This document shows, piece by piece, positions 1 to 64,000 of a stretch of 64,000 bases of DNA. This stretch comes from a virus. The stretch lies in the IMG/VR virus record IMGVR_UViG_3300042567_000999, positions 19,427 to 83,426 of that record. One strand, 5' to 3'. The translations under genes and the position numbers were made by a program. The notes below the pieces were generated by a model. The model did not search any database and was not told the origin of the DNA. It saw only the letters and a list, made by a program, of their open reading frames with translations. How positions within the stretch are numbered: position 1 is the first letter of the stretch; the number at the start of each line of letters is the position of its first letter.

Positions 1-58
1 AATCAAGGTCACCATTATGGTTGATACCTATTTCTGCAATTACATAAGTTTTTTTCAT
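1..58 (-). CDS. NeuB-like nonulosonate (sialic acid family) synthase, N-terminal fragment
   Basis: Only the first 19 codons lie in the window; the gene continues beyond the left edge. The visible residues read MKKTYVIAEIGINHNGDLD, which is the start typical of NeuB/LegI/PseI enzymes, where the IAEIGxNHxG strand begins the TIM barrel. Known members condense phosphoenolpyruvate with an N-acylated amino hexose to make a nine-carbon sugar acid. It is the most downstream visible gene of the leftward sugar operon, 6 bases after the SIS-domain gene stops, and its product would be the natural substrate of the CMP-sugar synthetase encoded at 3932-4600. Which nonulosonate is made cannot be told from this fragment. 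Confidence 0.8.
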   Translation of the reverse strand, partial: MKKTYVIAEIGINHNGDLD

Positions 59-64
59 TTTTTA

Positions 65-640
65 TTATTTAAACATTTTATTTTCTACTATTTCTAAAAT
101 TGTATGCCCAAGTAGTGTGTGACATTCTTGTATTCTTGCGGTGTTATTTGAGGGTATAATTAAATTATAATCTGATATATCTTTCATTTCCCCACCATCA
201 TTACCAATAAAGGATGCGATAATCGCTCCCTTGTTTTTAGCGACTCCAATTGCTTTAATAACATTTTTTGATTTACCTGAGGTTGAGAAACAAATTAGAA
301 TATCACCTTCTTTTACTGATGATTTAATTTCTCGTGAGAAGATATCTGAATATGAGTAATCATTTCCTACCGCAGTTAAATAAGAAACATTGGCCGCTAA
401 TAAAACAACTTCTAACGGGTCTCTATCAAAATAGAATCGACCACTTAATTCTGCTGAAAGGTGTTGTGCATCAGCAAAACTTCCACCATTACCACAAAAG
501 AATACTTTATTACCGTTTTTATAACACTCGATGATTTTTTCTGCAATCGTATTTGAGTTGTTTATAATCTCTTTGTCATTCAATAGTTCAGTCTTCAATT
601 TAATTGACTCCTGAATATTCTTTATAACCATTTCTACCAT
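65..640 (-). CDS. SIS-domain sugar-phosphate isomerase, GmhA-like
   Basis: A 191-residue single SIS domain protein of the size of GmhA (sedoheptulose-7-phosphate isomerase) and DiaA. Visible signatures are the phosphate-binding loop FCGNGGSFADAQHLSAEL near residue 48, the second loop CFSTSGKSKNV near residue 117, and IQECHTLLGH near the C-terminus, which matches the catalytic His region of GmhA. The Glu of AELSGRF is also kept. Family members interconvert aldose and ketose phosphates or make the heptose precursor. The start overlaps the end of the upstream dehydrogenase by 7 bases, so the two are probably translationally coupled. Its substrate in this cassette is unknown: a ketose-aldose step ahead of the NeuB-like enzyme is an inference. 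Confidence 0.8.
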   Translation of the reverse strand: MVEMVIKNIQESIKLKTELLNDKEIINNSNTIAEKIIECYKNGNKVFFCGNGGSFADAQHLSAELSGRFYFDRDPLEVVLLAANVSYLTAVGNDYSYSDIFSREIKSSVKEGDILICFSTSGKSKNVIKAIGVAKNKGAIIASFIGNDGGEMKDISDYNLIIPSNNTARIQECHTLLGHTILEIVENKMFK

Positions 641-1452
641 ACTGTTTTCCCTCCGTCTATTACAACATTCGAACCTGTCATATATGAACTTGCGTCAGAA
701 CACATAAACACAATCGCACCTTTATATTCATCAATGTGAGCCATTCTACCCATCGGTATAATATTAGATAACTTAGTTACAAAATCAACAGGATGGTCGT
801 TATAAACACCTGTCGGACTTAAACAATTTACTCTAATATTATTTTTGGCGAAATATGTAGAAAGATATTTTGTCATACCAATTACAGCCCATTTGGCTGC
901 CGAATATGTAATTGGTTTTACATTCTGTTCGTTTTCAGATTTTGTTTCATCTCTGTAGATTCTTTGGTCAGGTGCAATCACACCCAAATCAGACGAAATG
1001 TTTAATACAACACCACCACCCGTTTCTAACATTTTATTACAAATTACTTGTGAAGTAATAAAAGTTCCGTTTATAATTGCATCAATACCTTCTTTAAAAT
1101 ACGATTCAGTCATCACCTCAAATCTTGTTTCAGGCGTTAAACTTTTATCGTCTTTTGTGACTTTTGGGTCTTTAGCCGCGTTATTAATAAGGATATCGAT
1201 TCTTTCATATTTGTTTGACACCTCATTTACACTTTTTTTGTCTGTAACATTCATGTATTCCATAAACACATTTTCTTCCCCATAAACTGAAGAAAGTTCT
1301 TTGTGTTTTTTAGATAACATATCCATGTCGACATCTGTAAGAATTACTTTAGCCCCATATTCTAAAAGAGCCTCGGCGTGTTTTGGACCTAATAATCCAC
1401 CCGCGCCGGTAATTAAAGCAACCTTACCATCTAAATCAAATAAGTTTCTCAT
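634..1452 (-). CDS. Short-chain dehydrogenase/reductase of sugar pathway
   Basis: A classical SDR of 272 residues. The N-terminal Rossmann nucleotide-binding motif is ALITGAGGLLGPKHAEAL, followed by the acidic VILTDVD that usually favours NAD(H). The NNA motif (ILINNAAKDP), the catalytic Ser in LNISSD and the YSAAK pair (Y and K four apart) are all present, and the protein ends with the usual TGSNVVIDGGKT loop. It should oxidise or reduce a sugar hydroxyl or keto group in the cytoplasm. SDRs next to NeuB- and NeuA-like genes are known in legionaminic-type flagellin glycosylation clusters (PtmA). It overlaps its neighbours by 7 and 4 bases. The GGLLG loop is slightly unlike the usual GxGxG pattern but within family variation. 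Confidence 0.85.
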   Translation of the reverse strand: MRNLFDLDGKVALITGAGGLLGPKHAEALLEYGAKVILTDVDMDMLSKKHKELSSVYGEENVFMEYMNVTDKKSVNEVSNKYERIDILINNAAKDPKVTKDDKSLTPETRFEVMTESYFKEGIDAIINGTFITSQVICNKMLETGGGVVLNISSDLGVIAPDQRIYRDETKSENEQNVKPITYSAAKWAVIGMTKYLSTYFAKNNIRVNCLSPTGVYNDHPVDFVTKLSNIIPMGRMAHIDEYKGAIVFMCSDASSYMTGSNVVIDGGKTVW

Positions 1453-2216
1453 AATAATGTTTTGATTTTTTGGTATGTATTTTTTATGTAATTTATTTCA
1501 TCACCATCCACATCTCTTGCAAGTTGCAATATGATGTTATCAGTGTAATTAATATTTTTTAATGAATCAATTATAGTTTTAAAATTGGTATCGCCTAACC
1601 CAAAATGTTTTGTTTCACCATTAAAAGTTCTATCTTTAAAATGAACATTTTTTATTTTTGACCCGAAGTAATTTATTAATTCTTCATGGTCTATTTTTTC
1701 TTTATATGTTGAGGTGAAATTACCGGTATCATAGGTAATAAAAAAATTGTCTTTATTATTTACGACATCCATCACAATTTCTTTATCACATTCAAATTCA
1801 AAACAAAAATTAATTGATGGATATTTTTCAGATATTGGAATTATGTTTTTTAAAAATTCATATCTGATATATTCATTTTCCACTGAACTATCTTCTAAAA
1901 GTGGTATTACTATTTTATTCAATTTTAGTTCTACCATTTTATCTAAAACAGGTACTAAATTTTGATTCATAAATTCATCTTTGTAAAATGAATTATTAAC
2001 CATAGTATCTACACAAACCGATAAGATGTTAGTGGGTAAATTAGATTCAATAAATAATGGATTATTTAAGTTATCGTTTGGAGTTATTAACCATTCGATA
2101 CCACTCAACTCGATATGATTTAAAACATTAAATTCGGATTTCCAGTTAAGTGGAAACTCTTGCATTTTTTTATTGACCGGCTCACTAAGACGACCTTGTA
2201 AAACTCCTACTATCAT
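1449..2216 (-). CDS. TIM-barrel sugar isomerase/epimerase (AP endonuclease 2 fold)
   Basis: A 255-residue protein that resembles the xylose-isomerase-like TIM barrel (AP endonuclease family 2) sugar epimerases. Metal-ligand motifs expected for that fold can be seen in order: FCFEFECDKE, ITYDTGNF, NVHFKDR with His and Asp, and the C-terminal LARD strand. Members shift keto or epimerise C3/C5 of sugars and sugar acids using a divalent metal. The ATG overlaps the stop codon of the upstream VOC gene by 4 bases and its own stop overlaps the SDR start by 4 bases, so it sits inside the cassette. The exact reaction is not predictable from sequence. Confidence 0.7.
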   Translation of the reverse strand: MIVGVLQGRLSEPVNKKMQEFPLNWKSEFNVLNHIELSGIEWLITPNDNLNNPLFIESNLPTNILSVCVDTMVNNSFYKDEFMNQNLVPVLDKMVELKLNKIVIPLLEDSSVENEYIRYEFLKNIIPISEKYPSINFCFEFECDKEIVMDVVNNKDNFFITYDTGNFTSTYKEKIDHEELINYFGSKIKNVHFKDRTFNGETKHFGLGDTNFKTIIDSLKNINYTDNIILQLARDVDGDEINYIKNTYQKIKTLL

Positions 2217-2626
2217 AATAACTCAACAAATTCTATAATATTATTTTCTGGGTCCGAACCAAAAAAAACTTTAACCGTTTTTTCATCAGAAATTGTCGGA
2301 GTATTAATGATAGGTAAATTATTATCAATAAACTTATCGTAAAGAGTTTTAACATTATCTATAGTAAATGCAAAATGAGTGTACCCGTTTTCAAAAAGAC
2401 TTTTTTTATTTATTTCACAACTTCCAAAATAAAGCAATTCAACTATTGTTTTATTATCTTTACCCAATTTAATAATTCTTGGAGATTTATTAACAGAATT
2501 AAGTATATGATTTAAAAACCGACCTTCTTCTATTTTATCATAAAGAATTTCCAATCCAATTACATCTTGATAAAACCATTTCATTTTATCCAAGTCGTTT
2601 ACGACTATACCAACGTGCCTAAACAT
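2213..2626 (-). CDS. VOC (glyoxalase-fold) metal enzyme
   Basis: A 137-residue single-chain vicinal-oxygen-chelate protein. It begins FRHVGIVVNDLDKMKWFYQD, the typical first beta-alpha unit with a metal-binding His at residue 3 or 4, then has YTHFAFTIDN as the start of the second module and ends NIIEFVELL, which supplies the glutamate ligand. VOC proteins act as epimerases, lyases, dioxygenases or resistance proteins. Its placement between the TIM-barrel isomerase and the aminotransferase, with overlaps of 4 and 22 bases, argues for a step in the sugar pathway, perhaps an epimerisation, but this is inference only. Confidence 0.7.
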   Translation of the reverse strand: MFRHVGIVVNDLDKMKWFYQDVIGLEILYDKIEEGRFLNHILNSVNKSPRIIKLGKDNKTIVELLYFGSCEINKKSLFENGYTHFAFTIDNVKTLYDKFIDNNLPIINTPTISDEKTVKVFFGSDPENNIIEFVELL

Positions 2627-3939
2627 TCTATCAAACTTTCTTTTAAAACTCCAATACCTTCAATTAACGCATCATCATCAATAGTTAATGGAGGACCTAT
2701 TTTTAATGTTCCTGATTGTGTCCTAATTGATAATAAACCTTTTCTCATTGCAACTTCTATTATCATATCAACAAAATCAACGTCATTTCCATTTGGTGAT
2801 TTGATGAAAACCCCCGCCAATAATCCTTTACAGTTTATTTTTTTTACATAATCAGGCATTTCTTCTTTCCACTTTAATAATTCCGTTTCCATTATCTTAC
2901 CTTTCCGATATGATTCGTTAATCAAATCATTATCTAAAAGATATTCTACAGAAGCTTTTGACGCGGCAACCGCAACAGGGTTACCCCCATGTGTGCTGTT
3001 GTATGACATATCGTTGTTAATAATTTTATTATTAGTTATTACGCAAGATAATGGTAATGATGATGAAATCCCTTTAGCACAAACAATTATATCGGGAGTA
3101 ATATCAAAATGTTCATAAGCGAATAATTTACCTGTCCTACCAAACCCTGATTGTATCTCGTCAATTATTAATAAGACGTTATTATGTTCACACCATTTTT
3201 TTAATAATTTAACATATTCTTTTGACGCAAATTCGGCTGACCATCCTTGATATGGTTCCATGATTACTGAGGAATACTCAGAAGGATTTATATCTTTAAA
3301 ATATTTTTCAAAAAGTTCTTGTGGTAACAACCCTTCTTTTTCTAATGTAATAGTATCAGGGTAAGGTAAATGAGTTACATATGTTTTAACGGGTATCCAT
3401 TCTTGTGATTTAAATTTACCACCTGCCATTGCCGACCCCATAGTTTTGCCATGATAACCATTATTGAATGAGATGATTTTGTTTTTACCTGTATGTTTAA
3501 TTGACATTTTAATTGCACACTCAACAGACTCAGAACCGGTAGATAAAAATAAAACTTTGTCTAAATTTTTAGGTGAAACATTAACTAATAGTTTAGAAAA
3601 TTCAGACCTTTCTTTGGTTGGGTAATAATAAGCGTTTAATAAATTTTTATTAGTCGTAGAGATAATAGCTTCTTTTACTTTTGGGTTTGAGTGCCCTACA
3701 TTTGTGACAAATATTGATGAGGTAAAATCTATCCATTTATTACCTGATATATCATAAATTGAATAATTTAATGCCGAATCCCACACTACGGGTAGTTGGT
3801 CATTCATTGAATTTGGCTCATACTTGATACAATTATTTAAATACTCTAATGATTGTGGAGATGGAATTGATGTTGTAATGTTTCTATAACGTGTTTTTAC
3901 AGAATCACATTTAACCGGTGTTAACTGGAACTTATACAT
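2605..3939 (-). CDS. Class III PLP aminotransferase
   Basis: A full-length 444-residue class III (fold type I) aminotransferase. Features seen in order are SGNKWIDFTSSIFVTNVGHS, the FLSTGSESVECAIK cofactor phosphate loop, NNGYHGKTMGSAMAGG, the IIDEIQSGFGRTGKLFAYEH strand with the PLP-ring Asp, and the AKGISSSLPLS segment near residue 290, whose Lys should form the Schiff base. The family moves amino groups between keto sugars or aldehydes and amino acids, or acts as glutamate-1-semialdehyde mutases. Typical nonulosonate aminotransferases are DegT type, so a class III enzyme here is unusual. The gene overlaps the CMP-synthetase gene by 8 bases and the VOC gene by 22 bases. Confidence 0.9.
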   Translation of the reverse strand: MYKFQLTPVKCDSVKTRYRNITTSIPSPQSLEYLNNCIKYEPNSMNDQLPVVWDSALNYSIYDISGNKWIDFTSSIFVTNVGHSNPKVKEAIISTTNKNLLNAYYYPTKERSEFSKLLVNVSPKNLDKVLFLSTGSESVECAIKMSIKHTGKNKIISFNNGYHGKTMGSAMAGGKFKSQEWIPVKTYVTHLPYPDTITLEKEGLLPQELFEKYFKDINPSEYSSVIMEPYQGWSAEFASKEYVKLLKKWCEHNNVLLIIDEIQSGFGRTGKLFAYEHFDITPDIIVCAKGISSSLPLSCVITNNKIINNDMSYNSTHGGNPVAVAASKASVEYLLDNDLINESYRKGKIMETELLKWKEEMPDYVKKINCKGLLAGVFIKSPNGNDVDFVDMIIEVAMRKGLLSIRTQSGTLKIGPPLTIDDDALIEGIGVLKESLIECLGTLV

Positions 3940-4600
3940 TTTTTTTACTTAAAATATACTCAATATAATTAAAATCATCAATAGTGTCAATTTCATAAGT
4001 TTTATCAGTAATAAATGAATAAATTTTATCACCATAAAAACTATCTGAATCCATAAAAATTTCAGGGGTTACTATATCAACATATCCGTTAGGTGAATAT
4101 GTTTTAGGATAACTTTGTCTAGGTAAATTAGTATCCATAGTATCAACTATAGGTTGCCAAAACTCACCATTTTTTGTATAAAACTTATATACAGATTCTG
4201 AAGTTTCATGTGCAGACCTAAGACTTGTTATGTTTTTTTTATTTTTTAAAAACACTTCAATAGCGTTATCAATGACTAATGGATTTACTAAAGGGGTTGT
4301 TGCTCTTAAATGTATTATTGGTTCAGTATGGTTTAATTCTTTGCAAAAATGTCTAAAAGAATCTATATCTAAAGATGTGTCAGTTGACAATTCATTAGGT
4401 CTTACAATGATTTTACATCCTAGATTCTTTGAGATTTCAATTATCTCCTCATCATCAGAAGAAACATATACATCTGTAATTTTTTTTGATTCTTTAGCCG
4501 AAGTAATTACATACTCAATTAAAGGTTTACCCATTAATTGTTTTATGTTTTTTTTTGGAACGCCTTTACTTCCACCCCTTGCTAAAATTAAGGATATCAT
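3932..4600 (-). CDS. CMP-sugar (acylneuraminate-type) cytidylyltransferase
   Basis: A 222-residue NeuA/LegF/PseF-like nucleotidyltransferase. The N-terminal signature ISLILARGGSKGVPKKNI is the CTP-binding loop of this family, followed by VYVSSDDEEI and LRATTPLVNP. It should activate a nonulosonic acid, or another keto sugar acid, with CMP for use by a glycosyltransferase. Length matches bacterial CMP-legionaminate and CMP-sialate synthetases. With a NeuB-like gene in the same operon the sugar is most likely a nonulosonate. Start and stop overlap the neighbours by 4 and 8 bases. Confidence 0.88.
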   Translation of the reverse strand: MISLILARGGSKGVPKKNIKQLMGKPLIEYVITSAKESKKITDVYVSSDDEEIIEISKNLGCKIIVRPNELSTDTSLDIDSFRHFCKELNHTEPIIHLRATTPLVNPLVIDNAIEVFLKNKKNITSLRSAHETSESVYKFYTKNGEFWQPIVDTMDTNLPRQSYPKTYSPNGYVDIVTPEIFMDSDSFYGDKIYSFITDKTYEIDTIDDFNYIEYILSKKNV

Positions 4601-5295
4601 TTTTTTTCCGCTTTACAAATTAACATTGCCTCTTTTGAGAATCTAATAATCTTGTTTGTTTTTTTACCCCATAATACTTTTTCAAATGGTGAGTATGGTA
4701 ATGGTAATTTTTGAATGATGTATCTAAAAATGTTTAAAAATGAATATTTCCATGTTAATGGTAACTGATAAAAATATTCACACTCAGAAACAAACCCAGA
4801 TAGGTCACAAGCGGTTTCTAATGAATATCTAGTGAAAGGTGTAACATGTGTGTGGTCAATATAGAAAGCCTCCTTATACGAATGTTTCCAACTCGGAGCC
4901 ATACAAATTAATACGCCACCCTTTTTTAACATTCTATATGATTCATCTAATAAAATATCCGGATTTTGTAGATGCTCAACAACAGATTTTGAAAAAATAA
5001 AATCAAATTTTTCATCTTTAAACGGATATTTTTTTTCGTTTAAATCATAAGATTTAAATTTTTTTGACGGTATGTTTTCTTTTGAGGAATTTGATATGTC
5101 CATTCCATAAGCATCTATACCACATTCAATAAAACATTTTGTTATTACTCCATCACCACATCCAATATCTAAAATCTTAGCCCCTTCTTTTATGTTATAT
5201 TTTTTTATAATATAGTTAACTAACTTTTTTGGGTAATCTGATTTATTTTCTTTATATGTTTTTTGAACATAATTAGGATTAAATATTGAACTCAT
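4597..5295 (-). CDS. Class I SAM-dependent methyltransferase
   Basis: A 232-residue methyltransferase of the type 11 group. Motif I is AKILDIGCGDGVITKCF near residue 40, the acidic end of beta 2 is YGMDIS, and motif IV is FDFIFSKSVVEHL. A basic C-terminal helical part follows. It probably methylates a sugar hydroxyl, amine or carboxylate on the glycan, since it sits between the CMP-sugar synthetase and a transferase candidate with 4-base overlaps on both sides. The substrate cannot be read from the sequence. Confidence 0.85.
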   Translation of the reverse strand: MSSIFNPNYVQKTYKENKSDYPKKLVNYIIKKYNIKEGAKILDIGCGDGVITKCFIECGIDAYGMDISNSSKENIPSKKFKSYDLNEKKYPFKDEKFDFIFSKSVVEHLQNPDILLDESYRMLKKGGVLICMAPSWKHSYKEAFYIDHTHVTPFTRYSLETACDLSGFVSECEYFYQLPLTWKYSFLNIFRYIIQKLPLPYSPFEKVLWGKKTNKIIRFSKEAMLICKAEKK

Positions 5296-6011
5296 ATTTT
5301 TTCAGTTTTTAAAATTTCACTTAGACGTGAATCTACACTTGTGTTTATTATCTCAACCCCAATTTTTTTAGCACTATCGTTAATAATTCTAAAATCATTT
5401 AACATATTAGGTATAGTTGAGTCAAATTCCGTTGCCGATATTGGGGCCATATAAGAACCAAAATAACCTTTTTTATAGTCTAAATCTACCCCTGATACGT
5501 ATATTTTTTTACACCCCAATAATATAGATAGTGCTAACATATGTACAGCAACAGTATCCCCTGCACTATATTTCTCATCATTACCTGTAAATTTTTGTAA
5601 CTCTTCTTGTATTGTTAATCTATCACTAATAAAATTTTGACATCCGTTTGCACAACTATAACAGGTTTTATTATCAAAGTGTCTTTGGTCGTAACCCACA
5701 TAATTTAAATTTCCTAAATTTTTTTCAATCCACCATCTAGGTGTTGAGTCTACTGAGTCTGCATGTACAAGTGATGTGTTAGGCATTCTTTTTAATCTAT
5801 CAATTAAACTACCAACTTGTTGCGTATTCGCCCAAACCCAATAGTTAGGTTGTAAATCACTTATCAAATCAATATCGTTACAAGAAACTAAAACTATATT
5901 TTTCCTTTCTTTTATAATGTGTCCTATAGTGTCCGAAAGAGAAGGACCTAAACCACAAACAAATGATGTTTTGTCTTTCTCAAGGTTTATAATATCTTTT
6001 AAATTTTTCAT
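5292..6011 (-). CDS. GPSL-motif Rossmann protein, candidate sugar-acid transferase
   Basis: A 239-residue protein with an N-terminal SFVCGLGPSLSD loop and a distal GCKKIYVSGVDLDY strand. The GxGPSL loop followed by a GxDLxY strand is shared by MptE-like/DUF115 (motility accessory factor) proteins and, in looser form, by family 42 sialyltransferases. Both use nucleotide-activated sugars or pterins, and the motility accessory factors attach pseudaminic or legionaminic acid to flagellin. Being next to a CMP-sugar synthetase, it is the best candidate here for transferring the CMP-activated sugar. The middle contains a small cysteine cluster (CYSCANGC), unusual for the family. Family assignment is tentative. 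Confidence 0.5.
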   Translation of the reverse strand: MKNLKDIINLEKDKTSFVCGLGPSLSDTIGHIIKERKNIVLVSCNDIDLISDLQPNYWVWANTQQVGSLIDRLKRMPNTSLVHADSVDSTPRWWIEKNLGNLNYVGYDQRHFDNKTCYSCANGCQNFISDRLTIQEELQKFTGNDEKYSAGDTVAVHMLALSILLGCKKIYVSGVDLDYKKGYFGSYMAPISATEFDSTIPNMLNDFRIINDSAKKIGVEIINTSVDSRLSEILKTEKI

Positions 6012-6019
6012 AATATTTT

Positions 6020-7666
6020 TTATATTTCTAAAGTAAGTTTTTTGTAAATAATATCATCTGGTAACAAATATTTTTTTGATTTATTAAAATTATTTTTAAT
6101 ACTTTCTAGTCTTTTTATATAGTCATCTATAGATAAATTATTTACGATGTCCACTAACTCCTCAACATTGTCAAAAATAATCATACCGTTAGTGTCAAAA
6201 AAATCACCTATTGAAGGACACCCCCAATAAATTGGTACTGTTCCTGTCACAAAACAATCAATTAGTTTCTCAGTAAACCAATAATCTCTTTTAGTGTTTT
6301 CCACCACAATGTGAAATTTATATTCTTTTAGTCCGTCAAGTTTATAATCTATTGGGTTGTAAGTTCTACCGTATACATCTATTTTACCATTTAATTGGTT
6401 AATAATGTCGTGTCTTAATCTATGACCATTTGTTTGAGTCTTATTTGATGATATTATACTTATCATTTTTGATTTATTGTAAATTTTTTGGTCCTCAGGT
6501 TTTATCCAACAACATCCGAATGGTAATAATTCATAATTTCCACCCTTGTCTAATAGTGACTTTTCATGTGTGAATACTTTTTTAAATTTATTATTGTTAT
6601 TAACAATAAAATCATAGGTATATGGTGCGATTTCTTTTGGTTCGATTAACCAAGCAATTGAATTATGGTTATTTGTGACTTCCCCCAATCTCGCATCGGT
6701 GTAAACAACAAAATCATTACCATTTTTATTAAAATTTTCTCTTTTCCATTTAAAAAATAATGAGTCTTGGTAATCACTACAGTAACCTATTTTTGAGTGT
6801 GAGAATGTTGAGTCTATTAGATTAATAGTGTCGTTTTTTGTTTTTACTAATAACCCATTATTGTAATTTACGTTTACTTTAATCCATCCATCTACATATA
6901 TGTTATCGTAATCTTGAAATCCTTTAGGTCCAAACCACATACTTGGGCATAAAACTTTTTTATTTTCATTTTTATTTAAAAAGGCTGACCACCATGAAAA
7001 TGTTGAGTTTGATATTACGTTATTTTCACATAAACTCATCATCCATAAATCTTCATAATCTTGTAACTGGTCAACAAAAACCACTTTAGAAGATTTAATA
7101 TTATTTTTAACCCAATTAATATCATCACTAAAAACATAAAATACTTCAGTTAAGTCATCTAAAAGATTTATACAATAATCAATATAACTTAAATCTACAG
7201 ATGGTAGTATATCGTTTATAGTTAGATAGTCACCTCTTCTAATGTGTATCGAAGTAGATTTTTGATTTTTAAAATTTGGGTACAAAGATTTTAATTTTGT
7301 AATAAAATTATCATCAGGACCGAACATTTCTTTTATGTTTTCATCATACCCTAAAAAATTGTTTAGACTTTGGTAATACCCATAGAATTCTATATTACTA
7401 TCCCAAGAAAAATTTAAATTAGGTTTATTCCAGGTTTCTTCAGAAACTCTTTTTTTGTTAATAATTTTATCAACAAATTTTACATTTTTAAAAATATTGT
7501 CAACATAATGAGTAGTTTGTTTAGATTGTGACATTGGGGTGTAAGACACGGGTTCAAAAACACTTTCTTTATTATTTTTTAATCCTTGACAAACCGCATG
7601 TGCGATTTGAAACATTTGGTTACCTAACCCACCCATTAAATAGGCTGTTGAATAAACATTTTCCAT
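6020..7666 (-). CDS. Two-domain GT11-GT10 fucosyltransferase
   Basis: A 548-residue fusion. Residues 1-250 carry GT11 alpha-1,2-fucosyltransferase motifs: GGLGNQMFQIAHAV near residue 12, SIHIRRGDYL, and STFSWWSAFLN. Residues about 290-540 carry GT10 alpha-1,3-fucosyltransferase motifs: FHIVVENTKRDYWFTEKLID near residue 450, followed by GTVPIYWGCPSIGDFF, the GDP-fucose-binding region. Each half has the length of a normal single-domain enzyme, so one chain may add two fucoses, or related 6-deoxysugars, to one acceptor. No GDP-fucose synthesis genes are visible, so the donor must come from the host or from genes outside the window. The gene lies 8 bases upstream of the GPSL protein gene and 1 base downstream of a GT2 gene. 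Confidence 0.85.
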   Translation of the reverse strand: MENVYSTAYLMGGLGNQMFQIAHAVCQGLKNNKESVFEPVSYTPMSQSKQTTHYVDNIFKNVKFVDKIINKKRVSEETWNKPNLNFSWDSNIEFYGYYQSLNNFLGYDENIKEMFGPDDNFITKLKSLYPNFKNQKSTSIHIRRGDYLTINDILPSVDLSYIDYCINLLDDLTEVFYVFSDDINWVKNNIKSSKVVFVDQLQDYEDLWMMSLCENNVISNSTFSWWSAFLNKNENKKVLCPSMWFGPKGFQDYDNIYVDGWIKVNVNYNNGLLVKTKNDTINLIDSTFSHSKIGYCSDYQDSLFFKWKRENFNKNGNDFVVYTDARLGEVTNNHNSIAWLIEPKEIAPYTYDFIVNNNNKFKKVFTHEKSLLDKGGNYELLPFGCCWIKPEDQKIYNKSKMISIISSNKTQTNGHRLRHDIINQLNGKIDVYGRTYNPIDYKLDGLKEYKFHIVVENTKRDYWFTEKLIDCFVTGTVPIYWGCPSIGDFFDTNGMIIFDNVEELVDIVNNLSIDDYIKRLESIKNNFNKSKKYLLPDDIIYKKLTLEI

Positions 7667-7667
7667 A

Positions 7668-8396
7668 CTATTGTGGTTTATATTTTTTTAAGTTTCTTAT
7701 TATGTTTGCGCATCTTTGTTGTTCCATTTGACCCGCTCTGGCGTTTTCTTTATGTTCGTTATGTGGATTTTCTTCATTATAGACTAAAAGTATTTCCGGT
7801 ATAAATTCGTAATGTTTATCACCACACATCTCAATCATAGGGTATGAATATGCGACATCCGGAGCGGCTTTAAAGTATTCTCCATTTTCATCGGTAAACG
7901 ACGACTCATCAATATTACGCCAAAGATGTACTTTCCAAGTTCTTAAATGTGAAAAGGCAAAAATATCCGTTCTTACGGTTTTATAATTAACTCTATTAGA
8001 AAAACCAATCATACCATTTGAATAAACAAAGCTACCGTTAGTTAACCATAAATTTTTATTTTTTTCGTATTTGTCATTAATAAACCCTAAGACTTTATCA
8101 TTATACAACCAATCGTCACCATCTAATTCAATAATAATATCATCATCGTCAAATAAAGATTCATCCATCAATAAATCATCCATATTTTTTAGTTTATACT
8201 TTTTTACTTTATTTTCTATTAGTATAAACCTATCATCACCATCGATTAGTTTTTTTATTTGCTCCACTGTTTTATCAGTGGAAACATCATCAACCAAATA
8301 CATTTTGAAATTTTTATGTAATTGATTTTTAACTGAATTAATACATTTCTCAATATAGTTTTCGGCATTCCAAAAACAACTAACAACTTTAACCAT
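7668..8396 (-). CDS. GT2 family glycosyltransferase
   Basis: A 242-residue GT-A fold inverting glycosyltransferase. It begins VKVVSCFWNAENYIEKCINS, followed by YLVDDVSTDKTVE and then IIELDGDDWLYND, which holds the DxD-type metal and nucleotide-sugar binding motif. Length fits a minimal GT2 without a membrane anchor, so it is cytoplasmic. Its start overlaps the upstream GT2-GT4 gene by 8 bases. It probably adds one residue of the glycan built by this operon; donor and acceptor are unknown. Confidence 0.88.
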   Translation of the reverse strand: MVKVVSCFWNAENYIEKCINSVKNQLHKNFKMYLVDDVSTDKTVEQIKKLIDGDDRFILIENKVKKYKLKNMDDLLMDESLFDDDDIIIELDGDDWLYNDKVLGFINDKYEKNKNLWLTNGSFVYSNGMIGFSNRVNYKTVRTDIFAFSHLRTWKVHLWRNIDESSFTDENGEYFKAAPDVAYSYPMIEMCGDKHYEFIPEILLVYNEENPHNEHKENARAGQMEQQRCANIIRNLKKYKPQ

Positions 8397-10029
8397 TTAA
8401 AATTTTAATATATTCCTCTTTTATTTTTTTAGCAACTTCAATAGAGTTAAACTTGTAAACGTCAGACGGAACTTCATGTTTATTTTTGTTTATAATATTA
8501 CCACTATTATCGACATTGTAAATCCATCCTGATTTACCACATAACCAACCCTCAATTGTTGTTCTACCTAAAAGAATACCTGCAGTCTCACTACAGTTTT
8601 TAACATATTCTTCAACTTTGTTAGTTGCTGGAAAATGTTTAACATGAGAAAATTCTAATAATTCCGGTAGGTAGTTTGATTTGTTTTCACCAACTAACCA
8701 AAGTTCTTTATTAATGGATTTTGAATACTCAACTAAGTCCCTAATTGTTTTTTCTCTCAGGTAGTCTATTGTCCCAACAAATAAAACGTAAGGGTAATTT
8801 TTTATGTTATTAGTGTTAAATCTTTTTGTGTCGATTGGGTTATAAATAACTTCAGTGTCAGACCCAACTACGTTAAAATTCGTTACAACATGTTTTTGAA
8901 TTTCAGGCCTGATACAGATATATTTTTTAATTGAGTCGTCTATATAAGGATTTTCTAACTCTATTACTTCAGAATGTATTGTTGAAATTTTTGGTATGTT
9001 TGGGTACATCTCACATATTTGTTTCGATATTGGGTTGTGTTGAACGTGAGCAATATCAAAATTAACATCTGACATTTTATACATCATATTTGGTTGACTA
9101 GCGATTACACCTTCTGGCGTGTTAAATCCCCACTTACCATCACCTAATTTATAACCCGGTGGGTTAGAGAATGGTAATGTTTTAATTCCTTGTTGATTTG
9201 CAATTTTAGATAAAGGACCTTCGATATCTGAAAGAACGGTAACATCACAGTTTAAACTTTTTAACCCTCTTGCTAATTCATAAACATACATTTCAGAACC
9301 TGTAAAAGTTTTAAAAAATAATGAAGATAGTAATACTTTAATTGGCGATTCTAAAGTAAGATTTCTTTTAATTTTAACGGGAAGATTATCTTTATGTTTT
9401 TCTGCAAACTTAATTCTGTTTTGCTCCCATTGGTCGTTTGTTTGACCTATTGATTTGTGAGTAACTCTGACATCATAGATAACGCCAATTTTCACATCTT
9501 CAATAAAGTTTCTAAATGAAAAATCTACATCATAAAAGTGAAACCCTTTAATTTCTTCGTTAAATGTTTGTTTAATATTTTTCTTATTCAATACAACAAA
9601 AAGACCATCAACCAAAACGACATCATCAATCTGATTACCTAAACTTGCAGAATATTTGGATTCCCATTTTTTACCTTCATGTTCGTGATTAACAATACCT
9701 TTCATTTTTGAAAAGTCTTCCCACCACTTTGCAGATTCTGGTAATTGGGTAGAACCTGCAAGCCCTAAAATTCCATACTCAGGACTTCTTTTAAAATGTT
9801 TTAATATTTTACTACCCCAATTCTTACTATCAAAATAGATATCATCATGACACAACACAACAATATCGTTTGTTGCTTGTTCTAAAATCATATTGTAAGC
9901 TTCAGGTAATGAATATTTACCCTCATTTTCTATTGGGATTATTTGTGGGTTTGATACTCCACATGATTTTTTTAATAGTTCAACAAAACTACTATCAATT
10001 TTTCTAGTTGAGAATCCTATTGTAATCAT
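8389..10029 (-). CDS. GT2-like/GT4 fused glycosyltransferase
   Basis: A 546-residue two-domain protein. The first 220 residues look like a GT-A domain: DIVVLCHDDIYFDS supplies a metal-binding HDD motif, and a later GFHFYDVDFSFRN segment is typical of GT2-like enzymes with a terminal Asp/Glu base. From about residue 228 a GT-B domain begins with VLLSSLFFKTFTGSEMYVYE, continues with IAHVQHNP and ISTIHSEVIEL, and has YVLFVGTIDYLREK in its second lobe, as in GT4 retaining enzymes. The two catalytic folds in one chain could add two successive sugars. The gene is first among the tightly packed sugar genes, 22 bases after the dUTPase gene ends. Confidence 0.8.
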   Translation of the reverse strand: MITIGFSTRKIDSSFVELLKKSCGVSNPQIIPIENEGKYSLPEAYNMILEQATNDIVVLCHDDIYFDSKNWGSKILKHFKRSPEYGILGLAGSTQLPESAKWWEDFSKMKGIVNHEHEGKKWESKYSASLGNQIDDVVLVDGLFVVLNKKNIKQTFNEEIKGFHFYDVDFSFRNFIEDVKIGVIYDVRVTHKSIGQTNDQWEQNRIKFAEKHKDNLPVKIKRNLTLESPIKVLLSSLFFKTFTGSEMYVYELARGLKSLNCDVTVLSDIEGPLSKIANQQGIKTLPFSNPPGYKLGDGKWGFNTPEGVIASQPNMMYKMSDVNFDIAHVQHNPISKQICEMYPNIPKISTIHSEVIELENPYIDDSIKKYICIRPEIQKHVVTNFNVVGSDTEVIYNPIDTKRFNTNNIKNYPYVLFVGTIDYLREKTIRDLVEYSKSINKELWLVGENKSNYLPELLEFSHVKHFPATNKVEEYVKNCSETAGILLGRTTIEGWLCGKSGWIYNVDNSGNIINKNKHEVPSDVYKFNSIEVAKKIKEEYIKILNG

Positions 10030-10051
10030 TAAATTATTCTATATAATATTT

Positions 10052-10669
10052 TTAAAGTCCTGTTGAACCAAAACCGTTACTATTTCTATCTTTTTCTTTG
10101 ATTTCCGAAACTTTAACTAAGTCTACCCATCTACCCCCAATTACAGGACAAAGAACTGCCTGAGCAACTTTTTGACCTTTTTCAATTTTTACTTTTTTGT
10201 TTGTGGTATTAAAAAGTATAACTTTGATTTCACCTTGATACCCACTATCAACAGTTCCTGGTGAATTTAATACAAACAAACCTTGATTTAGGGCTAAGCC
10301 ACTTTTAGACCTAACTTGGACTTCGTAGTTTTCACCAATATCTAATCGTATTCCTGTTGGGACTAATGCCCTTGAATTAGGTTGAATCCAAACTTCTTCA
10401 GACGCTCTTAAATCAAATCCTGAATCAGATGGGTAAGCGTAAGAAGGATTTTCATTATCAGAGTCATTAACAAAGTTTAAGTTGACTTTAGTAAACTCAA
10501 CTTCATTTGACTCGTGCAAATTTTCAAAATGGGTGTTTAAATCATCAAGATTAACCCCCATTGATTTTAAAAATTCTGATGGGTTATTCATATCTACATC
10601 TCCTAATTTGGATTGTAGTTCTTTTAACATTTTAAATTGGTCTTTAGCCTCTCTTATTCTATCAAACAT
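10052..10669 (-). CDS. dut: dUTPase with N-terminal helical extension
   Basis: The C-terminal 145 residues form a trimeric dUTP diphosphatase with all five motifs in order: SDSGFDLRAS, RSKSGLALNQ, GTVDSGYQGEIKVILFN, KGQKVAQAV and the C-terminal arm RNSNGFGSTGL. It hydrolyses dUTP to dUMP, protecting phage DNA from uracil and feeding dTMP synthesis. Residues 1-57 are an extra charged, helical extension not found in the standard enzyme; its role is unknown. The gene overlaps the upstream exonuclease gene by 1 base. The enzyme call is firm, the extension unexplained. Confidence 0.93.
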   Translation of the reverse strand: MFDRIREAKDQFKMLKELQSKLGDVDMNNPSEFLKSMGVNLDDLNTHFENLHESNEVEFTKVNLNFVNDSDNENPSYAYPSDSGFDLRASEEVWIQPNSRALVPTGIRLDIGENYEVQVRSKSGLALNQGLFVLNSPGTVDSGYQGEIKVILFNTTNKKVKIEKGQKVAQAVLCPVIGGRWVDLVKVSEIKEKDRNSNGFGSTGL

Positions 10670-11397
10670 TATTTTAAAGATTTTAATTGTAAAATTGCGT
10701 TTATTAATACATCTACATCTTTTTCACAGTATTCTGCGATTTCTTGTAGTCTGTTGTGGTTCCAATAAGCTTCATGAACCATTCCACCATTAATTGGTCC
10801 GTCTTTAGGTGTAGGTATATCTAAACACGTACACATTAAATCTAATGAGCCAATTGCCGTATATGCTCCATATTGCCAAATTTCTTTTGTATCGATGGCT
10901 TTAATTTCCCAAGGCTTCGTATCGTATGAAGGAAGAATCTTAGATGGCATAATCCCATTGATAATCATTCGTTTTGCCAACATGGGGATATCAAAGTTTT
11001 TAAGGTTATGACCACAAAGATAAAAATCCAATTTATGACATCTATTCAAAAGGTCTCTTACTTCTAATAATAACTTGTGTTCGTCATCGTTAGAAAAAGT
11101 TTGTTTTTTAATCTCACCATTATCTAAAACAAATGCCATAGACACACAAACTATCTTAGCAAATTCAGGAACCAAGGCTGTTCGCTTAGCATAGACATCA
11201 TCCATTTTTTGCATTTCTTCTTCAAGACCATTTGTTTCAACATTGTCTTCAGGAAACCTTTTTAAGAACCAATCAAAGTATTTAACAAATTGTTCAGCAA
11301 TTTTAGGATGACTTTGTTGACAAGAACGCCAGTCTTTACATAGACCAACAGTTTCAATGTCAAGGAAAAGTATTTTGTTAATAGGTATGTTTATCAT
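10669..11397 (-). CDS. DnaQ-like 3'-5' exonuclease
   Basis: A 242-residue RNase H-fold exonuclease related to the proofreading domain of family B polymerases. Exo I is KILFLDIETVGL near residue 10 with the DxE pair, Exo II is LCGHNLKNFDIPMLAKRM, and Exo III is EYCEKDVDVLINAILQL with the terminal Asp. It is a stand-alone enzyme, separate from the polymerase at 18128-20956, which carries its own exonuclease domain, so it more likely trims DNA or RNA in recombination, repair or host DNA turnover. Overlaps of 4 and 1 bases tie it to the glycosyltransferase and dUTPase genes. Confidence 0.82.
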   Translation of the reverse strand: MINIPINKILFLDIETVGLCKDWRSCQQSHPKIAEQFVKYFDWFLKRFPEDNVETNGLEEEMQKMDDVYAKRTALVPEFAKIVCVSMAFVLDNGEIKKQTFSNDDEHKLLLEVRDLLNRCHKLDFYLCGHNLKNFDIPMLAKRMIINGIMPSKILPSYDTKPWEIKAIDTKEIWQYGAYTAIGSLDLMCTCLDIPTPKDGPINGGMVHEAYWNHNRLQEIAEYCEKDVDVLINAILQLKSLK

Positions 11398-12608
11398 TTT
11401 ATTAAGGATTTGTATAGTTCTGCTCTGTCTCTTGTAACTTTATTTAAATCGTAAGTGTCTTTAACGGTTTCATATAATCTTTGACCTAAATCGTAAGCCC
11501 AATTAGGATTATCAATTAATTTTTTCATGTATTTTGCCCAATCACTATGACTTCTCGCCTCATCAACTAATAAAGCATTACCGTCTGTAAATTCACCATT
11601 TTTCATCGCATGTTTTAAATCTACAGTGTAAGGACCAACGTTAGACGCTATGATTGCCTTTTTATAAAAACCTGCTTCAATTACTTTTAATTGTGATTTA
11701 ACTCTGTTAAAAATATGGTTTTTAATTGGTGCTAAAGATACGTCAAACCATTTGTAGTTATTAGCGTAACTTGTTACGGGTTTAGTCCAAACACGATTGT
11801 AGAATGGATTTGTATCTGAAATATAATCCTCTTGTGAGAATTTCATTAAATAGTCTTTATGTTTATCGTCAACTAATTTATAGTTGTCGGTAAAAATTTC
11901 CTCATAACGAGCCCAAACTGTTTCTTCAGGTTTAATATCTCTTTGTTTTTGTTCTCCCGTTTGTTGATTAATTTCGGTCACAGTCCCTCTAATATCAAAA
12001 CCACAAAGATACATACTAAATTTATCTTTTAGTGGAGTTAACTTATTCATAGTACCATCTAAAAGTTTAAGGTCATGTAAGTGAGATGAACCACCTAACC
12101 AACCAAATCTTAGTTTATCTGAAGGTTCTGTTTTGGAGTTAAATTGTGATTCTTTTGGATTAATTGCGTTTGGTAACACATAAACATTTTTGTTGAATTT
12201 TGATATTTCATTAACAAAAAATGATGTAGTAGTTGTTACGTGACCCGCAACTTTTAAGTTCTCAATAATTTTTTTGTGTAATTGTGTTTGAATTACCATT
12301 TGGTGAACGGGGTGTTCTTTTGTTGGTAACCAATAATCATCTAAGTCCATTATCGTTACAATTCCTAATTTATTTAATCTTTGGATTAAATTAACTGAAT
12401 TATCATAGTCATGACCAATGGTTCTATGGAAATGAACTATATCATAATTTTTCCAATAATTTAAATCATTTACCTTTGGTTCATAATCTATATCGACATG
12501 GAATTCATCTGAGTGGTTATTTTGTAAACAAACATGCGGGTCCACACTTCTAAATTTACCCACTCCCGTTTTGTCTGATGGTAATACTAAAACTTTTATT
12601 TTATTCAT
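11394..12608 (-). CDS. GT4-like GT-B glycosyltransferase
   Basis: A 404-residue GT-B fold protein. The N-terminal lobe has NYDIVHFHRTIG and TIMDLDDYWLPTKEHP, the second has KLRFGWLGGSSHLHDLKLL, and a C-terminal KVIEAGFYKKAIIASNVGP matches the acidic donor-binding helix of GT4 enzymes. The family adds sugars from nucleotide-activated donors to glycans. It is separated from the main sugar block by exonuclease and dUTPase genes yet belongs to the same leftward overlapping transcript. It is the first gene after the terminator at 12648-12675. Confidence 0.75.
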   Translation of the reverse strand: MNKIKVLVLPSDKTGVGKFRSVDPHVCLQNNHSDEFHVDIDYEPKVNDLNYWKNYDIVHFHRTIGHDYDNSVNLIQRLNKLGIVTIMDLDDYWLPTKEHPVHQMVIQTQLHKKIIENLKVAGHVTTTTSFFVNEISKFNKNVYVLPNAINPKESQFNSKTEPSDKLRFGWLGGSSHLHDLKLLDGTMNKLTPLKDKFSMYLCGFDIRGTVTEINQQTGEQKQRDIKPEETVWARYEEIFTDNYKLVDDKHKDYLMKFSQEDYISDTNPFYNRVWTKPVTSYANNYKWFDVSLAPIKNHIFNRVKSQLKVIEAGFYKKAIIASNVGPYTVDLKHAMKNGEFTDGNALLVDEARSHSDWAKYMKKLIDNPNWAYDLGQRLYETVKDTYDLNKVTRDRAELYKSLIK

Positions 12609-12647
12609 TTGATACTTTTTACATAAAAGTAAGATATATAAAATAAA

Positions 12648-12675
12648 AAATCCACCCCTTTTCAGAAGTGGATTT
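12648..12675 (-). terminator. Rho-independent terminator after gene 12696-13292
   Basis: On the minus strand an 8-base stem AAATCCAC/GTGGATTT closes a loop of about 12 bases and is followed by a T-rich run (TTTTTTATTTTAT). It lies 20 bases after the stop of the 198-residue gene and 40 bases ahead of the glycosyltransferase start, so it separates the structural block from the sugar operon. Confidence 0.75.
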
Positions 12676-12695
12676 ACATTAGAATAAATTTTATT

Positions 12696-13292
12696 TTATT
12701 GTAATTTTTTAATTTTCGTAACTTTACCAACAAACAAATGATTACCTACTTTAAATTGTAATGTATCGTTTGAATTACTTGTGGACTCAACTAACATACC
12801 CGCTTCTTTTAATTCTTCTCTAACTACATCTTTAACCGTATCTCTAACGACATCACGTATCATATTTTTCATTTCGTTCATGTCAAAATTCTGTGTAGTT
12901 TTTTGTGTTTTTACCGTTTCATTAACAACCTGTGGTTGTTGTTTTGAACCCATACCCATTAATCTTTGGGCTCCCTCAATAATATCATTACTAATTACAG
13001 AACCCCCATTCATAGAACTTGGTTGTACTATCGGTTGTTCTATCATTAATCTTTTGATTTCATCGGGTAGTTTTGAGTTTTTAATTCTACTTTCTTCTAA
13101 AGGTTGTGTTGGGTCAAAATTTGGTCTTTCTTGAGCAACTTCACCCATATATTCTTGTGGAATGTTGTATGATGCGTTTGGTGTATCAAAATTTTCTAAT
13201 ACTGGATTGGGAGCTACCGAACCTCTGTTAATACCACTATGGGCATCCATAATTTTTTTTGAAATTGCTAATTTTTGCATTAAATCTGACAT
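12696..13292 (-). CDS. Uncharacterised protein with C-terminal coiled coil
   Basis: A 198-residue protein without a recognised family. The first 110 residues are polar and low in structure (rich in Asn, Pro, Gln). Residues about 140-170 form a charged amphipathic helix (MIRDVVRDTVKDVVREELKE), likely a coiled coil, and the end is a small beta-rich piece (FKVGNHLFVGKVTKIKKL). Such a layout is seen in phage scaffold or head-core proteins, but nothing decides that. It is the last gene of a five-gene leftward block and is followed by a terminator. Confidence 0.5.
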   Translation of the reverse strand: MSDLMQKLAISKKIMDAHSGINRGSVAPNPVLENFDTPNASYNIPQEYMGEVAQERPNFDPTQPLEESRIKNSKLPDEIKRLMIEQPIVQPSSMNGGSVISNDIIEGAQRLMGMGSKQQPQVVNETVKTQKTTQNFDMNEMKNMIRDVVRDTVKDVVREELKEAGMLVESTSNSNDTLQFKVGNHLFVGKVTKIKKLQ

Positions 13293-13293
13293 G

Positions 13294-13692
13294 TTATGCT
13301 ATATTTTCTGTGTTGTCGAATACTGCGTTTAATATCACACTCGACATTAGTTTATCACCATTAGGGTTGTAATTAGGTCTCATTTCATAAAACGTATCAC
13401 CTTGCGGTTGATAAGTCAATATCTTTACTAATTTAAAAAACCTCCAACCAGGAATTGGGTTATCTCTTGTGACCTTTGAATGTGAAGACCCCTGTATTTC
13501 CCAAGCTCGTAATACTAACTCACCTTTTTTAGAATACCCAACACAAACAGGTTCGATATCACGATAACCTTTACCATACTCATCACCATCGTAGTTAATT
13601 GTAATTACTTTTTTATTTCTAATACTATCCTGAACCACATCTAGATTAGCGGCTTCAAGTATAAGTTGAGAAAGGTTATTTAATAACTTCAC
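13294..13692 (-). CDS. WYL-like domain protein
   Basis: A 132-residue protein whose core resembles a WYL domain: VITINYDGDE, RDIEPVCVGYSKKGELVLRA and GWRFFKLVKI follow the family's usual order of a first strand, the EP-x-G-x-L/R centre, and the RxF-x-L-x-x-I close. WYL domains bind nucleic acids or ligands and normally follow a helix-turn-helix, which is missing here. The N-terminus (LLNNLSQLILEAANLD) is a short amphipathic helix. The gene overlaps its upstream neighbour by 4 bases and is 1 base from the next. Whether it is a regulator or a virion-packaged protein is not clear. Confidence 0.5.
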   Translation of the reverse strand: MKLLNNLSQLILEAANLDVVQDSIRNKKVITINYDGDEYGKGYRDIEPVCVGYSKKGELVLRAWEIQGSSHSKVTRDNPIPGWRFFKLVKILTYQPQGDTFYEMRPNYNPNGDKLMSSVILNAVFDNTENIA

Positions 13693-13982
13693 GATACCGA
13701 GTAATATGGGTTATTTGGTGAAAATTTATTTATTTTTAAATCGTCTTTTCTTTCTGCAATATCTGTAGAAGTTCCCGCGGCTTGGTTATAAACATCTAAC
13801 TCACCACCTGTACCTCTACCAATTTTATCACCATTTGCGATAGCATCGGGGTGAACTGTTGAATATTGGTCTGCAGGATTAAAATCATTTCTTGGAAATA
13901 ACTTTTTTCTTTGTTCTTCCGCAATCTTACTTAATTGATTATCAGGTTGCGAAAAATCCATTTTATCTGATTGGACTGCCAT
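13689..13982 (-). CDS. Small uncharacterised protein
   Basis: A 97-residue polar protein with no recognised domain, no membrane segment and no cysteine. It ends with KFSPNNPYYSVS. It overlaps the gene before by 1 base and the WYL-like gene by 4 bases, so it is translated as part of the leftward block at 12696-15179. Function unknown; a small virion component is possible because the block shares the late-type upstream element at 15193-15200. Confidence 0.5.
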   Translation of the reverse strand: MAVQSDKMDFSQPDNQLSKIAEEQRKKLFPRNDFNPADQYSTVHPDAIANGDKIGRGTGGELDVYNQAAGTSTDIAERKDDLKINKFSPNNPYYSVS

Positions 13983-14446
13983 TATAATATTTTTTGATAT
14001 AGTTTATTCATTAATTTTATTTCTTGTTCCACCCTTACATCAATGTCACTATTTGTTTTTGAGTGACTATCTAAAGGATTTTTAATAAGTTGGTCTTTTG
14101 TGTGATTATCAATAAATTGGTTTTGCATCCCTGCATCCATCTTTATTTTTTTACCACTACTATCGTTGTCTCTCCAAACTCTTAAAACCTCATCACACCA
14201 ACCCTTCATTCTATCACCACCGTTTAAAATAAAAGGTGCGTCTTCTTTATTACCACTATAACTTTCAAACCAACTTTTAATTCTTTTTATTTGTTGGTAT
14301 GTTGCTTGTTTACCTTTTCTTAATTGTTGGTTTCTATTATACCCTTCCACATTTTGATTCCCTTCGACTGAATTAAAACAATCATTAAGGTGTTTTACCA
14401 ATGAGTCTGGTATTATTGCAATTCTATTATATAAGTTACTATTCAT
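13982..14446 (-). CDS. Uncharacterised helical protein
   Basis: A 154-residue protein, mostly helical and charged, with segments such as KQATYQQIKRIKSWFESY and GWCDEVLRVWRDN and a C-terminal helix EQEIKLMNKLYQKIL. No known motif was recognised. It overlaps its upstream neighbour by 8 bases and its downstream neighbour by 1 base. The operon context points to a virion or head-assembly role but this is inference. Confidence 0.5.
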   Translation of the reverse strand: MNSNLYNRIAIIPDSLVKHLNDCFNSVEGNQNVEGYNRNQQLRKGKQATYQQIKRIKSWFESYSGNKEDAPFILNGGDRMKGWCDEVLRVWRDNDSSGKKIKMDAGMQNQFIDNHTKDQLIKNPLDSHSKTNSDIDVRVEQEIKLMNKLYQKIL

Positions 14447-15179
14447 CTTTAATAATTTGAATTAATTCTTTTACGGAAATACCGTGTTCTTTAGCCAATT
14501 TTTTAATTGATTTAATGTTTCTTACTAATAATGGATTGATTAAATCTTTTATTCTTCTTTTTTCGGTATCGTCATCTTTATTTTTATCCATGATAACATC
14601 CTCACCAATTTCCTTTTCTTTTAAGATAGGTCTTCCTACAAATCCTTTTTCATTTTTGTACGGTGATTTTTTATCTCTTTCAGGACTTTTACCAAATTCA
14701 TCTTCAACTCTTTTTTCTGCCGACTCATCATCCATTTCTAATTCATCTTTGAAATAATCCAAGGTTTCTTCGGCATCCATATTCATAGTGTCCTTATAAC
14801 CAAAAGCTTTAGACATGTCAGTTTCTTTAACATATCCTTCACCATAGTACCCATACCAACCTCTTAACAATGGGTCTCTTGGGTTTCTTGCTGCAGGTAT
14901 AATTTGGTCAGTAGTTTTAGTTCCGATACCAGCACTTGCCGGTGAAAGAATAGGAATATCAGATGATAACCACGTTCCGTCGTCATCAACAAGCTCAGTG
15001 ACTTCCTGTTCTGTAGGTTCATCTTCAGAAGATTTTAATTTTTTTAAAAATATTTCGTGGGACTTGCAAGGCATGTATTTTCTTTCACCATCTTCGTTGT
15101 GATAGTGAGAGCCAACACATCCCAAAGTTTTAGCAACTCTTTCCGCCCTTTCTTCTGTAGAGTATTTATATGTCTTCAT
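14439..15179 (-). CDS. Uncharacterised protein with N-terminal Cys/His cluster
   Basis: A 246-residue protein and the first gene of the leftward block. Near the N-terminus it has AKTLGCVGSHYHN followed by KYMPCKSHEIF, giving a C-x4-H-x-H then C-x2-H arrangement that could bind zinc. The middle is strongly acidic (about residues 120-190, many Asp and Glu), and the C-terminus (IKSIKKLAKEHGISVKELIQ) looks like a small helix-turn-helix or SAP-like helical pair. The family is not recognised. The start is placed 13 bases downstream of a TATAAATA element (read on the plus strand), part of the divergent control region at 15180-15230. Confidence 0.5.
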   Translation of the reverse strand: MKTYKYSTEERAERVAKTLGCVGSHYHNEDGERKYMPCKSHEIFLKKLKSSEDEPTEQEVTELVDDDGTWLSSDIPILSPASAGIGTKTTDQIIPAARNPRDPLLRGWYGYYGEGYVKETDMSKAFGYKDTMNMDAEETLDYFKDELEMDDESAEKRVEDEFGKSPERDKKSPYKNEKGFVGRPILKEKEIGEDVIMDKNKDDDTEKRRIKDLINPLLVRNIKSIKKLAKEHGISVKELIQIIKDE

Positions 15180-15192
15180 TGAGCTTTTTACC

Positions 15193-15200
15193 TATAAATA
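15193..15200 (-). promoter_or_regulatory. TATTTATA element for the leftward block
   Basis: Reading leftward the sequence is AGTATTTATAGG, ending 13 bases before the start codon at 15179. It mirrors the rightward copy at 15213-15220, so a 51-base intergenic region carries two back-to-back copies. It matches the recurrent element ahead of late genes in this window; a late promoter is the likely meaning. Confidence 0.55.
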
Positions 15201-15212
15201 CTCCAAACAAAG

Positions 15213-15220
15213 TATTTATC
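15213..15220 (+). promoter_or_regulatory. TATTTATC element for the adhesin gene
   Basis: AAAGTATTTATCAT lies 10 bases before the ATG at 15231. It is the rightward partner of the 15193-15200 element and shares the preceding AGT with it. The short distance to the ATG would give a very short leader if this is the -10 box of a promoter. Confidence 0.55.
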
Positions 15221-15230
15221 ATAAAAAAGT

Positions 15231-17672
15231 ATGCCAACTCAAAATTTAAATACATATTATTATCCTAAATACAGAAGTTTATTAAATACGGGACAATATT
15301 TTGATTTAACATTGGTTGCGGATGAAAGGGATTATGATGAGGAAGTGGTCTTTTCAACGGACATTATTGCAGCAAATGACGGAACAAGATTACCAATACG
15401 TTTAGATTTAAACGATACTAACTCCTGTCCGCAACTTTCTATGTCTTTCGATGTTTTTTACACGGGGGCAACACTTGTGTCAAAAAATTATTACAATCCA
15501 AATAATTTAGATTTATCTTGTTTATCGGCATTTACGGGAACTTGTGATATTGGGTTAACAGCGACGGATAATGGTTTATATACGGGATTGACTGGTGAAA
15601 CATTATACTATACAATGGGTGTGAGAGACGATTATAAATTTCACCCACATTATTATGATAGAAGGATGAAATTACACATGGTGACAGGTTATACGACACC
15701 ACCTAATACTGTGTTTTCAGGTAGACCAAAAAATGCGATATATAATATAGTTTCTAAAAACCAACCAACAATAGGGTATTACCAAGAACTATATGGTGGA
15801 TTTTATCAAGGATTTTATAAATTATTTGGTTATGATTACGAGGTTTTTCCTGAAAGATTAAACAAGGGTTGGACTATGGAGACGGTTATCAAACCAAGAA
15901 TAACCGATGAATTTTCAATTAGTGCTTCAACTGAAGAATATTTAAACACTCGTTATCCAAAAAATGCTGGAACTTTCTTTTATTTTGGAACAAGAGCTGA
16001 AAACAAATATTATCATTTTGCCGATGGTCATCCTGAAAGTAATAGTGGGTATACCAGAGTAACGTCAGGATTAACAAGTTTAAGTAGTTGTACGTGTAAT
16101 GAAACTGGATATACGAATGCAAATTGTGTAAGTCTTTATCCGTCAAGCGCAACAACGGCATATCACAATATTGGTTGTGGTTGTGGAGCTTGTACAGAAC
16201 AATTACCAATACCACCTTTGGACCCCAAGTTTGATGTGTTATCAAATGCATTATCAATAAGGTTTAGTGGGTGTGCTGCGGACCCAAGATTATGTGTTAA
16301 AACAATTGTTATTACCGGAGATTGTGTCACAACAGGAAGTTGTTCGACGACAGGATTAACATTTCAAACAGGTTATACTATAACTGAAGTTTGTAGTCCT
16401 CCGATATACGACGTATGTGATTACATATGTTCTGCGATTACAGAGGATAGATGGGTGATGGTTACCGCAGTATTTGAAAGGTACACAACGATAGAAGAAT
16501 GTGATTTACTAAATTTAGGTGGATTAAATGACATTAGACAAGTCACATACCAATCAATATTAAATAACACCTCATACAATCTAATAATGCCACCTGAAAC
16601 ACATTCGGGAGGAACTAAAGAAGATAAGGTTTATCGTGTGGTGTTTGATAGAAAATGGTTTGACGATGCTTGGTATAGACTCGGTAGATTGAAAATTTAT
16701 ATAAATGGTTACTACTTCATGGTGATTGAAAACTTTGAGGAGATTATACCAAGAGAATTGAATTGTGAAAAAGAAAAACAACTTGGTGTGCCATTTAACA
16801 TATCGTGGGGTGGTGGTTCTCAAGGTCTTCACGACCACTTAATATTCAAAGAGTGTTCCACTTGGGATTGGTCTGTTGGTAATATTGATACCGATTTAAT
16901 TTATACCGCTTGTAGTGGAAACGTTATAACTCTCACAGGGTTGACAGGACAATCAGGAACAATTTATACTAAATTTGATACAACACCGTATTTTACATCA
17001 GCATCAACCGCTAGTACGTTAACTTATACCGGAAACTACGTACCATTAGAAGGACCATACGGTCAAGACCCTGAGTTATTTCCAAATGAAATACTTTCAG
17101 CAACAACATATAGTGGTTTAACAACACAAATTTTAATGGAACAGAATTTTGGTGGAACCTTTATGGGTGGATTATCACAATTTAGAATGTATACCGAAGC
17201 GTTTAATAGTTCACAGGTTCAACATAATTTTAGAATTTTAAAAGATAGATTTAATCTTTTTGATTTTTGGTGCCCAAATTGTTTAATACCTACACCACCA
17301 ACTCCGACGCCAACTCCAACACCTACCGCAACTCCGACGCCAACTCCTACACCGACTCCTACACCAACACCAACACCGACTCCTACACCAACACCGACAG
17401 GTCAATTTTTAGCGGCGTTAGCAAGTTGTAGTAACCCAAGTCAACCAACACAATCTATGTTATTACCATTATCTTATCAACCTGTTACTTCAGGTGCGTT
17501 TTCGACTTGGTATACTTATGCGGTTAGAGACACATTAGGTAATTGTTGGACAATTACAGGAACATACTTTAATACCCCATCAACACCAACTTTAACTTGG
17601 AATGGAAGTAACACATTAAATTTAATAAACAACTTTGGTTCTGGTACTTACTCAGGATGTACATCATGTTAA
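15231..17672 (+). CDS. Large cysteine-rich virion adhesin with LamG-like fold and Thr-Pro linker
   Basis: An 813-residue protein, probably a virion fibre or decoration adhesin. Residues about 275-420 are rich in cysteine (for instance CTCNETGY, GCGCGAC and CDYICSA). Residues about 400-660 look like a concanavalin/LamG jelly roll: RWVMVTAVFERY, RLKIYINGYYFMVIE, then FGGTFMGGLSQFRMYTEAFN near 640-660, the usual closing strands of that fold. A Thr-Pro repeat linker (residues 685-723) leads to a C-terminal domain of about 90 residues. No signal peptide is seen. It starts a rightward unit behind a late-type element and is followed by a small Ig-like gene. The glycan ligand is unknown. Confidence 0.65.
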   Translation: MPTQNLNTYYYPKYRSLLNTGQYFDLTLVADERDYDEEVVFSTDIIAANDGTRLPIRLDLNDTNSCPQLSMSFDVFYTGATLVSKNYYNPNNLDLSCLSAFTGTCDIGLTATDNGLYTGLTGETLYYTMGVRDDYKFHPHYYDRRMKLHMVTGYTTPPNTVFSGRPKNAIYNIVSKNQPTIGYYQELYGGFYQGFYKLFGYDYEVFPERLNKGWTMETVIKPRITDEFSISASTEEYLNTRYPKNAGTFFYFGTRAENKYYHFADGHPESNSGYTRVTSGLTSLSSCTCNETGYTNANCVSLYPSSATTAYHNIGCGCGACTEQLPIPPLDPKFDVLSNALSIRFSGCAADPRLCVKTIVITGDCVTTGSCSTTGLTFQTGYTITEVCSPPIYDVCDYICSAITEDRWVMVTAVFERYTTIEECDLLNLGGLNDIRQVTYQSILNNTSYNLIMPPETHSGGTKEDKVYRVVFDRKWFDDAWYRLGRLKIYINGYYFMVIENFEEIIPRELNCEKEKQLGVPFNISWGGGSQGLHDHLIFKECSTWDWSVGNIDTDLIYTACSGNVITLTGLTGQSGTIYTKFDTTPYFTSASTASTLTYTGNYVPLEGPYGQDPELFPNEILSATTYSGLTTQILMEQNFGGTFMGGLSQFRMYTEAFNSSQVQHNFRILKDRFNLFDFWCPNCLIPTPPTPTPTPTPTATPTPTPTPTPTPTPTPTPTPTPTGQFLAALASCSNPSQPTQSMLLPLSYQPVTSGAFSTWYTYAVRDTLGNCWTITGTYFNTPSTPTLTWNGSNTLNLINNFGSGTYSGCTSC
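17287..17400 (+). repeat. In-frame Thr-Pro coding repeat
   Basis: About 38 codons of mainly alternating Thr and Pro codons (ACN CCN), with one alanine interruption, form a low-complexity track in the adhesin gene. The third bases vary, so it is not a perfect microsatellite, but runs of identical six-base units occur. It encodes an extended, stiff linker between the LamG-like part and the C-terminal domain, and could change length by recombination or slippage. Confidence 0.9.
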
Positions 17673-17682
17673 AATTAAAAAA

Positions 17683-18036
17683 ATGGAATTTTTTATAAAA
17701 CAAAATACAACTTTACCGATAGTCAAAATGGATGTAGTTTTTGACGGTAGAACTAATGCGGGTGAAGAATTTTACTCAATAATGGATAATGCGACTTTAA
17801 GATTTTCTATGATTAATGAAGATAATGGAATTCCAAAAGTTAGTATGAAACAAGCATATATTGTTGCAAAAGATAAAAGAAATCCTGACGCACCATGGGA
17901 ATACTACATTTACTATAAGTGGGGAGCAAAAGACACAAACAAGAAAGGTAGATTTTTAGGTCAGTTTTTAGTTGTATTAGAAAGTGGAGAATTAATTTCA
18001 CCGATTAGAGAAAATCTTTACATCAATATTATTTGA
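17683..18036 (+). CDS. Small Ig-like structural protein, BppU-like
   Basis: The start at 17683 (MEFFIKQNTT) is chosen because the longer reading frame would overlap the adhesin gene and add an unlikely N-terminus; it leaves 10 bases between genes. The product is 117 residues. The run of IKQNTTLPIVKMDVVFDGR, ATLRFSMINEDNG, YYIYYKWGAKDTNKKGRFLG and SPIRENLYINII resembles the N-terminal Ig-like domain of phage baseplate upper or tail fibre proteins. It probably helps mount or accompany the adhesin encoded just upstream. Homology is by pattern only. Confidence 0.5.
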   Translation: MEFFIKQNTTLPIVKMDVVFDGRTNAGEEFYSIMDNATLRFSMINEDNGIPKVSMKQAYIVAKDKRNPDAPWEYYIYYKWGAKDTNKKGRFLGQFLVVLESGELISPIRENLYINII

Positions 18037-18063
18037 CATTAACACAACTCATTTTTATATTTA
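18033..18063 (+). promoter_or_regulatory. Bacteroidota-type promoter for DNA polymerase
   Basis: TTGAC at 18033-18037 and TATATTTA at 18056-18063 are spaced 20 bases apart, matching the TTG/TAnnTTTG promoters used by Bacteroidota housekeeping sigma factor (last base A rather than G). The second box also contains the TATTTAT core seen before late genes. Transcription from here would give a leader of about 55-60 bases before the ATG at 18128. Confidence 0.5.
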
Positions 18064-18078
18064 TTGAAAAAGGGAAAC

Positions 18079-18094
18079 CACGACTTAGTTCGTG
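18079..18094 (+). promoter_or_regulatory. Hairpin in polymerase leader
   Basis: CACGA (18079-18083) and TCGTG (18090-18094) form a perfect 5-base stem with a 6-base loop CTTAGT, 33 bases upstream of the polymerase ATG. In T4 and RB69 the polymerase represses its own translation through a leader hairpin, so an operator is possible. The stem is short and without a T run it is not a terminator. Confidence 0.35.
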
Positions 18095-18127
18095 AGAACA
18101 ATAACCCAAAACTAAAAAATATAAAAT

Positions 18128-20956
18128 ATGGTTCCACAAGAAGAAATTGAACGCTTCCTATTAGGCGAAGACGACGAAAAATATATCGTATCACTCGAAT
18201 ACGATTACAAATCCTCAAAGATTTATAAAGTAATACAAGACCCTATTAAGGGTAAAATGTTACGTCCCGACACATTTATTCCATTTGCTTGGGTTGGTGA
18301 CTTGAAAGGTAAAAACTTTTACAAGAACGATAAACACGCACAAAAACGTGCGATGAGTGAAAATGGTATTATCATAGAAAGGCTTGATACTCACGGTGAT
18401 GAACGTTTAGAGAACGGATTGAAGTATTTGGTTAAAACAACAAAATCGTATTCCAATCTTGTAAACTTTTTTAAGGGGGGTGGTTTAGACCCGTGGGGTA
18501 GAGACAACACAGACTCAATTCAGATATTATCGCCAGTTGAGCAATACTTAATTCAAAAAAGTAAAAGACTTTTCAAAGGTTTTGATGAGTATGATGAAAT
18601 CCACAGGTTTGTATTCGATATCGAGACCACAGGTCTTGACCCCAAAACAAGTAAGATATTCTTGATAGGGATGAAAGACAATCGTGGTTTTCTAAAATTA
18701 TTATCAGCACAAAATGAAGATGAAGAAAGACAAATGATTGTCGACTTCTTTAAGACTATTGATGAGTTAAAACCATCTTTGATTGGGGGTTACAACTCAG
18801 CATTCTTTGACTTCCCGTTTATTTTGAAAAGAGCGGAAATATTAAATTTAAACATTAAAAAAATATCAAAGACCTTACATCCTGATTACACATTGAAACA
18901 AAAAGATGGTATCCTAAAGTTAGCAAACGAAATGGAACCATACGTTCAGACTCAGATGTGGGGGTATAACATTGTGGATATTGCTCACGCAGTTCGTAGA
19001 GCACAAGCGATTAACTCAGACATTAAGAGTTGGTCTTTGAAGTATATTACCAAATTTATTGAAGCGGAAAAACCAAATCGCGTTTATGTTGAAGGGGATA
19101 AGATTGGTAAAATCTATTTTGATAATCTTGAATATTGGATGAACAAAGAAAACGGAGCTTACAAAAAAGTTGGGTTTGATTCAAAAATAGATGAGGTCTG
19201 TAAAAGAAGAGATGATGTTTATAAACTAGTTACGGGTTCAAAAATTATTGAGGACTACTTGGACGATGACCTTTATGAAACGATGATAGTTGATGAGCAG
19301 TTTAATCAAGCAAACTTCTTGTTGTCTAAACTTGTACCAACAACGTATGAGAGACTTTCAACTATGGGGACCGCAACATTATGGAAAATGATTATGTCCT
19401 CATGGTCATATAAACATAACTTGGCATTACCAAGAAAATTAGAAAAAAGAAAGTTTACAGGAGGACTTTCTCGTTTGGTTCAGGTTGGGTTCTCTAAGAA
19501 CGTATTGAAACTTGACTACTCTTCACTATACCCATCTATTCAGTTGGTTCACGACGTATTCCCTAAATGTGACGTAACAGGAGCGATGAAAAGTATGTTA
19601 AAGTATTTCCGTGATACTCGTATTAAATATAAGAACTTAGCAAGTGAATATAAGTCTATTGACCCTAAACTTGCAATTTCTTATGACCGTAAACAATTAC
19701 CAATTAAAATCTTTATCAACGCATTCTTTGGTTCATTATCAGCTCCACAAGTATTTCCATGGGGTGATATCGATATGGGTGAACAGATTACTTGTACGGG
19801 TAGACAATATTTAAGACAGATGATTATGTTCTTTATGAAAAGAGGTTATGTTCCACTTGTAATGGACACGGATGGTGTAAACTTTGAAACCCCAGAAGAT
19901 AGAGAAGAATATAAGTATATTGGAAAGGGATTGAATGGATTGGTTAAAGAAGGTAAGGAATATATTGGAGCAGAAGCGGATGTTGCCGAATATAATGATT
20001 TATTTTTAAGAGGTGAAATGGGATTAGATATTGATGGGGTTTGGCCTTCAACAATTAATGTGGCTCGTAAAAACTATGCTCTTCTTACAGATAAGGGTAA
20101 AGTAAAACTAACAGGTAATAGTATTAAATCTAAAAAACTTCAAACCTATGTTGCTGAATTTTTGGATAAAGGACTTCGAATGTTATTAGATGGTAAGGGT
20201 GGTGAGTTCTTGGATTTCTACTATGAGTATGTTGACAAACTTTATAACCGACAAATCCCTTTGGCTAAAATCGCAAACAAAGCTCGTGTTAAACAATCAA
20301 TAGATGACTACAAAGTTCACATTACTAAAACCACAATAGCTGGTAATATGATGTCCCGTCAAGCACATATGGAACTTTTAATTAAAGAAGGTAAAAATCC
20401 CGGTCTTGGTGACACAATCTTTTATGTTAATAATGGTGAAAAAAAATCACATGGTGACGTTCAAAAGAAAAAAGATGAATTAGTTTTAAATTGTTATATG
20501 ATTGACGAACGTGATATTGAAATGAATCCAGACTTATTGGGTGAGTATAATGTTCCAAGATATATTGCAGCATTTAACAAAAGAATCGAACCATTACTTG
20601 TTGTTTATAGACCTGAAATCAGAAAAGACATTTTAATCGAAGACCCAAAAGATAGACCTATCTTCACTAAGACTCAAACTGAATTAGTACGTGGGTATCC
20701 TATGAAAGAGGTTCACCAAGACACATTAGAAGAAGTATTAACGTTATCTGATACAGAATTAACGTTTTGGAAGAATGTGGGCATTGACCCTTACTATATG
20801 TATTTGGATGGAACGGTAGATTTAGTAGATACCAAATGGGTTGAAAATAACAGAGTTTTAATGGAGAAATATGTTCAACAACAAAAGAAAGTAGACGCTG
20901 ATGAGTATTATGAATTTGATGTTGATGGTGATTTAATGGCTCTTAGTTTCGACTAA
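18128..20956 (+). CDS. Family B DNA polymerase (T4 gp43-like)
   Basis: The replicative polymerase, 942 residues against 898 in T4. The proofreading domain shows Exo I FDIETTGLDP at 163-172 and Exo II GGYNSAFFDFPF near 221-231. The polymerase domain has motif A DYSSLYPSIQ near 462, motif B KIFINAFFGSLSAP near 533, and motif C MDTDGVNF near 580. Motif C reads DTDG rather than the usual DTDS while both catalytic Asp residues remain. It copies phage DNA together with the gp32, UvsX and gp41 homologues at 49406-54456. Its gene stands alone, far from these, and ends 4 bases inside a convergent leftward gene. Confidence 0.95.
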   Translation: MVPQEEIERFLLGEDDEKYIVSLEYDYKSSKIYKVIQDPIKGKMLRPDTFIPFAWVGDLKGKNFYKNDKHAQKRAMSENGIIIERLDTHGDERLENGLKYLVKTTKSYSNLVNFFKGGGLDPWGRDNTDSIQILSPVEQYLIQKSKRLFKGFDEYDEIHRFVFDIETTGLDPKTSKIFLIGMKDNRGFLKLLSAQNEDEERQMIVDFFKTIDELKPSLIGGYNSAFFDFPFILKRAEILNLNIKKISKTLHPDYTLKQKDGILKLANEMEPYVQTQMWGYNIVDIAHAVRRAQAINSDIKSWSLKYITKFIEAEKPNRVYVEGDKIGKIYFDNLEYWMNKENGAYKKVGFDSKIDEVCKRRDDVYKLVTGSKIIEDYLDDDLYETMIVDEQFNQANFLLSKLVPTTYERLSTMGTATLWKMIMSSWSYKHNLALPRKLEKRKFTGGLSRLVQVGFSKNVLKLDYSSLYPSIQLVHDVFPKCDVTGAMKSMLKYFRDTRIKYKNLASEYKSIDPKLAISYDRKQLPIKIFINAFFGSLSAPQVFPWGDIDMGEQITCTGRQYLRQMIMFFMKRGYVPLVMDTDGVNFETPEDREEYKYIGKGLNGLVKEGKEYIGAEADVAEYNDLFLRGEMGLDIDGVWPSTINVARKNYALLTDKGKVKLTGNSIKSKKLQTYVAEFLDKGLRMLLDGKGGEFLDFYYEYVDKLYNRQIPLAKIANKARVKQSIDDYKVHITKTTIAGNMMSRQAHMELLIKEGKNPGLGDTIFYVNNGEKKSHGDVQKKKDELVLNCYMIDERDIEMNPDLLGEYNVPRYIAAFNKRIEPLLVVYRPEIRKDILIEDPKDRPIFTKTQTELVRGYPMKEVHQDTLEEVLTLSDTELTFWKNVGIDPYYMYLDGTVDLVDTKWVENNRVLMEKYVQQQKKVDADEYYEFDVDGDLMALSFD

Positions 20957-21285
20957 GAGTCCTTCAATCCGTCAGATGAAAGAATATACCAAAAGTCACC
21001 TATTTTTCTGTATTCAACACAAGCACCTTTATCTAACTCAATAACGTCAAATTCTTCATCAATTAAAGAATCGGCACTAACGTTTACAACTGTAAGTGCC
21101 TTTATAACTATATGGTCTGTTGTTTTAGAATCTAAAAATAATTCACAAGAATCAACGTCTTTTATAACAATTGCAGATTCTCCGTTTGTTGAATAAGTTT
21201 TATTAGTTACTACCGCAACATCTGAAGTCACAATTTCATGACCATTAATTATTCTTTTTGATGGAATTGACCTAAATACTGACAT
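20953..21285 (-). CDS. Small beta-rich uncharacterised protein
   Basis: A 110-residue protein predicted mostly beta strand (for example IVTSDVAVVTNKTYSTNGES and ACVEYRKIGDFWYILSSDG). No family recognised; small beta-rich proteins next to neck genes are often virion decoration or fibre-trimerisation pieces. Its stop overlaps the end of the polymerase gene by 4 bases in convergent orientation. It lies 5 bases downstream of the neck-like gene, so both share one transcript. Confidence 0.5.
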   Translation of the reverse strand: MSVFRSIPSKRIINGHEIVTSDVAVVTNKTYSTNGESAIVIKDVDSCELFLDSKTTDHIVIKALTVVNVSADSLIDEEFDVIELDKGACVEYRKIGDFWYILSSDGLKDS

Positions 21286-21290
21286 AAAAA

Positions 21291-22412
21291 TTAAATTACT
21301 GTGTATGGGCTTTGGAAAGCTCTTAACTTTAATAATTTGTTTAAGTTCTCCGCTTGTAAAGCCTTTTGTTCCATCATTTTTTCCGGACGTAATCTTTCGA
21401 GTCTTGTTTTAAGTTCTTCCCACAACATAGCCTTTTCATCTTTCGCTTCTGTAGCCAAAGACGTATAATCCATAGTTAATTCAGAGTCAGGTGTTTTAAG
21501 ATTACCACTGAACTTACCTCTAACTCTACCTAAAGTTTCTTTACAATATGCGGTAAACCATCTCCTAACCCACGTTTGTGCAGGTGGATTAAGTTTATCC
21601 CATCTCATTTTATCTAATGGGACATCAGATGGGAGTCTTACTACGTCTGGATTTTTTGCTAAACAATCTTCTCTATCAAACGTATCATAATACCAATACC
21701 AAACTCTATTACGATTTCTTCTCATATTACCAAAATCAAATTTACCTCCAGGAACATTCATTAAGTGAATCGCCTTTTTTCCTTCAGGTAACGCTGTAAT
21801 TCTATATGTTAAATCACCTGTAATAATTCTTCTTTTAATACTGATGTCTGACATCCTTAATAAGATATCAAATGCTGGAGTAATGAAATAGTTACCCGTA
21901 GTCCCGAGTTGTGAAAACCCAGCACCACCACCTAAACCAATACCACCCATACCCCCAAATCCACCCATAAATGGGTCAAAGTATGCCGCATCTAATTCTG
22001 AACGAGCAAACCAAAGAAGTTCATTTATTTCTCTACCTGCAGGTATTTCATAAATTTGTTGGTTATCAATTAATTCAATATAATCTTTCTTTAAAACCCA
22101 ATCACCACCAGCTTGTAAACCCACGATTTTTGAATACGCATATGTGTATTGAGTTTCCCAATCCATACTACGAGTGGATAATGCTCTTGTAATTGATTGT
22201 TCATCAAGGTTTAATCCATAAACAGAAGACCACTGAGATTCTATTAACCAATCTTGGACGTGCTGTTCATAATCTTCGATTGAAAGTTCTAATAAAGAAT
22301 CCATCATTTCGTCCTCTAACTCTACAGAACGTAATGGTGCCCCTAAAAGATTTCGTATTCTTTTATAAAGTTTACTTCTGTCGGGCTCATTTATGATTAC
22401 AACGTTTGACAT
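21291..22412 (-). CDS. Neck-like virion protein (T4 gp13-like candidate)
   Basis: A 373-residue protein whose layout resembles gp13-type neck proteins of T4-like phages: an N-terminal helical part (RIRNLLGAPLRSVELEDEMM, then LLELSIEDYEQHVQDWL), a central beta region, and a C-terminal helical part with WVRRWFTAYCKETLGRVRGK followed by an ELKTRLERLRPEKMM segment. Such proteins join the head portal vertex to the tail. A glycine-rich insert (GGFGGMGGIGLGGGAGF near residue 150) is unusual and probably a flexible loop. The gene is preceded by a TATTTATA element 11 bases upstream of its start. The gp13 assignment is by pattern and moderate. Confidence 0.5.
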   Translation of the reverse strand: MSNVVIINEPDRSKLYKRIRNLLGAPLRSVELEDEMMDSLLELSIEDYEQHVQDWLIESQWSSVYGLNLDEQSITRALSTRSMDWETQYTYAYSKIVGLQAGGDWVLKKDYIELIDNQQIYEIPAGREINELLWFARSELDAAYFDPFMGGFGGMGGIGLGGGAGFSQLGTTGNYFITPAFDILLRMSDISIKRRIITGDLTYRITALPEGKKAIHLMNVPGGKFDFGNMRRNRNRVWYWYYDTFDREDCLAKNPDVVRLPSDVPLDKMRWDKLNPPAQTWVRRWFTAYCKETLGRVRGKFSGNLKTPDSELTMDYTSLATEAKDEKAMLWEELKTRLERLRPEKMMEQKALQAENLNKLLKLRAFQSPYTVI

Positions 22413-22423
22413 AGATTTTTTAA

Positions 22424-22431
22424 TATAAATA
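22424..22431 (-). promoter_or_regulatory. TATTTATA element for the neck-like gene
   Basis: Read leftward this is GATATTTATATT, ending 11 bases before the start codon at 22412. It has the same core and near-identical spacing as elements ahead of the tape measure and other late genes. Confidence 0.5.
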
Positions 22432-22449
22432 TCTTATAAATTATTTATG

Positions 22450-23538
22450 TTACGATTTTCTAATTTTTAACTGAGTAGTGTATAGGTCATTTACAAACCC
22501 CCAATTCACAACTTTCCAAAAATTTGAAATGTATTCATCTCTTTTATTTTTGTATTTTAAGTAATACGCATGTTCCCATAAGTCTAAACCTAATAATGGG
22601 TATCCATTTTCTTTTTCGGTATTCATTAAGGGATTGTCTTGGTTGGATGTTGTAACAATTTTTAATCTATTATTTTTTGTTAAAATTAACCAAGCCCATC
22701 CTGAACCAAATTTAGTTTTTGCTTCTTCACTAAATTGTTCTTTGAATTTTTCAAATGAACCAAAATCTTTTTCTATTTTAGAAAGTATTGGGCCAGATAT
22801 TTCTTGTTTTTTTGGAGATAACATTTTCCAAAACAAAGCGTGGTTAAACGCACCACCACCATTATTTTTAACTACCTTATTAAATTTAGAAATCTTTTCT
22901 ATAATTTCCTCAAGGTCTAAATCCTTACCTTTAACTTTTTCTAATTCAACATTAAGTTTTTCAACATATCCTTTGTAGTGTTTGTTGTAGTGGGTTTTCA
23001 TCGTTTCACTGTCAATAAATCTTTCTAACTCATCATAATTGTAAGGTAGTTTATCGATACTTATTTTTTTTATTTCACTAATTAACGTTTCTTTGGAATT
23101 AAACTCAACCTCCAACAAAGATTCAATCTCATTAATTTTTTTTGAAAAAGGTTTGTATATTGATTTTTCTTTTGATTTATTATTTTTCTCAAACTTTTTC
23201 ATTTCTTGTGATGCTTGTGCACTTGCTTCATCTTCATTTTTTCCACCGATATCTTTTCCTTTTTTTCTTTTCAAAATAGTTCTTTGGTGTTCATGTGACC
23301 ATTCATGCGCCAATGTTCTTAAAACATCTCGATTCAATCTACCTTTAACTAAAATTTTAAGTTTGTTTTTGTTGGTTCTTGAACCAGTTGTCATTTCGCC
23401 AGTTCTTTTATTTTGAAATAGAATATCAATATCATCCTTTAATGGATAATTTTTTTTTAGTTGAGTTATAAAATCGTCAATTAATACTTTATCACCCTTT
23501 GTAGGTTCAACTCCAATATATTCAATATTCACTTCCAT
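22450..23538 (-). CDS. HEWSH metallopeptidase-like domain fused to manganese-type superoxide dismutase
   Basis: A 362-residue fusion. Residues about 165-360 are a complete Fe/Mn superoxide dismutase: metal ligands H183 (THYNKHYKGYV), H233 (FNHALFW), D319 and H323 (GLDLWEHAYYLKY), plus FGSGWAWL. NNGGGAFNH and SNQDNPLM carry the Gly and Gln placements typical of Mn rather than Fe enzymes. It would convert superoxide to peroxide and oxygen. Residues 1-115 form a different domain with LAHEWSHEHQ (HExxH at 78-82) and a following NEDEASAQAS that resembles the third-ligand helix of gluzincin-type peptidases. A lysine-rich linker joins them. Its gene sits between neck-like and helicase genes on the leftward strand. 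Confidence 0.88.
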   Translation of the reverse strand: MEVNIEYIGVEPTKGDKVLIDDFITQLKKNYPLKDDIDILFQNKRTGEMTTGSRTNKNKLKILVKGRLNRDVLRTLAHEWSHEHQRTILKRKKGKDIGGKNEDEASAQASQEMKKFEKNNKSKEKSIYKPFSKKINEIESLLEVEFNSKETLISEIKKISIDKLPYNYDELERFIDSETMKTHYNKHYKGYVEKLNVELEKVKGKDLDLEEIIEKISKFNKVVKNNGGGAFNHALFWKMLSPKKQEISGPILSKIEKDFGSFEKFKEQFSEEAKTKFGSGWAWLILTKNNRLKIVTTSNQDNPLMNTEKENGYPLLGLDLWEHAYYLKYKNKRDEYISNFWKVVNWGFVNDLYTTQLKIRKS

Positions 23539-23542
23539 GATA

Positions 23543-23550
23543 AATAAATA
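23543..23550 (-). promoter_or_regulatory. TATTTATT element near the SOD fusion gene
   Basis: Read leftward the sequence is GATATTTATTTATC, with two overlapping TATTTAT cores, only 0-4 bases before the ATG at 23538. It lies in the 12-base gap after the helicase gene stop. The closeness to the ATG makes a classical promoter doubtful and a leaderless or translational role possible. Confidence 0.35.
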
Positions 23551-25314
23551 TCATCGGATGCCGGAAATCATATTTAACATTTCTTCTATTGAAGATGCCT
23601 CATCAAACATATCATCACCCATTACTGTTGAAATGATTTTCTTTTTTCTATTTAATATGTCGTAAATGGCTCCTTCTATTGTGTTTTCAAATAAAGGGTA
23701 ATAAACTGATGTTGAATTTTTTTGACCAATACGGTGTGACCTATCTTCGGCTTGCGAATGTTCGGCAGGAACAAAAGATAAATCATTCATAATTACGGCT
23801 TCCGCTGAGGTTAAAGTGATACCAACACCAGCAGCTTTAAGGTTACCAACAAATACTTTGATTTTATCGTTTGTTTGAAATTCATCAACAGAATTTTGTC
23901 TGTGAAACTTAGAACAACTACCATCTAAATAAACTGCAGATTTACCAAAATGGTTATAGATTTCATTTAATGTGTCCGTGAAGTTTGTAAATATGATAAC
24001 TTTTTTACCTTGCTCTATAATGTTTTCCGCTAACTCGATTGTGTTTTTAATTTTTTCTTTAGCGATTACTTTTCTTACTTTCATTAGTTTTGAAAACTGA
24101 ATGGTAAGTGATGTCGACTCTTCAGGGTTTTGGTCATACCAATCAAAATATTCACCAACTAACTCTTCGTAGTCTTTTGATTTTAGTCTTAAATAAACGG
24201 GAGTAATAATTTTTTCAGGTAAATCCAAAACCTCTTCTTTTAATCTTCGTAGAATATGTGTTTGGGTTCTTTCCCTTAACTCATCAAGATTAGATGCTCC
24301 TGTAACATTCCATACCTTTCTTTTCCCAACACTAAATTGGAATCCGTTACAATACCTTTTAGCGTAAGCCATCCAATTCATTGCTACGGGACTATCAACA
24401 AGGTTTAATAAATTATAATAGTTCATAGGTCGAGAAGTCATTGGTGTTCCCGATAATAACCATACTCTATTTGATTTACTTGCAATGTCGTTAGCGATTT
24501 TTGTTCTTTGTGCTTGTGGATTAGAAATCATATGTGCCTCATCCATGATTACCAAATCAAAATTAATTTTCATTATTTCTGACTTTTCGGTTTCTTTAGC
24601 GTCATGGAAATTTTTTAAGATGTCGTAGTTAACAATAACAAAATCATGTTCATCTGAAAATTTCTTACCTTCTGCAATATATACGGTTCTATCTGAATAA
24701 TTTGCAATCTCCCTTTCCCAATTTATTTTTAAAGATGCTGGACACACAATCAAAACTTTTTTGGCTCCCGTTTCTAAAGCTGCGATGATTGTTGATGTAG
24801 TTTTACCAAGACCCATATCATCCGCCAAAATAAACTTTTTATTTTTTACAAGTTTCTCAATTGCTTCTTTTTGGTGTTCCATAGGTGGTCTATGGGTATA
24901 TTTTTCATAATCGATAGAAATGTTTTTGACTTCGTTATCTTTTAGTAATGCAGATTTTGGCATCCAAAAGTCGTGTAAAGTTTCTCCCGAAAAGATTTTA
25001 CCCCAAATATGATAAGCCTTATCCTTTTCAACTAACAACTTCTCGACATAAATTTCTGATGGTTCTTTGGTATACATCTTATCTTCCATCAGTTTTTTAC
25101 CAAAATAAGAGTCTAACTTGACCCATTTTTTAGCAACTTTTGGTTGTAGGGTGTGATAATTATTGATGTAATCCGCCTGAGGTCTTGTAGGTACAAAAGA
25201 CTTACTATTTTGTTTTTTGTGTTTTAAATTAAGGATGTAGTTATTTGACCCTTCATAATCGTCTAATATTAAAAGGGCTTTTGATTCGGGTGTTTTAGGC
25301 ACAAAATCTTCCAT
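23551..25314 (-). CDS. SNF2-family DNA helicase/translocase
   Basis: The start at 25314 (MEDFVPKTPE) is preferred; a longer frame to 25500 would overlap the divergent gene at 25370 and add a non-homologous hydrophobic leader. The 587-residue product has Walker A ADDMGLGKTT at 164-173, Walker B/DEAH at 258-261, WLLSGTPMTSRP (motif III), and motif VI QAEDRSHRIGQ, which together are diagnostic of SNF2 proteins close to SMARCAL1. Such enzymes translocate on duplex DNA and anneal or remodel forks. In T4 the related place is taken by UvsW, a different superfamily 2 helicase, so this may act in fork regression or recombination-dependent replication. Confidence 0.88.
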   Translation of the reverse strand: MEDFVPKTPESKALLILDDYEGSNNYILNLKHKKQNSKSFVPTRPQADYINNYHTLQPKVAKKWVKLDSYFGKKLMEDKMYTKEPSEIYVEKLLVEKDKAYHIWGKIFSGETLHDFWMPKSALLKDNEVKNISIDYEKYTHRPPMEHQKEAIEKLVKNKKFILADDMGLGKTTSTIIAALETGAKKVLIVCPASLKINWEREIANYSDRTVYIAEGKKFSDEHDFVIVNYDILKNFHDAKETEKSEIMKINFDLVIMDEAHMISNPQAQRTKIANDIASKSNRVWLLSGTPMTSRPMNYYNLLNLVDSPVAMNWMAYAKRYCNGFQFSVGKRKVWNVTGASNLDELRERTQTHILRRLKEEVLDLPEKIITPVYLRLKSKDYEELVGEYFDWYDQNPEESTSLTIQFSKLMKVRKVIAKEKIKNTIELAENIIEQGKKVIIFTNFTDTLNEIYNHFGKSAVYLDGSCSKFHRQNSVDEFQTNDKIKVFVGNLKAAGVGITLTSAEAVIMNDLSFVPAEHSQAEDRSHRIGQKNSTSVYYPLFENTIEGAIYDILNRKKKIISTVMGDDMFDEASSIEEMLNMISGIR

Positions 25315-25358
25315 GATATAATATAATATAATAAAATTAAACAAAAAATCAATCAAAG

Positions 25359-25366
25359 TATTTATA
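25359..25366 (+). promoter_or_regulatory. TATTTATA element ahead of the neck/tail block
   Basis: AAAGTATTTATAGGT lies directly before the ATG at 25370, with three bases between. It is nearly identical to the leftward copy at 15193-15200 (AGTATTTATAGG). The region 25315-25369 serves two divergent genes; nothing else recognisable is in it apart from an AT-only run. Confidence 0.5.
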
Positions 25367-25369
25367 GGT

Positions 25370-25885
25370 ATGGCAGATAATAGAGTTCCAATAACCAGAC
25401 TTAATAAGTTTTTCTCTGAAGAAGACTTTAACTTAGATATTTCTATAGGCGACGAATGGTTAGGTGGAGATATGAATTTTACCCTTGTTTTATACCGCAT
25501 CGATAGACAAAGAACTATTAGTGATGATGTGTACGGTGAAACATTAGAAGACGGAATTCAATTCTTACCACCTATTGAGTTTAAGGGGTATGTTCAAATT
25601 GAAGCTTCAACTAATGTTGATTACGGGTCATCAAGATTATCACAATCAGAACCTGGAAATCTTAAAGTTGGTGTTTATCAAAAACAACTTGAGGAGTTGG
25701 ATATTGATATTAATTTTGGAGACTATATTGGTTATTATGAAACAGAAGATAGAGTTAGATACTATACTGTTGTGAATGATGGTCGTGTGTTAAGTGATAA
25801 TAAACATACATACGGGGGGTATAAACCTTTCTATCGTTCCATATTGGCTTCTCCTGTCACAGACAATGAATTTAAAGGATTATAA
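25370..25885 (+). CDS. Virion neck/tail-completion protein candidate
   Basis: A 171-residue, mainly beta protein of unrecognised family. It is the first gene of the rightward tail block and ends 2 bases before the gp15-like gene, in the position where T4-like genomes keep neck and tail-completion genes. Motifs such as DEWLGGDMNFTLVLYRIDRQ and FGDYIGYYETEDRVRYYTV suggest a compact beta barrel. It probably acts at the head-tail joint. Assignment is from position only. Confidence 0.5.
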   Translation: MADNRVPITRLNKFFSEEDFNLDISIGDEWLGGDMNFTLVLYRIDRQRTISDDVYGETLEDGIQFLPPIEFKGYVQIEASTNVDYGSSRLSQSEPGNLKVGVYQKQLEELDIDINFGDYIGYYETEDRVRYYTVVNDGRVLSDNKHTYGGYKPFYRSILASPVTDNEFKGL

Positions 25886-25887
25886 TA

Positions 25888-26928
25888 ATGGCATTACCAT
25901 CAAAAGTTAAAAAAAATTTACCATTAATACCTGAAAAAGTAGGTAGAGAAAGACGACAAGAAATGTTGGACGACATTACTGACTATGGAACTTTTTTACC
26001 TAAAGGTGTGTTACATGCCGATTTAGATTTGGGTATGTTGGATTTTGTTAAAGAAAGACTAAAATTGGTTGTAACAGAAAAAACAGTACCAACCGTTGAT
26101 AAAATTATAACAACTCAAAACTGGTCTCAATTTACTGAGACTTGGAACTTTCAAGATTTAGATAAAAACATTTCATTACCTTTTATTGCGACGGTAAGAA
26201 CACCTGAAGTTAAATATGGAACTTTTCAAGGAGGTGCAGCAAACATACCAAATAGAAGGCAATTCTTTTATTACACTGTTCCAACTTGGGATGGTCAAAG
26301 AAAAGGTGCTGATGTTTACACGATACCCCAACCAATTCCTGTTGATATAACTTACAATGTAAAATTATTTTGTAATAGGATGCGTGAACTTAATGAGTTC
26401 AATAAAATTATAATGCAAACTTTTACATCAAAACAGGCTTACACACAAATCAAAGGTCACTATATTCCAATTGTTATGGAAGGTGTTGCCGATGAGTCTG
26501 TTAAAGAATTAGAAAAAAGAAAGTATTACATCGCCAATTATACCTTTATTATGAAAGGTCTGTTAATAGATGAAGCCGAATTTAAAGTGTCACCCGCAAT
26601 TACAAGACAAGTGTCTTTATTTGAAACTGAAACTAGAACTTCTTCTAAACGAGTTAAAATAGAACCACCAAGACCTGACAATTTTGATTTAGATTTATTG
26701 TTTGTTGCAGGAAACAATCAATTAACTGAAACATTTAGATACACCGTAGATTTAAAAGTTACTGAAATTGAAAACATAAGTTCTTATGACATCTATTTAA
26801 ATTCAAACTATGTAGGTAGTGGTTTAACAACAATACAAATAAATGATGGGGACACTTTTTTAATCGTTGTGACCAAATCAAATTTAATTTTAGAATCTAA
26901 AATAAAAACAGTAGCTTATTTGGTTTAA
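25888..26928 (+). CDS. Tail sheath stabiliser/terminator candidate (T4 gp15-like)
   Basis: A 346-residue protein lying two bases after the preceding gene and upstream of the sheath gene, the position of tail completion proteins. The central part (residues about 110-240: RRQFFYYTVPTWDGQRK, PVDITYNVKLFCNRMRELNE, IMQTFTSKQAYTQIKGHYIP) follows a pattern common in T4-like phage tail sheath stabilisers, which cap the tail tube and sheath and bind the neck. After about residue 275 an extra beta-rich C-terminal domain of 70 residues is present. Similarity is by pattern; the gp15 call is moderate. Confidence 0.45.
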   Translation: MALPSKVKKNLPLIPEKVGRERRQEMLDDITDYGTFLPKGVLHADLDLGMLDFVKERLKLVVTEKTVPTVDKIITTQNWSQFTETWNFQDLDKNISLPFIATVRTPEVKYGTFQGGAANIPNRRQFFYYTVPTWDGQRKGADVYTIPQPIPVDITYNVKLFCNRMRELNEFNKIIMQTFTSKQAYTQIKGHYIPIVMEGVADESVKELEKRKYYIANYTFIMKGLLIDEAEFKVSPAITRQVSLFETETRTSSKRVKIEPPRPDNFDLDLLFVAGNNQLTETFRYTVDLKVTEIENISSYDIYLNSNYVGSGLTTIQINDGDTFLIVVTKSNLILESKIKTVAYLV

Positions 26929-27090
26929 CTACTCTCCGTAGATATCTTTTGTTTCTTTACAATTTTCCATAATTAACTTTTCTAAAAACTTGTAAATTTT
27001 TAAACCGTTTTTATCACAATATTTTTTTAACTGATTGTGTATTTCTGAATCAATTTTTAGGTTTTTTATTTTCTTAACAGGTTTTTTCAT
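26929..27090 (-). CDS. Small ribbon-helix-helix-like protein
   Basis: A 53-residue basic protein, antisense between two tail genes. It reads MKKPVKKIKNLKIDSE, then IHNQLKKYCDKNGLKIYKFL, then EKLIMENCKETKDIYGE. The order of a basic strand (VKKIKNLKID) and two helices (EIHNQLKKYCDKNG and KIYKFLEKLIMEN) fits the ribbon-helix-helix DNA-binding fold of CopG/Arc repressors. Its stop directly adjoins the stop of the gp15-like gene and its start faces the sheath promoter region, so it could control the flanking late genes. The tight convergent placement and clean frame support a real gene. Confidence 0.65.
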   Translation of the reverse strand: MKKPVKKIKNLKIDSEIHNQLKKYCDKNGLKIYKFLEKLIMENCKETKDIYGE

Positions 27091-27172
27091 AGTAGGTAGA
27101 AAAAAGGCAGAATTTATTCTTACTCCCTAATAAATATTATAGGAATGTAAAGTTTTTTGTTATTTGGCGATG

Positions 27173-27180
27173 TATTTATA
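27173..27180 (+). promoter_or_regulatory. TATTTATA element for tail sheath gene
   Basis: GATGTATTTATATATAAA lies 33 bases before the sheath ATG at 27214. The same core with exactly the same 33-base distance precedes the tube gene (31577-31584), the two most strongly expressed tail genes, which is a good argument for a late promoter with a normal leader. Confidence 0.6.
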
Positions 27181-27213
27181 TATAAAAAATAAATTTAAAA
27201 TACTTTTATTGAC

Positions 27214-30200
27214 ATGGCATCATCTAATAAGGTTTTCGTTTCTCCAGGTGTTTACACATCAGAAAGAGACTTAACGTTTGTGGCTCAGAGTGTTGGTGTA
27301 ACTACTTTAGGTGTAGTAGGTGAAACCCTACAAGGACCCGCATTTGAACCTATTTTTATAACAAATTTTGACGAGTTCCAAACTTATTTTGGAGGAACAA
27401 GTCCTGAAAAATTTGTTAATACACAAATTCCAAAATACGAATTGGCATATATTGCTAAATCTTACTTATCACAATCAAATCAATTATTTGTGACAAGAGT
27501 CTTAGGTTTATCAGGTTACGACGCTGGACCATCTTGGTCTATTGTAACAATAGGTAACGTTAACCCCGCAACTATACAAGTAACTGGAACAACAGGACCT
27601 GTTACTGTATTATTCTCAGGAAATACAGGAGGAACCGTAACATTATTGTCAGTCCCATCAACACTTAATGTTAATGGTAATTTTTATTTACCTTACACGG
27701 AATTTAATGGGGGAACCTCAACAATAGCATCAGATTTACAAACTTATATTTCCAGTCAAATAAATCTTTACTCTACAAGTGCCGCAACTTCAGGTTCAAC
27801 TTCAGTATTCTGGGGGACAGTAACCGCATCAACATTTACTAGTACAACCGGTGTAACATTAAATGGTACTGGTGTAGTAACATCTTACAGTGAAAACTTT
27901 GGTGTTGGAAATATAACGGGAGCAACAGCATCATCATTAAGTGCTCAAACAGTAAATGACTCATGGTATTATGGGTTATTTAATTACTATCAAGGTACAA
28001 ATGACGTTAACACATATTTTGGACAAGGTATGGGGGCAACTATGTCAACAATATCAGGTAGTTCATCAACAGGTGTATATTCAGGTTCAGTAAGTTTCTT
28101 TACTACATCTTATTCAGGGGCACCTTACACAACATACGATGATATGGTTGTTGCAACTTTAAGGTCAAGAGGGGTGTCTACATATAGTAGTACAATAAAA
28201 GGACCTTCCTATCAAGTATCAGGTTTAACTGACGTTACTATGAATTGTACGGGAGCTTACTCGGCAGTAACTAAAAACCCTTATGAAACATTCCAAATTA
28301 GTGGTGTGACATATGACGGTAATGATTTCTCTTTTGAAACTTCTATGTTATCGACATCTAAAAATTATTTACGTAATGTATTTGGAGCAACTAATTTTGG
28401 TAAAAACAGAACTGAAGTTCCTTTATTTATCGAAGAGACATATCCCGCACTTTTACAAACAGGATATAGAGCAGGTCAAATTAGAGGTTTATATTGTGAA
28501 TTAGTTGATTTACCTGGTGTTAGATATTCACCAACTACAGAATCAATTGCATTCTATTTAGAACAATTCCAAACTCCAGAAACACCTTTTGTTGTATCTG
28601 AGTTAAGAGGTAATACAGTTTATAAATTATTTAAATTTGTTCTTATTTCTGACGGTAATTCTGCTAACACATACGTTAAACTTTCAATCGGAAATGTATC
28701 ATTTGCTAATGGAACATTTGATGTGTTTGTAAGAGACTTTTTTGATAACGACCAAAATGTTAGAGTTTTAGAAAGTTTTACAAATTGTTCATTGGACCCA
28801 ACTCAAAATAATTATGTTGCTAATAAAATTGGAACATCTAACGGTGAATATGAAGTTAAGTCTAAATATATAATGTTAGAAATGAGTGATGAAGCTCCTA
28901 CAAACGCACTACCTTGTGGATTTGAGGGTTACATTATGAGACAATATGCTAACGCAACTCCACCATTTGTACCTTACAAAACTAAATACTACACAGCAGG
29001 TGAAGTTATCTATAACCCACCATTTGGTTCGACGAGTGGAGGTGATAACCCAGTTATCTCAAGTGGTGAAAATAAAAGAAGAGCATACTTAGGTATATCT
29101 AATATATCAGGTTTTGACTACGACTTCTTTCAATATAAAGGAAAACAAATACCAAATAATATCGCTACTGATACAACAGGACCATCTTGGGGTTATTTAA
29201 CTAAAGGATTCCACATGGATAGCGGAGCTACTGTTGTAACGGTATCAAGTTCATATGTAACTTCAGGTCAATCGGCATTTGAAGTAGGTGCGGGGTCATT
29301 TAATTCTGAACCTAGTGATAATACTAATCCATACTACAATTTAATTTCACGTAAATTTACTTTATTAGCATATGGTGGATTTGATGGTTGGGATATCTAT
29401 AGAGAATATAGAACTAATAGTGACACATTCGCATTAGGTCAAACAGGATTTAAATTTGGGGCAGCAAGTTCAGTAACATTCCCAACAGCAACAGGATGGG
29501 GGGCGTTCAAACAAATTTCAGGACCTAACCAAGAAACTTGGGCTAATACTGACTACTACGCATACAAATGGGGTCAATCAACTTTTGCAAACCCTGAATC
29601 AACAAACATCAACGTATTTGCAACACCTGGTATTGATTATGTTAATAACTCAAACTTGGTTGAAGATGCTATTGATATGATTGAAACAGATAGAGCAGAT
29701 TCAATTTACATTGCAACAACACCTGACTTTAATATGTTCTTACCATCTTACCAAGACATCTCTGAAGGTTTAATTTACCCACAAGAGGCGGTAGATAATT
29801 TAGATACAACAGGTATAGATTCAAATTACACAGCAACTTACTATCCTTGGATTTTAACAAGAGATACAGTTAATAACACACAAATTTATATTCCAGCAAC
29901 TTCAGAAGTTGTTAGAAACTTAGCGTTAACTGATAACATAGCGTTCCCTTGGTTCGCATCAGCGGGTTACACAAGAGGTTTGGTAAATGCTATTAGAGCA
30001 AGACGTAAGTTGACACAAGAAGATAGAGATGTATTATACAAAGGTAGAATCAACCCAATTGCAACTTTCTCTGATGTGGGTACAGTGATTTGGGGTAACA
30101 AAACAATGCAAGTTAGAGAATCTGCACTTGACAGAATCAACGTAAGAAGATTGTTACTACAAGCACGTAAATTGATTTCAGCGGTAGCCATCAGATTGTT

Positions 30201-30441
30201 GTTCGAACAAAACGATAACAAAGTAAGACAAGACTTCTTGGATTCAGTTAACCCAATCTTAGACCAAATTAGAAGAGATAGGGGTTTGATTGACTTTAGA
30301 GTTCAAGTATCTAACACACCTGAAGATTTAGATTCAAATACATTGACAGGTAAAATCTTCTTGAAGCCAACAAGAGCGTTAGAATACATCGACATCGAGT
30401 TTGTCATTACACCAACAGGCGCGTCTTTTGACAATATCTAA
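27214..30441 (+). CDS. Tail sheath protein (T4 gp18-like)
   Basis: The contractile sheath subunit, 1075 residues against 659 in T4. The N-terminus KVFVSPGVYTSERDLTF is the classic sheath opening, followed by VGETLQGPAFEPIFITNFDE. The C-terminal part has YIPATSEVVRNLALTDN, PWFASAGYTRG, NPIATFSDVGTVIWGNKTM and INVRRLLLQARKLISAVAIR, the conserved core that forms the helical sheath lattice. The middle (about residues 110-480) is a large Ser/Thr/Gly-rich insertion exposed to the outside, probably surface domains. A GC-rich hairpin follows the stop. It works with the tube at 31618 and the baseplate to inject DNA. Confidence 0.95.
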   Translation: MASSNKVFVSPGVYTSERDLTFVAQSVGVTTLGVVGETLQGPAFEPIFITNFDEFQTYFGGTSPEKFVNTQIPKYELAYIAKSYLSQSNQLFVTRVLGLSGYDAGPSWSIVTIGNVNPATIQVTGTTGPVTVLFSGNTGGTVTLLSVPSTLNVNGNFYLPYTEFNGGTSTIASDLQTYISSQINLYSTSAATSGSTSVFWGTVTASTFTSTTGVTLNGTGVVTSYSENFGVGNITGATASSLSAQTVNDSWYYGLFNYYQGTNDVNTYFGQGMGATMSTISGSSSTGVYSGSVSFFTTSYSGAPYTTYDDMVVATLRSRGVSTYSSTIKGPSYQVSGLTDVTMNCTGAYSAVTKNPYETFQISGVTYDGNDFSFETSMLSTSKNYLRNVFGATNFGKNRTEVPLFIEETYPALLQTGYRAGQIRGLYCELVDLPGVRYSPTTESIAFYLEQFQTPETPFVVSELRGNTVYKLFKFVLISDGNSANTYVKLSIGNVSFANGTFDVFVRDFFDNDQNVRVLESFTNCSLDPTQNNYVANKIGTSNGEYEVKSKYIMLEMSDEAPTNALPCGFEGYIMRQYANATPPFVPYKTKYYTAGEVIYNPPFGSTSGGDNPVISSGENKRRAYLGISNISGFDYDFFQYKGKQIPNNIATDTTGPSWGYLTKGFHMDSGATVVTVSSSYVTSGQSAFEVGAGSFNSEPSDNTNPYYNLISRKFTLLAYGGFDGWDIYREYRTNSDTFALGQTGFKFGAASSVTFPTATGWGAFKQISGPNQETWANTDYYAYKWGQSTFANPESTNINVFATPGIDYVNNSNLVEDAIDMIETDRADSIYIATTPDFNMFLPSYQDISEGLIYPQEAVDNLDTTGIDSNYTATYYPWILTRDTVNNTQIYIPATSEVVRNLALTDNIAFPWFASAGYTRGLVNAIRARRKLTQEDRDVLYKGRINPIATFSDVGTVIWGNKTMQVRESALDRINVRRLLLQARKLISAVAIRLLFEQNDNKVRQDFLDSVNPILDQIRRDRGLIDFRVQVSNTPEDLDSNTLTGKIFLKPTRALEYIDIEFVITPTGASFDNI

Positions 30442-30454
30442 AAAATAAAATGAG

Positions 30455-30476
30455 TGGGGGGTAGAAATATCCCCCA
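30455..30476 (+). terminator. GC-rich hairpin after sheath gene
   Basis: TGGGGG (30455-30460) and CCCCCA (30471-30476) form a 6-base stem with a 10-base loop, 13 bases after the sheath stop. The downstream sequence (TAAATTATTTAAC) is T-poor for a strong terminator, so it may only attenuate transcription or protect the sheath transcript 3' end. Confidence 0.5.
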
Positions 30477-30499
30477 TAAATTATTTAACACATAAAACT

Positions 30500-30637
30500 A
30501 TGAAAATAGAAAAAAAATTAATCAAAGAATCTTTAGGATATAACACTAAAGGAAAACAAACTTTTGCTGATAAAAAACAAAATATTATCATTACAGAATC
30601 ACAATTAGAAAAACTTTTAGAAAAACTTAAAAAATAA
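30500..30637 (+). CDS. Small 45-residue protein with TESQLEKLL tail
   Basis: A short frame starting MKIEKKLIKESLGYNTKGKQ and ending IIITESQLEKLLEKLKK. Its stop and the ATG of the HAD-like gene overlap as TAATG, so the two are translationally coupled, which supports a real gene. The C-terminal helix (TESQLEKLL) looks like a short motif found in other small phage proteins; a role as a virion or prohead-directed peptide is speculative. No domain is recognised. Confidence 0.55.
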   Translation: MKIEKKLIKESLGYNTKGKQTFADKKQNIIITESQLEKLLEKLKK

Positions 30638-31509
30638 TGAGAATTAAAAAAGTTATAGAAGATTTCATAAGAGTCAAAAGATTGAATGAAGGGTTTAATG
30701 AAGAAGGTAACCCCGACACGAAATACTATGCATTTGATTGGGATGATAATATAATGTTTATGCCGACATCAATCATAGTTCTTAGTGAAAACGACGAAGA
30801 AGTACCGATGTCTACTGAAGACTTTGCAGACCACAGACACCAAATAGGAAAAGAACCTTTTAGTTATAAGGGAACTACTGTTGTAGATTTTGCACCAGAC
30901 CCATTTAGAAATTTTGGAGTTAAAGGTGATAAGAGATTCGTATTGGATGCAATGGTTGCGTCTGTTGGACCATCTTGGAATGATTTTGTTGAGTGTATTA
31001 ATGGAGGTTCCATTTTTTCAATCATCACAGCAAGAGGTCACAACCCAAAGACTTTAAAAGAAGGTGTTTATAATTTAATAATGGCTAATAAGAATGGTCT
31101 TAATAGTAGAACATTAGCTGAAAACCTTTATAGATATAGAAATATTGGTAATGAAGTTACTGGTGAAAACAAAGCAAAGGCTCTGACACCAAAAGAATTA
31201 CGTGAGTATTTGGACCTTTGTAGATTTTATCCTGTGTCTTTCGGTGAGGGGTCTGCGACTAATCCTGAAGAGGGGAAAATCAAAGCGATGAGGGAGTTTA
31301 TATCTTACTGTAAAGAAATGGCTCAAGAAATAGGTGAAAAAGCATTTTTCAAAAATGATGTAGAAAACAATGAAATACTACCAAATATAGGTTTTTCTGA
31401 TGATGACCCTAGAAATATAGATAAGATGAAAGAATTTTTAGATGATGAAGATACTGAAAAACTAGTAAAAACTTATTTAACTAAAGGAGGAGAAAAAAAG
31501 GAAATCTAG
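30637..31509 (+). CDS. HAD-like hydrolase in the tail operon
   Basis: A 290-residue protein with haloacid dehalogenase-type motifs: FDWDDN with D34 and D36 (motif I), SIITARG with T131 (motif II), and GFSDDDPRNI with D255-D257 (motif IV). HAD enzymes are mostly phosphatases of sugars, nucleotides or proteins, or polynucleotide phosphatases; motif III lysine is not obvious. The N-terminus (RIKKVIEDFIRVKRLNEG) is an amphipathic leader not needed for the fold. Its position between sheath and tube is odd for an enzyme and suggests that it is packaged or needed late. Substrate unknown. Confidence 0.7.
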   Translation: MRIKKVIEDFIRVKRLNEGFNEEGNPDTKYYAFDWDDNIMFMPTSIIVLSENDEEVPMSTEDFADHRHQIGKEPFSYKGTTVVDFAPDPFRNFGVKGDKRFVLDAMVASVGPSWNDFVECINGGSIFSIITARGHNPKTLKEGVYNLIMANKNGLNSRTLAENLYRYRNIGNEVTGENKAKALTPKELREYLDLCRFYPVSFGEGSATNPEEGKIKAMREFISYCKEMAQEIGEKAFFKNDVENNEILPNIGFSDDDPRNIDKMKEFLDDEDTEKLVKTYLTKGGEKKEI

Positions 31510-31576
31510 AAATACTTATAATGCAAGAATAATTTTTAAATATTACAAAGTAAATAGAAAAAAATTTAGTTGGATA

Positions 31577-31584
31577 TATTTATA
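31577..31584 (+). promoter_or_regulatory. TATTTATA element for tail tube gene
   Basis: GGATATATTTATAATAAA ends 33 bases before the tube ATG at 31618, the same spacing as at the sheath gene. The A-rich leader between them lacks a Shine-Dalgarno sequence. Confidence 0.6.
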
Positions 31585-31617
31585 ATAAAAATAAAAGAAA
31601 CAAAAAAATAAATAGAC

Positions 31618-32106
31618 ATGGCTGATTTGTTAATGAAAATGCCCTTTCAATATGAACCTAAAAGAAAAAATAGGTTTATTATAACTTTCCCATCTTCTTT
31701 GGGAATTAATTCTTGGTATGTTGAAAGTGCTTCAAGACCAAAAATTGAAATTAAAGAAGTTCCAATTCCGTTCTTAAATACTGAAACATATGTTGCAGGT
31801 CAATTTAAATGGGGTTCAATAGATGTTACATTCCGTGACCCAATTGGTCCTTCTGCATCACAAGCACTTATGGAATGGGTTCGTTTACATGCTGAATCAG
31901 TAACAGGACGTATGGGTTATGCTGCAGGTTACAAAAAAGATGTTGACCTTGAAATGTTAGACCCAACTGGTGTTGCTGTTGAGAAATGGATTTTACAAGG
32001 ATGTTTCTTAACAAATGTTGATTTTGACTCATTAGGTTATAGTGAAGATGGTTTGATTACTGTTAAAGCAACATTGAGACCTGATAGATGTATCTTGGTA
32101 TACTAA
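31618..32106 (+). CDS. Tail tube protein (T4 gp19-like)
   Basis: A 162-residue protein, practically the length of T4 gp19 (163). The pattern KNRFIITFPSSLGINSWYVE, RPKIEIKEVPIPFLNTETYV, GSIDVTFRDPIGPSASQALM and a final GLITVKATLRPDRCILVY is typical of gp19-type tube subunits, which stack as hexamers inside the sheath and guide DNA. The gene has its own late element and is closed by a strong terminator, consistent with a highly expressed single gene unit. Confidence 0.92.
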   Translation: MADLLMKMPFQYEPKRKNRFIITFPSSLGINSWYVESASRPKIEIKEVPIPFLNTETYVAGQFKWGSIDVTFRDPIGPSASQALMEWVRLHAESVTGRMGYAAGYKKDVDLEMLDPTGVAVEKWILQGCFLTNVDFDSLGYSEDGLITVKATLRPDRCILVY

Positions 32107-32127
32107 AAACAAAATAAAATATTATTT

Positions 32128-32160
32128 AATCCCATCTATTTTAGGTGGGATTTTTTATTT
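32128..32160 (+). terminator. Strong rho-independent terminator after tube gene
   Basis: AATCCCATC (32128-32136) pairs with GGTGGGATT (32144-32152; one T-G wobble) around a 7-base loop and is followed by TTTTTTATTT, 22 bases after the tube stop. Confidence 0.85.
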
Positions 32161-32199
32161 ACATAAGATAAAGTCAAGTTATTTTTAAAGAAAAAAACT

Positions 32200-32958
32200 A
32201 TGGACCAAAGTACACAATACGGACAAATGGATTTCAATCTTCCACATGATATAGTTAAATTACCTAGTGGTGGTGAATCTTATAAGCCTAAAAAAGAATC
32301 ATTAAAAGTTGGTTATTTAACAGCTTCTGACGAAAATTTAATTCTTTCTCAAAACACCGCTAAAGAAGGTTTAATATATAATTTATTAAAAAATAAAATT
32401 TATGAGCCGGGTTTTGACATTAGTCAATTAATAGATAGTGATGTAAAGGCGATATTATTATTTTTAAGAAATACCGCATTTGGTTCAGACTATACATATT
32501 CACTATCCGACCCTAAAACAGGTGATAGATTTGAAGTTACCCTTTTATTTGATGAAATTAATTACATATACTCCGCACATAAAAAAAATTCAAATGGAAA
32601 TTTTGAATACGTTTTACCTAAAACAAATAAAAAAGTTGAATTAAAACTTTTAACATTATCTGACACTAGAGAATTAGATAAAATCAATGAACAATACCCT
32701 ATTGGTATGGTAGTTCCAATAGTAACTAAGAGAATAGAAAAACACATCATATCAATAGAAAATGACACCGATAGAGAAAAAATATCTAGATTCGTTAATC
32801 AAATGCCAATTTCAGACTCTAAATCATTAAGAAAATTTATTAATGAATGTGAACCTAAATTAGATGTTAAAAAAACAGTAATAGCCCCGTCAGGAGAAAA
32901 GGTAAGCGTTGAGTTAGCCTTTGGGGCTGAATTTTTTCGGCCTTTCTTTACAATATAA
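32200..32958 (+). CDS. Hub/tail assembly chaperone (T4 gp26/gp51 type), main frame
   Basis: A 252-residue protein lying between the tube and tape measure genes, the usual place of tail assembly chaperones. KLPSGGESYKPKKESLKVGY, then IDSDVKAILLFLRNTAFGSD and a C-terminal GEKVSVELAFGAEFF follow the pattern of gp26/gp51-like proteins of T4-type phages, which help build the baseplate hub and fold the tape measure. The main frame ends six codons after an in-frame TTT TTT CGG at 32932-32940. A further 50 codons with the family-typical C-terminal region are open in the +1 frame and stop at 33091. A fused product of about 296 residues is likely (see the next entry). Confidence 0.7.
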   Translation: MDQSTQYGQMDFNLPHDIVKLPSGGESYKPKKESLKVGYLTASDENLILSQNTAKEGLIYNLLKNKIYEPGFDISQLIDSDVKAILLFLRNTAFGSDYTYSLSDPKTGDRFEVTLLFDEINYIYSAHKKNSNGNFEYVLPKTNKKVELKLLTLSDTRELDKINEQYPIGMVVPIVTKRIEKHIISIENDTDREKISRFVNQMPISDSKSLRKFINECEPKLDVKKTVIAPSGEKVSVELAFGAEFFRPFFTI

Positions 32959-33091
32959 ACAAATTGTTTTAGATGAAATTTTCTTTTTAGTTAAGTATGG
33001 TAATTTTTCATATTCTGATATAATGAAAATGCCTGTTTTTGAAAGGAAATATTTTGTTGAAAAGTTATTAGATTCATTCAAAAAATCTTAA
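32918..33091 (+). CDS. +1-frame extension of the chaperone gene
   Basis: This frame opens only after a TAG at 32915-32917 and runs to TAA at 33089-33091. From GGC at 32939 it encodes QIVLDEIFFLVKYGNFSYSD followed by IMKMPVFERKYFVEKLLDSF, a clearly protein-like segment of the sort found in gp26/gp51-type chaperones. There is no ATG before the conserved part; only TTG at 32921 could start it. TTT at 32935-32937 followed by C allows the Phe tRNA to slip +1 onto TTC while the A site holds CGG, an uncommon codon here. I read it as the C-terminal part of a frameshifted fusion protein. A one-base error in the six-T run is the main alternative. Confidence 0.6.
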   Translation, partial: PLGLNFFGLSLQYKQIVLDEIFFLVKYGNFSYSDIMKMPVFERKYFVEKLLDSFKKS

Positions 33092-33096
33092 ATAAC

Positions 33097-33104
33097 TATT
33101 TATA
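33097..33104 (+). promoter_or_regulatory. TATTTATA element for tape measure gene
   Basis: ATAACTATTTATAAATAAA ends 11 bases before the ATG at 33116. The longer form ATAACTATTTAT recurs at 57901-57910 and 60293-60304, so the element has an extended upstream part in these three. Confidence 0.5.
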
Positions 33105-33115
33105 AATAAAAAATT

Positions 33116-34918
33116 ATGTTTTTTATAGACCAATCTACCGATACCACCTCAGCTGGTAATGCATCAGAATACACTGGCGGTAGAGACGTATTAGACCAAA
33201 TTAACCAATTAAAAGATGCGGTAACTAATTTTGTTGGACCAAACGTTAAAACAGTTTTTGAAAATGTTTCCCAACAAATAGTTTCAATGGAAAACTCTGC
33301 AAAGAGTTTACAAAGAAGTATGGGGGGAGTCGCCTTCAACTCTGCAAATTTTAATCAACAACTTTACGAAGCATATAAAACAAATTTAGATATTGGCGCC
33401 ACATTCAAAGACTCACTAGATGTTATACAAGGAATGTCAGGAGAAATGGGTAGAATGGTTGGAAGTAGTACTGAAAATATTTCAAATATGGTTCAGTTTT
33501 CAAAATTGGCGGGGATGACGGCAGAATCAGTTGGAAAAATGGTGGCCGAAATGATTAGATATGGTGGAACCCAACAAGAAGCATTAGAAGAAATGAACAA
33601 AATGCGAAAGGAGGCTATAAAACTTGGTCTTAATGCTAGTAAATTTATTGGTGAAGTTAACACTAACTTAAAAAAATTATCTGGTTTTGGTTTTAAAGAC
33701 GGGGTAGAAGGTTTAAGTAAAATGGTTAAACAAGCTCAAATGTTAAGAACATCAATTCAGGACATTGGTGCCGCATCATTACAAAGTAAAGTTTTGGACC
33801 CTGAGGGTGCTATGCAAGCTGCAGCAAGTTTTCAAATGCTTGGTGGGGCTGTTGGTAAATTAGGAGACCCATTCCAACTTCTTCACATGGCTCAAACAAA
33901 TATGGAAGGGTTACAAGAAGAATTAGTTAAATCGACAAAATCCGCATATGCGTTTAATAAAAGTACAGGTCAGTTTGAGGCGTCAACACAGGATTTATAC
34001 AGATTACGTGAACAGGCTAATATTGTTGGTGGTGATTTTGAAAAAATGGCAGAAGCGGGTAGAGAAGCTGCAAAATTAGAATTTATTGAAAATGCGATTG
34101 ACTTATCAAAGGTTTCTGAGGAAAGTAAAGGATTATTAGCAGGTCTTACAACCATACAAAAAGGTTCTGGTAAAATTATGGTTGATGTACCCGGATTTGA
34201 CACACAAGGTAAAACTCTTGATGAAATTCTGAAAGATACAGGTAAAAAAGCCGAATTAGACAAAGCTCTTGCTGAGTATCAAGAAAAAATGAAAATGGAT
34301 GATAAACAATTAGCCGTAGACCAACTTACTATAGCTGAAAACCAAGCTATTGATATTAGAACGATTAAAGAAACAATAATGAAAAATCTTTCTCCACAAG
34401 AAAGAAAAGATTTAGAAGAAAAAATTAAAAAAGGAAGTAAAGGTGCGGGTGAAGTGGCAACAACTAGTACCGACGCAGTTACCCAAAGTGTGTCAGATAT
34501 TGCAGATTATTATGCAAACAAAGATTTTAAGGAAAATAAGTCCCCTCAAGATATTGCCGACGAGGCTACAAAAAAATCGGAGTCAGAAAACGAGGCTAAA
34601 GTTAAAATTAAAACAAAAGATTTATTATATGGCGCAACTGGTGACGCCCCACAATTATTAGCTAAAGGTAAATTATATGAAGGGATTGTTGGGGATGAAG
34701 TTGCTATGGGTACTAATTTAACAGATGCACTTAATAAAGGTGGTGGTGGAGGTATTGGTGGTAAAATAGATATAAATATTAATCTGACTGGCTCTATTGG
34801 TGGAGACCCGGGACAAATAACAAAAATGTTTAATTCACCACAAGTCCAAAAACAAATAATGGATACGGTCCTTTATAAGATGAATGAATATAAAAAACAA
34901 CAAGGGGTTCTATCCTAA
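33116..34918 (+). CDS. Tail tape measure protein (T4 gp29-like)
   Basis: A 600-residue, mainly alpha-helical protein, very close in length to T4 gp29 (590). It has long helices with periodic hydrophobic residues (for instance DQINQLKDAVTNFVGPNVKT, TAESVGKMVAEMIRYGG and KVLDPEGAMQAAASFQMLGG), a charged helical stretch around 380-480, and a glycine-rich segment near 545 (GGGGGIGGKIDININL). Placement directly downstream of tube and chaperone genes fits. It sets tail length and is ejected ahead of the DNA. No peptidase or lytic domain is evident. Confidence 0.75.
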   Translation: MFFIDQSTDTTSAGNASEYTGGRDVLDQINQLKDAVTNFVGPNVKTVFENVSQQIVSMENSAKSLQRSMGGVAFNSANFNQQLYEAYKTNLDIGATFKDSLDVIQGMSGEMGRMVGSSTENISNMVQFSKLAGMTAESVGKMVAEMIRYGGTQQEALEEMNKMRKEAIKLGLNASKFIGEVNTNLKKLSGFGFKDGVEGLSKMVKQAQMLRTSIQDIGAASLQSKVLDPEGAMQAAASFQMLGGAVGKLGDPFQLLHMAQTNMEGLQEELVKSTKSAYAFNKSTGQFEASTQDLYRLREQANIVGGDFEKMAEAGREAAKLEFIENAIDLSKVSEESKGLLAGLTTIQKGSGKIMVDVPGFDTQGKTLDEILKDTGKKAELDKALAEYQEKMKMDDKQLAVDQLTIAENQAIDIRTIKETIMKNLSPQERKDLEEKIKKGSKGAGEVATTSTDAVTQSVSDIADYYANKDFKENKSPQDIADEATKKSESENEAKVKIKTKDLLYGATGDAPQLLAKGKLYEGIVGDEVAMGTNLTDALNKGGGGGIGGKIDININLTGSIGGDPGQITKMFNSPQVQKQIMDTVLYKMNEYKKQQGVLS

Positions 34919-34935
34919 AAAAAACTAAAACAATC

Positions 34936-34943
34936 TATTTATC
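34936..34943 (+). promoter_or_regulatory. TATTTATC element ahead of the 2,034-residue gene
   Basis: CAATCTATTTATCATAAA ends 13 bases before the ATG at 34957, in the 38-base gap after the tape measure gene. Confidence 0.45.
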
Positions 34944-34956
34944 ATAAAAAGGCTGA

Positions 34957-37900
34957 ATGGAGAGTCCACTATCATTTAATTCAAGTGAAAATTTTAGAAA
35001 AAAACTTTTGGTGCGAAATCTTCCACCATATAAGATAGAGAATGCCTTTTCACAAGATGGAAAACCTGGCTCTAACGAATTTAATATAAATGATTTAGTA
35101 CCGATAGATTCCCCAAGTGTTGAACAAATAGGAAATCAACAAGAAAAAGTTTTATTACCAATTAATCAATATGGTCCACAAACCAATGCAAAAGATTATG
35201 GCGATATAGTCCCAATCAATAATAATAAAAATTATAAATCAAATGAAGGTGAGTATGGTTATCCTGATTCAATCGGAAGTGATTTAGAAGTTATTGGAAA
35301 CAACACCGAAAAACAAATTATTATTAAAAATGTTTATAGACCTGAAAACGGATTATCCGATTTTGGCTCAACCGCATGGTATATAAATAACGATAAAGTA
35401 ATTAGTACTATTGGTGAGGGTGAGTATACAGTTCAAGATACGGTTGGAGGTGGTTTAGAAACTACCGCTAATTTAGATAGACCTTCATTGATATCTAATA
35501 ACCAATATGGTCCTGAGATACAAACAAACACTCAAGTACCAATCAACAATAATCTTCAAACAAATCCAAATGAAGGTGAGTATGGTTATCCTGATACGGT
35601 AAATAGTGAATTAGAAAATAAAGGTGAAACTGATAGACCGGTATTATTTGCTATAAATCAATACGGACCCGATAATCTACCAAACACGTCGGTAGTAATT
35701 AACCAAAATTTACAAACAAATTCAAATGAAGGTGAGTATGGTTATCCTGATACTGTAGATAGTCAGTTGGAAATGGTTGGTGTTGATGAAAGAAAACCAA
35801 ACTTTTTACAAAATCCATGGGGTCCCGAAGGAAGTCAAAGTACCGAAGAGGTAGACCCTTATAGAAAACAAAAAAATTTAATAATACCACAAGGAAATTA
35901 TTTAGATGAAACCGATACGTATGGTAATGAATTAGAGTTTGTAAGTGGAGTAAAAGAAACACAAGCATACCTATCTAACAAATACGCAACAGGGGACGGT
36001 GAATATGACCCTACTGAGTTTAAAACACTCCAAACGGTAGCTTTACAATTACCTTATGCTAATTCAGATAATACATTTATATTCTTACCTTCAACATATA
36101 CTCCATATAGTATTTTATTAAGTGATAACCCTTCAGGGTCTGATGGTTCATTAACACAAGATTCTGATTTGGCTAATATTGGCGCAAAAAGTTTAAATAA
36201 AGAGTTCAAACATAGAGTCGCATTAGAACTGTACCAACAGACGTTAGGTCAAATAAATTTATTTAGTGGTAACGTTAATCCTGAAACGGGTGAAATATCG
36301 GCAAAACCAAACACAGACCCGTTTAACGCTATTGGATTGCTTACGGGTAATGTGCCAATAATTGCTAGAAAATATAATATCACAACACCCGACTTTTTAT
36401 TTGGTCAAGGTATTAATTTTGCAGCGAAACTTGCAGGCCTATATTCACCGTATTCATATATACCTGGTGAAATTTTTGACTACCCTGACCCGATAGGTAA
36501 TGGACCATATGAAAATCCATTATCTTTAATTGGTGGGGCTTTAGGTTCTTTGTTTAGTGCATTACAACCTGCAAATCAATCATCTTCAGAATTACTTGTT
36601 GAATATACATCAATAGCTACAAGAAAACTTCTTTATGACCAATTAAAATATAACCCATATAGGCCAAATTATAAAATTGGTAACAACCTACTAGCACCTG
36701 CTGGTGTATTTTATATTGGAGATAGAAAAAATCACATTATAGAGTTAGTTTCTCCGGCTTCAGAATTACCATATGCGAAAGACGGAAAAACCTCAGCAAT
36801 GGGACCTGTTCTATCTTACTCAAGTATGGGTAAACTATATGAAGGTGACCAGTTAGATGAAACACAGTTTGGTATAAATACTAGAAACTTTTATGGTGCT
36901 GGTGCTAATAAAGATGGTGTAAAATGGATTGGTGCTAGCATTTTTGGAGGTTTAACTTGGACGGGTAGTAAAAGTCCTGAAAAAGATAATAATCCTGGTA
37001 TTGGTAAATTAGTAGGTCGAGGAGGTGAACAATTTGAAGATAATAGTGAATTTAATTTTGGTAGTTTAGTTGGATTTGATAGTAGTAAATCAACTAGTAA
37101 GAGTTTTACTCCGGGGTCTATTTTAGATGTTACTCAAAAATTAGTAGATGCGGGACAAAGAAGTACAAAACCCCAAGAACACGTTGGTACGGCAATCAAT
37201 CAGGTATCTAAAGTATTTAATGACGGGTATCAAGAATTAACAAAAGGTTCAAGAGTTGTGAGATATACCACACCAAATTCTAAACCACAAGGAACTAACA
37301 CACCACAAGGTTATGAATATTGTAGAGTCTTTACAAAAGATAGACCATACTACACTTACGACGAACTTCAAAAACGTGATGGAAACATTAGAGGTTATGG
37401 AAATTCAGTTTTAGATAATACTTGGAATTTAAATATTGCGCCTGTTGATGGGTATAGTATTAAAGATGGTCGTGTAAAAAAATACATGTTATCATTAGAA
37501 AACTTAGCATGGAGAACATCAAATAAAAAAGGTTACACTTATGATGATTTACCGGCTTGTGAAAAAGGTCCTAATGGTGGTAGGATTATGTGGTTCCCGC
37601 CTTATGACTTATCATTTAATGAGAATATTTCAACAGGGTGGAAGGACAATACTTTTTTAGGTAGAACTGAACCAATATACACGTATACTAATTCAACAAG
37701 AAAGGGTAATGTAAGTTTTAAAATAATTGTTGACCACCCATCAATAATGAATTTATTGGTTGAAAAAGAATTAGCAAATGTTTCAAATAACGGAGAAATA
37801 ACTCAAATTATTGATTCTTTCTATGCTGGATGTACAAAATACGATTTATGGGATTTAGTTACTAAATTCCCTATGTTTACACCAAACGATATTTTTGAAG

Positions 37901-40900
37901 CGCAAATACTAACCACTGAAGACATTGTTACTGTGGTTGAGGAAAATAATTTTTCAATAATCGAACAAGAAGTTGATATTAACACCACAACTACAACAAC
38001 TACAGTTGTTGACGATTGTATAGAATATAATTATAATATCGGTGCATCAACAGGGGCTACTTTAAATTACACGGGTTGTGGTGAAACAAATGTTACCATT
38101 ACACTTTTAACTTCAGGTAAAACGGGAAGTTTTTGTTCGGTTACAAAATCAAAACCATTCTTTCAGATAAGTGACACATCAAATACCTTAATACCAACAG
38201 GTAAGGCATGTAAAAAGACTACAACATCATCAAGTACCACAGATGATAATGAAACACCAACAACTATAAAAGAAAAATATAAAGATTTAGCATTTTATTT
38301 TGATAATAATTTTCCAGATGGTACAAGTACTTACGATACAACAGTAAGTAACGATTATAAATATTGGTATGACCTTTACATTGGTTCTAAAAACAAATAC
38401 CTAAATGATGGTAATGGTTCAAAATACGCAAAGGCGTTAAATAAAATATTTGCATATAATGATTCTGCTAAGGTTGATAGAACATCATATGTATTAGGTA
38501 GTGGTTTAACTGAAAACGCTAAAATAAAATATTTGTCAGATTTTATTGATACTACAAAAGAAAATGTAGAAAAATTCTTTAATTACATTGAAGAAAATTA
38601 CACACTATTAACAAATTTTGTACAAGATATTGGTAAACTTTTAGATGAAGGTAGAGATGTTTCGTTTGATTTAGAAGCGAGTGCGTCTTCGGTTAATAGT
38701 AGTGCAAATAATTATAACTTGAATTTATCAAAAAGAAGAGGTGATAGTGTTTTACAATGGTTATATAAACAAAAAACGCCACAAGGAAAATCATTTAACG
38801 ACTTTAAAGGGACTAAATTAAAAATTACAGAAAAATATACAGGGAACAATGTAGAAATCCAAGATACAAAATATAAATTTGTTGATTGTAATAAGCCATT
38901 TGAGACTACAAAAGAGGAAGGGACCGTTTCTGTAAACGCTATGGCTTGCCGTAGAACAAAGATTTCAAATATATTACCAAGTGAAAATATATCACAAACA
39001 CAAAATCCACCTGAAGAAACCCCTAATACGCAAACCAACCAAGAATTATCTGGCCAAGATTATCAAGTAACGGGTCAAGTAACTGAAACAACAACTACGA
39101 CTACAACACCACAACAACCAAATGTTTCTACAGACCCTAGAGTTAATCAACCGGAGAATTCAACACCATCTTCTAATACCCCACCTAATACAAGGGAACA
39201 AGAAGTACAAACACAACAATTACAACAAAGAAAAGATATTACAAAACGATTAGCAAGAAAATTACTTACAGAGTGCAACTATTTTGAATATATAAAACAA
39301 ACGGACCCAATGGTTTATGATGGTATTAAATCTAAAATTAAAGGGTTTCATCCGGCTTTCCATTCAATAACACCTGAAGGGTTAAATGCTAGATTAGTAT
39401 TCTTACAACAATGTATGAGACCTGGTGATACAATACCTACAGTTTCTCAATCGGATAGTGGACAACAAAGTTTATTATATAATGATGTATCGAATAGTGC
39501 ATTTGGGGCTCCACCTATTTGTATTTTAAGAGTTGGTGACTTTTTCCATACAAAAGTGGCTATTGATTCGATAAGTTTAAAATATGACGATGGTAAGTTT
39601 GACTTGAACCCTGAAGGTATAGGTATACAACCAATGATTGCATCTGTGGACATTAGTTTCTCATTTATTGGTGCTCATGGCTTAGCGGGACCTGTTGCAA
39701 AATTACAAAACGCATTATCGTTTAATTATTATGCGAATACAGAAATGTATGATGAAAGGGCTGAAGCTACTGATAATTTAGATTTAAGTGTTTACGATGC
39801 TCAAGTTTTAAGTCAAGTAAGAGATGAATTAAATGTTATTGATACAAAGGCCCCAAGACCCGAAATTAATAATGGTGGTGTTACTATTGGTAAAACGTTA
39901 ACGAATGTTTTAAATATAGATACAACACAAACTACGGGTACGATTGAATATAAAGATGTGATGACAGAATTTGCAAACATATCTAAATCGTATTTTGAAA
40001 CTACAACCGCTACGTTATCTAAAGTTAATGATGACTTTTTACTTGGAGGTCTTCAAATTCTTACAAAAGATAGAAAATTTACTGAAGGTTATTTTAATAG
40101 TTTAGGCGGTAATCTATCGAATACTGCAAATATTTTTGGTTACTCAGATTCATTTCAAACAAAAATTGAAAATTTAACAACCCAAACTAAAAATGATGTT
40201 GATAATGGCTTATGTCCATTATTAGCAGGTTTAAATAATGAACCATTTATTGACGTACAAATAAGAAAGATTAAAAGACAAATTAAAATTGAAATCGATA
40301 ATAGAGCTCAAGTTATTGCGTATGAGTTACAAGGATATTCAGACCAAATATCCACTAACGAATTAACTCTTGTAAGTTTAATAGATAAAATTAATTATGT
40401 TTCCAATTCACATGACGGGTTTATTAAAAAGAATAATTCTGTAATTGTATATAATGTATCAGGAACAACTGAAGTGACCCAACCAACAACTGCGGTCGAT
40501 ACACTACAAGAATTAATTCAAGATTCTTACCTCATCAAAGATGATTTAAATACTTATTACCAAAAATTAATAGACTTTGGGTTAATACCGACGGGGGTAT
40601 ATGATTATAGCGATAACTTTACACAAGACATGTACTTACCAAATAACAACACAACACAGAATGAAACAAGATTCTTTATGATGTTCGGTAAACCAATATG
40701 TGATGACCCCGATAGTTTTGCCGATATTATTATAAATGAAGCGTTACCAAACGCGAACTCTGAAGATAAGGGTAAATGGAAAACATTCTTTGATAATAAA
40801 TTAAAATCTCCCGAAACGGGATTACAATCTATTTACTTAACATCTAAAACAATAGTTGATAAAAATGTAGAGGATTTTAAAACTCAATACTTTAATTCTA

Positions 40901-41061
40901 CATTTACTAATTATAAGCCTTATAATATAGATAAGCAAAGATTAATGTGGTATGAATCTCAAGTACCGGCAACGTCTCCATATGACAGGGATTTAACAAA
41001 CATTTACTCTAGTAGAAACTCATCAGGTGATAAATTTAACTTGAAAAAAAAATTTAATTAA
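34957..41061 (+). CDS. Giant baseplate protein with YGYPD repeats and OmpA-like domain
   Basis: A 2,034-residue baseplate protein. Residues 60-300 contain degenerate repeats centred on NEGEYGYPDTVxSxLE separated by NQYGP-type segments. Near 875-930, MWFPPYDLSFNENISTGWKD and GRTEPIYTYTNSTRKGNVSF resemble the LysM-bearing baseplate proteins of contractile systems, and a related strand pattern recurs near 1560-1610 (PMIASVDISFSFIGAHGLAG). Residues about 1105-1330 look like an OmpA-type peptidoglycan-binding domain: DLAFYFDNNFPD, then VSFDLEASASS and NLNLSKRRGDSVLQWL. Thr-rich linkers flank it. Its stop overlaps the gp53 start by one base. It probably forms the inner baseplate or hub and contacts the cell wall. 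Confidence 0.7.
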   Translation: MESPLSFNSSENFRKKLLVRNLPPYKIENAFSQDGKPGSNEFNINDLVPIDSPSVEQIGNQQEKVLLPINQYGPQTNAKDYGDIVPINNNKNYKSNEGEYGYPDSIGSDLEVIGNNTEKQIIIKNVYRPENGLSDFGSTAWYINNDKVISTIGEGEYTVQDTVGGGLETTANLDRPSLISNNQYGPEIQTNTQVPINNNLQTNPNEGEYGYPDTVNSELENKGETDRPVLFAINQYGPDNLPNTSVVINQNLQTNSNEGEYGYPDTVDSQLEMVGVDERKPNFLQNPWGPEGSQSTEEVDPYRKQKNLIIPQGNYLDETDTYGNELEFVSGVKETQAYLSNKYATGDGEYDPTEFKTLQTVALQLPYANSDNTFIFLPSTYTPYSILLSDNPSGSDGSLTQDSDLANIGAKSLNKEFKHRVALELYQQTLGQINLFSGNVNPETGEISAKPNTDPFNAIGLLTGNVPIIARKYNITTPDFLFGQGINFAAKLAGLYSPYSYIPGEIFDYPDPIGNGPYENPLSLIGGALGSLFSALQPANQSSSELLVEYTSIATRKLLYDQLKYNPYRPNYKIGNNLLAPAGVFYIGDRKNHIIELVSPASELPYAKDGKTSAMGPVLSYSSMGKLYEGDQLDETQFGINTRNFYGAGANKDGVKWIGASIFGGLTWTGSKSPEKDNNPGIGKLVGRGGEQFEDNSEFNFGSLVGFDSSKSTSKSFTPGSILDVTQKLVDAGQRSTKPQEHVGTAINQVSKVFNDGYQELTKGSRVVRYTTPNSKPQGTNTPQGYEYCRVFTKDRPYYTYDELQKRDGNIRGYGNSVLDNTWNLNIAPVDGYSIKDGRVKKYMLSLENLAWRTSNKKGYTYDDLPACEKGPNGGRIMWFPPYDLSFNENISTGWKDNTFLGRTEPIYTYTNSTRKGNVSFKIIVDHPSIMNLLVEKELANVSNNGEITQIIDSFYAGCTKYDLWDLVTKFPMFTPNDIFEAQILTTEDIVTVVEENNFSIIEQEVDINTTTTTTTVVDDCIEYNYNIGASTGATLNYTGCGETNVTITLLTSGKTGSFCSVTKSKPFFQISDTSNTLIPTGKACKKTTTSSSTTDDNETPTTIKEKYKDLAFYFDNNFPDGTSTYDTTVSNDYKYWYDLYIGSKNKYLNDGNGSKYAKALNKIFAYNDSAKVDRTSYVLGSGLTENAKIKYLSDFIDTTKENVEKFFNYIEENYTLLTNFVQDIGKLLDEGRDVSFDLEASASSVNSSANNYNLNLSKRRGDSVLQWLYKQKTPQGKSFNDFKGTKLKITEKYTGNNVEIQDTKYKFVDCNKPFETTKEEGTVSVNAMACRRTKISNILPSENISQTQNPPEETPNTQTNQELSGQDYQVTGQVTETTTTTTTPQQPNVSTDPRVNQPENSTPSSNTPPNTREQEVQTQQLQQRKDITKRLARKLLTECNYFEYIKQTDPMVYDGIKSKIKGFHPAFHSITPEGLNARLVFLQQCMRPGDTIPTVSQSDSGQQSLLYNDVSNSAFGAPPICILRVGDFFHTKVAIDSISLKYDDGKFDLNPEGIGIQPMIASVDISFSFIGAHGLAGPVAKLQNALSFNYYANTEMYDERAEATDNLDLSVYDAQVLSQVRDELNVIDTKAPRPEINNGGVTIGKTLTNVLNIDTTQTTGTIEYKDVMTEFANISKSYFETTTATLSKVNDDFLLGGLQILTKDRKFTEGYFNSLGGNLSNTANIFGYSDSFQTKIENLTTQTKNDVDNGLCPLLAGLNNEPFIDVQIRKIKRQIKIEIDNRAQVIAYELQGYSDQISTNELTLVSLIDKINYVSNSHDGFIKKNNSVIVYNVSGTTEVTQPTTAVDTLQELIQDSYLIKDDLNTYYQKLIDFGLIPTGVYDYSDNFTQDMYLPNNNTTQNETRFFMMFGKPICDDPDSFADIIINEALPNANSEDKGKWKTFFDNKLKSPETGLQSIYLTSKTIVDKNVEDFKTQYFNSTFTNYKPYNIDKQRLMWYESQVPATSPYDRDLTNIYSSRNSSGDKFNLKKKFN
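35242..35751 (+). repeat. In-gene repeats encoding NEGEYGYPD
   Basis: The same 27 bases occur exactly three times, at 35242-35268, 35569-35595 and 35725-35751, each in frame and encoding NEGEYGYPD. A degenerate copy (GEGEYTVQDTV) lies at about 35412-35446. Repeat units are roughly 156 residues or half of that apart at nucleotide scale (327 and 156 bases). Exact DNA identity in an otherwise diverged gene suggests recent duplication or gene conversion. Confidence 0.9.
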
Positions 41062-41378
41062 TGGATTACTATAACAGATATAAAGATTTTTTAATTAATG
41101 GGCAACAAACTGTAGTCCCATTTTTATCTATTCCACCAAGAGTATCGGACCAACAATATCTTTATAGAACAGGTAAAAGTAGATTAGATAAAATAAGTTT
41201 TGAAAAATATGGAACACCATATTTTGGTTGGTTGATTTTAGCCGCAAACCCGATGTATGGTGGATTGGAACAAAATATTCCTGATGGAACAATTTTAATT
41301 ATACCTTTCCCATTAACCGCATCACTACAAGATTATAAAGCGGCTTTAGATACACACATTTTCTATTATGGCCGTTAG
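41061..41378 (+). CDS. Baseplate wedge protein gp53-like (LysM-like)
   Basis: A 105-residue protein with RTGKSRLDKISFEKYGTPYF followed by GWLILAANPMYGG and PDGTILIIPFP. This is the LysM-like fold pattern of T4 gp53 and related baseplate wedge proteins, here shorter than T4 gp53 (196). In T4, gp53 joins neighbouring wedges and the hub. Its ATG overlaps the stop of the giant gene by one base, and its end overlaps the next gene by 11 bases, so the three are coupled. Confidence 0.75.
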   Translation: MDYYNRYKDFLINGQQTVVPFLSIPPRVSDQQYLYRTGKSRLDKISFEKYGTPYFGWLILAANPMYGGLEQNIPDGTILIIPFPLTASLQDYKAALDTHIFYYGR

Positions 41379-44300
41379 ACAAAGACAAAATAAAAAAATA
41401 TTTATTGAAACCGAATACGATAATATAGTTATTGTTAATCCTAATGAAGTCTATAATTCAGAAGGAAAGAATGAAGAACGATTGGTTGACCATGAAGATT
41501 TGGTTTATTACGCCAATTTAGAAACTTTTATTATACCTAGAACAAAATTAGCTATAGGTCAAAGTTTTACCGACCCTGTAGTTAATACAACCATTGCAAC
41601 TATTTTTGGGGGTGAAGAAGATTTAAAAATTAATTTTTTAAAACCAAGAGGGAAGTCTGATTTTGACACTAGTTGGTCCAACCAATTAACCGGTGAAGGT
41701 TCAAGACAAGGTGTTGCAATTAATCAAAACAAAGAAAAAGTTGTAAATTTTGAAGGTAGAAAAACATTTGAACGTTCTGTTGGGAAATACGAAGACACCC
41801 AATTATTAGGGATTAAATCAATTAAGGTTAATATAAAAGGAACTGGTGTCCCTGAAGTTAACATCGAACTTGTAGACATACAAGGAAGGTCATTATTTGA
41901 ACAAGGTGAAAATTCTTTATATTCTGCATTTTTTAATTTTCCATACCCATTATTTTATTTAACACTTAAAGGTTATTACGGAAAGGCCGTTAGATATAGA
42001 TTATCTCTTATGTCTTTTAATGCGTCATTTGATGCTGATAGTGGGAATTATAATATTTCATTAAAGTTAATTGGTAAATTTACTGCATTACTTTTTGACA
42101 CTCCATTGGCGTATGCTGTTAACGCACCAAAAATGTATAACACACAAATAACGGTAACAGAACCCAATGGTAATAAAAGTTTTTTTAACACATATAAAGG
42201 TAGACAAAAGTTAGATGAGGTTTATAAAATATATAAAAGAAAAGGGTTATTACCTGAAACCTTTCCACATTTATCAATTGAGGATTTTGTTTTAAAAGTT
42301 GAAAATTATAAAACAGCACTAAAAGCGGATTTAACTAAACAAGAAGATTTTACTAAATTAAATGATTTACAAGATTTTTCTGAAAACTTAAGTAAACTTA
42401 ATAAAGAAGTTTATGAGTATGCGTTATCAACGGTGTGCGATAGAACTAGTTACTACGTTGCCGGTGGGGAAATCTACTACCCTTTTAGAAAAGATGTTAC
42501 ATTCCAATCAAGAGAAGATTTTAAAACTAAGATTAAAGCAAGAATTGAAAATTATACAAATAATTTAAAAAATAACGCATCATTTGGTGAAAATGCAAAT
42601 GCTAAGTATCAAATTAATACTTTAATAAAAAACCAAAAAGACGTTATTAAAAAATTAGATTTTAATATTTGGCAAAAAAATCAAACAGATGTTAGAGACA
42701 CATACTTTGCTAGGTATAATAGACAACTATCAACTACAAATAGTGACGAGTATCGTAAATTTTTGAGTGATGAAACATTAACTGCAGTTTTTGAAACTAA
42801 AGTCCAAGATGAAAATGGGCAATGGGTTGAAGATACTCCAGATTATTTAGTTTTTGGTGATAAAACTATTGGTGATGGAACCTATGTAAAAAATTCTTAC
42901 TTAGATAAGTTAGACTCCATGAATAAGAGTTTAGAGGCTAAACAAAAAGTCATTGAAGATGAATTAACTAAATTTTACGCACAACAACAATTAAAAAGCC
43001 CGGCATCAGGAGGTTTAGGGTTTAAACCAACAATTAGAAATATTTTTGCAATTATACTAGCCGGTGCGGATGCGTTCTATCGTTTAATGGATGAAACACA
43101 TACAGACGCTTGGAACGTAAAATCTAATAAAAATAGATTGTTAGCTGTTATTCCTGAAAATAAAAACTTTTCAGTTGACGCTCAAAAAGCATTACAAAAA
43201 TCTAGTACGGAACTTAATAGTGATAATGTTGTTTATCCTTGGCCATTATATTTTACTTTAGAAAAACAAGAAAATAATTCAGAATTGTATGTAATACAAT
43301 ACCCTGGAGACGCTAGATACATTCAACAGACAAATGCGTATGATTATAAAATTTGGCCTGAAGTTGGTTTTGTTGAGTCGTATATTAAAGCTAGTTTGGA
43401 AAAAGAAAAACCAACAAGTAATTACTCATATGACAATCCTTCAGACGTTACAAAATACGTACCATCAAGTACTGTTGAGTTTCCCTTCAAACAGGCACCA
43501 TACCAAGATTTAAATGCTATTAAAATATTTTATGAATTATTTGAAAGAACTTTTATAAGTTCACACTACGGAAATATACCAACAGACGCGGCAACCAAAA
43601 ATCAAGTGGATAAATTTTTTGGAGATATAGAGAGTTTAAATTTAAGTTTAATTGCTCCTGAAGATATTACAATAAATCAGAATTTAAAAAATTTCAAATA
43701 CACATTTACTAAGTTAGTTGAATACATGAAACAGATTTCAAATGACGGACAAGGTGAAAGTTGGCAAAGGTATATAAGAGATTTTTATAATACTGAATAT
43801 TTGATTAATGAGTTAAAAAATGATAATGAAATATATTCTATAGATACAATATCATCAGAATCTAAGAAAATATCGGCAGATTTACCTTTAGTAAAAAATG
43901 TAAAAGAATTTTTAAAAGATAGCCAAACTTCAGAAAAAAACACATTAGATACATACCCATTTACCGATTTAACTTGGTTGAAAAATAACATGGCTAATGG
44001 GGAATCTATCGGGACTTACGAAGATTTTAATAATACAACGAATACATATTCTTTTATTGAAGATAAAAAATTAATTGGTAGGGTTACAACTTCTGAAAAT
44101 TATAGTAATATTAAACTGTTTACGAAAAACACAGTTTTTAATACTACTGCTCAAGCTTATCTTTCTAATGAAACGTCAGAAAGACCTACTCCAATCAATT
44201 CAAGGCTATCACTTAAAAATTATTTTGAAAATAGAAAATCTAAAAATTTATACTTAACTGAATCATACATAAATTATGGTAACAGCTATAGTGGAAATAT

Positions 44301-47300
44301 AGGAACATTTATTCAGACTACATCATTATTGAATACCCCATATTTTGTTAACTCAATTATAGATGGAGTTAAAAAACAAAAAGCATTTAAAAAAAATCCA
44401 TTTGTGTCGTTAGGATATTTGTTTTTAAATTCACTACCACTTATTACTACAAAAGAAAAAATTAAAGATTTTACAGATGACCAAACATTAACCGATTTAG
44501 ATTATTTGGCATCATCACTAAATAAGTTTTCATCTATACACCAAGTCCCTTATGCTTGGGTTTTAAAATACGGTTCAATTTGGCATAGATATAAAAATTA
44601 TATAGAAAACAAAATAGACATTTTAGATGATGTTTGGAAAGACTTTGATTATAAAAATGCATACGACCCGACATCAGGAACAACAAATAGAAGCTATACC
44701 GTTTTAAATTATGATAAAGAACCATTCACATTTAGTTTACAAGATGTGAACCTTAGTTTTCCAGCTGGGTTCCCATTAATAAGTGTACCAACAGACAGAC
44801 TTGATTTATTTAATGTTGGGTTTTATCCGGAAGTCATTAACTCAATTGAGTATTATGTTAATGGAAAAGATTTAATAACCGGATATACCGGTTCTAACTA
44901 TACCGGTCTTTGTGAAACAAAAGGTCTTCGTATTGGAATTAATGGAGAAGCATCTAATGCGTACCCAAAAGGGTTTGATACGAATAACTCTATTAGGTCT
45001 TTATCTAAAAATAATTTATATGTCTATAGAGAAGTTCCCAATACAACAGGTGCCGCTCAAGATAAAAAAATTATTCTATACCCGTCAACAGGGGGTATTC
45101 CATTTGACCAATCTATATTTGAATGTTTTAATGAGGATAATAAAATCACCGAAGACATTTATGATAACAAATCTATGTACAATGGTTCGGTTAGGTCAAT
45201 ATGGGGGATGTCGAATTTTGGTTATTACAATACTAACTTAATAAAAAAACCATTACCGACAGAATATCTTAAAGTGATAAAAACAAATGAGTCATTACAA
45301 AATGATTTTGATTTAATTAATAATGATGCGACCTATTCAAAAATAGATGAAATTTTTAATGTATTTGATATTAAGTTATTGGATAAAATGGAACAAAAGT
45401 TTTTAACTTTTTGTAGTTTAACACCAAACGCCAAAGATTTAATTTTAAATGATGAGTCAATTACAAGTACATATACAAATCCTGGTGGGTTAAAAAATTC
45501 AAACTTAAAACTTTTAAAGGGGCAAATATCCAAAATATTTAGTCTACAAGATGCATTTTTTGACCAGGTAGATGAAAATGTCGACGGAAACCAATTAGGT
45601 GAAAACCAATTAGTTAGTATGTATTCATCACTTAAAGAATTTTTAAATTTTGATTGTGTGTTGAAAATTGGAAACCCAACAAAATATGAAAGAAAATTAT
45701 TTGATTCTTTTTCTAATTTACAACAATTTCAAGTCACCGATAAATATACTTTTAACCCTTATCGGGTAACAAATTTACCTGGTGATAATTCTGCAGTAAC
45801 TTTAATTGAAAGTATTATTAAAAATACCGAAGCTTGGAAGACATTAAGAAAATACTTAGGGTTTTCAACAATTGAAAATATTGACTACCCGACACAAGTC
45901 GACCCTGTATTCCCATCGTATAGTGTACCAACACCCACTGCGAATACACCATCGATACAAATTAAATTTATAGGTGACTCTTCATCTTTATTTACAACAG
46001 GAACGACCGCAGGTGAATATATAAATGTTACAAAAACAAATGGACAATACCAAGTTTACCAAATAGTGGGTGACCCTAATGTTAGTACGTCTACTAAAGT
46101 AGGGTTTATTAAATTCTACCAACCAAACACTAATATTGAAGATTCAACAAATGAAGTTCCGTCATCTTATGAAAATAATTTTACAACAAACTTCTCATTT
46201 GTTTGTACGGTACAAGATATCGCACCTTCAAATTATACTATGGTTGTTGAGTATTACCCGAGTGGATTTACAAATAATAAAATTGATTTAGTTGCTAATG
46301 TTTCTACATCACCCCAAAATACGCAAACAACAACACAACCAACAAACTTTGTACCTATACCACAAGCTTTACCTAATACTGAAAAATCTTTAGTTGCTGA
46401 CTTTTTCATAGATAACAATATTGATTTTACAAAAACTAATGTAGAATTACTTTATCCATTAATTAGGTTGTATGTGGAACAAAAAAGGAGTGATTCGAGT
46501 TTTGATAAAAATAAATTCACAACATATATTAACAATTATTTGTTAGATAGGTATGACTTGCAAGATAAAATGGTTAATGAAACTTTCAGTAATCTTAATA
46601 TTATATTAAAAAATATTGAAGTAGATGATGGATTACCAAAAACCGCAATGAATGGGGACGCAACAAAACTTTCACTATATAATACTCTAAAAACATTTAA
46701 CGATAAATGGATTGCGGGGTCTGATTTAAAAACTGTTACTTTATTTGAAGATTTTCTTTTTATGGATAGGGCTAACTCTGATTTAGGTAATAGTTACACC
46801 GTTGATGTTGAAAAGGTAGTAAAACGAATAGGATTGGATACAAATCAAAACCAATCATTAATGTCTTTGATAAGTAGTATATTAGAAGATAATTATTTTA
46901 TTTTCATGGCAATGCCATCTTACATAAACTTTTATGGTATACAGGAGGCTTTAAAAAATGGAGAACCATTAAAAGATAGTGAAATAGGTAATACTCTTTT
47001 TGGTACATATCTTGAAGTTGATTACACAAAATCAAGCCCTAAATTCTTATGTTTATATATTGGGAATCCTTCTGAATACCCAAAACCAAAAGAAAACACG
47101 TTTAATAGATTTGGAGACGATAGTTTTGATTTAAGAGTTCCTGATAACCCACTAAGAGTTTCTGACCCTAAAGGAAACTATTCTTTAAATAATAAAGTTG
47201 TTGGATTTGCAGTTGATTTTGGAATTAGAAATCAAAACATATTTAAAAGTTTAAGTTTAGATATGTCTGAAATGAAAAATACATCTGAATCTTTCCAAGT

Positions 47301-48333
47301 TTTTGCCGATATGGGTAGTTCAGTTGCTGGTGATAAGGTTGGGCAACAATCACAGTCTTTATATAGTATTTATAAATCTAGGTCGTACAGTTGTGGGGTA
47401 ACATCTATGGGTAATGCTATGATACAACCGACAATGTATTTTATATTAAGACACGTACCAATGTTTTATGGTCCTTATTGGATAACGGAAGTAAATCATA
47501 ACATAAGTGAAAGTGGATTTGATACCGATTTCAAAGGTACCAGAATACCAAAATACGCATTACCTAAAGTTGATAATCTTTTGGCATCCGTAAATAAAGA
47601 TGTGTTAAGTGAAATAAAGGCAATTGCGGCTAAAGACAAAAAACCTAAACAACCCGAAGTATTAGAATCCGAAAAATTATTAAGTCAAAACCCAACGATA
47701 ACAACATTAGTAAGTCCACAAAATCAGTGTTCACCTGAGGATATGTTTAAAACAATCCCTTTTGTTGATTTAGTACAAACTACATTTACTAAAGATGAGG
47801 TGGTTCCATTAATAAAGGCTGTAACTAATGATGTCAGAATGAGGTCATTGTTGTATGGTTTATTACAAGTGATGCCATCTACAACTTTAAATGATGGGGT
47901 ATTCAATTGTATAAATAATAACCCATATGAAATTAACACTGGAAATGTATTTAAGGGTAATTTACCAAGTTTGATAACCGCTCAATCGTGTGTATTAATT
48001 AACAATAAATCAAAATCATTGGTTAAATTTAATACATTACAAAAATCCATTGAGTTTGTTAATTCTTTTATGTTAAGTTTAATTAATATGATTCCTGAAT
48101 TAGTTACCATTAATGTAGATACCGATTTAAATAGAAGTTATGGAAAGGCACTTTTTCAATTAGCATTTACCACTTGGTTAACACCAATTGCTTTTGGCCC
48201 ACCAGAATTAACGGCAACTGAAATTATGGATAAGACAAAACTAGCGTTTACTGATAAAGATGGAAATATTTTACCATCATACAACCAAACTGTTGAAATT
48301 TTTACCCAAGCCTACGAACTTTTTAACAATTAA
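41368..48333 (+). CDS. Giant baseplate/hub protein, 2,321 residues
   Basis: The largest gene of the window. The N-terminal 250 residues (FEGRKTFERSVGKYEDTQLL, then SIKVNIKGTGVPEVNIELVD and FNFPYPLFYLTLKGYYGKAV) look like a structural beta domain seen in baseplate proteins. The middle is long, polar and helical with no motif I recognise. Residues about 1976-2050 (ADMGSSVAGDK, YSCGVTSMGNAMIQPTMYFI, RHVPMFYGPYWITEVNHNIS) resemble the gpD/gp27-like hub domain of contractile tails, which forms the ring that carries the spike. No lysozyme or spike beta-helix is visible in it. It starts inside the end of gp53 and probably forms the hub or wedge-hub junction. Confidence 0.65.
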   Translation: MAVRQRQNKKIFIETEYDNIVIVNPNEVYNSEGKNEERLVDHEDLVYYANLETFIIPRTKLAIGQSFTDPVVNTTIATIFGGEEDLKINFLKPRGKSDFDTSWSNQLTGEGSRQGVAINQNKEKVVNFEGRKTFERSVGKYEDTQLLGIKSIKVNIKGTGVPEVNIELVDIQGRSLFEQGENSLYSAFFNFPYPLFYLTLKGYYGKAVRYRLSLMSFNASFDADSGNYNISLKLIGKFTALLFDTPLAYAVNAPKMYNTQITVTEPNGNKSFFNTYKGRQKLDEVYKIYKRKGLLPETFPHLSIEDFVLKVENYKTALKADLTKQEDFTKLNDLQDFSENLSKLNKEVYEYALSTVCDRTSYYVAGGEIYYPFRKDVTFQSREDFKTKIKARIENYTNNLKNNASFGENANAKYQINTLIKNQKDVIKKLDFNIWQKNQTDVRDTYFARYNRQLSTTNSDEYRKFLSDETLTAVFETKVQDENGQWVEDTPDYLVFGDKTIGDGTYVKNSYLDKLDSMNKSLEAKQKVIEDELTKFYAQQQLKSPASGGLGFKPTIRNIFAIILAGADAFYRLMDETHTDAWNVKSNKNRLLAVIPENKNFSVDAQKALQKSSTELNSDNVVYPWPLYFTLEKQENNSELYVIQYPGDARYIQQTNAYDYKIWPEVGFVESYIKASLEKEKPTSNYSYDNPSDVTKYVPSSTVEFPFKQAPYQDLNAIKIFYELFERTFISSHYGNIPTDAATKNQVDKFFGDIESLNLSLIAPEDITINQNLKNFKYTFTKLVEYMKQISNDGQGESWQRYIRDFYNTEYLINELKNDNEIYSIDTISSESKKISADLPLVKNVKEFLKDSQTSEKNTLDTYPFTDLTWLKNNMANGESIGTYEDFNNTTNTYSFIEDKKLIGRVTTSENYSNIKLFTKNTVFNTTAQAYLSNETSERPTPINSRLSLKNYFENRKSKNLYLTESYINYGNSYSGNIGTFIQTTSLLNTPYFVNSIIDGVKKQKAFKKNPFVSLGYLFLNSLPLITTKEKIKDFTDDQTLTDLDYLASSLNKFSSIHQVPYAWVLKYGSIWHRYKNYIENKIDILDDVWKDFDYKNAYDPTSGTTNRSYTVLNYDKEPFTFSLQDVNLSFPAGFPLISVPTDRLDLFNVGFYPEVINSIEYYVNGKDLITGYTGSNYTGLCETKGLRIGINGEASNAYPKGFDTNNSIRSLSKNNLYVYREVPNTTGAAQDKKIILYPSTGGIPFDQSIFECFNEDNKITEDIYDNKSMYNGSVRSIWGMSNFGYYNTNLIKKPLPTEYLKVIKTNESLQNDFDLINNDATYSKIDEIFNVFDIKLLDKMEQKFLTFCSLTPNAKDLILNDESITSTYTNPGGLKNSNLKLLKGQISKIFSLQDAFFDQVDENVDGNQLGENQLVSMYSSLKEFLNFDCVLKIGNPTKYERKLFDSFSNLQQFQVTDKYTFNPYRVTNLPGDNSAVTLIESIIKNTEAWKTLRKYLGFSTIENIDYPTQVDPVFPSYSVPTPTANTPSIQIKFIGDSSSLFTTGTTAGEYINVTKTNGQYQVYQIVGDPNVSTSTKVGFIKFYQPNTNIEDSTNEVPSSYENNFTTNFSFVCTVQDIAPSNYTMVVEYYPSGFTNNKIDLVANVSTSPQNTQTTTQPTNFVPIPQALPNTEKSLVADFFIDNNIDFTKTNVELLYPLIRLYVEQKRSDSSFDKNKFTTYINNYLLDRYDLQDKMVNETFSNLNIILKNIEVDDGLPKTAMNGDATKLSLYNTLKTFNDKWIAGSDLKTVTLFEDFLFMDRANSDLGNSYTVDVEKVVKRIGLDTNQNQSLMSLISSILEDNYFIFMAMPSYINFYGIQEALKNGEPLKDSEIGNTLFGTYLEVDYTKSSPKFLCLYIGNPSEYPKPKENTFNRFGDDSFDLRVPDNPLRVSDPKGNYSLNNKVVGFAVDFGIRNQNIFKSLSLDMSEMKNTSESFQVFADMGSSVAGDKVGQQSQSLYSIYKSRSYSCGVTSMGNAMIQPTMYFILRHVPMFYGPYWITEVNHNISESGFDTDFKGTRIPKYALPKVDNLLASVNKDVLSEIKAIAAKDKKPKQPEVLESEKLLSQNPTITTLVSPQNQCSPEDMFKTIPFVDLVQTTFTKDEVVPLIKAVTNDVRMRSLLYGLLQVMPSTTLNDGVFNCINNNPYEINTGNVFKGNLPSLITAQSCVLINNKSKSLVKFNTLQKSIEFVNSFMLSLINMIPELVTINVDTDLNRSYGKALFQLAFTTWLTPIAFGPPELTATEIMDKTKLAFTDKDGNILPSYNQTVEIFTQAYELFNN

Positions 48334-48344
48334 CAATAACGATA

Positions 48345-48352
48345 TATTTATA
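48345..48352 (+). promoter_or_regulatory. TATTTATA element ahead of the 74-residue gene
   Basis: CGATATATTTATATATAAAA ends 13 bases before the ATG at 48366, just after the giant baseplate gene. It is nearly the same sequence as at the sheath gene (27173-27180). Confidence 0.55.
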
Positions 48353-48365
48353 TATAAAACAAATT

Positions 48366-48590
48366 ATGGATATGAAAGGACTTTTAGACGATTATCTTAA
48401 AAAAGATACAAGAATTACAAAAAAAGATAGTGGTAATGGTTACCAAGAAGTTTGTGATTTAGACACAGGGGATTGTTATACTATTAGAATGAAAGATGGA
48501 CTAATAGAAAGAGTTGACAATACTCTTAAAACAAATAGAACATTAAAAGTTGAAACACCACAAGGGGTTAAAACATTACTAAACGGGTAA
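48366..48590 (+). CDS. Small uncharacterised protein
   Basis: A 74-residue protein (MDMKGLLDDYLKKDTRITKK at the N-terminus) with a short helix and a beta-rich remainder (GYQEVCDLDTGDCYTIRMKD). It has two cysteines and no recognised domain. A late-type element precedes it, and the proline-rich gene follows 12 bases later, so both are likely expressed late and together. Function unknown. Confidence 0.55.
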   Translation: MDMKGLLDDYLKKDTRITKKDSGNGYQEVCDLDTGDCYTIRMKDGLIERVDNTLKTNRTLKVETPQGVKTLLNG

Positions 48591-48602
48591 AGAATAATCA
48601 AA

Positions 48603-49286
48603 ATGAATACAGAAAAAAAAATATTAGAAGAGTTAAGAAGATTTAATCAAATTAATTCTTATATTTTAAATGAACAGGCGGAAGTTCCGGCACCCGAAGG
48701 TGATGTTCCACCGGTTCCTGATGCGGGAGCACCCGAAGGTGGTGTTCCACCGGCAGGAGACATAGCTCCACCGGCAGGAGAAGCCGCACCAGCGGGCGAA
48801 ACTCCACCGGCAGGTGATGCAATTCCTGAACCGGTAGATGTTGAAAACGACCCGGATGTTGAGGAAGTTGGAGGTGAAAAAACTCAAGATGAAGAAACTG
48901 AGGAAATTGATATCACTGACCTTGTAACTTCACAACAAGAAATCCAACAAAAACAAGATGAGTTTATGGATAATATGTTTTCTAAATTAGACGACTTATC
49001 ATCAAAATTAGAAAACATGGACCAAATCATGTCTAAGATAAATGACTTAGAAGCTAAATTTGATAAGTATAGAGAGAAAACACCTGAAGAGAAATTAATG
49101 TTACGTTCTTTAGATTCTTATCCTTATAATCAAAAACTAACAGATTTCTTCCAAGATAAAGAAGAAGAAATGGAAAAAACTGGAAAAAATGAATATGTTT
49201 TAACATCTGACGAAGTTGAAAACTTTTCCCCAAACGAGGTAAAAAAAACATTTAATATTTACGATAAGGAAGAAGATAATATGTAA
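48603..49286 (+). CDS. Proline-rich acidic protein with coiled coil
   Basis: A 227-residue protein in three parts. Residues 1-24 are a helix (MNTEKKILEELRRFNQINSY) that ends ILNEQ and could be a targeting leader. Residues 25-80 are a low-complexity Pro/Ala/Gly/Glu stretch built from repeated PPAG units, with markedly higher GC than the surroundings. From about 95 it is acidic and forms a coiled coil (QQEIQQKQDEFMDNMFSKLD, then IMSKINDLEAKFDKYREK). No family recognised. A strong terminator follows. A packaged internal or scaffold-like protein is possible. Confidence 0.6.
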   Translation: MNTEKKILEELRRFNQINSYILNEQAEVPAPEGDVPPVPDAGAPEGGVPPAGDIAPPAGEAAPAGETPPAGDAIPEPVDVENDPDVEEVGGEKTQDEETEEIDITDLVTSQQEIQQKQDEFMDNMFSKLDDLSSKLENMDQIMSKINDLEAKFDKYREKTPEEKLMLRSLDSYPYNQKLTDFFQDKEEEMEKTGKNEYVLTSDEVENFSPNEVKKTFNIYDKEEDNM

Positions 49287-49315
49287 GAAACATAAAAAAA
49301 ATAATGTAATAAAAG

Positions 49316-49338
49316 AGGGGGTTCTGCCCCCTTTTTTT
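49316..49338 (+). terminator. Rho-independent terminator before gp32 gene
   Basis: AGGGGG (49316-49321), loop TTCTG, CCCCCT (49327-49332), then a T run. It ends the late block 30 bases after the proline-rich gene and isolates the gp32 promoter just downstream. Confidence 0.88.
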
Positions 49339-49340
49339 AT

Positions 49341-49370
49341 TTGACAAACTTAAATATTCACCTATATTTG
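49341..49370 (+). promoter_or_regulatory. Bacteroidota-type promoter for gp32 gene
   Basis: TTTG/TTGAC at 49340-49345 and TATATTTG at 49363-49370 with 19 bases between TTG and TA match the Bacteroidota consensus (TTTG, then TAnnTTTG) very well. The predicted start of transcription lies near 49377, leaving a leader of about 28 bases before the ATG at 49406. This suggests transcription by unmodified host polymerase early or in mid infection. Confidence 0.7.
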
Positions 49371-49405
49371 TTGTAGATAAAAGAGTAATAATTAAAAATT
49401 TATTT

Positions 49406-50260
49406 ATGGCAAATTCAGTATTAGATTCAGTACTAGCACAGTACGAAAAGAACGCACAACCAGGTGGTTCACAGAGAACAAGTATCTCACAAGAAGACAG
49501 ATTAAAGAAGTATTTTTCGGCAATCTTAATGAAAAACGAAACTTCTGCACAACGTAGAGTTCGTATCTTACCAACTAAAGATGGTTCGTCACCATTTGTT
49601 GAGGTTTGGTATCACGAAATCCAAGTTAACGGACAATGGGTTAAATTATACGACCCTGAGAAAAACGACAACGAACGTTCTCCACTTACAGAAGTTTATA
49701 ACGAACTTATCCAAACGGGTAAAAAAGAAGACAAAGAATTGGCATCACAATACCGTTCACGTTTATTCTACATTGTTAGAGTAATTGACCGTGACAACGA
49801 ACAAGATGGTGTTAAATTTTGGAGATTCAAACACAATTACAAAAACGAAGGTATTTTGGATAAAATCCTTCCTATTTGGAAAGCTAAAGGTGATATCACA
49901 GACGCTGAAAAAGGACGTGACCTAATCATCGAACTTAAGAAAGCTAAAACTCCACAAGGAAAAGAGTATACCGTAATTCAAACGGTTATGTATGACGACC
50001 CAGCATTACTTCACGAAGATAAAGGAATCATGAGTGGATGGTTGGAAGATGAGTTGACATGGAATGATGTATATTCTAAAAAACCTGTTGAGTATTTAGA
50101 GGCGGTTGCAGTTGGTGAGACACCAATGTGGTCATCTGAACTTAAAAAATATGTTTACGGTGAAACTGCAGACATTTCTCTTGGGGGAGCAAAACAAGAA
50201 ACACCAACCCCTGTTGACCCACAAGCAAACGAAGAACCGGCAGAAGATTTGCCATTCTAA
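49406..50260 (+). CDS. Single-stranded DNA-binding protein (T4 gp32-like)
   Basis: A 284-residue protein near the length of gp32 (301). It contains RRVRILPTKDGSSPFVEVWY and QVNGQWVKLYDP in the OB-fold core, FYIVRVIDRDNEQDGVKFWR, and ends with an acidic tail closing in EEPAEDLPF, similar to the protein-recruiting tips of single-stranded DNA-binding proteins. It should coat single-stranded DNA and recruit UvsX, helicase and polymerase. Unlike T4 gp32, which holds a zinc via three cysteines and a histidine, this protein has no cysteine at all. It has its own promoter and terminator. Confidence 0.85.
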   Translation: MANSVLDSVLAQYEKNAQPGGSQRTSISQEDRLKKYFSAILMKNETSAQRRVRILPTKDGSSPFVEVWYHEIQVNGQWVKLYDPEKNDNERSPLTEVYNELIQTGKKEDKELASQYRSRLFYIVRVIDRDNEQDGVKFWRFKHNYKNEGILDKILPIWKAKGDITDAEKGRDLIIELKKAKTPQGKEYTVIQTVMYDDPALLHEDKGIMSGWLEDELTWNDVYSKKPVEYLEAVAVGETPMWSSELKKYVYGETADISLGGAKQETPTPVDPQANEEPAEDLPF

Positions 50261-50269
50261 TTAAACTTT

Positions 50270-50308
50270 AACTTGGACACTCAGACAGACTAAGTGTCCA
50301 AGTTTTTT
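50270..50308 (+). terminator. Rho-independent terminator after gp32 gene
   Basis: A perfect 12-base stem, AACTTGGACACT (50270-50281) and AGTGTCCAAGTT (50293-50304), closes an 11-base loop and is followed by TTTTT. It begins 9 bases after the gp32 stop. Confidence 0.92.
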
Positions 50309-50322
50309 AAAATCAAAAAAAA

Positions 50323-50544
50323 ATGAAACCTTTTTTAGCTGAAAAATTAAAAGACGCTCTTATAAAAAAATATGAAGCAGAGATTGCAGATGCAGAAGCA
50401 AGACTTTATGTTTATTTTGTAAACCCTGTTGGGATTGGAGAGCACCCACAACACACCGAAGAAATGGATAATTTAGTTACACAACTTACAGACGCAAAAG
50501 ACAAGTTGGAGACTATAACAAATTTTAAAATTTACGAACTATAA
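50323..50544 (+). CDS. Small helical protein, uncharacterised
   Basis: A 73-residue helical hairpin-like protein: KDALIKKYEAEIADAEARLY, then NPVGIGEHPQHTEEMDNLVT, and a second helix QLTDAKDKLETI. The loop NPVGIGEHP is a pattern I associate with small phage proteins coded beside replication genes, function not known to me. The stop overlaps the UvsX start as TAATG, so it is coupled with recombination gene expression. Confidence 0.65.
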   Translation: MKPFLAEKLKDALIKKYEAEIADAEARLYVYFVNPVGIGEHPQHTEEMDNLVTQLTDAKDKLETITNFKIYEL

Positions 50545-51551
50545 TGGCTATTAAAAAGAACGATTTTAGTTCACTAAAGAAAAAATTCTCTACATCTGCA
50601 AAGTACAAACCTCAAAGATTCTTTGATTTAGGTTCTGATTTTTTAGATGCGGTTGGTTTACCAGGTCCTGCGATTGGACACTTAAATATGTTATTGGGTC
50701 ACTCCGATACAGGAAAAACAACAGCACTTGTTAAAACCGCTGTCGATGCACAAAAGAAAGGTATTTTACCTGTGTTTATTATTACAGAACAAAAATGGTC
50801 TTTCGAACATGCAAAGATAATGGGATTTGAATGTGAAGAAGTTGTTGATACTGAAACGGGTGAACTTGATTGGGACGGATTCTTTATCTTTAATAACAAC
50901 TTTGAATACATCGAACAAATTACAGATTACATTAATAGTTTGTTAGATGCACAAGAAAAAGGTGAATTGGATTATTCATTATGTTTCTTGTGGGATTCAG
51001 TTGGTTCTGTTCCTTGTAAGATGACTTATGAAGGTAAAGGTGGTAAACAACACAACGCTTCTACATTGGCAGACAAGATTGGTATGGGTATTAACCAACG
51101 TATTTCAGGTTCACGTAAATCTGATTCTAAGTTTGAAAATACTTTAATCATCGTAAATCAGCCGTGGGTTGAATTACCTGATAATCCATTCGGTCAACCT
51201 AAAATTAAAGCAAAAGGTGGTGAAGCAATTTGGTTAAACTCTTCTTTGGTTTTCTTATTTGGAAATCAAAAAGGTGCGGGAACGACAAAGATTACCGCAA
51301 CCAAAGACAAGCGAACGGTTAAGTTTGCATCAAGAACAAAAGTATCCGTTATGAAAAACCACATCAACGGACTTGGGTTTGAAGATGGAAGAATAATTGT
51401 AACACCACATGGTTTTCTTCCTGGTAAAGATACAACTGAGGAGAAAGCATCCATTGAAAAGTATAAGAAAGAACATGCTGAGTATTGGAAAGAGATAATC
51501 GGAGTTGATGGTGACTTTGATTTGAAAGCAGAAAGAGAAGAAGTAGAGTAG
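50544..51551 (+). CDS. uvsX: RecA-family recombinase (UvsX-like)
   Basis: A 335-residue RecA/UvsX-type ATPase. Walker A is LGHSDTGKTT at 51-60, the Glu-containing ITEQKWSFE follows, Walker B is SLCFLWDSVG, and NTLIIVNQPW supplies the allosteric Gln/Asn switch region. It polymerises on single-stranded DNA and drives strand exchange, which in T4-like phages primes recombination-dependent replication. It lies one base into the end of the small gene at 50323 and leads the exonuclease gene by 21 bases. Confidence 0.88.
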   Translation: MAIKKNDFSSLKKKFSTSAKYKPQRFFDLGSDFLDAVGLPGPAIGHLNMLLGHSDTGKTTALVKTAVDAQKKGILPVFIITEQKWSFEHAKIMGFECEEVVDTETGELDWDGFFIFNNNFEYIEQITDYINSLLDAQEKGELDYSLCFLWDSVGSVPCKMTYEGKGGKQHNASTLADKIGMGINQRISGSRKSDSKFENTLIIVNQPWVELPDNPFGQPKIKAKGGEAIWLNSSLVFLFGNQKGAGTTKITATKDKRTVKFASRTKVSVMKNHINGLGFEDGRIIVTPHGFLPGKDTTEEKASIEKYKKEHAEYWKEIIGVDGDFDLKAEREEVE

Positions 51552-51572
51552 TAATAATTAAAAAAGAAAAAA

Positions 51573-52580
51573 GTGACGAAAACCTTATTGGTTGATGGAA
51601 ACAATTTGATAAAAATTGGTTTTCACGGAGTGAAAGATTACTTTCACAATGGACAACATATCGGTGCGATTTGGCACTTTTTGAATACTTTAAGAAAGTT
51701 CTTGGAAGAAACCAACTATAATAAAGTTGTTGTATTTTGGGATAGCAACACGAACTCATCACAGAGAAGGTTGATATACCCCAAGTATAAGTTAAACCGT
51801 AGGAACGATTCTAATGAGTTCAAACAAGCTTCTTACGAAAGTCAGAAACAACGAGTTAAACAATACCTTGAAGAAATGTTTGTTAGACAAGTTGAAATTG
51901 ACCATTCAGAGGCTGATGATTTAATTGCTTATTACTGCCAAATTTCTGAAGACGAGGATAAAACAATATTCTCGAGTGATAGAGACCTTACACAATTAAT
52001 TTCTGAAAGGGTAACTATCTATTCACCATCCACAAAAAGATATTATAAGAATGGGGATACAATCAAAATGAGCGATTTTGAAGTTCCCCATTATAATGTC
52101 AAAACTATTAAAATCCTTACAGGTGATTCATCCGATAACATCGACGGTATTTTTTATTTAGGTGAAAAGACTTTATTTAAGTTTTTTCCTGAGCTACTTG
52201 AAAAAGAGGTTGAGTTATCCGATATTTTATCTAAAGGGGAAGAACTCCTTAAAGAAAATAAGGACAACAAATCATTACAAAATCTTTTGTCTGGAAAAAC
52301 AAAAGAGGGTGTATTTGGTGATGAGTATTATGTGATAAACAGAAAACTTGTTGATTTAAGTCAACCACTTATAAATCAAAAAGGTAAAGAATTAGTTGAT
52401 GCGTATTATTCAGAATCATTAGACCCTGATGGTAGGGGATATAAAAACCTAATTCGTATGATGATGGAAGACGGGATATTTAAATACCTACCAAAAACAG
52501 ATGATAATTGGACTTATTTTTTAAAACCGTTTTTAAAGTTAACAAGAAAAGAAAAGTCAAAATTCAAAAACAAAAAGTAA
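51573..52580 (+). CDS. 5'-3' exonuclease/flap nuclease (T4 RNase H-like)
   Basis: A 335-residue PIN/FEN-type nuclease with a GTG start at 51573, the only start that gives TKTLLVDGNNLI at the N-terminus. Metal-binding acids are seen in LVDGNN, VVVFWDSN, DHSEADDLIAYY and FSSDRDLTQL, and the helix-hairpin-helix in LTGDSSDNIDG. Size matches T4 RNase H (305), which removes RNA primers on the lagging strand. It sits between UvsX and the helicase genes and ends 4 bases before the next gene. Confidence 0.88.
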   Translation: MTKTLLVDGNNLIKIGFHGVKDYFHNGQHIGAIWHFLNTLRKFLEETNYNKVVVFWDSNTNSSQRRLIYPKYKLNRRNDSNEFKQASYESQKQRVKQYLEEMFVRQVEIDHSEADDLIAYYCQISEDEDKTIFSSDRDLTQLISERVTIYSPSTKRYYKNGDTIKMSDFEVPHYNVKTIKILTGDSSDNIDGIFYLGEKTLFKFFPELLEKEVELSDILSKGEELLKENKDNKSLQNLLSGKTKEGVFGDEYYVINRKLVDLSQPLINQKGKELVDAYYSESLDPDGRGYKNLIRMMMEDGIFKYLPKTDDNWTYFLKPFLKLTRKEKSKFKNKK

Positions 52581-52584
52581 AATT

Positions 52585-53037
52585 ATGAAAGAACAAAATG
52601 ACGTAACTAAAGTTGAATTCCTTATCACATTAAATGATAATTTTGTGGTTCAAAGATTCTTTAATGTCAAAGGGTTTAACCCAAAAGCAAAAAGTAGTGT
52701 AGAGTTGATGAGCTACATGTTCGAACTAAAAACCGATTTACAAACCAAACTTAGAAATAAGTGTGTTGTTTATATGTTGGAAAATAGATTTCAAATTGAG
52801 GAGGACTCAAATGTGTTAGAGACATCTAATACTGATGGTCCTGAAAGATTTAACATTATTTTAAGGGTAGGTAATGAGACAATTTGTCACCATATCATCG
52901 ACGCTAAATTATACCCACCGAAGGTAAGATATACGCTGGACGTAAGGCCATCCATAAAAAACATATTAAGAGAGCTTACTGACATTTTTTCAGCTAAAAA
53001 TTTATCTTACAATTACTTAAACTATTCGTTAGTTTAA
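52585..53037 (+). CDS. Uncharacterised protein of the replication module
   Basis: A 150-residue protein with an alternating beta-alpha pattern (KVEFLITLNDNFVVQRFFNV, SSVELMSYMFELKTDLQTKL, ERFNIILRVGNETICHHIID). No recognised family. It starts 4 bases after the exonuclease gene and precedes the helicase gene by 39 bases. It may be a small replication accessory protein; T4 genomes carry helicase loader and late-transcription genes in similar neighbourhoods but no similarity is visible. Confidence 0.55.
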   Translation: MKEQNDVTKVEFLITLNDNFVVQRFFNVKGFNPKAKSSVELMSYMFELKTDLQTKLRNKCVVYMLENRFQIEEDSNVLETSNTDGPERFNIILRVGNETICHHIIDAKLYPPKVRYTLDVRPSIKNILRELTDIFSAKNLSYNYLNYSLV

Positions 53038-53040
53038 TCA

Positions 53041-53048
53041 TATTTATC
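53041..53048 (+). promoter_or_regulatory. TATTTATC element before helicase gene
   Basis: CATATTTATCATATA lies 28 bases before the helicase ATG at 53077. It has the recurring core, but here ahead of a replication gene and without a clear upstream TTG box. Confidence 0.35.
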
Positions 53049-53076
53049 ATATACAAAAATAAAAAAATCATATAAT

Positions 53077-54456
53077 ATGTCAGACAAAAAAAGCTTCGGA
53101 TACTTAGGAAATACCTTTCAAATTCAGTTGTTAAATAACATCATAGTATACAAGGATTTCTCAAATTCGATTCTCGAAGTCATTGACCCACATTACTTTG
53201 ATAACCAGTATTTTCGTATCATTTGTCAAATGATTAAGGAGTATTATTCAAAATATGAACATACTCCTACATTTGATACTTTAGAACAACTAACAAAGTC
53301 AGAAATATCCTCTCCAATGGCTCAGAAGAGTGTTTTGGACACACTACAACAAGTAAAAGACGTATCTGATGAAGGTTCAATCTTTGTTCAAGAGAAGTCA
53401 TTAAAATTCTGTAAACAACAAGAATTACAGAAGGTTATGACAAAGGCTCAATCAATCATTGATAAAGGTGAGTTTGAAAGTTATGACCACTTAGAAGAAA
53501 TGGTAAGAGGAGCGTTACAGGTTGGTGAGGTCGATAAAGGAACAACCGACGTTTTCTTTAACCTTGAAGAGGTTTTAGATGACGACTATAGACATCCAGT
53601 TCCAATTGGAATTCCCGGTATTGACAATCTTCTTCGTGGAGGTTTGGCAAAAGGAGAAATTGGTGTTATATTAGCACCTACAGGGGTTGGTAAGTCTACA
53701 TTTACGACAAAGATTGCAAACCACGCGTTTAATTTGGGATACAATGTTTTACAAATATTTTTTGAAGACAATCCTAAAATTATCCAAAGAAAACACATCA
53801 CTCTTTGGACTGGAATTCACCCTGACGATTTAACAGAAAATAGAGAAGATGTTATTGAAAAAGTAAGACACATCCAATCTACAAGAAAAAATAAATTGAT
53901 AATGAAAAAGTTACCTTCAGATACAGTAACTATGAATCAGATTAAAAATCAGGTTAGAAAAATGATTGCTGAGGGTAATAAAGTAGATATGATTATCTTA
54001 GACTACATTGATTGTGTAGTTCCTGATAAAATGTTGGCAGATGAGTGGAAAAGTGAAGGTTCGGTTATGAGAGCATTTGAGGCGATGTGTCACGAATTGG
54101 ATATCGCAGGATGGACGGCAACACAAGGAAATCGTAATTCGATTTCATCAGATGTCGTAACCACAGACCAAATGGGGGGGTCAATTAAAAAGGCTCAAGT
54201 TGGTCACGTAATCATTACGATTGCTAAATCATTACAACAAAAAGAAATGAACTTGGCAACCATAGCGATTACAAAATCAAGAATCGGAAAAGACGGTATT
54301 GTGTTTGAAAATTGTAAATTTGACAATGCAATGCTTGAAATAGATACAGAACAAAGTGTTACTTTCTTAGGTTTAGAAGAACAGAAAGAAGATAGAAACA
54401 GAAATAGAATCAAAGAGCTTTTAGAAAAGAAAAAGCAAAAAGAACAACAATCTTAA
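53077..54456 (+). CDS. Replicative DNA helicase (DnaB/T4 gp41-like)
   Basis: A 459-residue hexameric helicase, near the 475 of T4 gp41. The N-terminal helical domain (1-150) precedes a RecA-type core with Walker A LAPTGVGKST at 199-208, VLQIFFEDNP (H1a-type), Walker B MIILDYIDCV near 308, and the DnaB-type ATQGNRN and GGSIKKAQVGHVI segments. It unwinds duplex DNA 5' to 3' ahead of the polymerase. The partner primase was not seen in the window. Confidence 0.9.
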   Translation: MSDKKSFGYLGNTFQIQLLNNIIVYKDFSNSILEVIDPHYFDNQYFRIICQMIKEYYSKYEHTPTFDTLEQLTKSEISSPMAQKSVLDTLQQVKDVSDEGSIFVQEKSLKFCKQQELQKVMTKAQSIIDKGEFESYDHLEEMVRGALQVGEVDKGTTDVFFNLEEVLDDDYRHPVPIGIPGIDNLLRGGLAKGEIGVILAPTGVGKSTFTTKIANHAFNLGYNVLQIFFEDNPKIIQRKHITLWTGIHPDDLTENREDVIEKVRHIQSTRKNKLIMKKLPSDTVTMNQIKNQVRKMIAEGNKVDMIILDYIDCVVPDKMLADEWKSEGSVMRAFEAMCHELDIAGWTATQGNRNSISSDVVTTDQMGGSIKKAQVGHVIITIAKSLQQKEMNLATIAITKSRIGKDGIVFENCKFDNAMLEIDTEQSVTFLGLEEQKEDRNRNRIKELLEKKKQKEQQS

Positions 54457-54471
54457 ATTAATTAAAAAATT

Positions 54472-55419
54472 ATGGAAAAAATATTAACAGAAAATCCTGG
54501 TCGGTTCGTCATCTTCCCTATTGAACACAACGATATATGGGAATTTTACAAACAACACCAAGCCGCATTTTGGACGGCAGAGGAAGTAGATTTAACCAAT
54601 GACATCAGAGATTGGGAAAATCTAACAGACAATGAAAAATACTTTATTAAGAACGTATTATCATTTTTTGCGGCTTCAGATGGTATTGTAAATGAAAACT
54701 TGGCCGAAAACTTCTATCGTGAAGTACAGTATCCTGAAGCTAAGTTTTTCTACGGAATCCAATTGGCTATGGAAAACATTCACTCATTAATGTATTCATT
54801 ATTGATTGATACATACATCTCAAACGCTAAAGAAAAGGACGAGTGTTTCAATGCGATTGATAGACTACCTGCGGTTCAAAAGAAAGCTAAATGGGCATTA
54901 GAATGGATTGAAAATGCATCATTCGCAGAAAGATTGGTTGCGTTTGCGGCTGTTGAAGGTATCTTCTTTTCAGGTTCATTCTGTTCTATTTTCTGGATGA
55001 AATCAAGAGGAATTATGCAAGGACTATGTAATGCTAACTCACTTATCTTTAAAGATGAAAACTTACATTGTGATTTTGCAATTCACTTGCTGAATAACCA
55101 CTTGGAAGAAAAACCATCTGAAAAAAGAATTAAAGAGATTTTATTATCGGCTTTAGAAATCGAAAAAGAATTCATCACTGAATCCTTACCGGTATCTTTA
55201 ATCGGTATGAATTCAAACTTGATGAAACAATATTTGGAGTTTGTTGTTGATGGTCTCTTACTTAAATTCGGATGTAGTAAAGAATTTAATGTAGAACAAC
55301 CGTTTAAGTTCATGGAACAAATTGCGGTTGAAACTAAAGGTAATTTCTTTGAATCTAGAACGATGGAATACCAAAAAGCGAAGTTAAACGAAACTATAGC
55401 ATTCACAGACGATTTTTAA
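54472..55419 (+). CDS. nrdB: Ribonucleotide reductase class Ia beta subunit
   Basis: A 315-residue NrdB. Metal ligands and radical residue align with the E. coli enzyme: D70 ([10 protein letters not shown]), E101 and H104 with Tyr108 as the radical site ([10 protein letters not shown]), then a second set in [13 protein letters not shown] and DENLHCDFA. It produces the tyrosyl radical for dNTP synthesis by the alpha subunit encoded 10 bases downstream. It lies 15 bases after the helicase gene, so replication and precursor supply share a transcript. Confidence 0.94.
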
Positions 55420-55429
55420 ATTTTATAAC

Positions 55430-57856
55430 ATGTCATTAAAAATAATTAAAAGAGACGGAGACCTTGTGGCCTTTAACCCACAAAAAATTTACAACCGAGT
55501 AAAGCGTTCCGCAAAAGGATTAAACGTTAACTCTGATGAGATTTTCATCAAAGTTATTACTTCTGTACCAACAGAAGGTAAAGTCACAACTAAAGAGTTG
55601 GATAAGTTGATTTATGAAATTGCTGCGGCGTATACCGGAAGTCATCACGACTATTCAAGACTTGCTTCATCTGTTGCTATTTCATCTTACCATAAAGAAA
55701 CTTCAGATAGTTTTTGTGATACTATGAAAGTATTATACGGAGATGGTGTAGTTCATGAAGAATTGATGAATAAAATAAATCAATATGGTGAAGAAAACAT
55801 CGATGCGATTATAAGACATGAAAATGATTATAACTTTGATTATTTTGCTTGGAGGTCATTACAAGAAATGTATTTGTTAAAAAGACCAACAGGTCAGGTT
55901 ATTGAAAGACCACAACATATGTATATGAGAGTTGCATTGTGGGTTACAGAAACGTTGGAACAGGCTAAAGAATATTATACTTCTTTATCAAATCAACTTA
56001 TTTCTAAGGCAACACCAATCATGATTAACTCAGGTACTAAAGTGCCACAATTAGCATCTTGTGTATTACATTATAACGACTCGGATTCAAGAGAAGGTTT
56101 GTTAGGAACTCTAAGAGACATTTCAACGTTCTCTTCAGATGCCGCGGGTATCGGACTTTCAATGTCAAACATCCGTAGTAAAGAAAGTAGAATATCAACT
56201 TCAGGTGGTTATGCGGGTGGACTTTTAAAATACTTAAAGATTGTTAATGAATCACTTAGATTCTTTAATCAGCAAGGACGTAGACCGGGTAGTGCTGCTA
56301 TCTATCTTGAACCATGGCACAAAGACATCTTTGATTTATTAGATATTAAAAAGAACACAGGCGCCGAAGAATTGAGAGCTCGTGATTTATTTACGGCACT
56401 TTGGATTCCTGACAATTTTATGAAGGCTGTTAAAAATAATGCTGAATGGTATTTGTTCTGTCCTAATGATATTAAAAAGGCGGGATTAAAAGGTTTACAA
56501 GAATGTTATGGCGAAGAATACGAAGAAGTATATAACACCGCAGTAAGTATGGGTCTTGGTAAAAAAGTTAAAGCACAAGACATATGGTCTAAAATTGTTG
56601 AGTCACAAGTAGAAACGGGAGTTCCTTATCTATGTTCTAAGGACAATGCAAATAGAAAGACTAACCACCAAAATATTGGTGTAATTAAACAATCTAACTT
56701 GTGTAATGAGATTTACCAATATACCGATGAAAAGACTACTGCGATTTGTACTTTATCATCTATGGTATTGAAAAACTTTGTTAAAGATGGTGAGTTTAAT
56801 TTCAATTTATTATATGAAGAAACACGTAAAGTCGTTAAGGGACTAAACAAAGTTATCGACATTAATAATTACTCAACCGAAAAAGGATTAAAAGGTGGGT
56901 TAGAACAACGAGCAATCGCTATTGGAACACAAGGTTTGGCTGACGTATTTTATTTAATGGACTATACTTTCACATCTGATGAAGCTAAAAAATTAAATAA
57001 AGATATTTTTGAAACTATCTATTACGCTGCGATTACAGAAAGTAATGAGTTATGTATGAACGGTAAATATGAATCATATTCATTCTTTAAAGATTCACCA
57101 ATGTCAAAAGGTATTTTCCAATTCGATATGTGGGGAGTTAATGAAACAGAACTTTCAGGAATGTGGGATTGGAACAAACTAAAGAAAAGTGTTTCTGACT
57201 ATGGTATATGTAATTCATTATTTACCGCACAGATGCCAGTTGCCTCTTCAGCGAAAATAACAGGTTCATATGAAATGACAGAACCAGCACACTCGGCAAT
57301 ATTTAATAGACGAGTTGTTGGCGGAGAAATTATGATTGTTAACAAATACCTCATCAATGATTTTGAAAAGATTGGTATTTGGTCTGAAGATTTAAAAAAT
57401 GAAATTATCTTAAATGAAGGGTCGATTCAAAATATTAATTTTAATAATTACTTAGATTCTGAAGACAAAAATTATTTGAAAAAAGTAAAAAGAATTGAAC
57501 ACTTAATACCTAAGTATAAAACTATTTGGGAGATTTCACAGAAACAATTAATTGATATGGCTGCCGATAGAGCACCATTCATCGACCAATCACAGTCAAT
57601 GAATATCTATATGGGTAACCCAACCCTATCTAAAATTACATCATCACACTTCCACTCTTGGGAAAAAGGTTTAAAGACTCTTTGTTATTATGTAAGAACC
57701 AAAGCTATCTCAACGGGAGCGAAACATTTGGCACTTGACATGAGTAAAAGAGAAAAACCTAAAAAGGTTGAGGTGCCACAAGTTGATTACTCGACAATGA
57801 ACTTACCACCAAAACCAACAAATACTGATTTTGAATGTTTTGGTTGTTCATCTTAA
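55430..57856 (+). CDS. nrdA: Ribonucleotide reductase class Ia alpha subunit
   Basis: An 808-residue NrdA. An ATP-cone domain covers residues 1-90 (LKIIKRDGDLVAFNPQKIYN), so dATP inhibition is probably retained. The catalytic barrel follows with LASCVLHYND, SNLCNEIYQY and TAQMPVASSAKITG, the usual substrate and phosphate sites. The C-terminal tail ends ECFGCSS, giving a Cys803/Cys806 pair for re-reduction by thioredoxin or glutaredoxin. It forms the holoenzyme with NrdB coded just upstream. A strong terminator follows. Confidence 0.94.
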   Translation: MSLKIIKRDGDLVAFNPQKIYNRVKRSAKGLNVNSDEIFIKVITSVPTEGKVTTKELDKLIYEIAAAYTGSHHDYSRLASSVAISSYHKETSDSFCDTMKVLYGDGVVHEELMNKINQYGEENIDAIIRHENDYNFDYFAWRSLQEMYLLKRPTGQVIERPQHMYMRVALWVTETLEQAKEYYTSLSNQLISKATPIMINSGTKVPQLASCVLHYNDSDSREGLLGTLRDISTFSSDAAGIGLSMSNIRSKESRISTSGGYAGGLLKYLKIVNESLRFFNQQGRRPGSAAIYLEPWHKDIFDLLDIKKNTGAEELRARDLFTALWIPDNFMKAVKNNAEWYLFCPNDIKKAGLKGLQECYGEEYEEVYNTAVSMGLGKKVKAQDIWSKIVESQVETGVPYLCSKDNANRKTNHQNIGVIKQSNLCNEIYQYTDEKTTAICTLSSMVLKNFVKDGEFNFNLLYEETRKVVKGLNKVIDINNYSTEKGLKGGLEQRAIAIGTQGLADVFYLMDYTFTSDEAKKLNKDIFETIYYAAITESNELCMNGKYESYSFFKDSPMSKGIFQFDMWGVNETELSGMWDWNKLKKSVSDYGICNSLFTAQMPVASSAKITGSYEMTEPAHSAIFNRRVVGGEIMIVNKYLINDFEKIGIWSEDLKNEIILNEGSIQNINFNNYLDSEDKNYLKKVKRIEHLIPKYKTIWEISQKQLIDMAADRAPFIDQSQSMNIYMGNPTLSKITSSHFHSWEKGLKTLCYYVRTKAISTGAKHLALDMSKREKPKKVEVPQVDYSTMNLPPKPTNTDFECFGCSS

Positions 57857-57866
57857 TCGCGACACT

Positions 57867-57895
57867 AATCCCGACACTATGTCGGGATTTTTTAT
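57867..57895 (+). terminator. Rho-independent terminator after nrdA
   Basis: AATCCCGACA (57867-57876), loop CTA, TGTCGGGATT (57880-57889), then TTTTTATTTT. The 10-base stem is perfect. It separates the replication module from the wedge genes. Confidence 0.92.
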
Positions 57896-57903
57896 TTTAT
57901 AAC

Positions 57904-57937
57904 TATTTATTGAAAATATCGAGACACTATATTTATG
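57904..57937 (+). promoter_or_regulatory. Two TATTTAT elements ahead of gp25 gene
   Basis: ATAACTATTTATTG has its core at 57904-57911, 30 bases before the ATG at 57942, and TATATTTATG has a second core at 57930-57937, 4 bases before it. The first has the extended ATAACTATTTAT form shared with the tape measure and 60298 elements and the normal spacing of about 30 bases. Confidence 0.5.
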
Positions 57938-57941
57938 TAAT

Positions 57942-58406
57942 ATGGCTAACGGAATAACATATGGTATAAATTTTCCATTCATACAAAGTGAAAAGGGTAA
58001 TTATTTAAAATTAACTGAAACTACGGATGAAGAAATAAGGGCAAATCTTGTTCACTTGTTATTAACAAGGAGAGGTTCTAGGTATTTTTTACCTGATTTT
58101 GGTACTCGAATGTATGAATATATTTTTGAACCATTAGATGGGGCAACCTTTGAAGAGATTAAATCTGAAATAGAAGAACAAATTAGTAAGTATATCCCAA
58201 ATATTACTATTAATAGTATAACTGTAGAATCGTATACCGATGCTGGAGAAACTTCAGGTCAATTAGACTATGAATTATTGGGTCAGGCGAGTATTTATCG
58301 TATACCGGGAGCAAACACCGCAGAATATAGTGCAAAAATAAAAATTGATTATACAAATGATGCAAGAGCATTTGGTAGTCGACAATTTGTTATAATTAAC
58401 ATATAA
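57942..58406 (+). CDS. Baseplate wedge protein gp25-like
   Basis: A 154-residue protein of the GPW/gp25 family (T4 gp25 is 132). LVHLLLTRRGSRYFLPDFGT, then RMYEYIFEPLDG, is the family core: the RxGxR motif precedes the PDFGT turn. gp25 binds gp6 and the sheath and is thought to nucleate sheath polymerisation. It is 1 base away from the gp6-like gene, the same pair order as in many contractile systems. Confidence 0.92.
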   Translation: MANGITYGINFPFIQSEKGNYLKLTETTDEEIRANLVHLLLTRRGSRYFLPDFGTRMYEYIFEPLDGATFEEIKSEIEEQISKYIPNITINSITVESYTDAGETSGQLDYELLGQASIYRIPGANTAEYSAKIKIDYTNDARAFGSRQFVIINI

Positions 58407-58407
58407 T

Positions 58408-60246
58408 ATGGCTAATAATAAAATTAACTATACCGATAGGGATTTTGAATCAATCAGAGATGGTTTAATTAATTACACTAAACAGTATTATCCTGAGCTC
58501 GTTCAAAATTTTAATGATGCATCTGTATTCTCTGTTTTAATGGATTTAAATGCTGCGGTTGCCGATAATTTACATTATCATATTGATAGAAGTGTACAAG
58601 AGACTGTATTACAATATGCCCAACAGAAGTCTTCAATCTTTAATATTGCAAGAACTTATGGTTTAAAAATACCTGGTTACAGACCATCCGTTGCCGTGGT
58701 TAATATTTCAATCACAGTCCCACCATTAGGTGATGCTGAAGATTTTAGATATTTAGGAATTTTAAGAGCGGGTTCACAATTTAACGGAGGAGGAAATTCA
58801 TTCGAAACGGTTTATGATATTGACTTCACTAATCAATATAACCAAGAAGGTGAAGTTAATAGAACTAAAGTACCTACTTTTGATGCTAACCAAAAAATCA
58901 TTAATTACGTAATCACAAAACAAGAGGTTGTGGTTAACGGAACAACCAAAGTTTTTAAAAGAGTAATCAACCCATCCGATGTGGTTCCTTTCTTTAATTT
59001 CTTTTTACCTGAAAGAAACGTTTTAGGTGTTAATTCTATAATTCAAAAAGACGGAACTGGATATCCAAACGTTCCCGATTATACTGAATTTGTAACGGCT
59101 ACAAATAGATGGTATGAAGTTGATGCATTGGCTGAAGATACGGTATTCATAGAAGACCCAACAAAACCTGTGGATAATGCTGGTGTTAAAGTTGGAAAAT
59201 ATATTAAAACTGAAAATAGATTCATTACCGAATACACACCCGAAGGATTTTTAAAAGTTCAATTTGGAGGAGGAACGACAACTCCAAATATTCAATTGGC
59301 TAACTTTGCTAAGTTAGGTATAAACTTAGACTTGGCTAATTACCAAAATAACATTGGTTTAGGGTTAACGGTTCAACCAAATACAACAATTTTTGTCCAA
59401 TATAGAACAGGTGGTGGTTTAGCGTCAAATGTTGGTGTTGGGGTAATCAATCAAGTAGGAACAATTGATTTTTCGGTAAATGGTCCATCAAGTTCAATTA
59501 ACTCAAATGTAATTGATTCTTTAACGGTTAATAATGTAACTGCAGCGATTGGAGGGTCAAACCCACCAACAACAGAAGAAGTGAGAAACATGGTGGCATT
59601 TAATTTTGCGGCACAAAAAAGAGCAGTAACTGTAAACGATTATAAATCATTAATTGATACGATGCCAGGAAAATTTGGAGCACCCGCAAAAGTTGCAATT
59701 ACTGAATTAGATAATAAAATCACCGTTCAAATTTTAGCTTATGATGAAAATGGTAAATTGACACAAACGGTTTCTAATAATCTTAAGACAAACTTAGCAA
59801 CTTACCTTTCAAAATATAGAATGATAAATGACTACATACAAATTGATGTAGCTAAAGTTATCGACTTAGCTTTTGATATATATGTGGTTGTGGAATCAAA
59901 TGTTAATAGAGGTCAAGTTATTACTGAAATTATTAATCAAGTTTCAAATTATATGACACCAGGAAATCGTGATATGGGACAAAACGTAAACATATCTGAT
60001 GTAAGAAGGTTAATTCAAAATACCGCAGGTGTGATAAGTTTATCTAATTTACAAGTTTTTAACTTAGTAGGTGGACAATATTCAACATCAGAAACGTCAC
60101 AGTCGTATATCAATAAAGCAACTCGTGAGATTAGATTAATTGACGATAATATTTACGCAGAACCTTCACAGGTTTATCAAATACGTTTTGATAATAAAGA
60201 CATACGAGTGTATGTTAAAAATCTTGCGACCGTAGATTTCTCCTAA
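58408..60246 (+). CDS. Baseplate wedge protein gp6-like (baseplate J)
   Basis: A 612-residue protein near the size of T4 gp6 (660). MANNKINYTDRDFESIRDGL and SVFSVLMDLNAAVADNLHYH are the usual N-terminal signatures of gp6/gpJ-like wedge proteins, and the C-terminal region (PGKFGAPAKVAITELDNKIT, MINDYIQIDVAKVIDLAFDI, NISDVRRLIQNTAGVISL) matches the beta-alpha core that forms the iris-like ring controlling baseplate opening. It forms the wedge with gp25 and probably with the large protein that follows. Confidence 0.9.
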   Translation: MANNKINYTDRDFESIRDGLINYTKQYYPELVQNFNDASVFSVLMDLNAAVADNLHYHIDRSVQETVLQYAQQKSSIFNIARTYGLKIPGYRPSVAVVNISITVPPLGDAEDFRYLGILRAGSQFNGGGNSFETVYDIDFTNQYNQEGEVNRTKVPTFDANQKIINYVITKQEVVVNGTTKVFKRVINPSDVVPFFNFFLPERNVLGVNSIIQKDGTGYPNVPDYTEFVTATNRWYEVDALAEDTVFIEDPTKPVDNAGVKVGKYIKTENRFITEYTPEGFLKVQFGGGTTTPNIQLANFAKLGINLDLANYQNNIGLGLTVQPNTTIFVQYRTGGGLASNVGVGVINQVGTIDFSVNGPSSSINSNVIDSLTVNNVTAAIGGSNPPTTEEVRNMVAFNFAAQKRAVTVNDYKSLIDTMPGKFGAPAKVAITELDNKITVQILAYDENGKLTQTVSNNLKTNLATYLSKYRMINDYIQIDVAKVIDLAFDIYVVVESNVNRGQVITEIINQVSNYMTPGNRDMGQNVNISDVRRLIQNTAGVISLSNLQVFNLVGGQYSTSETSQSYINKATREIRLIDDNIYAEPSQVYQIRFDNKDIRVYVKNLATVDFS

Positions 60247-60268
60247 GATTATTTATTTCCTAAACTAC

Positions 60269-60291
60269 TTACCTATTTTTAAAATGGGTAA
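60269..60291 (+). terminator. Weak hairpin between gp6 and the next gene
   Basis: TTACCTATT (60269-60277) pairs with AATGGGTAA (60283-60291), including one T-G wobble, around a 5-base loop. No T run follows; the late element at 60298-60305 begins 7 bases later. It might act as a weak terminator or only as a structured leader. Confidence 0.35.
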
Positions 60292-60297
60292 AATAAC

Positions 60298-60305
60298 TAT
60301 TTATT
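60298..60305 (+). promoter_or_regulatory. TATTTATT element for the last gene
   Basis: AAATAACTATTTATTTTAAA ends 12 bases before the ATG at 60318 and has the extended ATAACTATTTAT form seen before the tape measure and gp25 genes. Confidence 0.5.
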
Positions 60306-60317
60306 TTAAAAGCACAA

Positions 60318-63300
60318 ATGACCAAAAGTTATAGGATAAAATCAACACCAGGAAAAAAAGAAAGAAGTATACGAATTAACGTCACTCAGGATTTTGATTT
60401 TTTAGAAATGCTGTCTTTAAAATTAAGACAAGAAGACGTTTATACGAGGTTTTGTGCTGATTATGGTGTAGTTGCTGGTAGGGTAATTGTTAACGGTGGA
60501 TATGGTGTACCAAACGCAAATGTATCTATATTTATTCCTCTTGATGCAATTGATGAAAATGACCCGGTAATATCCACACTTTATCCTTATAAAAACGTAG
60601 AACAAAAAAATGAAGATGGTTATAGATATAACCTATTACCTTACGTAAAAGAATATGATGGGCATACTGCAACTGGAACTTTTCCTGATAAAAATGATGT
60701 TTTAACAAGAACTGAAGTTTTAGAGGTATACGAAAAGTATTATAAGTTTACCGTTAAAACTAATGAAAGTGGTGACTTTATGATAATCGGAGCCCCACTT
60801 GGAATTCAAACATTAATTTTAGATTTAGATTTATCAAACATTGGTTGTTTTTCTTTAAGACCTGCAGATTTAATAAGAGCGGGTTTAGCAACTACTGAGC
60901 AATTTGACGGAGACCAATTCAAATCATCAACAGATTTAAATTCCTTACCACAAATTGTTAACATCAAACAAGATGTTGATGTTACTTCATTTTGGGGTGA
61001 AACCGAATTATGTAATGTTGGGATTACAAGGGCCGATTTTGATTTAAGAGATTTTGGAATTGATATTAAACCTCACGCTGTTTTTATGGGGTCAATTTTT
61101 TCATCGGCCGATGAAGACTATTTGAAAACAAATTGTAAACCCGGAAAAGAAACAGGTAATCTATGTAGTTTAGTAACTGCTCCTGGTAGAATTTTAGCGG
61201 TTAGACAAACAATTAATTACGATAATGATGGAAGACCTGTTTTAGAACAATACACATTACCTGAAGGTGGTAAAGTAATTGATGACAACGGAACATGGTT
61301 AATTGAAGTTCCTATGAACTTAGATTATGTCACAACTAATGAATTTGGGGAACAAGTATTATCAAATGACCCATCAGTAGGAATCCCAACAAAAGGTAAA
61401 TACAGATTTAGAATTCAATATCAGAATGAGGCTGGTATGGAAAATAGTATTATGCGTGGTGATTATTTAGTTCCTAATGTTAAAGAATGGGGTTGGTCAT
61501 CTAATAACAATGACGAGCCAACCGATACCGACGCTCAGTTATACTCATACGCCTTTAGTTTAGATTGGACTGAATACGGGGACCCAACAACAACAATAGG
61601 TCAACAAATGATACAAGAAGCTATTGATTGTGAAGATAGGTTCTACCAATTTAATTATAATAAAGTTTATACGATATCGGGATTAGTCGATAGATGGAAA
61701 TGGGGTTCAAATAGATTACGACATTTAGGTATTAAAGATATTACAGATAGGACTTGTGTTAATACGGTTAATAAGTTTCCGGTTAACGATGGTGTTAGAA
61801 ATTTTGATTTCTTGGTATTCATATTAAACTTACTTGTTACAATTTTAACACCTGTTTTTGTGTCTTTAATTATAATATTACATGTTTTAGCATTACTATA
61901 CCCTGTAATTCGAATAATAATAAATCTTATAATATGGATAATAAACGTAGTAATATATGGGATTTGTTTAATTATTGCTGCAATATCAACTAAAAAGAAA
62001 AAAGAAGATTGTAAACAAGAAAACATAACCCCATTAGATAAAGAAAATCCATTTAAAAGAATTTCTTTACCTATGATGTCTTATCCTGATTGTGAAGCGT
62101 GTCCTTGTGAAGATGTTGCATTACCTCCGGATGAATCGTCATTCCAACAAAGTGCAACTGTTACAATATCAGCAAGTAATTTTAGCCCATTGGCGGATTT
62201 AAATTCTATATCTTCATTTGAAACATATAATAGTTCATATGCATCAACATCTAGTAGTCCTGAAAGTTATAATAATGCGATTAGACAAGCATATGCAGGA
62301 TATCAAGTACTGAATTCAGGAAACAACTTAGATAAACTATTAAAAGTTCCTGTGACGCAATTTTTAGTACAAGGGGGAATACCTTCAATAGGATATGACG
62401 TTCATTTAGCTCAATCAATGAATTTAGCAAACGTAAGACAAAGATATTTTGACGGGTTAAATCATATCAAAGTTACTGTAAATAATACTAATCCGCTTAC
62501 TAATACGGTTGACCCATCAACAACCTTTGATGATAGTGTTCTTGTTATGTTATGTGATTCAGGAACCATATCAAATATGCCTCCAGGACAATTATTAACC
62601 TTTACGGATTTAAGTGCAATCAATGACCCAAACACTACAGGGTTAACGACAATTAATCAGTATAATACAAATAATATAACAGGTTCAACGCCTTATAGTC
62701 CAAACAGTTTATATAACAAACAATTTAGTTGGGTTGATACAAACGGTAACGTACAAAGTGGGACTTTAAAATTAAAAATCACTGAAAACGGAAAAGAATA
62801 TAAATTTAAAGCTGGGGTCGAGTACTTCCAACTTATTACAGGTGCCACCACTCAGCAATTTTCAGGTATAACAAGTGGAACAACTGGTTTATTAAATCAG
62901 TATTTGTTTAGAAAAACACAAACATATAATTATGGATTACCACCATCATTTAATCATAATGATTATATCACTCCGTGGAAATTCTTAGATGGATTTTTAG
63001 AAATGGAAATTTTAATTCTTAGTAGAGGGGTTGACCCTTACACTGAGAAACAAAAAATAAAATATGACCTCTCAAAATTATTTGGTTACGCATTATCAAA
63101 TGGACCTACGGTAGAGGGTATATATCATTTGAATATACCTATACAACCAAATTCGGGTCCACAATCATTTGGACAAGGTATGTATCCTTGGTATAGTTCA
63201 TATGTGACACCACAAACACATAAAGTTACAGATAATACCACAACCTCACCATATAATGGAGCTAACCTATACTTTGAACCATATGGATTTACTGTGGACC

Positions 63301-64000
63301 CAACTCAGTTTACTTCATTCACAAATAATTCAGTTTACTACTATAACTCAACTGATAAAAGCCAAACAACTCATAAATCATTTAATGGTGACAGTTATAA
63401 TTTAGGTCATTATTCAAATAACGGAGGGGCTATTAGTAATAACACTGTTAATAATTTTACCTTTCAGTATAATTACATAACTAACGCATTTATCGGACAA
63501 GGTAATTTTGAAGGGGGTACTCTATTAACTTCCAGTATACCTGCTGGAACACCTTTTAACCCTATTGCTAACCCTAATAGTCAAGCAAGATTAATGTCAC
63601 CGGCGTACCATTTACAGTTAAATGCTAATGTAACAATTACAAATAATAATAGAATGGTGTTAAGGTCCGATAGGTTACCAACATCAACAAAAACACAAAC
63701 AAGTGGTAATACATCATATTCTTTACACCTTAATGATAATTTTGCGGTGTATTTGGTTGGTGAAGATGGTAATGGAACGGTGGCTCCTTTTGTTTCATTA
63801 CAACCAACAGATACGACTAATAATTTAGCGGATTTAACTGGTGACACTTCTAACGCCATTACAGATGCTGTTATCGGTTCTTTACAATGTGAGAACTTAA
63901 CACTTTTAGAATGTTATAGTGGTACGGGTACAAGTTTTGGTGTTAATGACCCTTGTGATGGAAATTTAGATAATAAACGAGTAAGTGGTGGGAAAGTGTG
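60318..64000 (+). CDS. Very large baseplate-linked structural protein, 5' part
   Basis: An open frame from the ATG at 60318 (MTKSYRIKSTPGKKERSIRI) runs without stop to the right edge, at least 1,227 residues. An early beta segment (AGRVIVNGGYGVPNANVSIF) resembles a carboxypeptidase-regulatory/Ig-like module. Residues about 496-557 form a long hydrophobic stretch (for instance LLVTILTPVFVSLIIILHVL) that would span a membrane two or three times, followed by KKKKEDC and a Cys-rich SYPDCEACPCED. The remainder is Asn/Thr/Tyr-rich, as in fibre or baseplate surface proteins. In T4, gp7 follows gp6 at this place, but no similarity to gp7 is evident. The protein may be a large wedge or fibre-bearing component with a membrane-active segment. 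Confidence 0.7.
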   Translation, partial: MTKSYRIKSTPGKKERSIRINVTQDFDFLEMLSLKLRQEDVYTRFCADYGVVAGRVIVNGGYGVPNANVSIFIPLDAIDENDPVISTLYPYKNVEQKNEDGYRYNLLPYVKEYDGHTATGTFPDKNDVLTRTEVLEVYEKYYKFTVKTNESGDFMIIGAPLGIQTLILDLDLSNIGCFSLRPADLIRAGLATTEQFDGDQFKSSTDLNSLPQIVNIKQDVDVTSFWGETELCNVGITRADFDLRDFGIDIKPHAVFMGSIFSSADEDYLKTNCKPGKETGNLCSLVTAPGRILAVRQTINYDNDGRPVLEQYTLPEGGKVIDDNGTWLIEVPMNLDYVTTNEFGEQVLSNDPSVGIPTKGKYRFRIQYQNEAGMENSIMRGDYLVPNVKEWGWSSNNNDEPTDTDAQLYSYAFSLDWTEYGDPTTTIGQQMIQEAIDCEDRFYQFNYNKVYTISGLVDRWKWGSNRLRHLGIKDITDRTCVNTVNKFPVNDGVRNFDFLVFILNLLVTILTPVFVSLIIILHVLALLYPVIRIIINLIIWIINVVIYGICLIIAAISTKKKKEDCKQENITPLDKENPFKRISLPMMSYPDCEACPCEDVALPPDESSFQQSATVTISASNFSPLADLNSISSFETYNSSYASTSSSPESYNNAIRQAYAGYQVLNSGNNLDKLLKVPVTQFLVQGGIPSIGYDVHLAQSMNLANVRQRYFDGLNHIKVTVNNTNPLTNTVDPSTTFDDSVLVMLCDSGTISNMPPGQLLTFTDLSAINDPNTTGLTTINQYNTNNITGSTPYSPNSLYNKQFSWVDTNGNVQSGTLKLKITENGKEYKFKAGVEYFQLITGATTQQFSGITSGTTGLLNQYLFRKTQTYNYGLPPSFNHNDYITPWKFLDGFLEMEILILSRGVDPYTEKQKIKYDLSKLFGYALSNGPTVEGIYHLNIPIQPNSGPQSFGQGMYPWYSSYVTPQTHKVTDNTTTSPYNGANLYFEPYGFTVDPTQFTSFTNNSVYYYNSTDKSQTTHKSFNGDSYNLGHYSNNGGAISNNTVNNFTFQYNYITNAFIGQGNFEGGTLLTSSIPAGTPFNPIANPNSQARLMSPAYHLQLNANVTITNNNRMVLRSDRLPTSTKTQTSGNTSYSLHLNDNFAVYLVGEDGNGTVAPFVSLQPTDTTNNLADLTGDTSNAITDAVIGSLQCENLTLLECYSGTGTSFGVNDPCDGNLDNKRVSGGKV

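Follow-up and report, generated by a model that had tools for sequence, protein, structure and literature searches.

A superoxide dismutase fused to a zincin-like domain in a T4-type phage lineage: a candidate for head packaging and prohead protease processing

Why would a tailed phage join a superoxide dismutase (SOD) to a metallopeptidase-like domain and keep the gene next to that of a neck protein? The question is raised by a 362-aa open reading frame (ORF) at 22450..23538 on the minus strand of the window, the 64,000-nucleotide stretch of viral DNA analyzed in this study. The ORF was found to be real and intact, with an ATG start and its stop codon within these coordinates, and to encode a zincin-like domain, a linker, and an Mn/Fe SOD. 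An earlier note on this DNA, which described an SOD behind an N-terminal HExxH domain, was therefore right in its central claim, and the same fusion is present in 81 proteins, representing 57 distinct full-length sequences. Our preferred interpretation, to which we give a probability of about 0.5 and which is built on sequence comparison, is that the product may be a late, head-packaged, protease-processed multi-enzyme protein of a T4-type phage.

Occurrence of the fusion and its genomic context

A scan of viral contigs returned at least 566 relatives of the 362-aa ORF, of which the best 80 were kept, all with both domains. With the protein of the window's own record they make up 81 proteins that all align across both domains, and these were collapsed to the 57 distinct ones for the residue-column counts. 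Since the best 80 were ranked by their similarity to a two-domain query, the generality of the fusion cannot be read from them. An artefact of frame or assembly, a scenario raised by the earlier note, is excluded by the presence of full-length relatives with 56-100% identity to the window protein on other contigs, the full-length frame recurring on all 80 contigs kept. In one relative (L182), the frame is split into two ORFs. The search for the domain pair that the note had suggested thus located it on 80 other viral contigs. The note knew of no such fusion, and searches of open-licence PMC papers, a scope that holds few subscription papers and preprints, found neither a published SOD-metallopeptidase fusion nor an SOD packaged in a tailed phage; the fusion is nevertheless not unique, as the relatives above indicate. 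Among 28 phage records with similarity to the SOD, none covers 80% of the query, and several of them appear to be host DNA. For the window, the possibility of a contaminating host gene was ruled out, since the loci examined have the gene flanked by a phage helicase gene and a neck gene.

The gene upstream encodes an SNF2/UvsW-like helicase (23551..25500, minus strand), and the gene downstream a protein resembling neck or head-tail adaptor proteins (21291..22412, minus strand; phrog_211, 1.8e-10). The locus continues with a 110-aa gene and a convergent DNA polymerase gene, and the genes of p171, p346, and the tail sheath diverge from it. Neighbors were counted in 41 of the 81 rows, namely the window and 40 of the 80 loci. 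The helicase gene is directly upstream in 36 of these 41, with one or two small ORFs intervening in the other 5, and the neck gene follows in all 39 rows in which the contig continues. The arrangement is shared by a related subfamily without the zincin-like domain (S-D, described below), in which the helicase gene is immediately upstream in 80/80; of these 80 loci, 68 continue with the neck gene, 9 with a stand-alone module B, and 1 with another ORF, and in 2 the contig ends.

Some other features of the window deserve mention. As listed, the helicase ORF overlaps a divergent 171-aa ORF (25370-25885) by 131 bases, and its listed start is probably wrong, since the helicase ORF is shorter in several relatives (e.g., 587 aa). 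The tail sheath ORF (27214-30441) is 1,075 aa long, and its best sheath match covers only residues 784-1073. Two giant proteins of 2,034 and 2,321 aa are encoded at 34957-41061 and 41368-48333, the former without a PHROG family match at E 0.01. A minus-strand island of sugar and surface-modification genes (65-15179) contains aminotransferase, methyltransferase, glycosyltransferase, and reductase genes mixed with those of a dUTPase and an exonuclease.

The SOD domain

The SOD domain comprises residues 161-350 (22489..23058, minus strand) and is defined by Pfam, by solved relatives, and by residue conservation. Pfam assigns Sod_Fe_N to residues 161-241 (7.5e-23) and Sod_Fe_C to residues 249-350 (9.7e-42), both above the curated cut-offs (141.6 and 81.2 bits versus 20.9 and 27). 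The nearest solved structures are Mn or Mn/Fe SODs (best 5n56, 4.4e-60). All four metal ligands (H183, H233, D319, and H323) are invariant in the 57 distinct relatives, as are H187, Y191, W281, E322, and Y326 and the Gly229/Gln300 signature; we take the second group to be the second shell and these positions to match those of the E. coli enzyme. In the S-D subfamily, the ligand columns are at least 97% conserved in 61 proteins. A strict regular expression for the active site matched 159 of 175 distinct proteins, and where the active-site part was visible, the 16 misses failed at non-ligand positions or in spacing; the active site was therefore judged by alignment columns instead of the expression. 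Judged by its sequence, the ORF carries an intact Mn/Fe SOD with an Mn-type signature, in agreement with what the note had seen in the ligands and the Gly/Gln positions. In these respects (full domain, ligands, second shell, and signature), it resembles bacterial Mn/Fe SODs such as 5n56, from which it differs by being joined to phage modules.

The N-terminal zincin-like domain

The N-terminal domain (residues 1-117; 23188..23538, minus strand) contains the motif HEWSH at residues 78-82 (23293..23307, minus strand) and Glu102, the presumed third metal ligand (23233..23235, minus strand). H78, E79, W80, H82, E102, and A105 are invariant in the 57 distinct relatives, and the pattern HEWxH-x19-E is present in 115/115 distinct proteins that hold this domain. 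Thirty-five representatives with less than 85% identity to each other were used for the further analyses. The AlphaFold2 model based on them had a pLDDT of 92.4 and a pTM of 0.88, with HEWSH on a helix of residues 70-87 and E102 on another of residues 100-119. All 50 matches listed by VIA-align are metallohydrolases with the zincin fold (Z 7.1-9.4; rmsd 2.8-4.2 over 108-122 residues), with 25 chains at Z ≥8 among these 50; we take them to be M1 aminopeptidases, YbeY-type proteins, and Wss1. The model and the invariant residues therefore bear out the zinc-peptidase-like N terminus that the note had proposed, and the structure prediction that it had suggested for the HEWSH motif gave the same answer.

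Other searches were less telling. Foldseek gave no significant match to the model (best E 0.08): its first two rows are glycosyltransferases with probabilities of 0.28 and 0.33, and the highest probability, 0.82, belongs to an M61 peptidase. In a Pfam search with the whole window protein, residues 1-117 had no match at E up to 1, and with the domain alone the best was DUF6055 (14.7 bits versus a cut-off of 27). Across the 35 members, the best E values were 3.3e-4 for DUF6055, 0.023 for SprT-like, and 0.037 for M78. Searches of Pfam, PHROG, and PDB sequences thus produced no match of weight, and the assignment to a named peptidase family was dropped; having no curated Pfam peptidase match, the domain is left outside the named Pfam peptidase families. 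On the strength of the model, we consider the predicted zincin-like domain, with HExxH and a downstream Glu, to be genuine.

Stand-alone homologs of this domain occur in the Synechococcus phages S-SRM01 (gp257) and B23 (gp332), with about 30% identity to the domain of one relative (L052) and 26-28% to that of the window. They keep HExxH and the Glu of the fusion's zincin but, unlike the fusion, are separate hypothetical-protein genes of 132 and 124 aa with no SOD. A further stand-alone homolog is found on the viral contig L229, and one at the edge of a Flavobacteriales MAG contig is the only hint of a host.

Architecture of the family

The SOD is what the proteins of the conserved helicase-SOD-neck locus have in common: some carry the zincin and others lack it, and behind the SOD there may be one of four different C-terminal modules. 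Many relatives continue for a further 340-470 aa or so after the SOD, in three kinds (A, B, and C) without mutual match, and a fourth, module D, occurs in the S-D proteins, which have no zincin. The distinct proteins number 33 for ZS, 16 for ZSA, 21 for ZSB, and 44 for ZSC, which are not abundances because the loci were fetched with module queries; for S-D, 61 are distinct among 80. The window protein is of the short form, without such a module. A search of the rest of the window's 83-kb record for modules A, B, and C found none, and A and B were likewise missing from the rest of seven records with short-form SODs, empty results that carry little weight; module C had one match there, a separate 336-aa frame in record G006. 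This frame (L367; G006:C1:23080-23589) lies about 3 kb from the short-form SOD gene (L042), on the other strand.

In each of modules A-D, a D...(Q/E/C)xK arrangement can be recognized by eye from the conserved columns. For module C, D188, Q202, and K204 are invariant in 23 sequences, taken for the alignment from 45 distinct ones. The module-C model had a pLDDT of 78.6, and the top four Foldseek chains were I-Ssp6803I (E 5.3e-3 to 2.1e-2, probability 0.99). VIA-align placed I-Ssp6803I at Z 7.8, below the caution level of 8, and the model also aligned with the SPARDA effector and Hjc resolvases, all of which we take to be PD-(D/E)XK-type nucleases. Pfam found nothing above cut-off in modules A, B, and C, and a PDB-sequence search with the module-C alignment found no match. 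The four modules may thus be PD-(D/E)XK-nuclease-like, with the motif seen by eye in all and a fold model for C; as no module-C row reached Z 8, the assignment has support but not proof.

It is worth mentioning several unusual arrangements. On L229, a module-C relative (L229:2806-3795) and the stand-alone zincin gene (L229:5624-6007) are separate and 1.8 kb apart, possibly an unfused state. In L272:2566-4110, L273:2503-4011, and L274:1123-4107, module B has another N-terminal partner (MEFKKRDLL..., containing a hydrophobic stretch of the PIPIP/PLPIP type), and the last of these proteins (995 aa) has a second HExxH (FAHEIQHML). A unit of about 110 aa (ALKWLNKKFGDLTPxx...) stands between the SOD and module C once in L080:6057-7460 and twice in L213:1153-4026. 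The 634,780-bp uncultured phage LR745206.1 (L163) has a 24%-identity match to module A.

The linker and its prohead-protease-type sites

A linker of about 43 aa (residues 118-160; 23059..23187, minus strand), a point absent from the earlier note, separates the zincin-like domain from the SOD and seems functionally important. The prohead protease gp21 of T4 recognizes L/I-x-E and cuts after the Glu (PMC9026906). It removes N-terminal peptides of IPI-III, Alt, gp23, and gp24, and IPI is injected (PMC9958956). In the fusion family, this motif is enriched between domains and not within them, as the observed and shuffled counts by segment indicate. Per 100 aa, it occurs 6.28 times in linker 1 (57 proteins) and 5.6 times in linker 2, which follows the SOD (25 proteins). 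The corresponding values are 0.45 for the zincin, 0.75 for the SOD, and 1.10 for the C-terminal modules (24 proteins). Per protein, the observed and shuffled counts are 2.82 and 1.68 in linker 1 and 1.96 and 0.69 in linker 2 (25 long forms), and within the folded parts they are 0.53 and 1.49 (zincin), 1.42 and 1.79 (SOD), and 3.54 and 4.28 (C-terminal modules).

Just before the SOD lies LISE (residues 152-155; 23074..23085, minus strand), a site of the prohead-protease type whose Glu has [IL] at P3 in 57/57 fusions and 61/61 S-D proteins. In the S-D proteins, the linker is the N terminus itself (on average 29 residues after the Met) and has 2.70 motifs versus 1.46 after shuffling; its other two near-invariant Glu columns have [IL] at P3 in 57/61 and 60/60. 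Among the ZS-type sequences, one of six invariant Glu columns, that of the linker's E155, has [IL] at P3 throughout. Seven neighbor families served as a control: of their 58 invariant Glu columns, 7 have [IL] at P3 throughout (threshold 100% conservation, versus 97% for S-D). In S-D itself, 3 of 9 near-invariant columns have it throughout, and a fourth in 57/61. Of these four columns, three belong to the linker and the remaining one to the catalytic Glu of DLWEH (61/61), which makes the P3 pattern by itself unspecific. Residue 1 of the free SODs 5n56, 5x2j, 6qv9, 1jr9, and 1n0j aligns to residue 157 of the query, and that of 6gsc, 1mng, and 1d5n to residues 154, 156, and 158, respectively. A cut after E155, as placed by these alignments, would leave an SOD that starts like free SODs.

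Taken by itself, the window protein has no excess of L/I-x-E (6 found versus 6.0 expected). Stretches of 45 aa with at least three motifs are present in 22 of the 63 ORFs of the window's record, and the pooled count for all 63 (326) is slightly higher than after shuffling (262). Because these counts are unspecific, the case for processing rests on conservation among relatives that are not independent of one another, and such a pattern could also arise from a linker conserved as a helix.

Prohead protease and capsid protein in related records

An S77 (T4-type) prohead protease was found in 5/12 and 9/15 related records (3 records being in both sets) and in 6/6 of those above 250 kb. One record with the protease, G001, has an SOD fusion 100% identical to that of the window. 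The protease match is absent from 7/12 and 6/15 records, the window's own among them, all of which may be fragments. The window's record (G000; 83 kb and possibly a fragment) encodes a gp23-type capsid protein, and in 6/6 capsid proteins read there is a LINE|A site at residue 60. Processing of T4 gp23 is described as removing 65 residues (PMC9958956), a point that the capsid site resembles. With L/I-x-E at the presumed processing point in every fusion and S-D protein and the protease in related records, the family has the sequence features that would be expected of substrates of a T4-type protease.

The upstream TATTTAT element

Two overlapping copies of a TATTTAT-type element lie just upstream of the start codon (23540..23550, minus strand). 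In all relatives whose start is clean (66/66; 38 distinct upstream sequences), the element begins 14 to 8 nt ahead of the SOD gene; the other 14 of the 80 loci had no ATG at locus position 5001 or were too short. In S-D, it is found 30 to 11 nt before the start in 43/46 distinct upstream sequences and in 0/80 of a control stretch 61-120 nt upstream, a region of helicase coding sequence. The canonical T4 late promoter TATAAATA was considered and rejected: in the 80 bases upstream, it was matched exactly in 2/66 and with at most one mismatch in 20/66. The note had thus been right about the adjoining neck and tail genes and about a conserved upstream element, and it was wrong about the element's nature, which is TATTTAT and not TATAAATA.

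Within the window, TATTTAT is found in the 60 nt before 11 of 46 genes and its reverse complement ATAAATA before 6 of 46. It precedes the sheath, tube, neck, 600-aa, 2,034-aa, 171-aa, and 813-aa genes, whereas the capsid gene of the window's record lacks it in the preceding 60 nt. TATTTAT or TATTTATA stands in sense orientation before several structural genes, e.g., at 22424-22431, 27173-27180, 31577-31584, and 33097-33104. The 8-mer TATTTATA is not over-represented in the window (16 versus 14.7 expected), and a scan for sigma-70-type sites gave 26 versus 24.8 expected. TATTTAT/TATTTATA may be a late promoter of this phage group; its position is what points to a late-gene element.

Discussion

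We suggest that the fusion would be made together with the structural proteins and that its [IL]xE-rich linker, which is the very N terminus in S-D, would act as a capsid-targeting propeptide directing it into the prohead core. There, a gp21-type prohead protease would cut at L/I-x-E and release the zincin, an SOD of the usual length, and, where relatives have one, the nuclease-like module. The released enzymes would enter the next host cell along with the DNA, where the SOD would remove superoxide in the new host, or in the virion, and the zincin and nuclease would act on targets of the host or of competitors. The domains with their conservation and modularity, the conserved sites, the locus that is shared, and the occurrence of the protease gene in relatives come directly from the sequences. 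From them we infer late expression, packaging, cleavage, ejection, and the activity of the SOD, zincin, and nuclease-like modules. A packaged, processed, and ejected protein would be the simplest account of the conserved domains, the swappable enzymes, the sites at the domain borders, and the neck-gene neighbor. Among the functions that the note had listed, that of a virion enzyme gains most, owing to the invariant prohead-protease-type sites of the linker and the T4-type protease in related records.

By analogy, the best reading is that the fusion works like the internal head proteins of T4 and the polyvalent proteins of phages. The T4 internal proteins IPI-III and Alt likewise have L/I-x-E sites and accessory functions (PMC9958956, PMC9026906). 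The related records also resemble T4 in having a T4-type protease and a gp23-type capsid protein, so that the likeness is one of sites and genes. In the fusion, however, the sites lie between domains as well as at the N terminus. The T4 internal proteins have an N-terminal targeting peptide, whereas in the ZS form the zincin is ahead of the presumed propeptide, which counts against packaging.

Polyvalent proteins are found in phages and conjugative elements, and capsid packaging is assumed for the phage members (Iyer et al. 2017, PMC5512222). As described there, they combine several unrelated enzyme domains in one polypeptide in mosaic architectures, and their zincin-like MPTase domain consists of a three-stranded sheet with an N-terminal helix and C-terminal helices, of which the first carries HEXXH and the second a Glu. 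The fusion has this kind of architecture, a zincin plus an SOD and, in relatives, a nuclease-like module, and its zincin also has the HEXXH helix with a Glu in the next; the likeness is to the described layout and not to the 12 clades of PMC5512222. It differs in that the SOD is a constant core, the C-terminal modules are swapped, and prohead-protease-type sites lie between the domains. The word "superoxide" is absent from the main texts of this survey and of a jumbo-phage survey (PMC7824862). A precedent for a late, virion-carried viral SOD is the enzyme of chlorovirus PBCV-1, described as a packaged late gene product linked to lower superoxide at infection (PMC7019647), which differs in being of the Cu/Zn family and from a eukaryotic virus.

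Until now, SOD genes of freshwater phages have been interpreted as aids to the host under oxidative stress (PMC6802176), and PMC12542629 interprets such genes similarly. The fusion could accordingly be a cytoplasmic auxiliary metabolic gene, in which a late SOD acts against superoxide in the infected cell, the linker only spaces the domains as a helix, and no part of the protein is packaged. Such a role would suit the intact active site, and Vibrio phage 2.275.O has an annotated free-standing SOD gene. We nevertheless consider it rather unlikely, because it does not account for several features: an [IL]xE that is invariant ahead of the SOD in two subfamilies, a motif that is rare within folded domains, a linker that forms the N terminus of S-D proteins, and zincin and nuclease-like modules attached at a locus beside a neck gene.

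Far less probable is a part for the protein in building the neck or head, in which the SOD fold and the zincin would act as a scaffold or maturation protease for head-tail joining and dismutation would be a secondary matter. The downstream gene is neck- or adaptor-like, and zincins have been proposed to process phage proteins (PMC5512222, PMC7824862). A scaffold, however, would not need the catalytic and second-shell SOD residues that are kept, and the modules are swapped freely, with the zincin missing from S-D proteins. We also give little credence to a metal-binding, non-proteolytic HExxH domain (a YbeY-like hydrolase or a regulatory domain) in a neutral fusion kept by hitch-hiking, for which the YbeY-type 1oz9 (Z 9.3) aligns as well as peptidases do and the Foldseek result speaks, because HEWxH-x19-E is invariant, a Glu third ligand at x19 spacing fits gluzincins and not the HExxHxxxxxH of YbeY, and the two cyanophage stand-alone homologs keep HExxH and the Glu.

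Returning to the packaged and processed protein, we put forward a fuller version more tentatively. In this T4-type phage lineage, encountered here in environmental DNA, seemingly common, and with records of up to 322 kb, a head-packed, active SOD may be the core of a protease-matured polyprotein that is injected with interchangeable zincin and nuclease effectors and counters an oxidative response triggered by infection. If this is true, the phage SODs of this lineage would be armour or weapons delivered at time zero, beyond the part of metabolic helpers, and the bacterial oxidative response to phage entry would become directly testable. Conserved L/I-x-E at domain junctions would offer a template for spotting head-packaged enzymes in uncultured phages, and the swappable nuclease-like modules would join the repertoire of candidate injected effectors.
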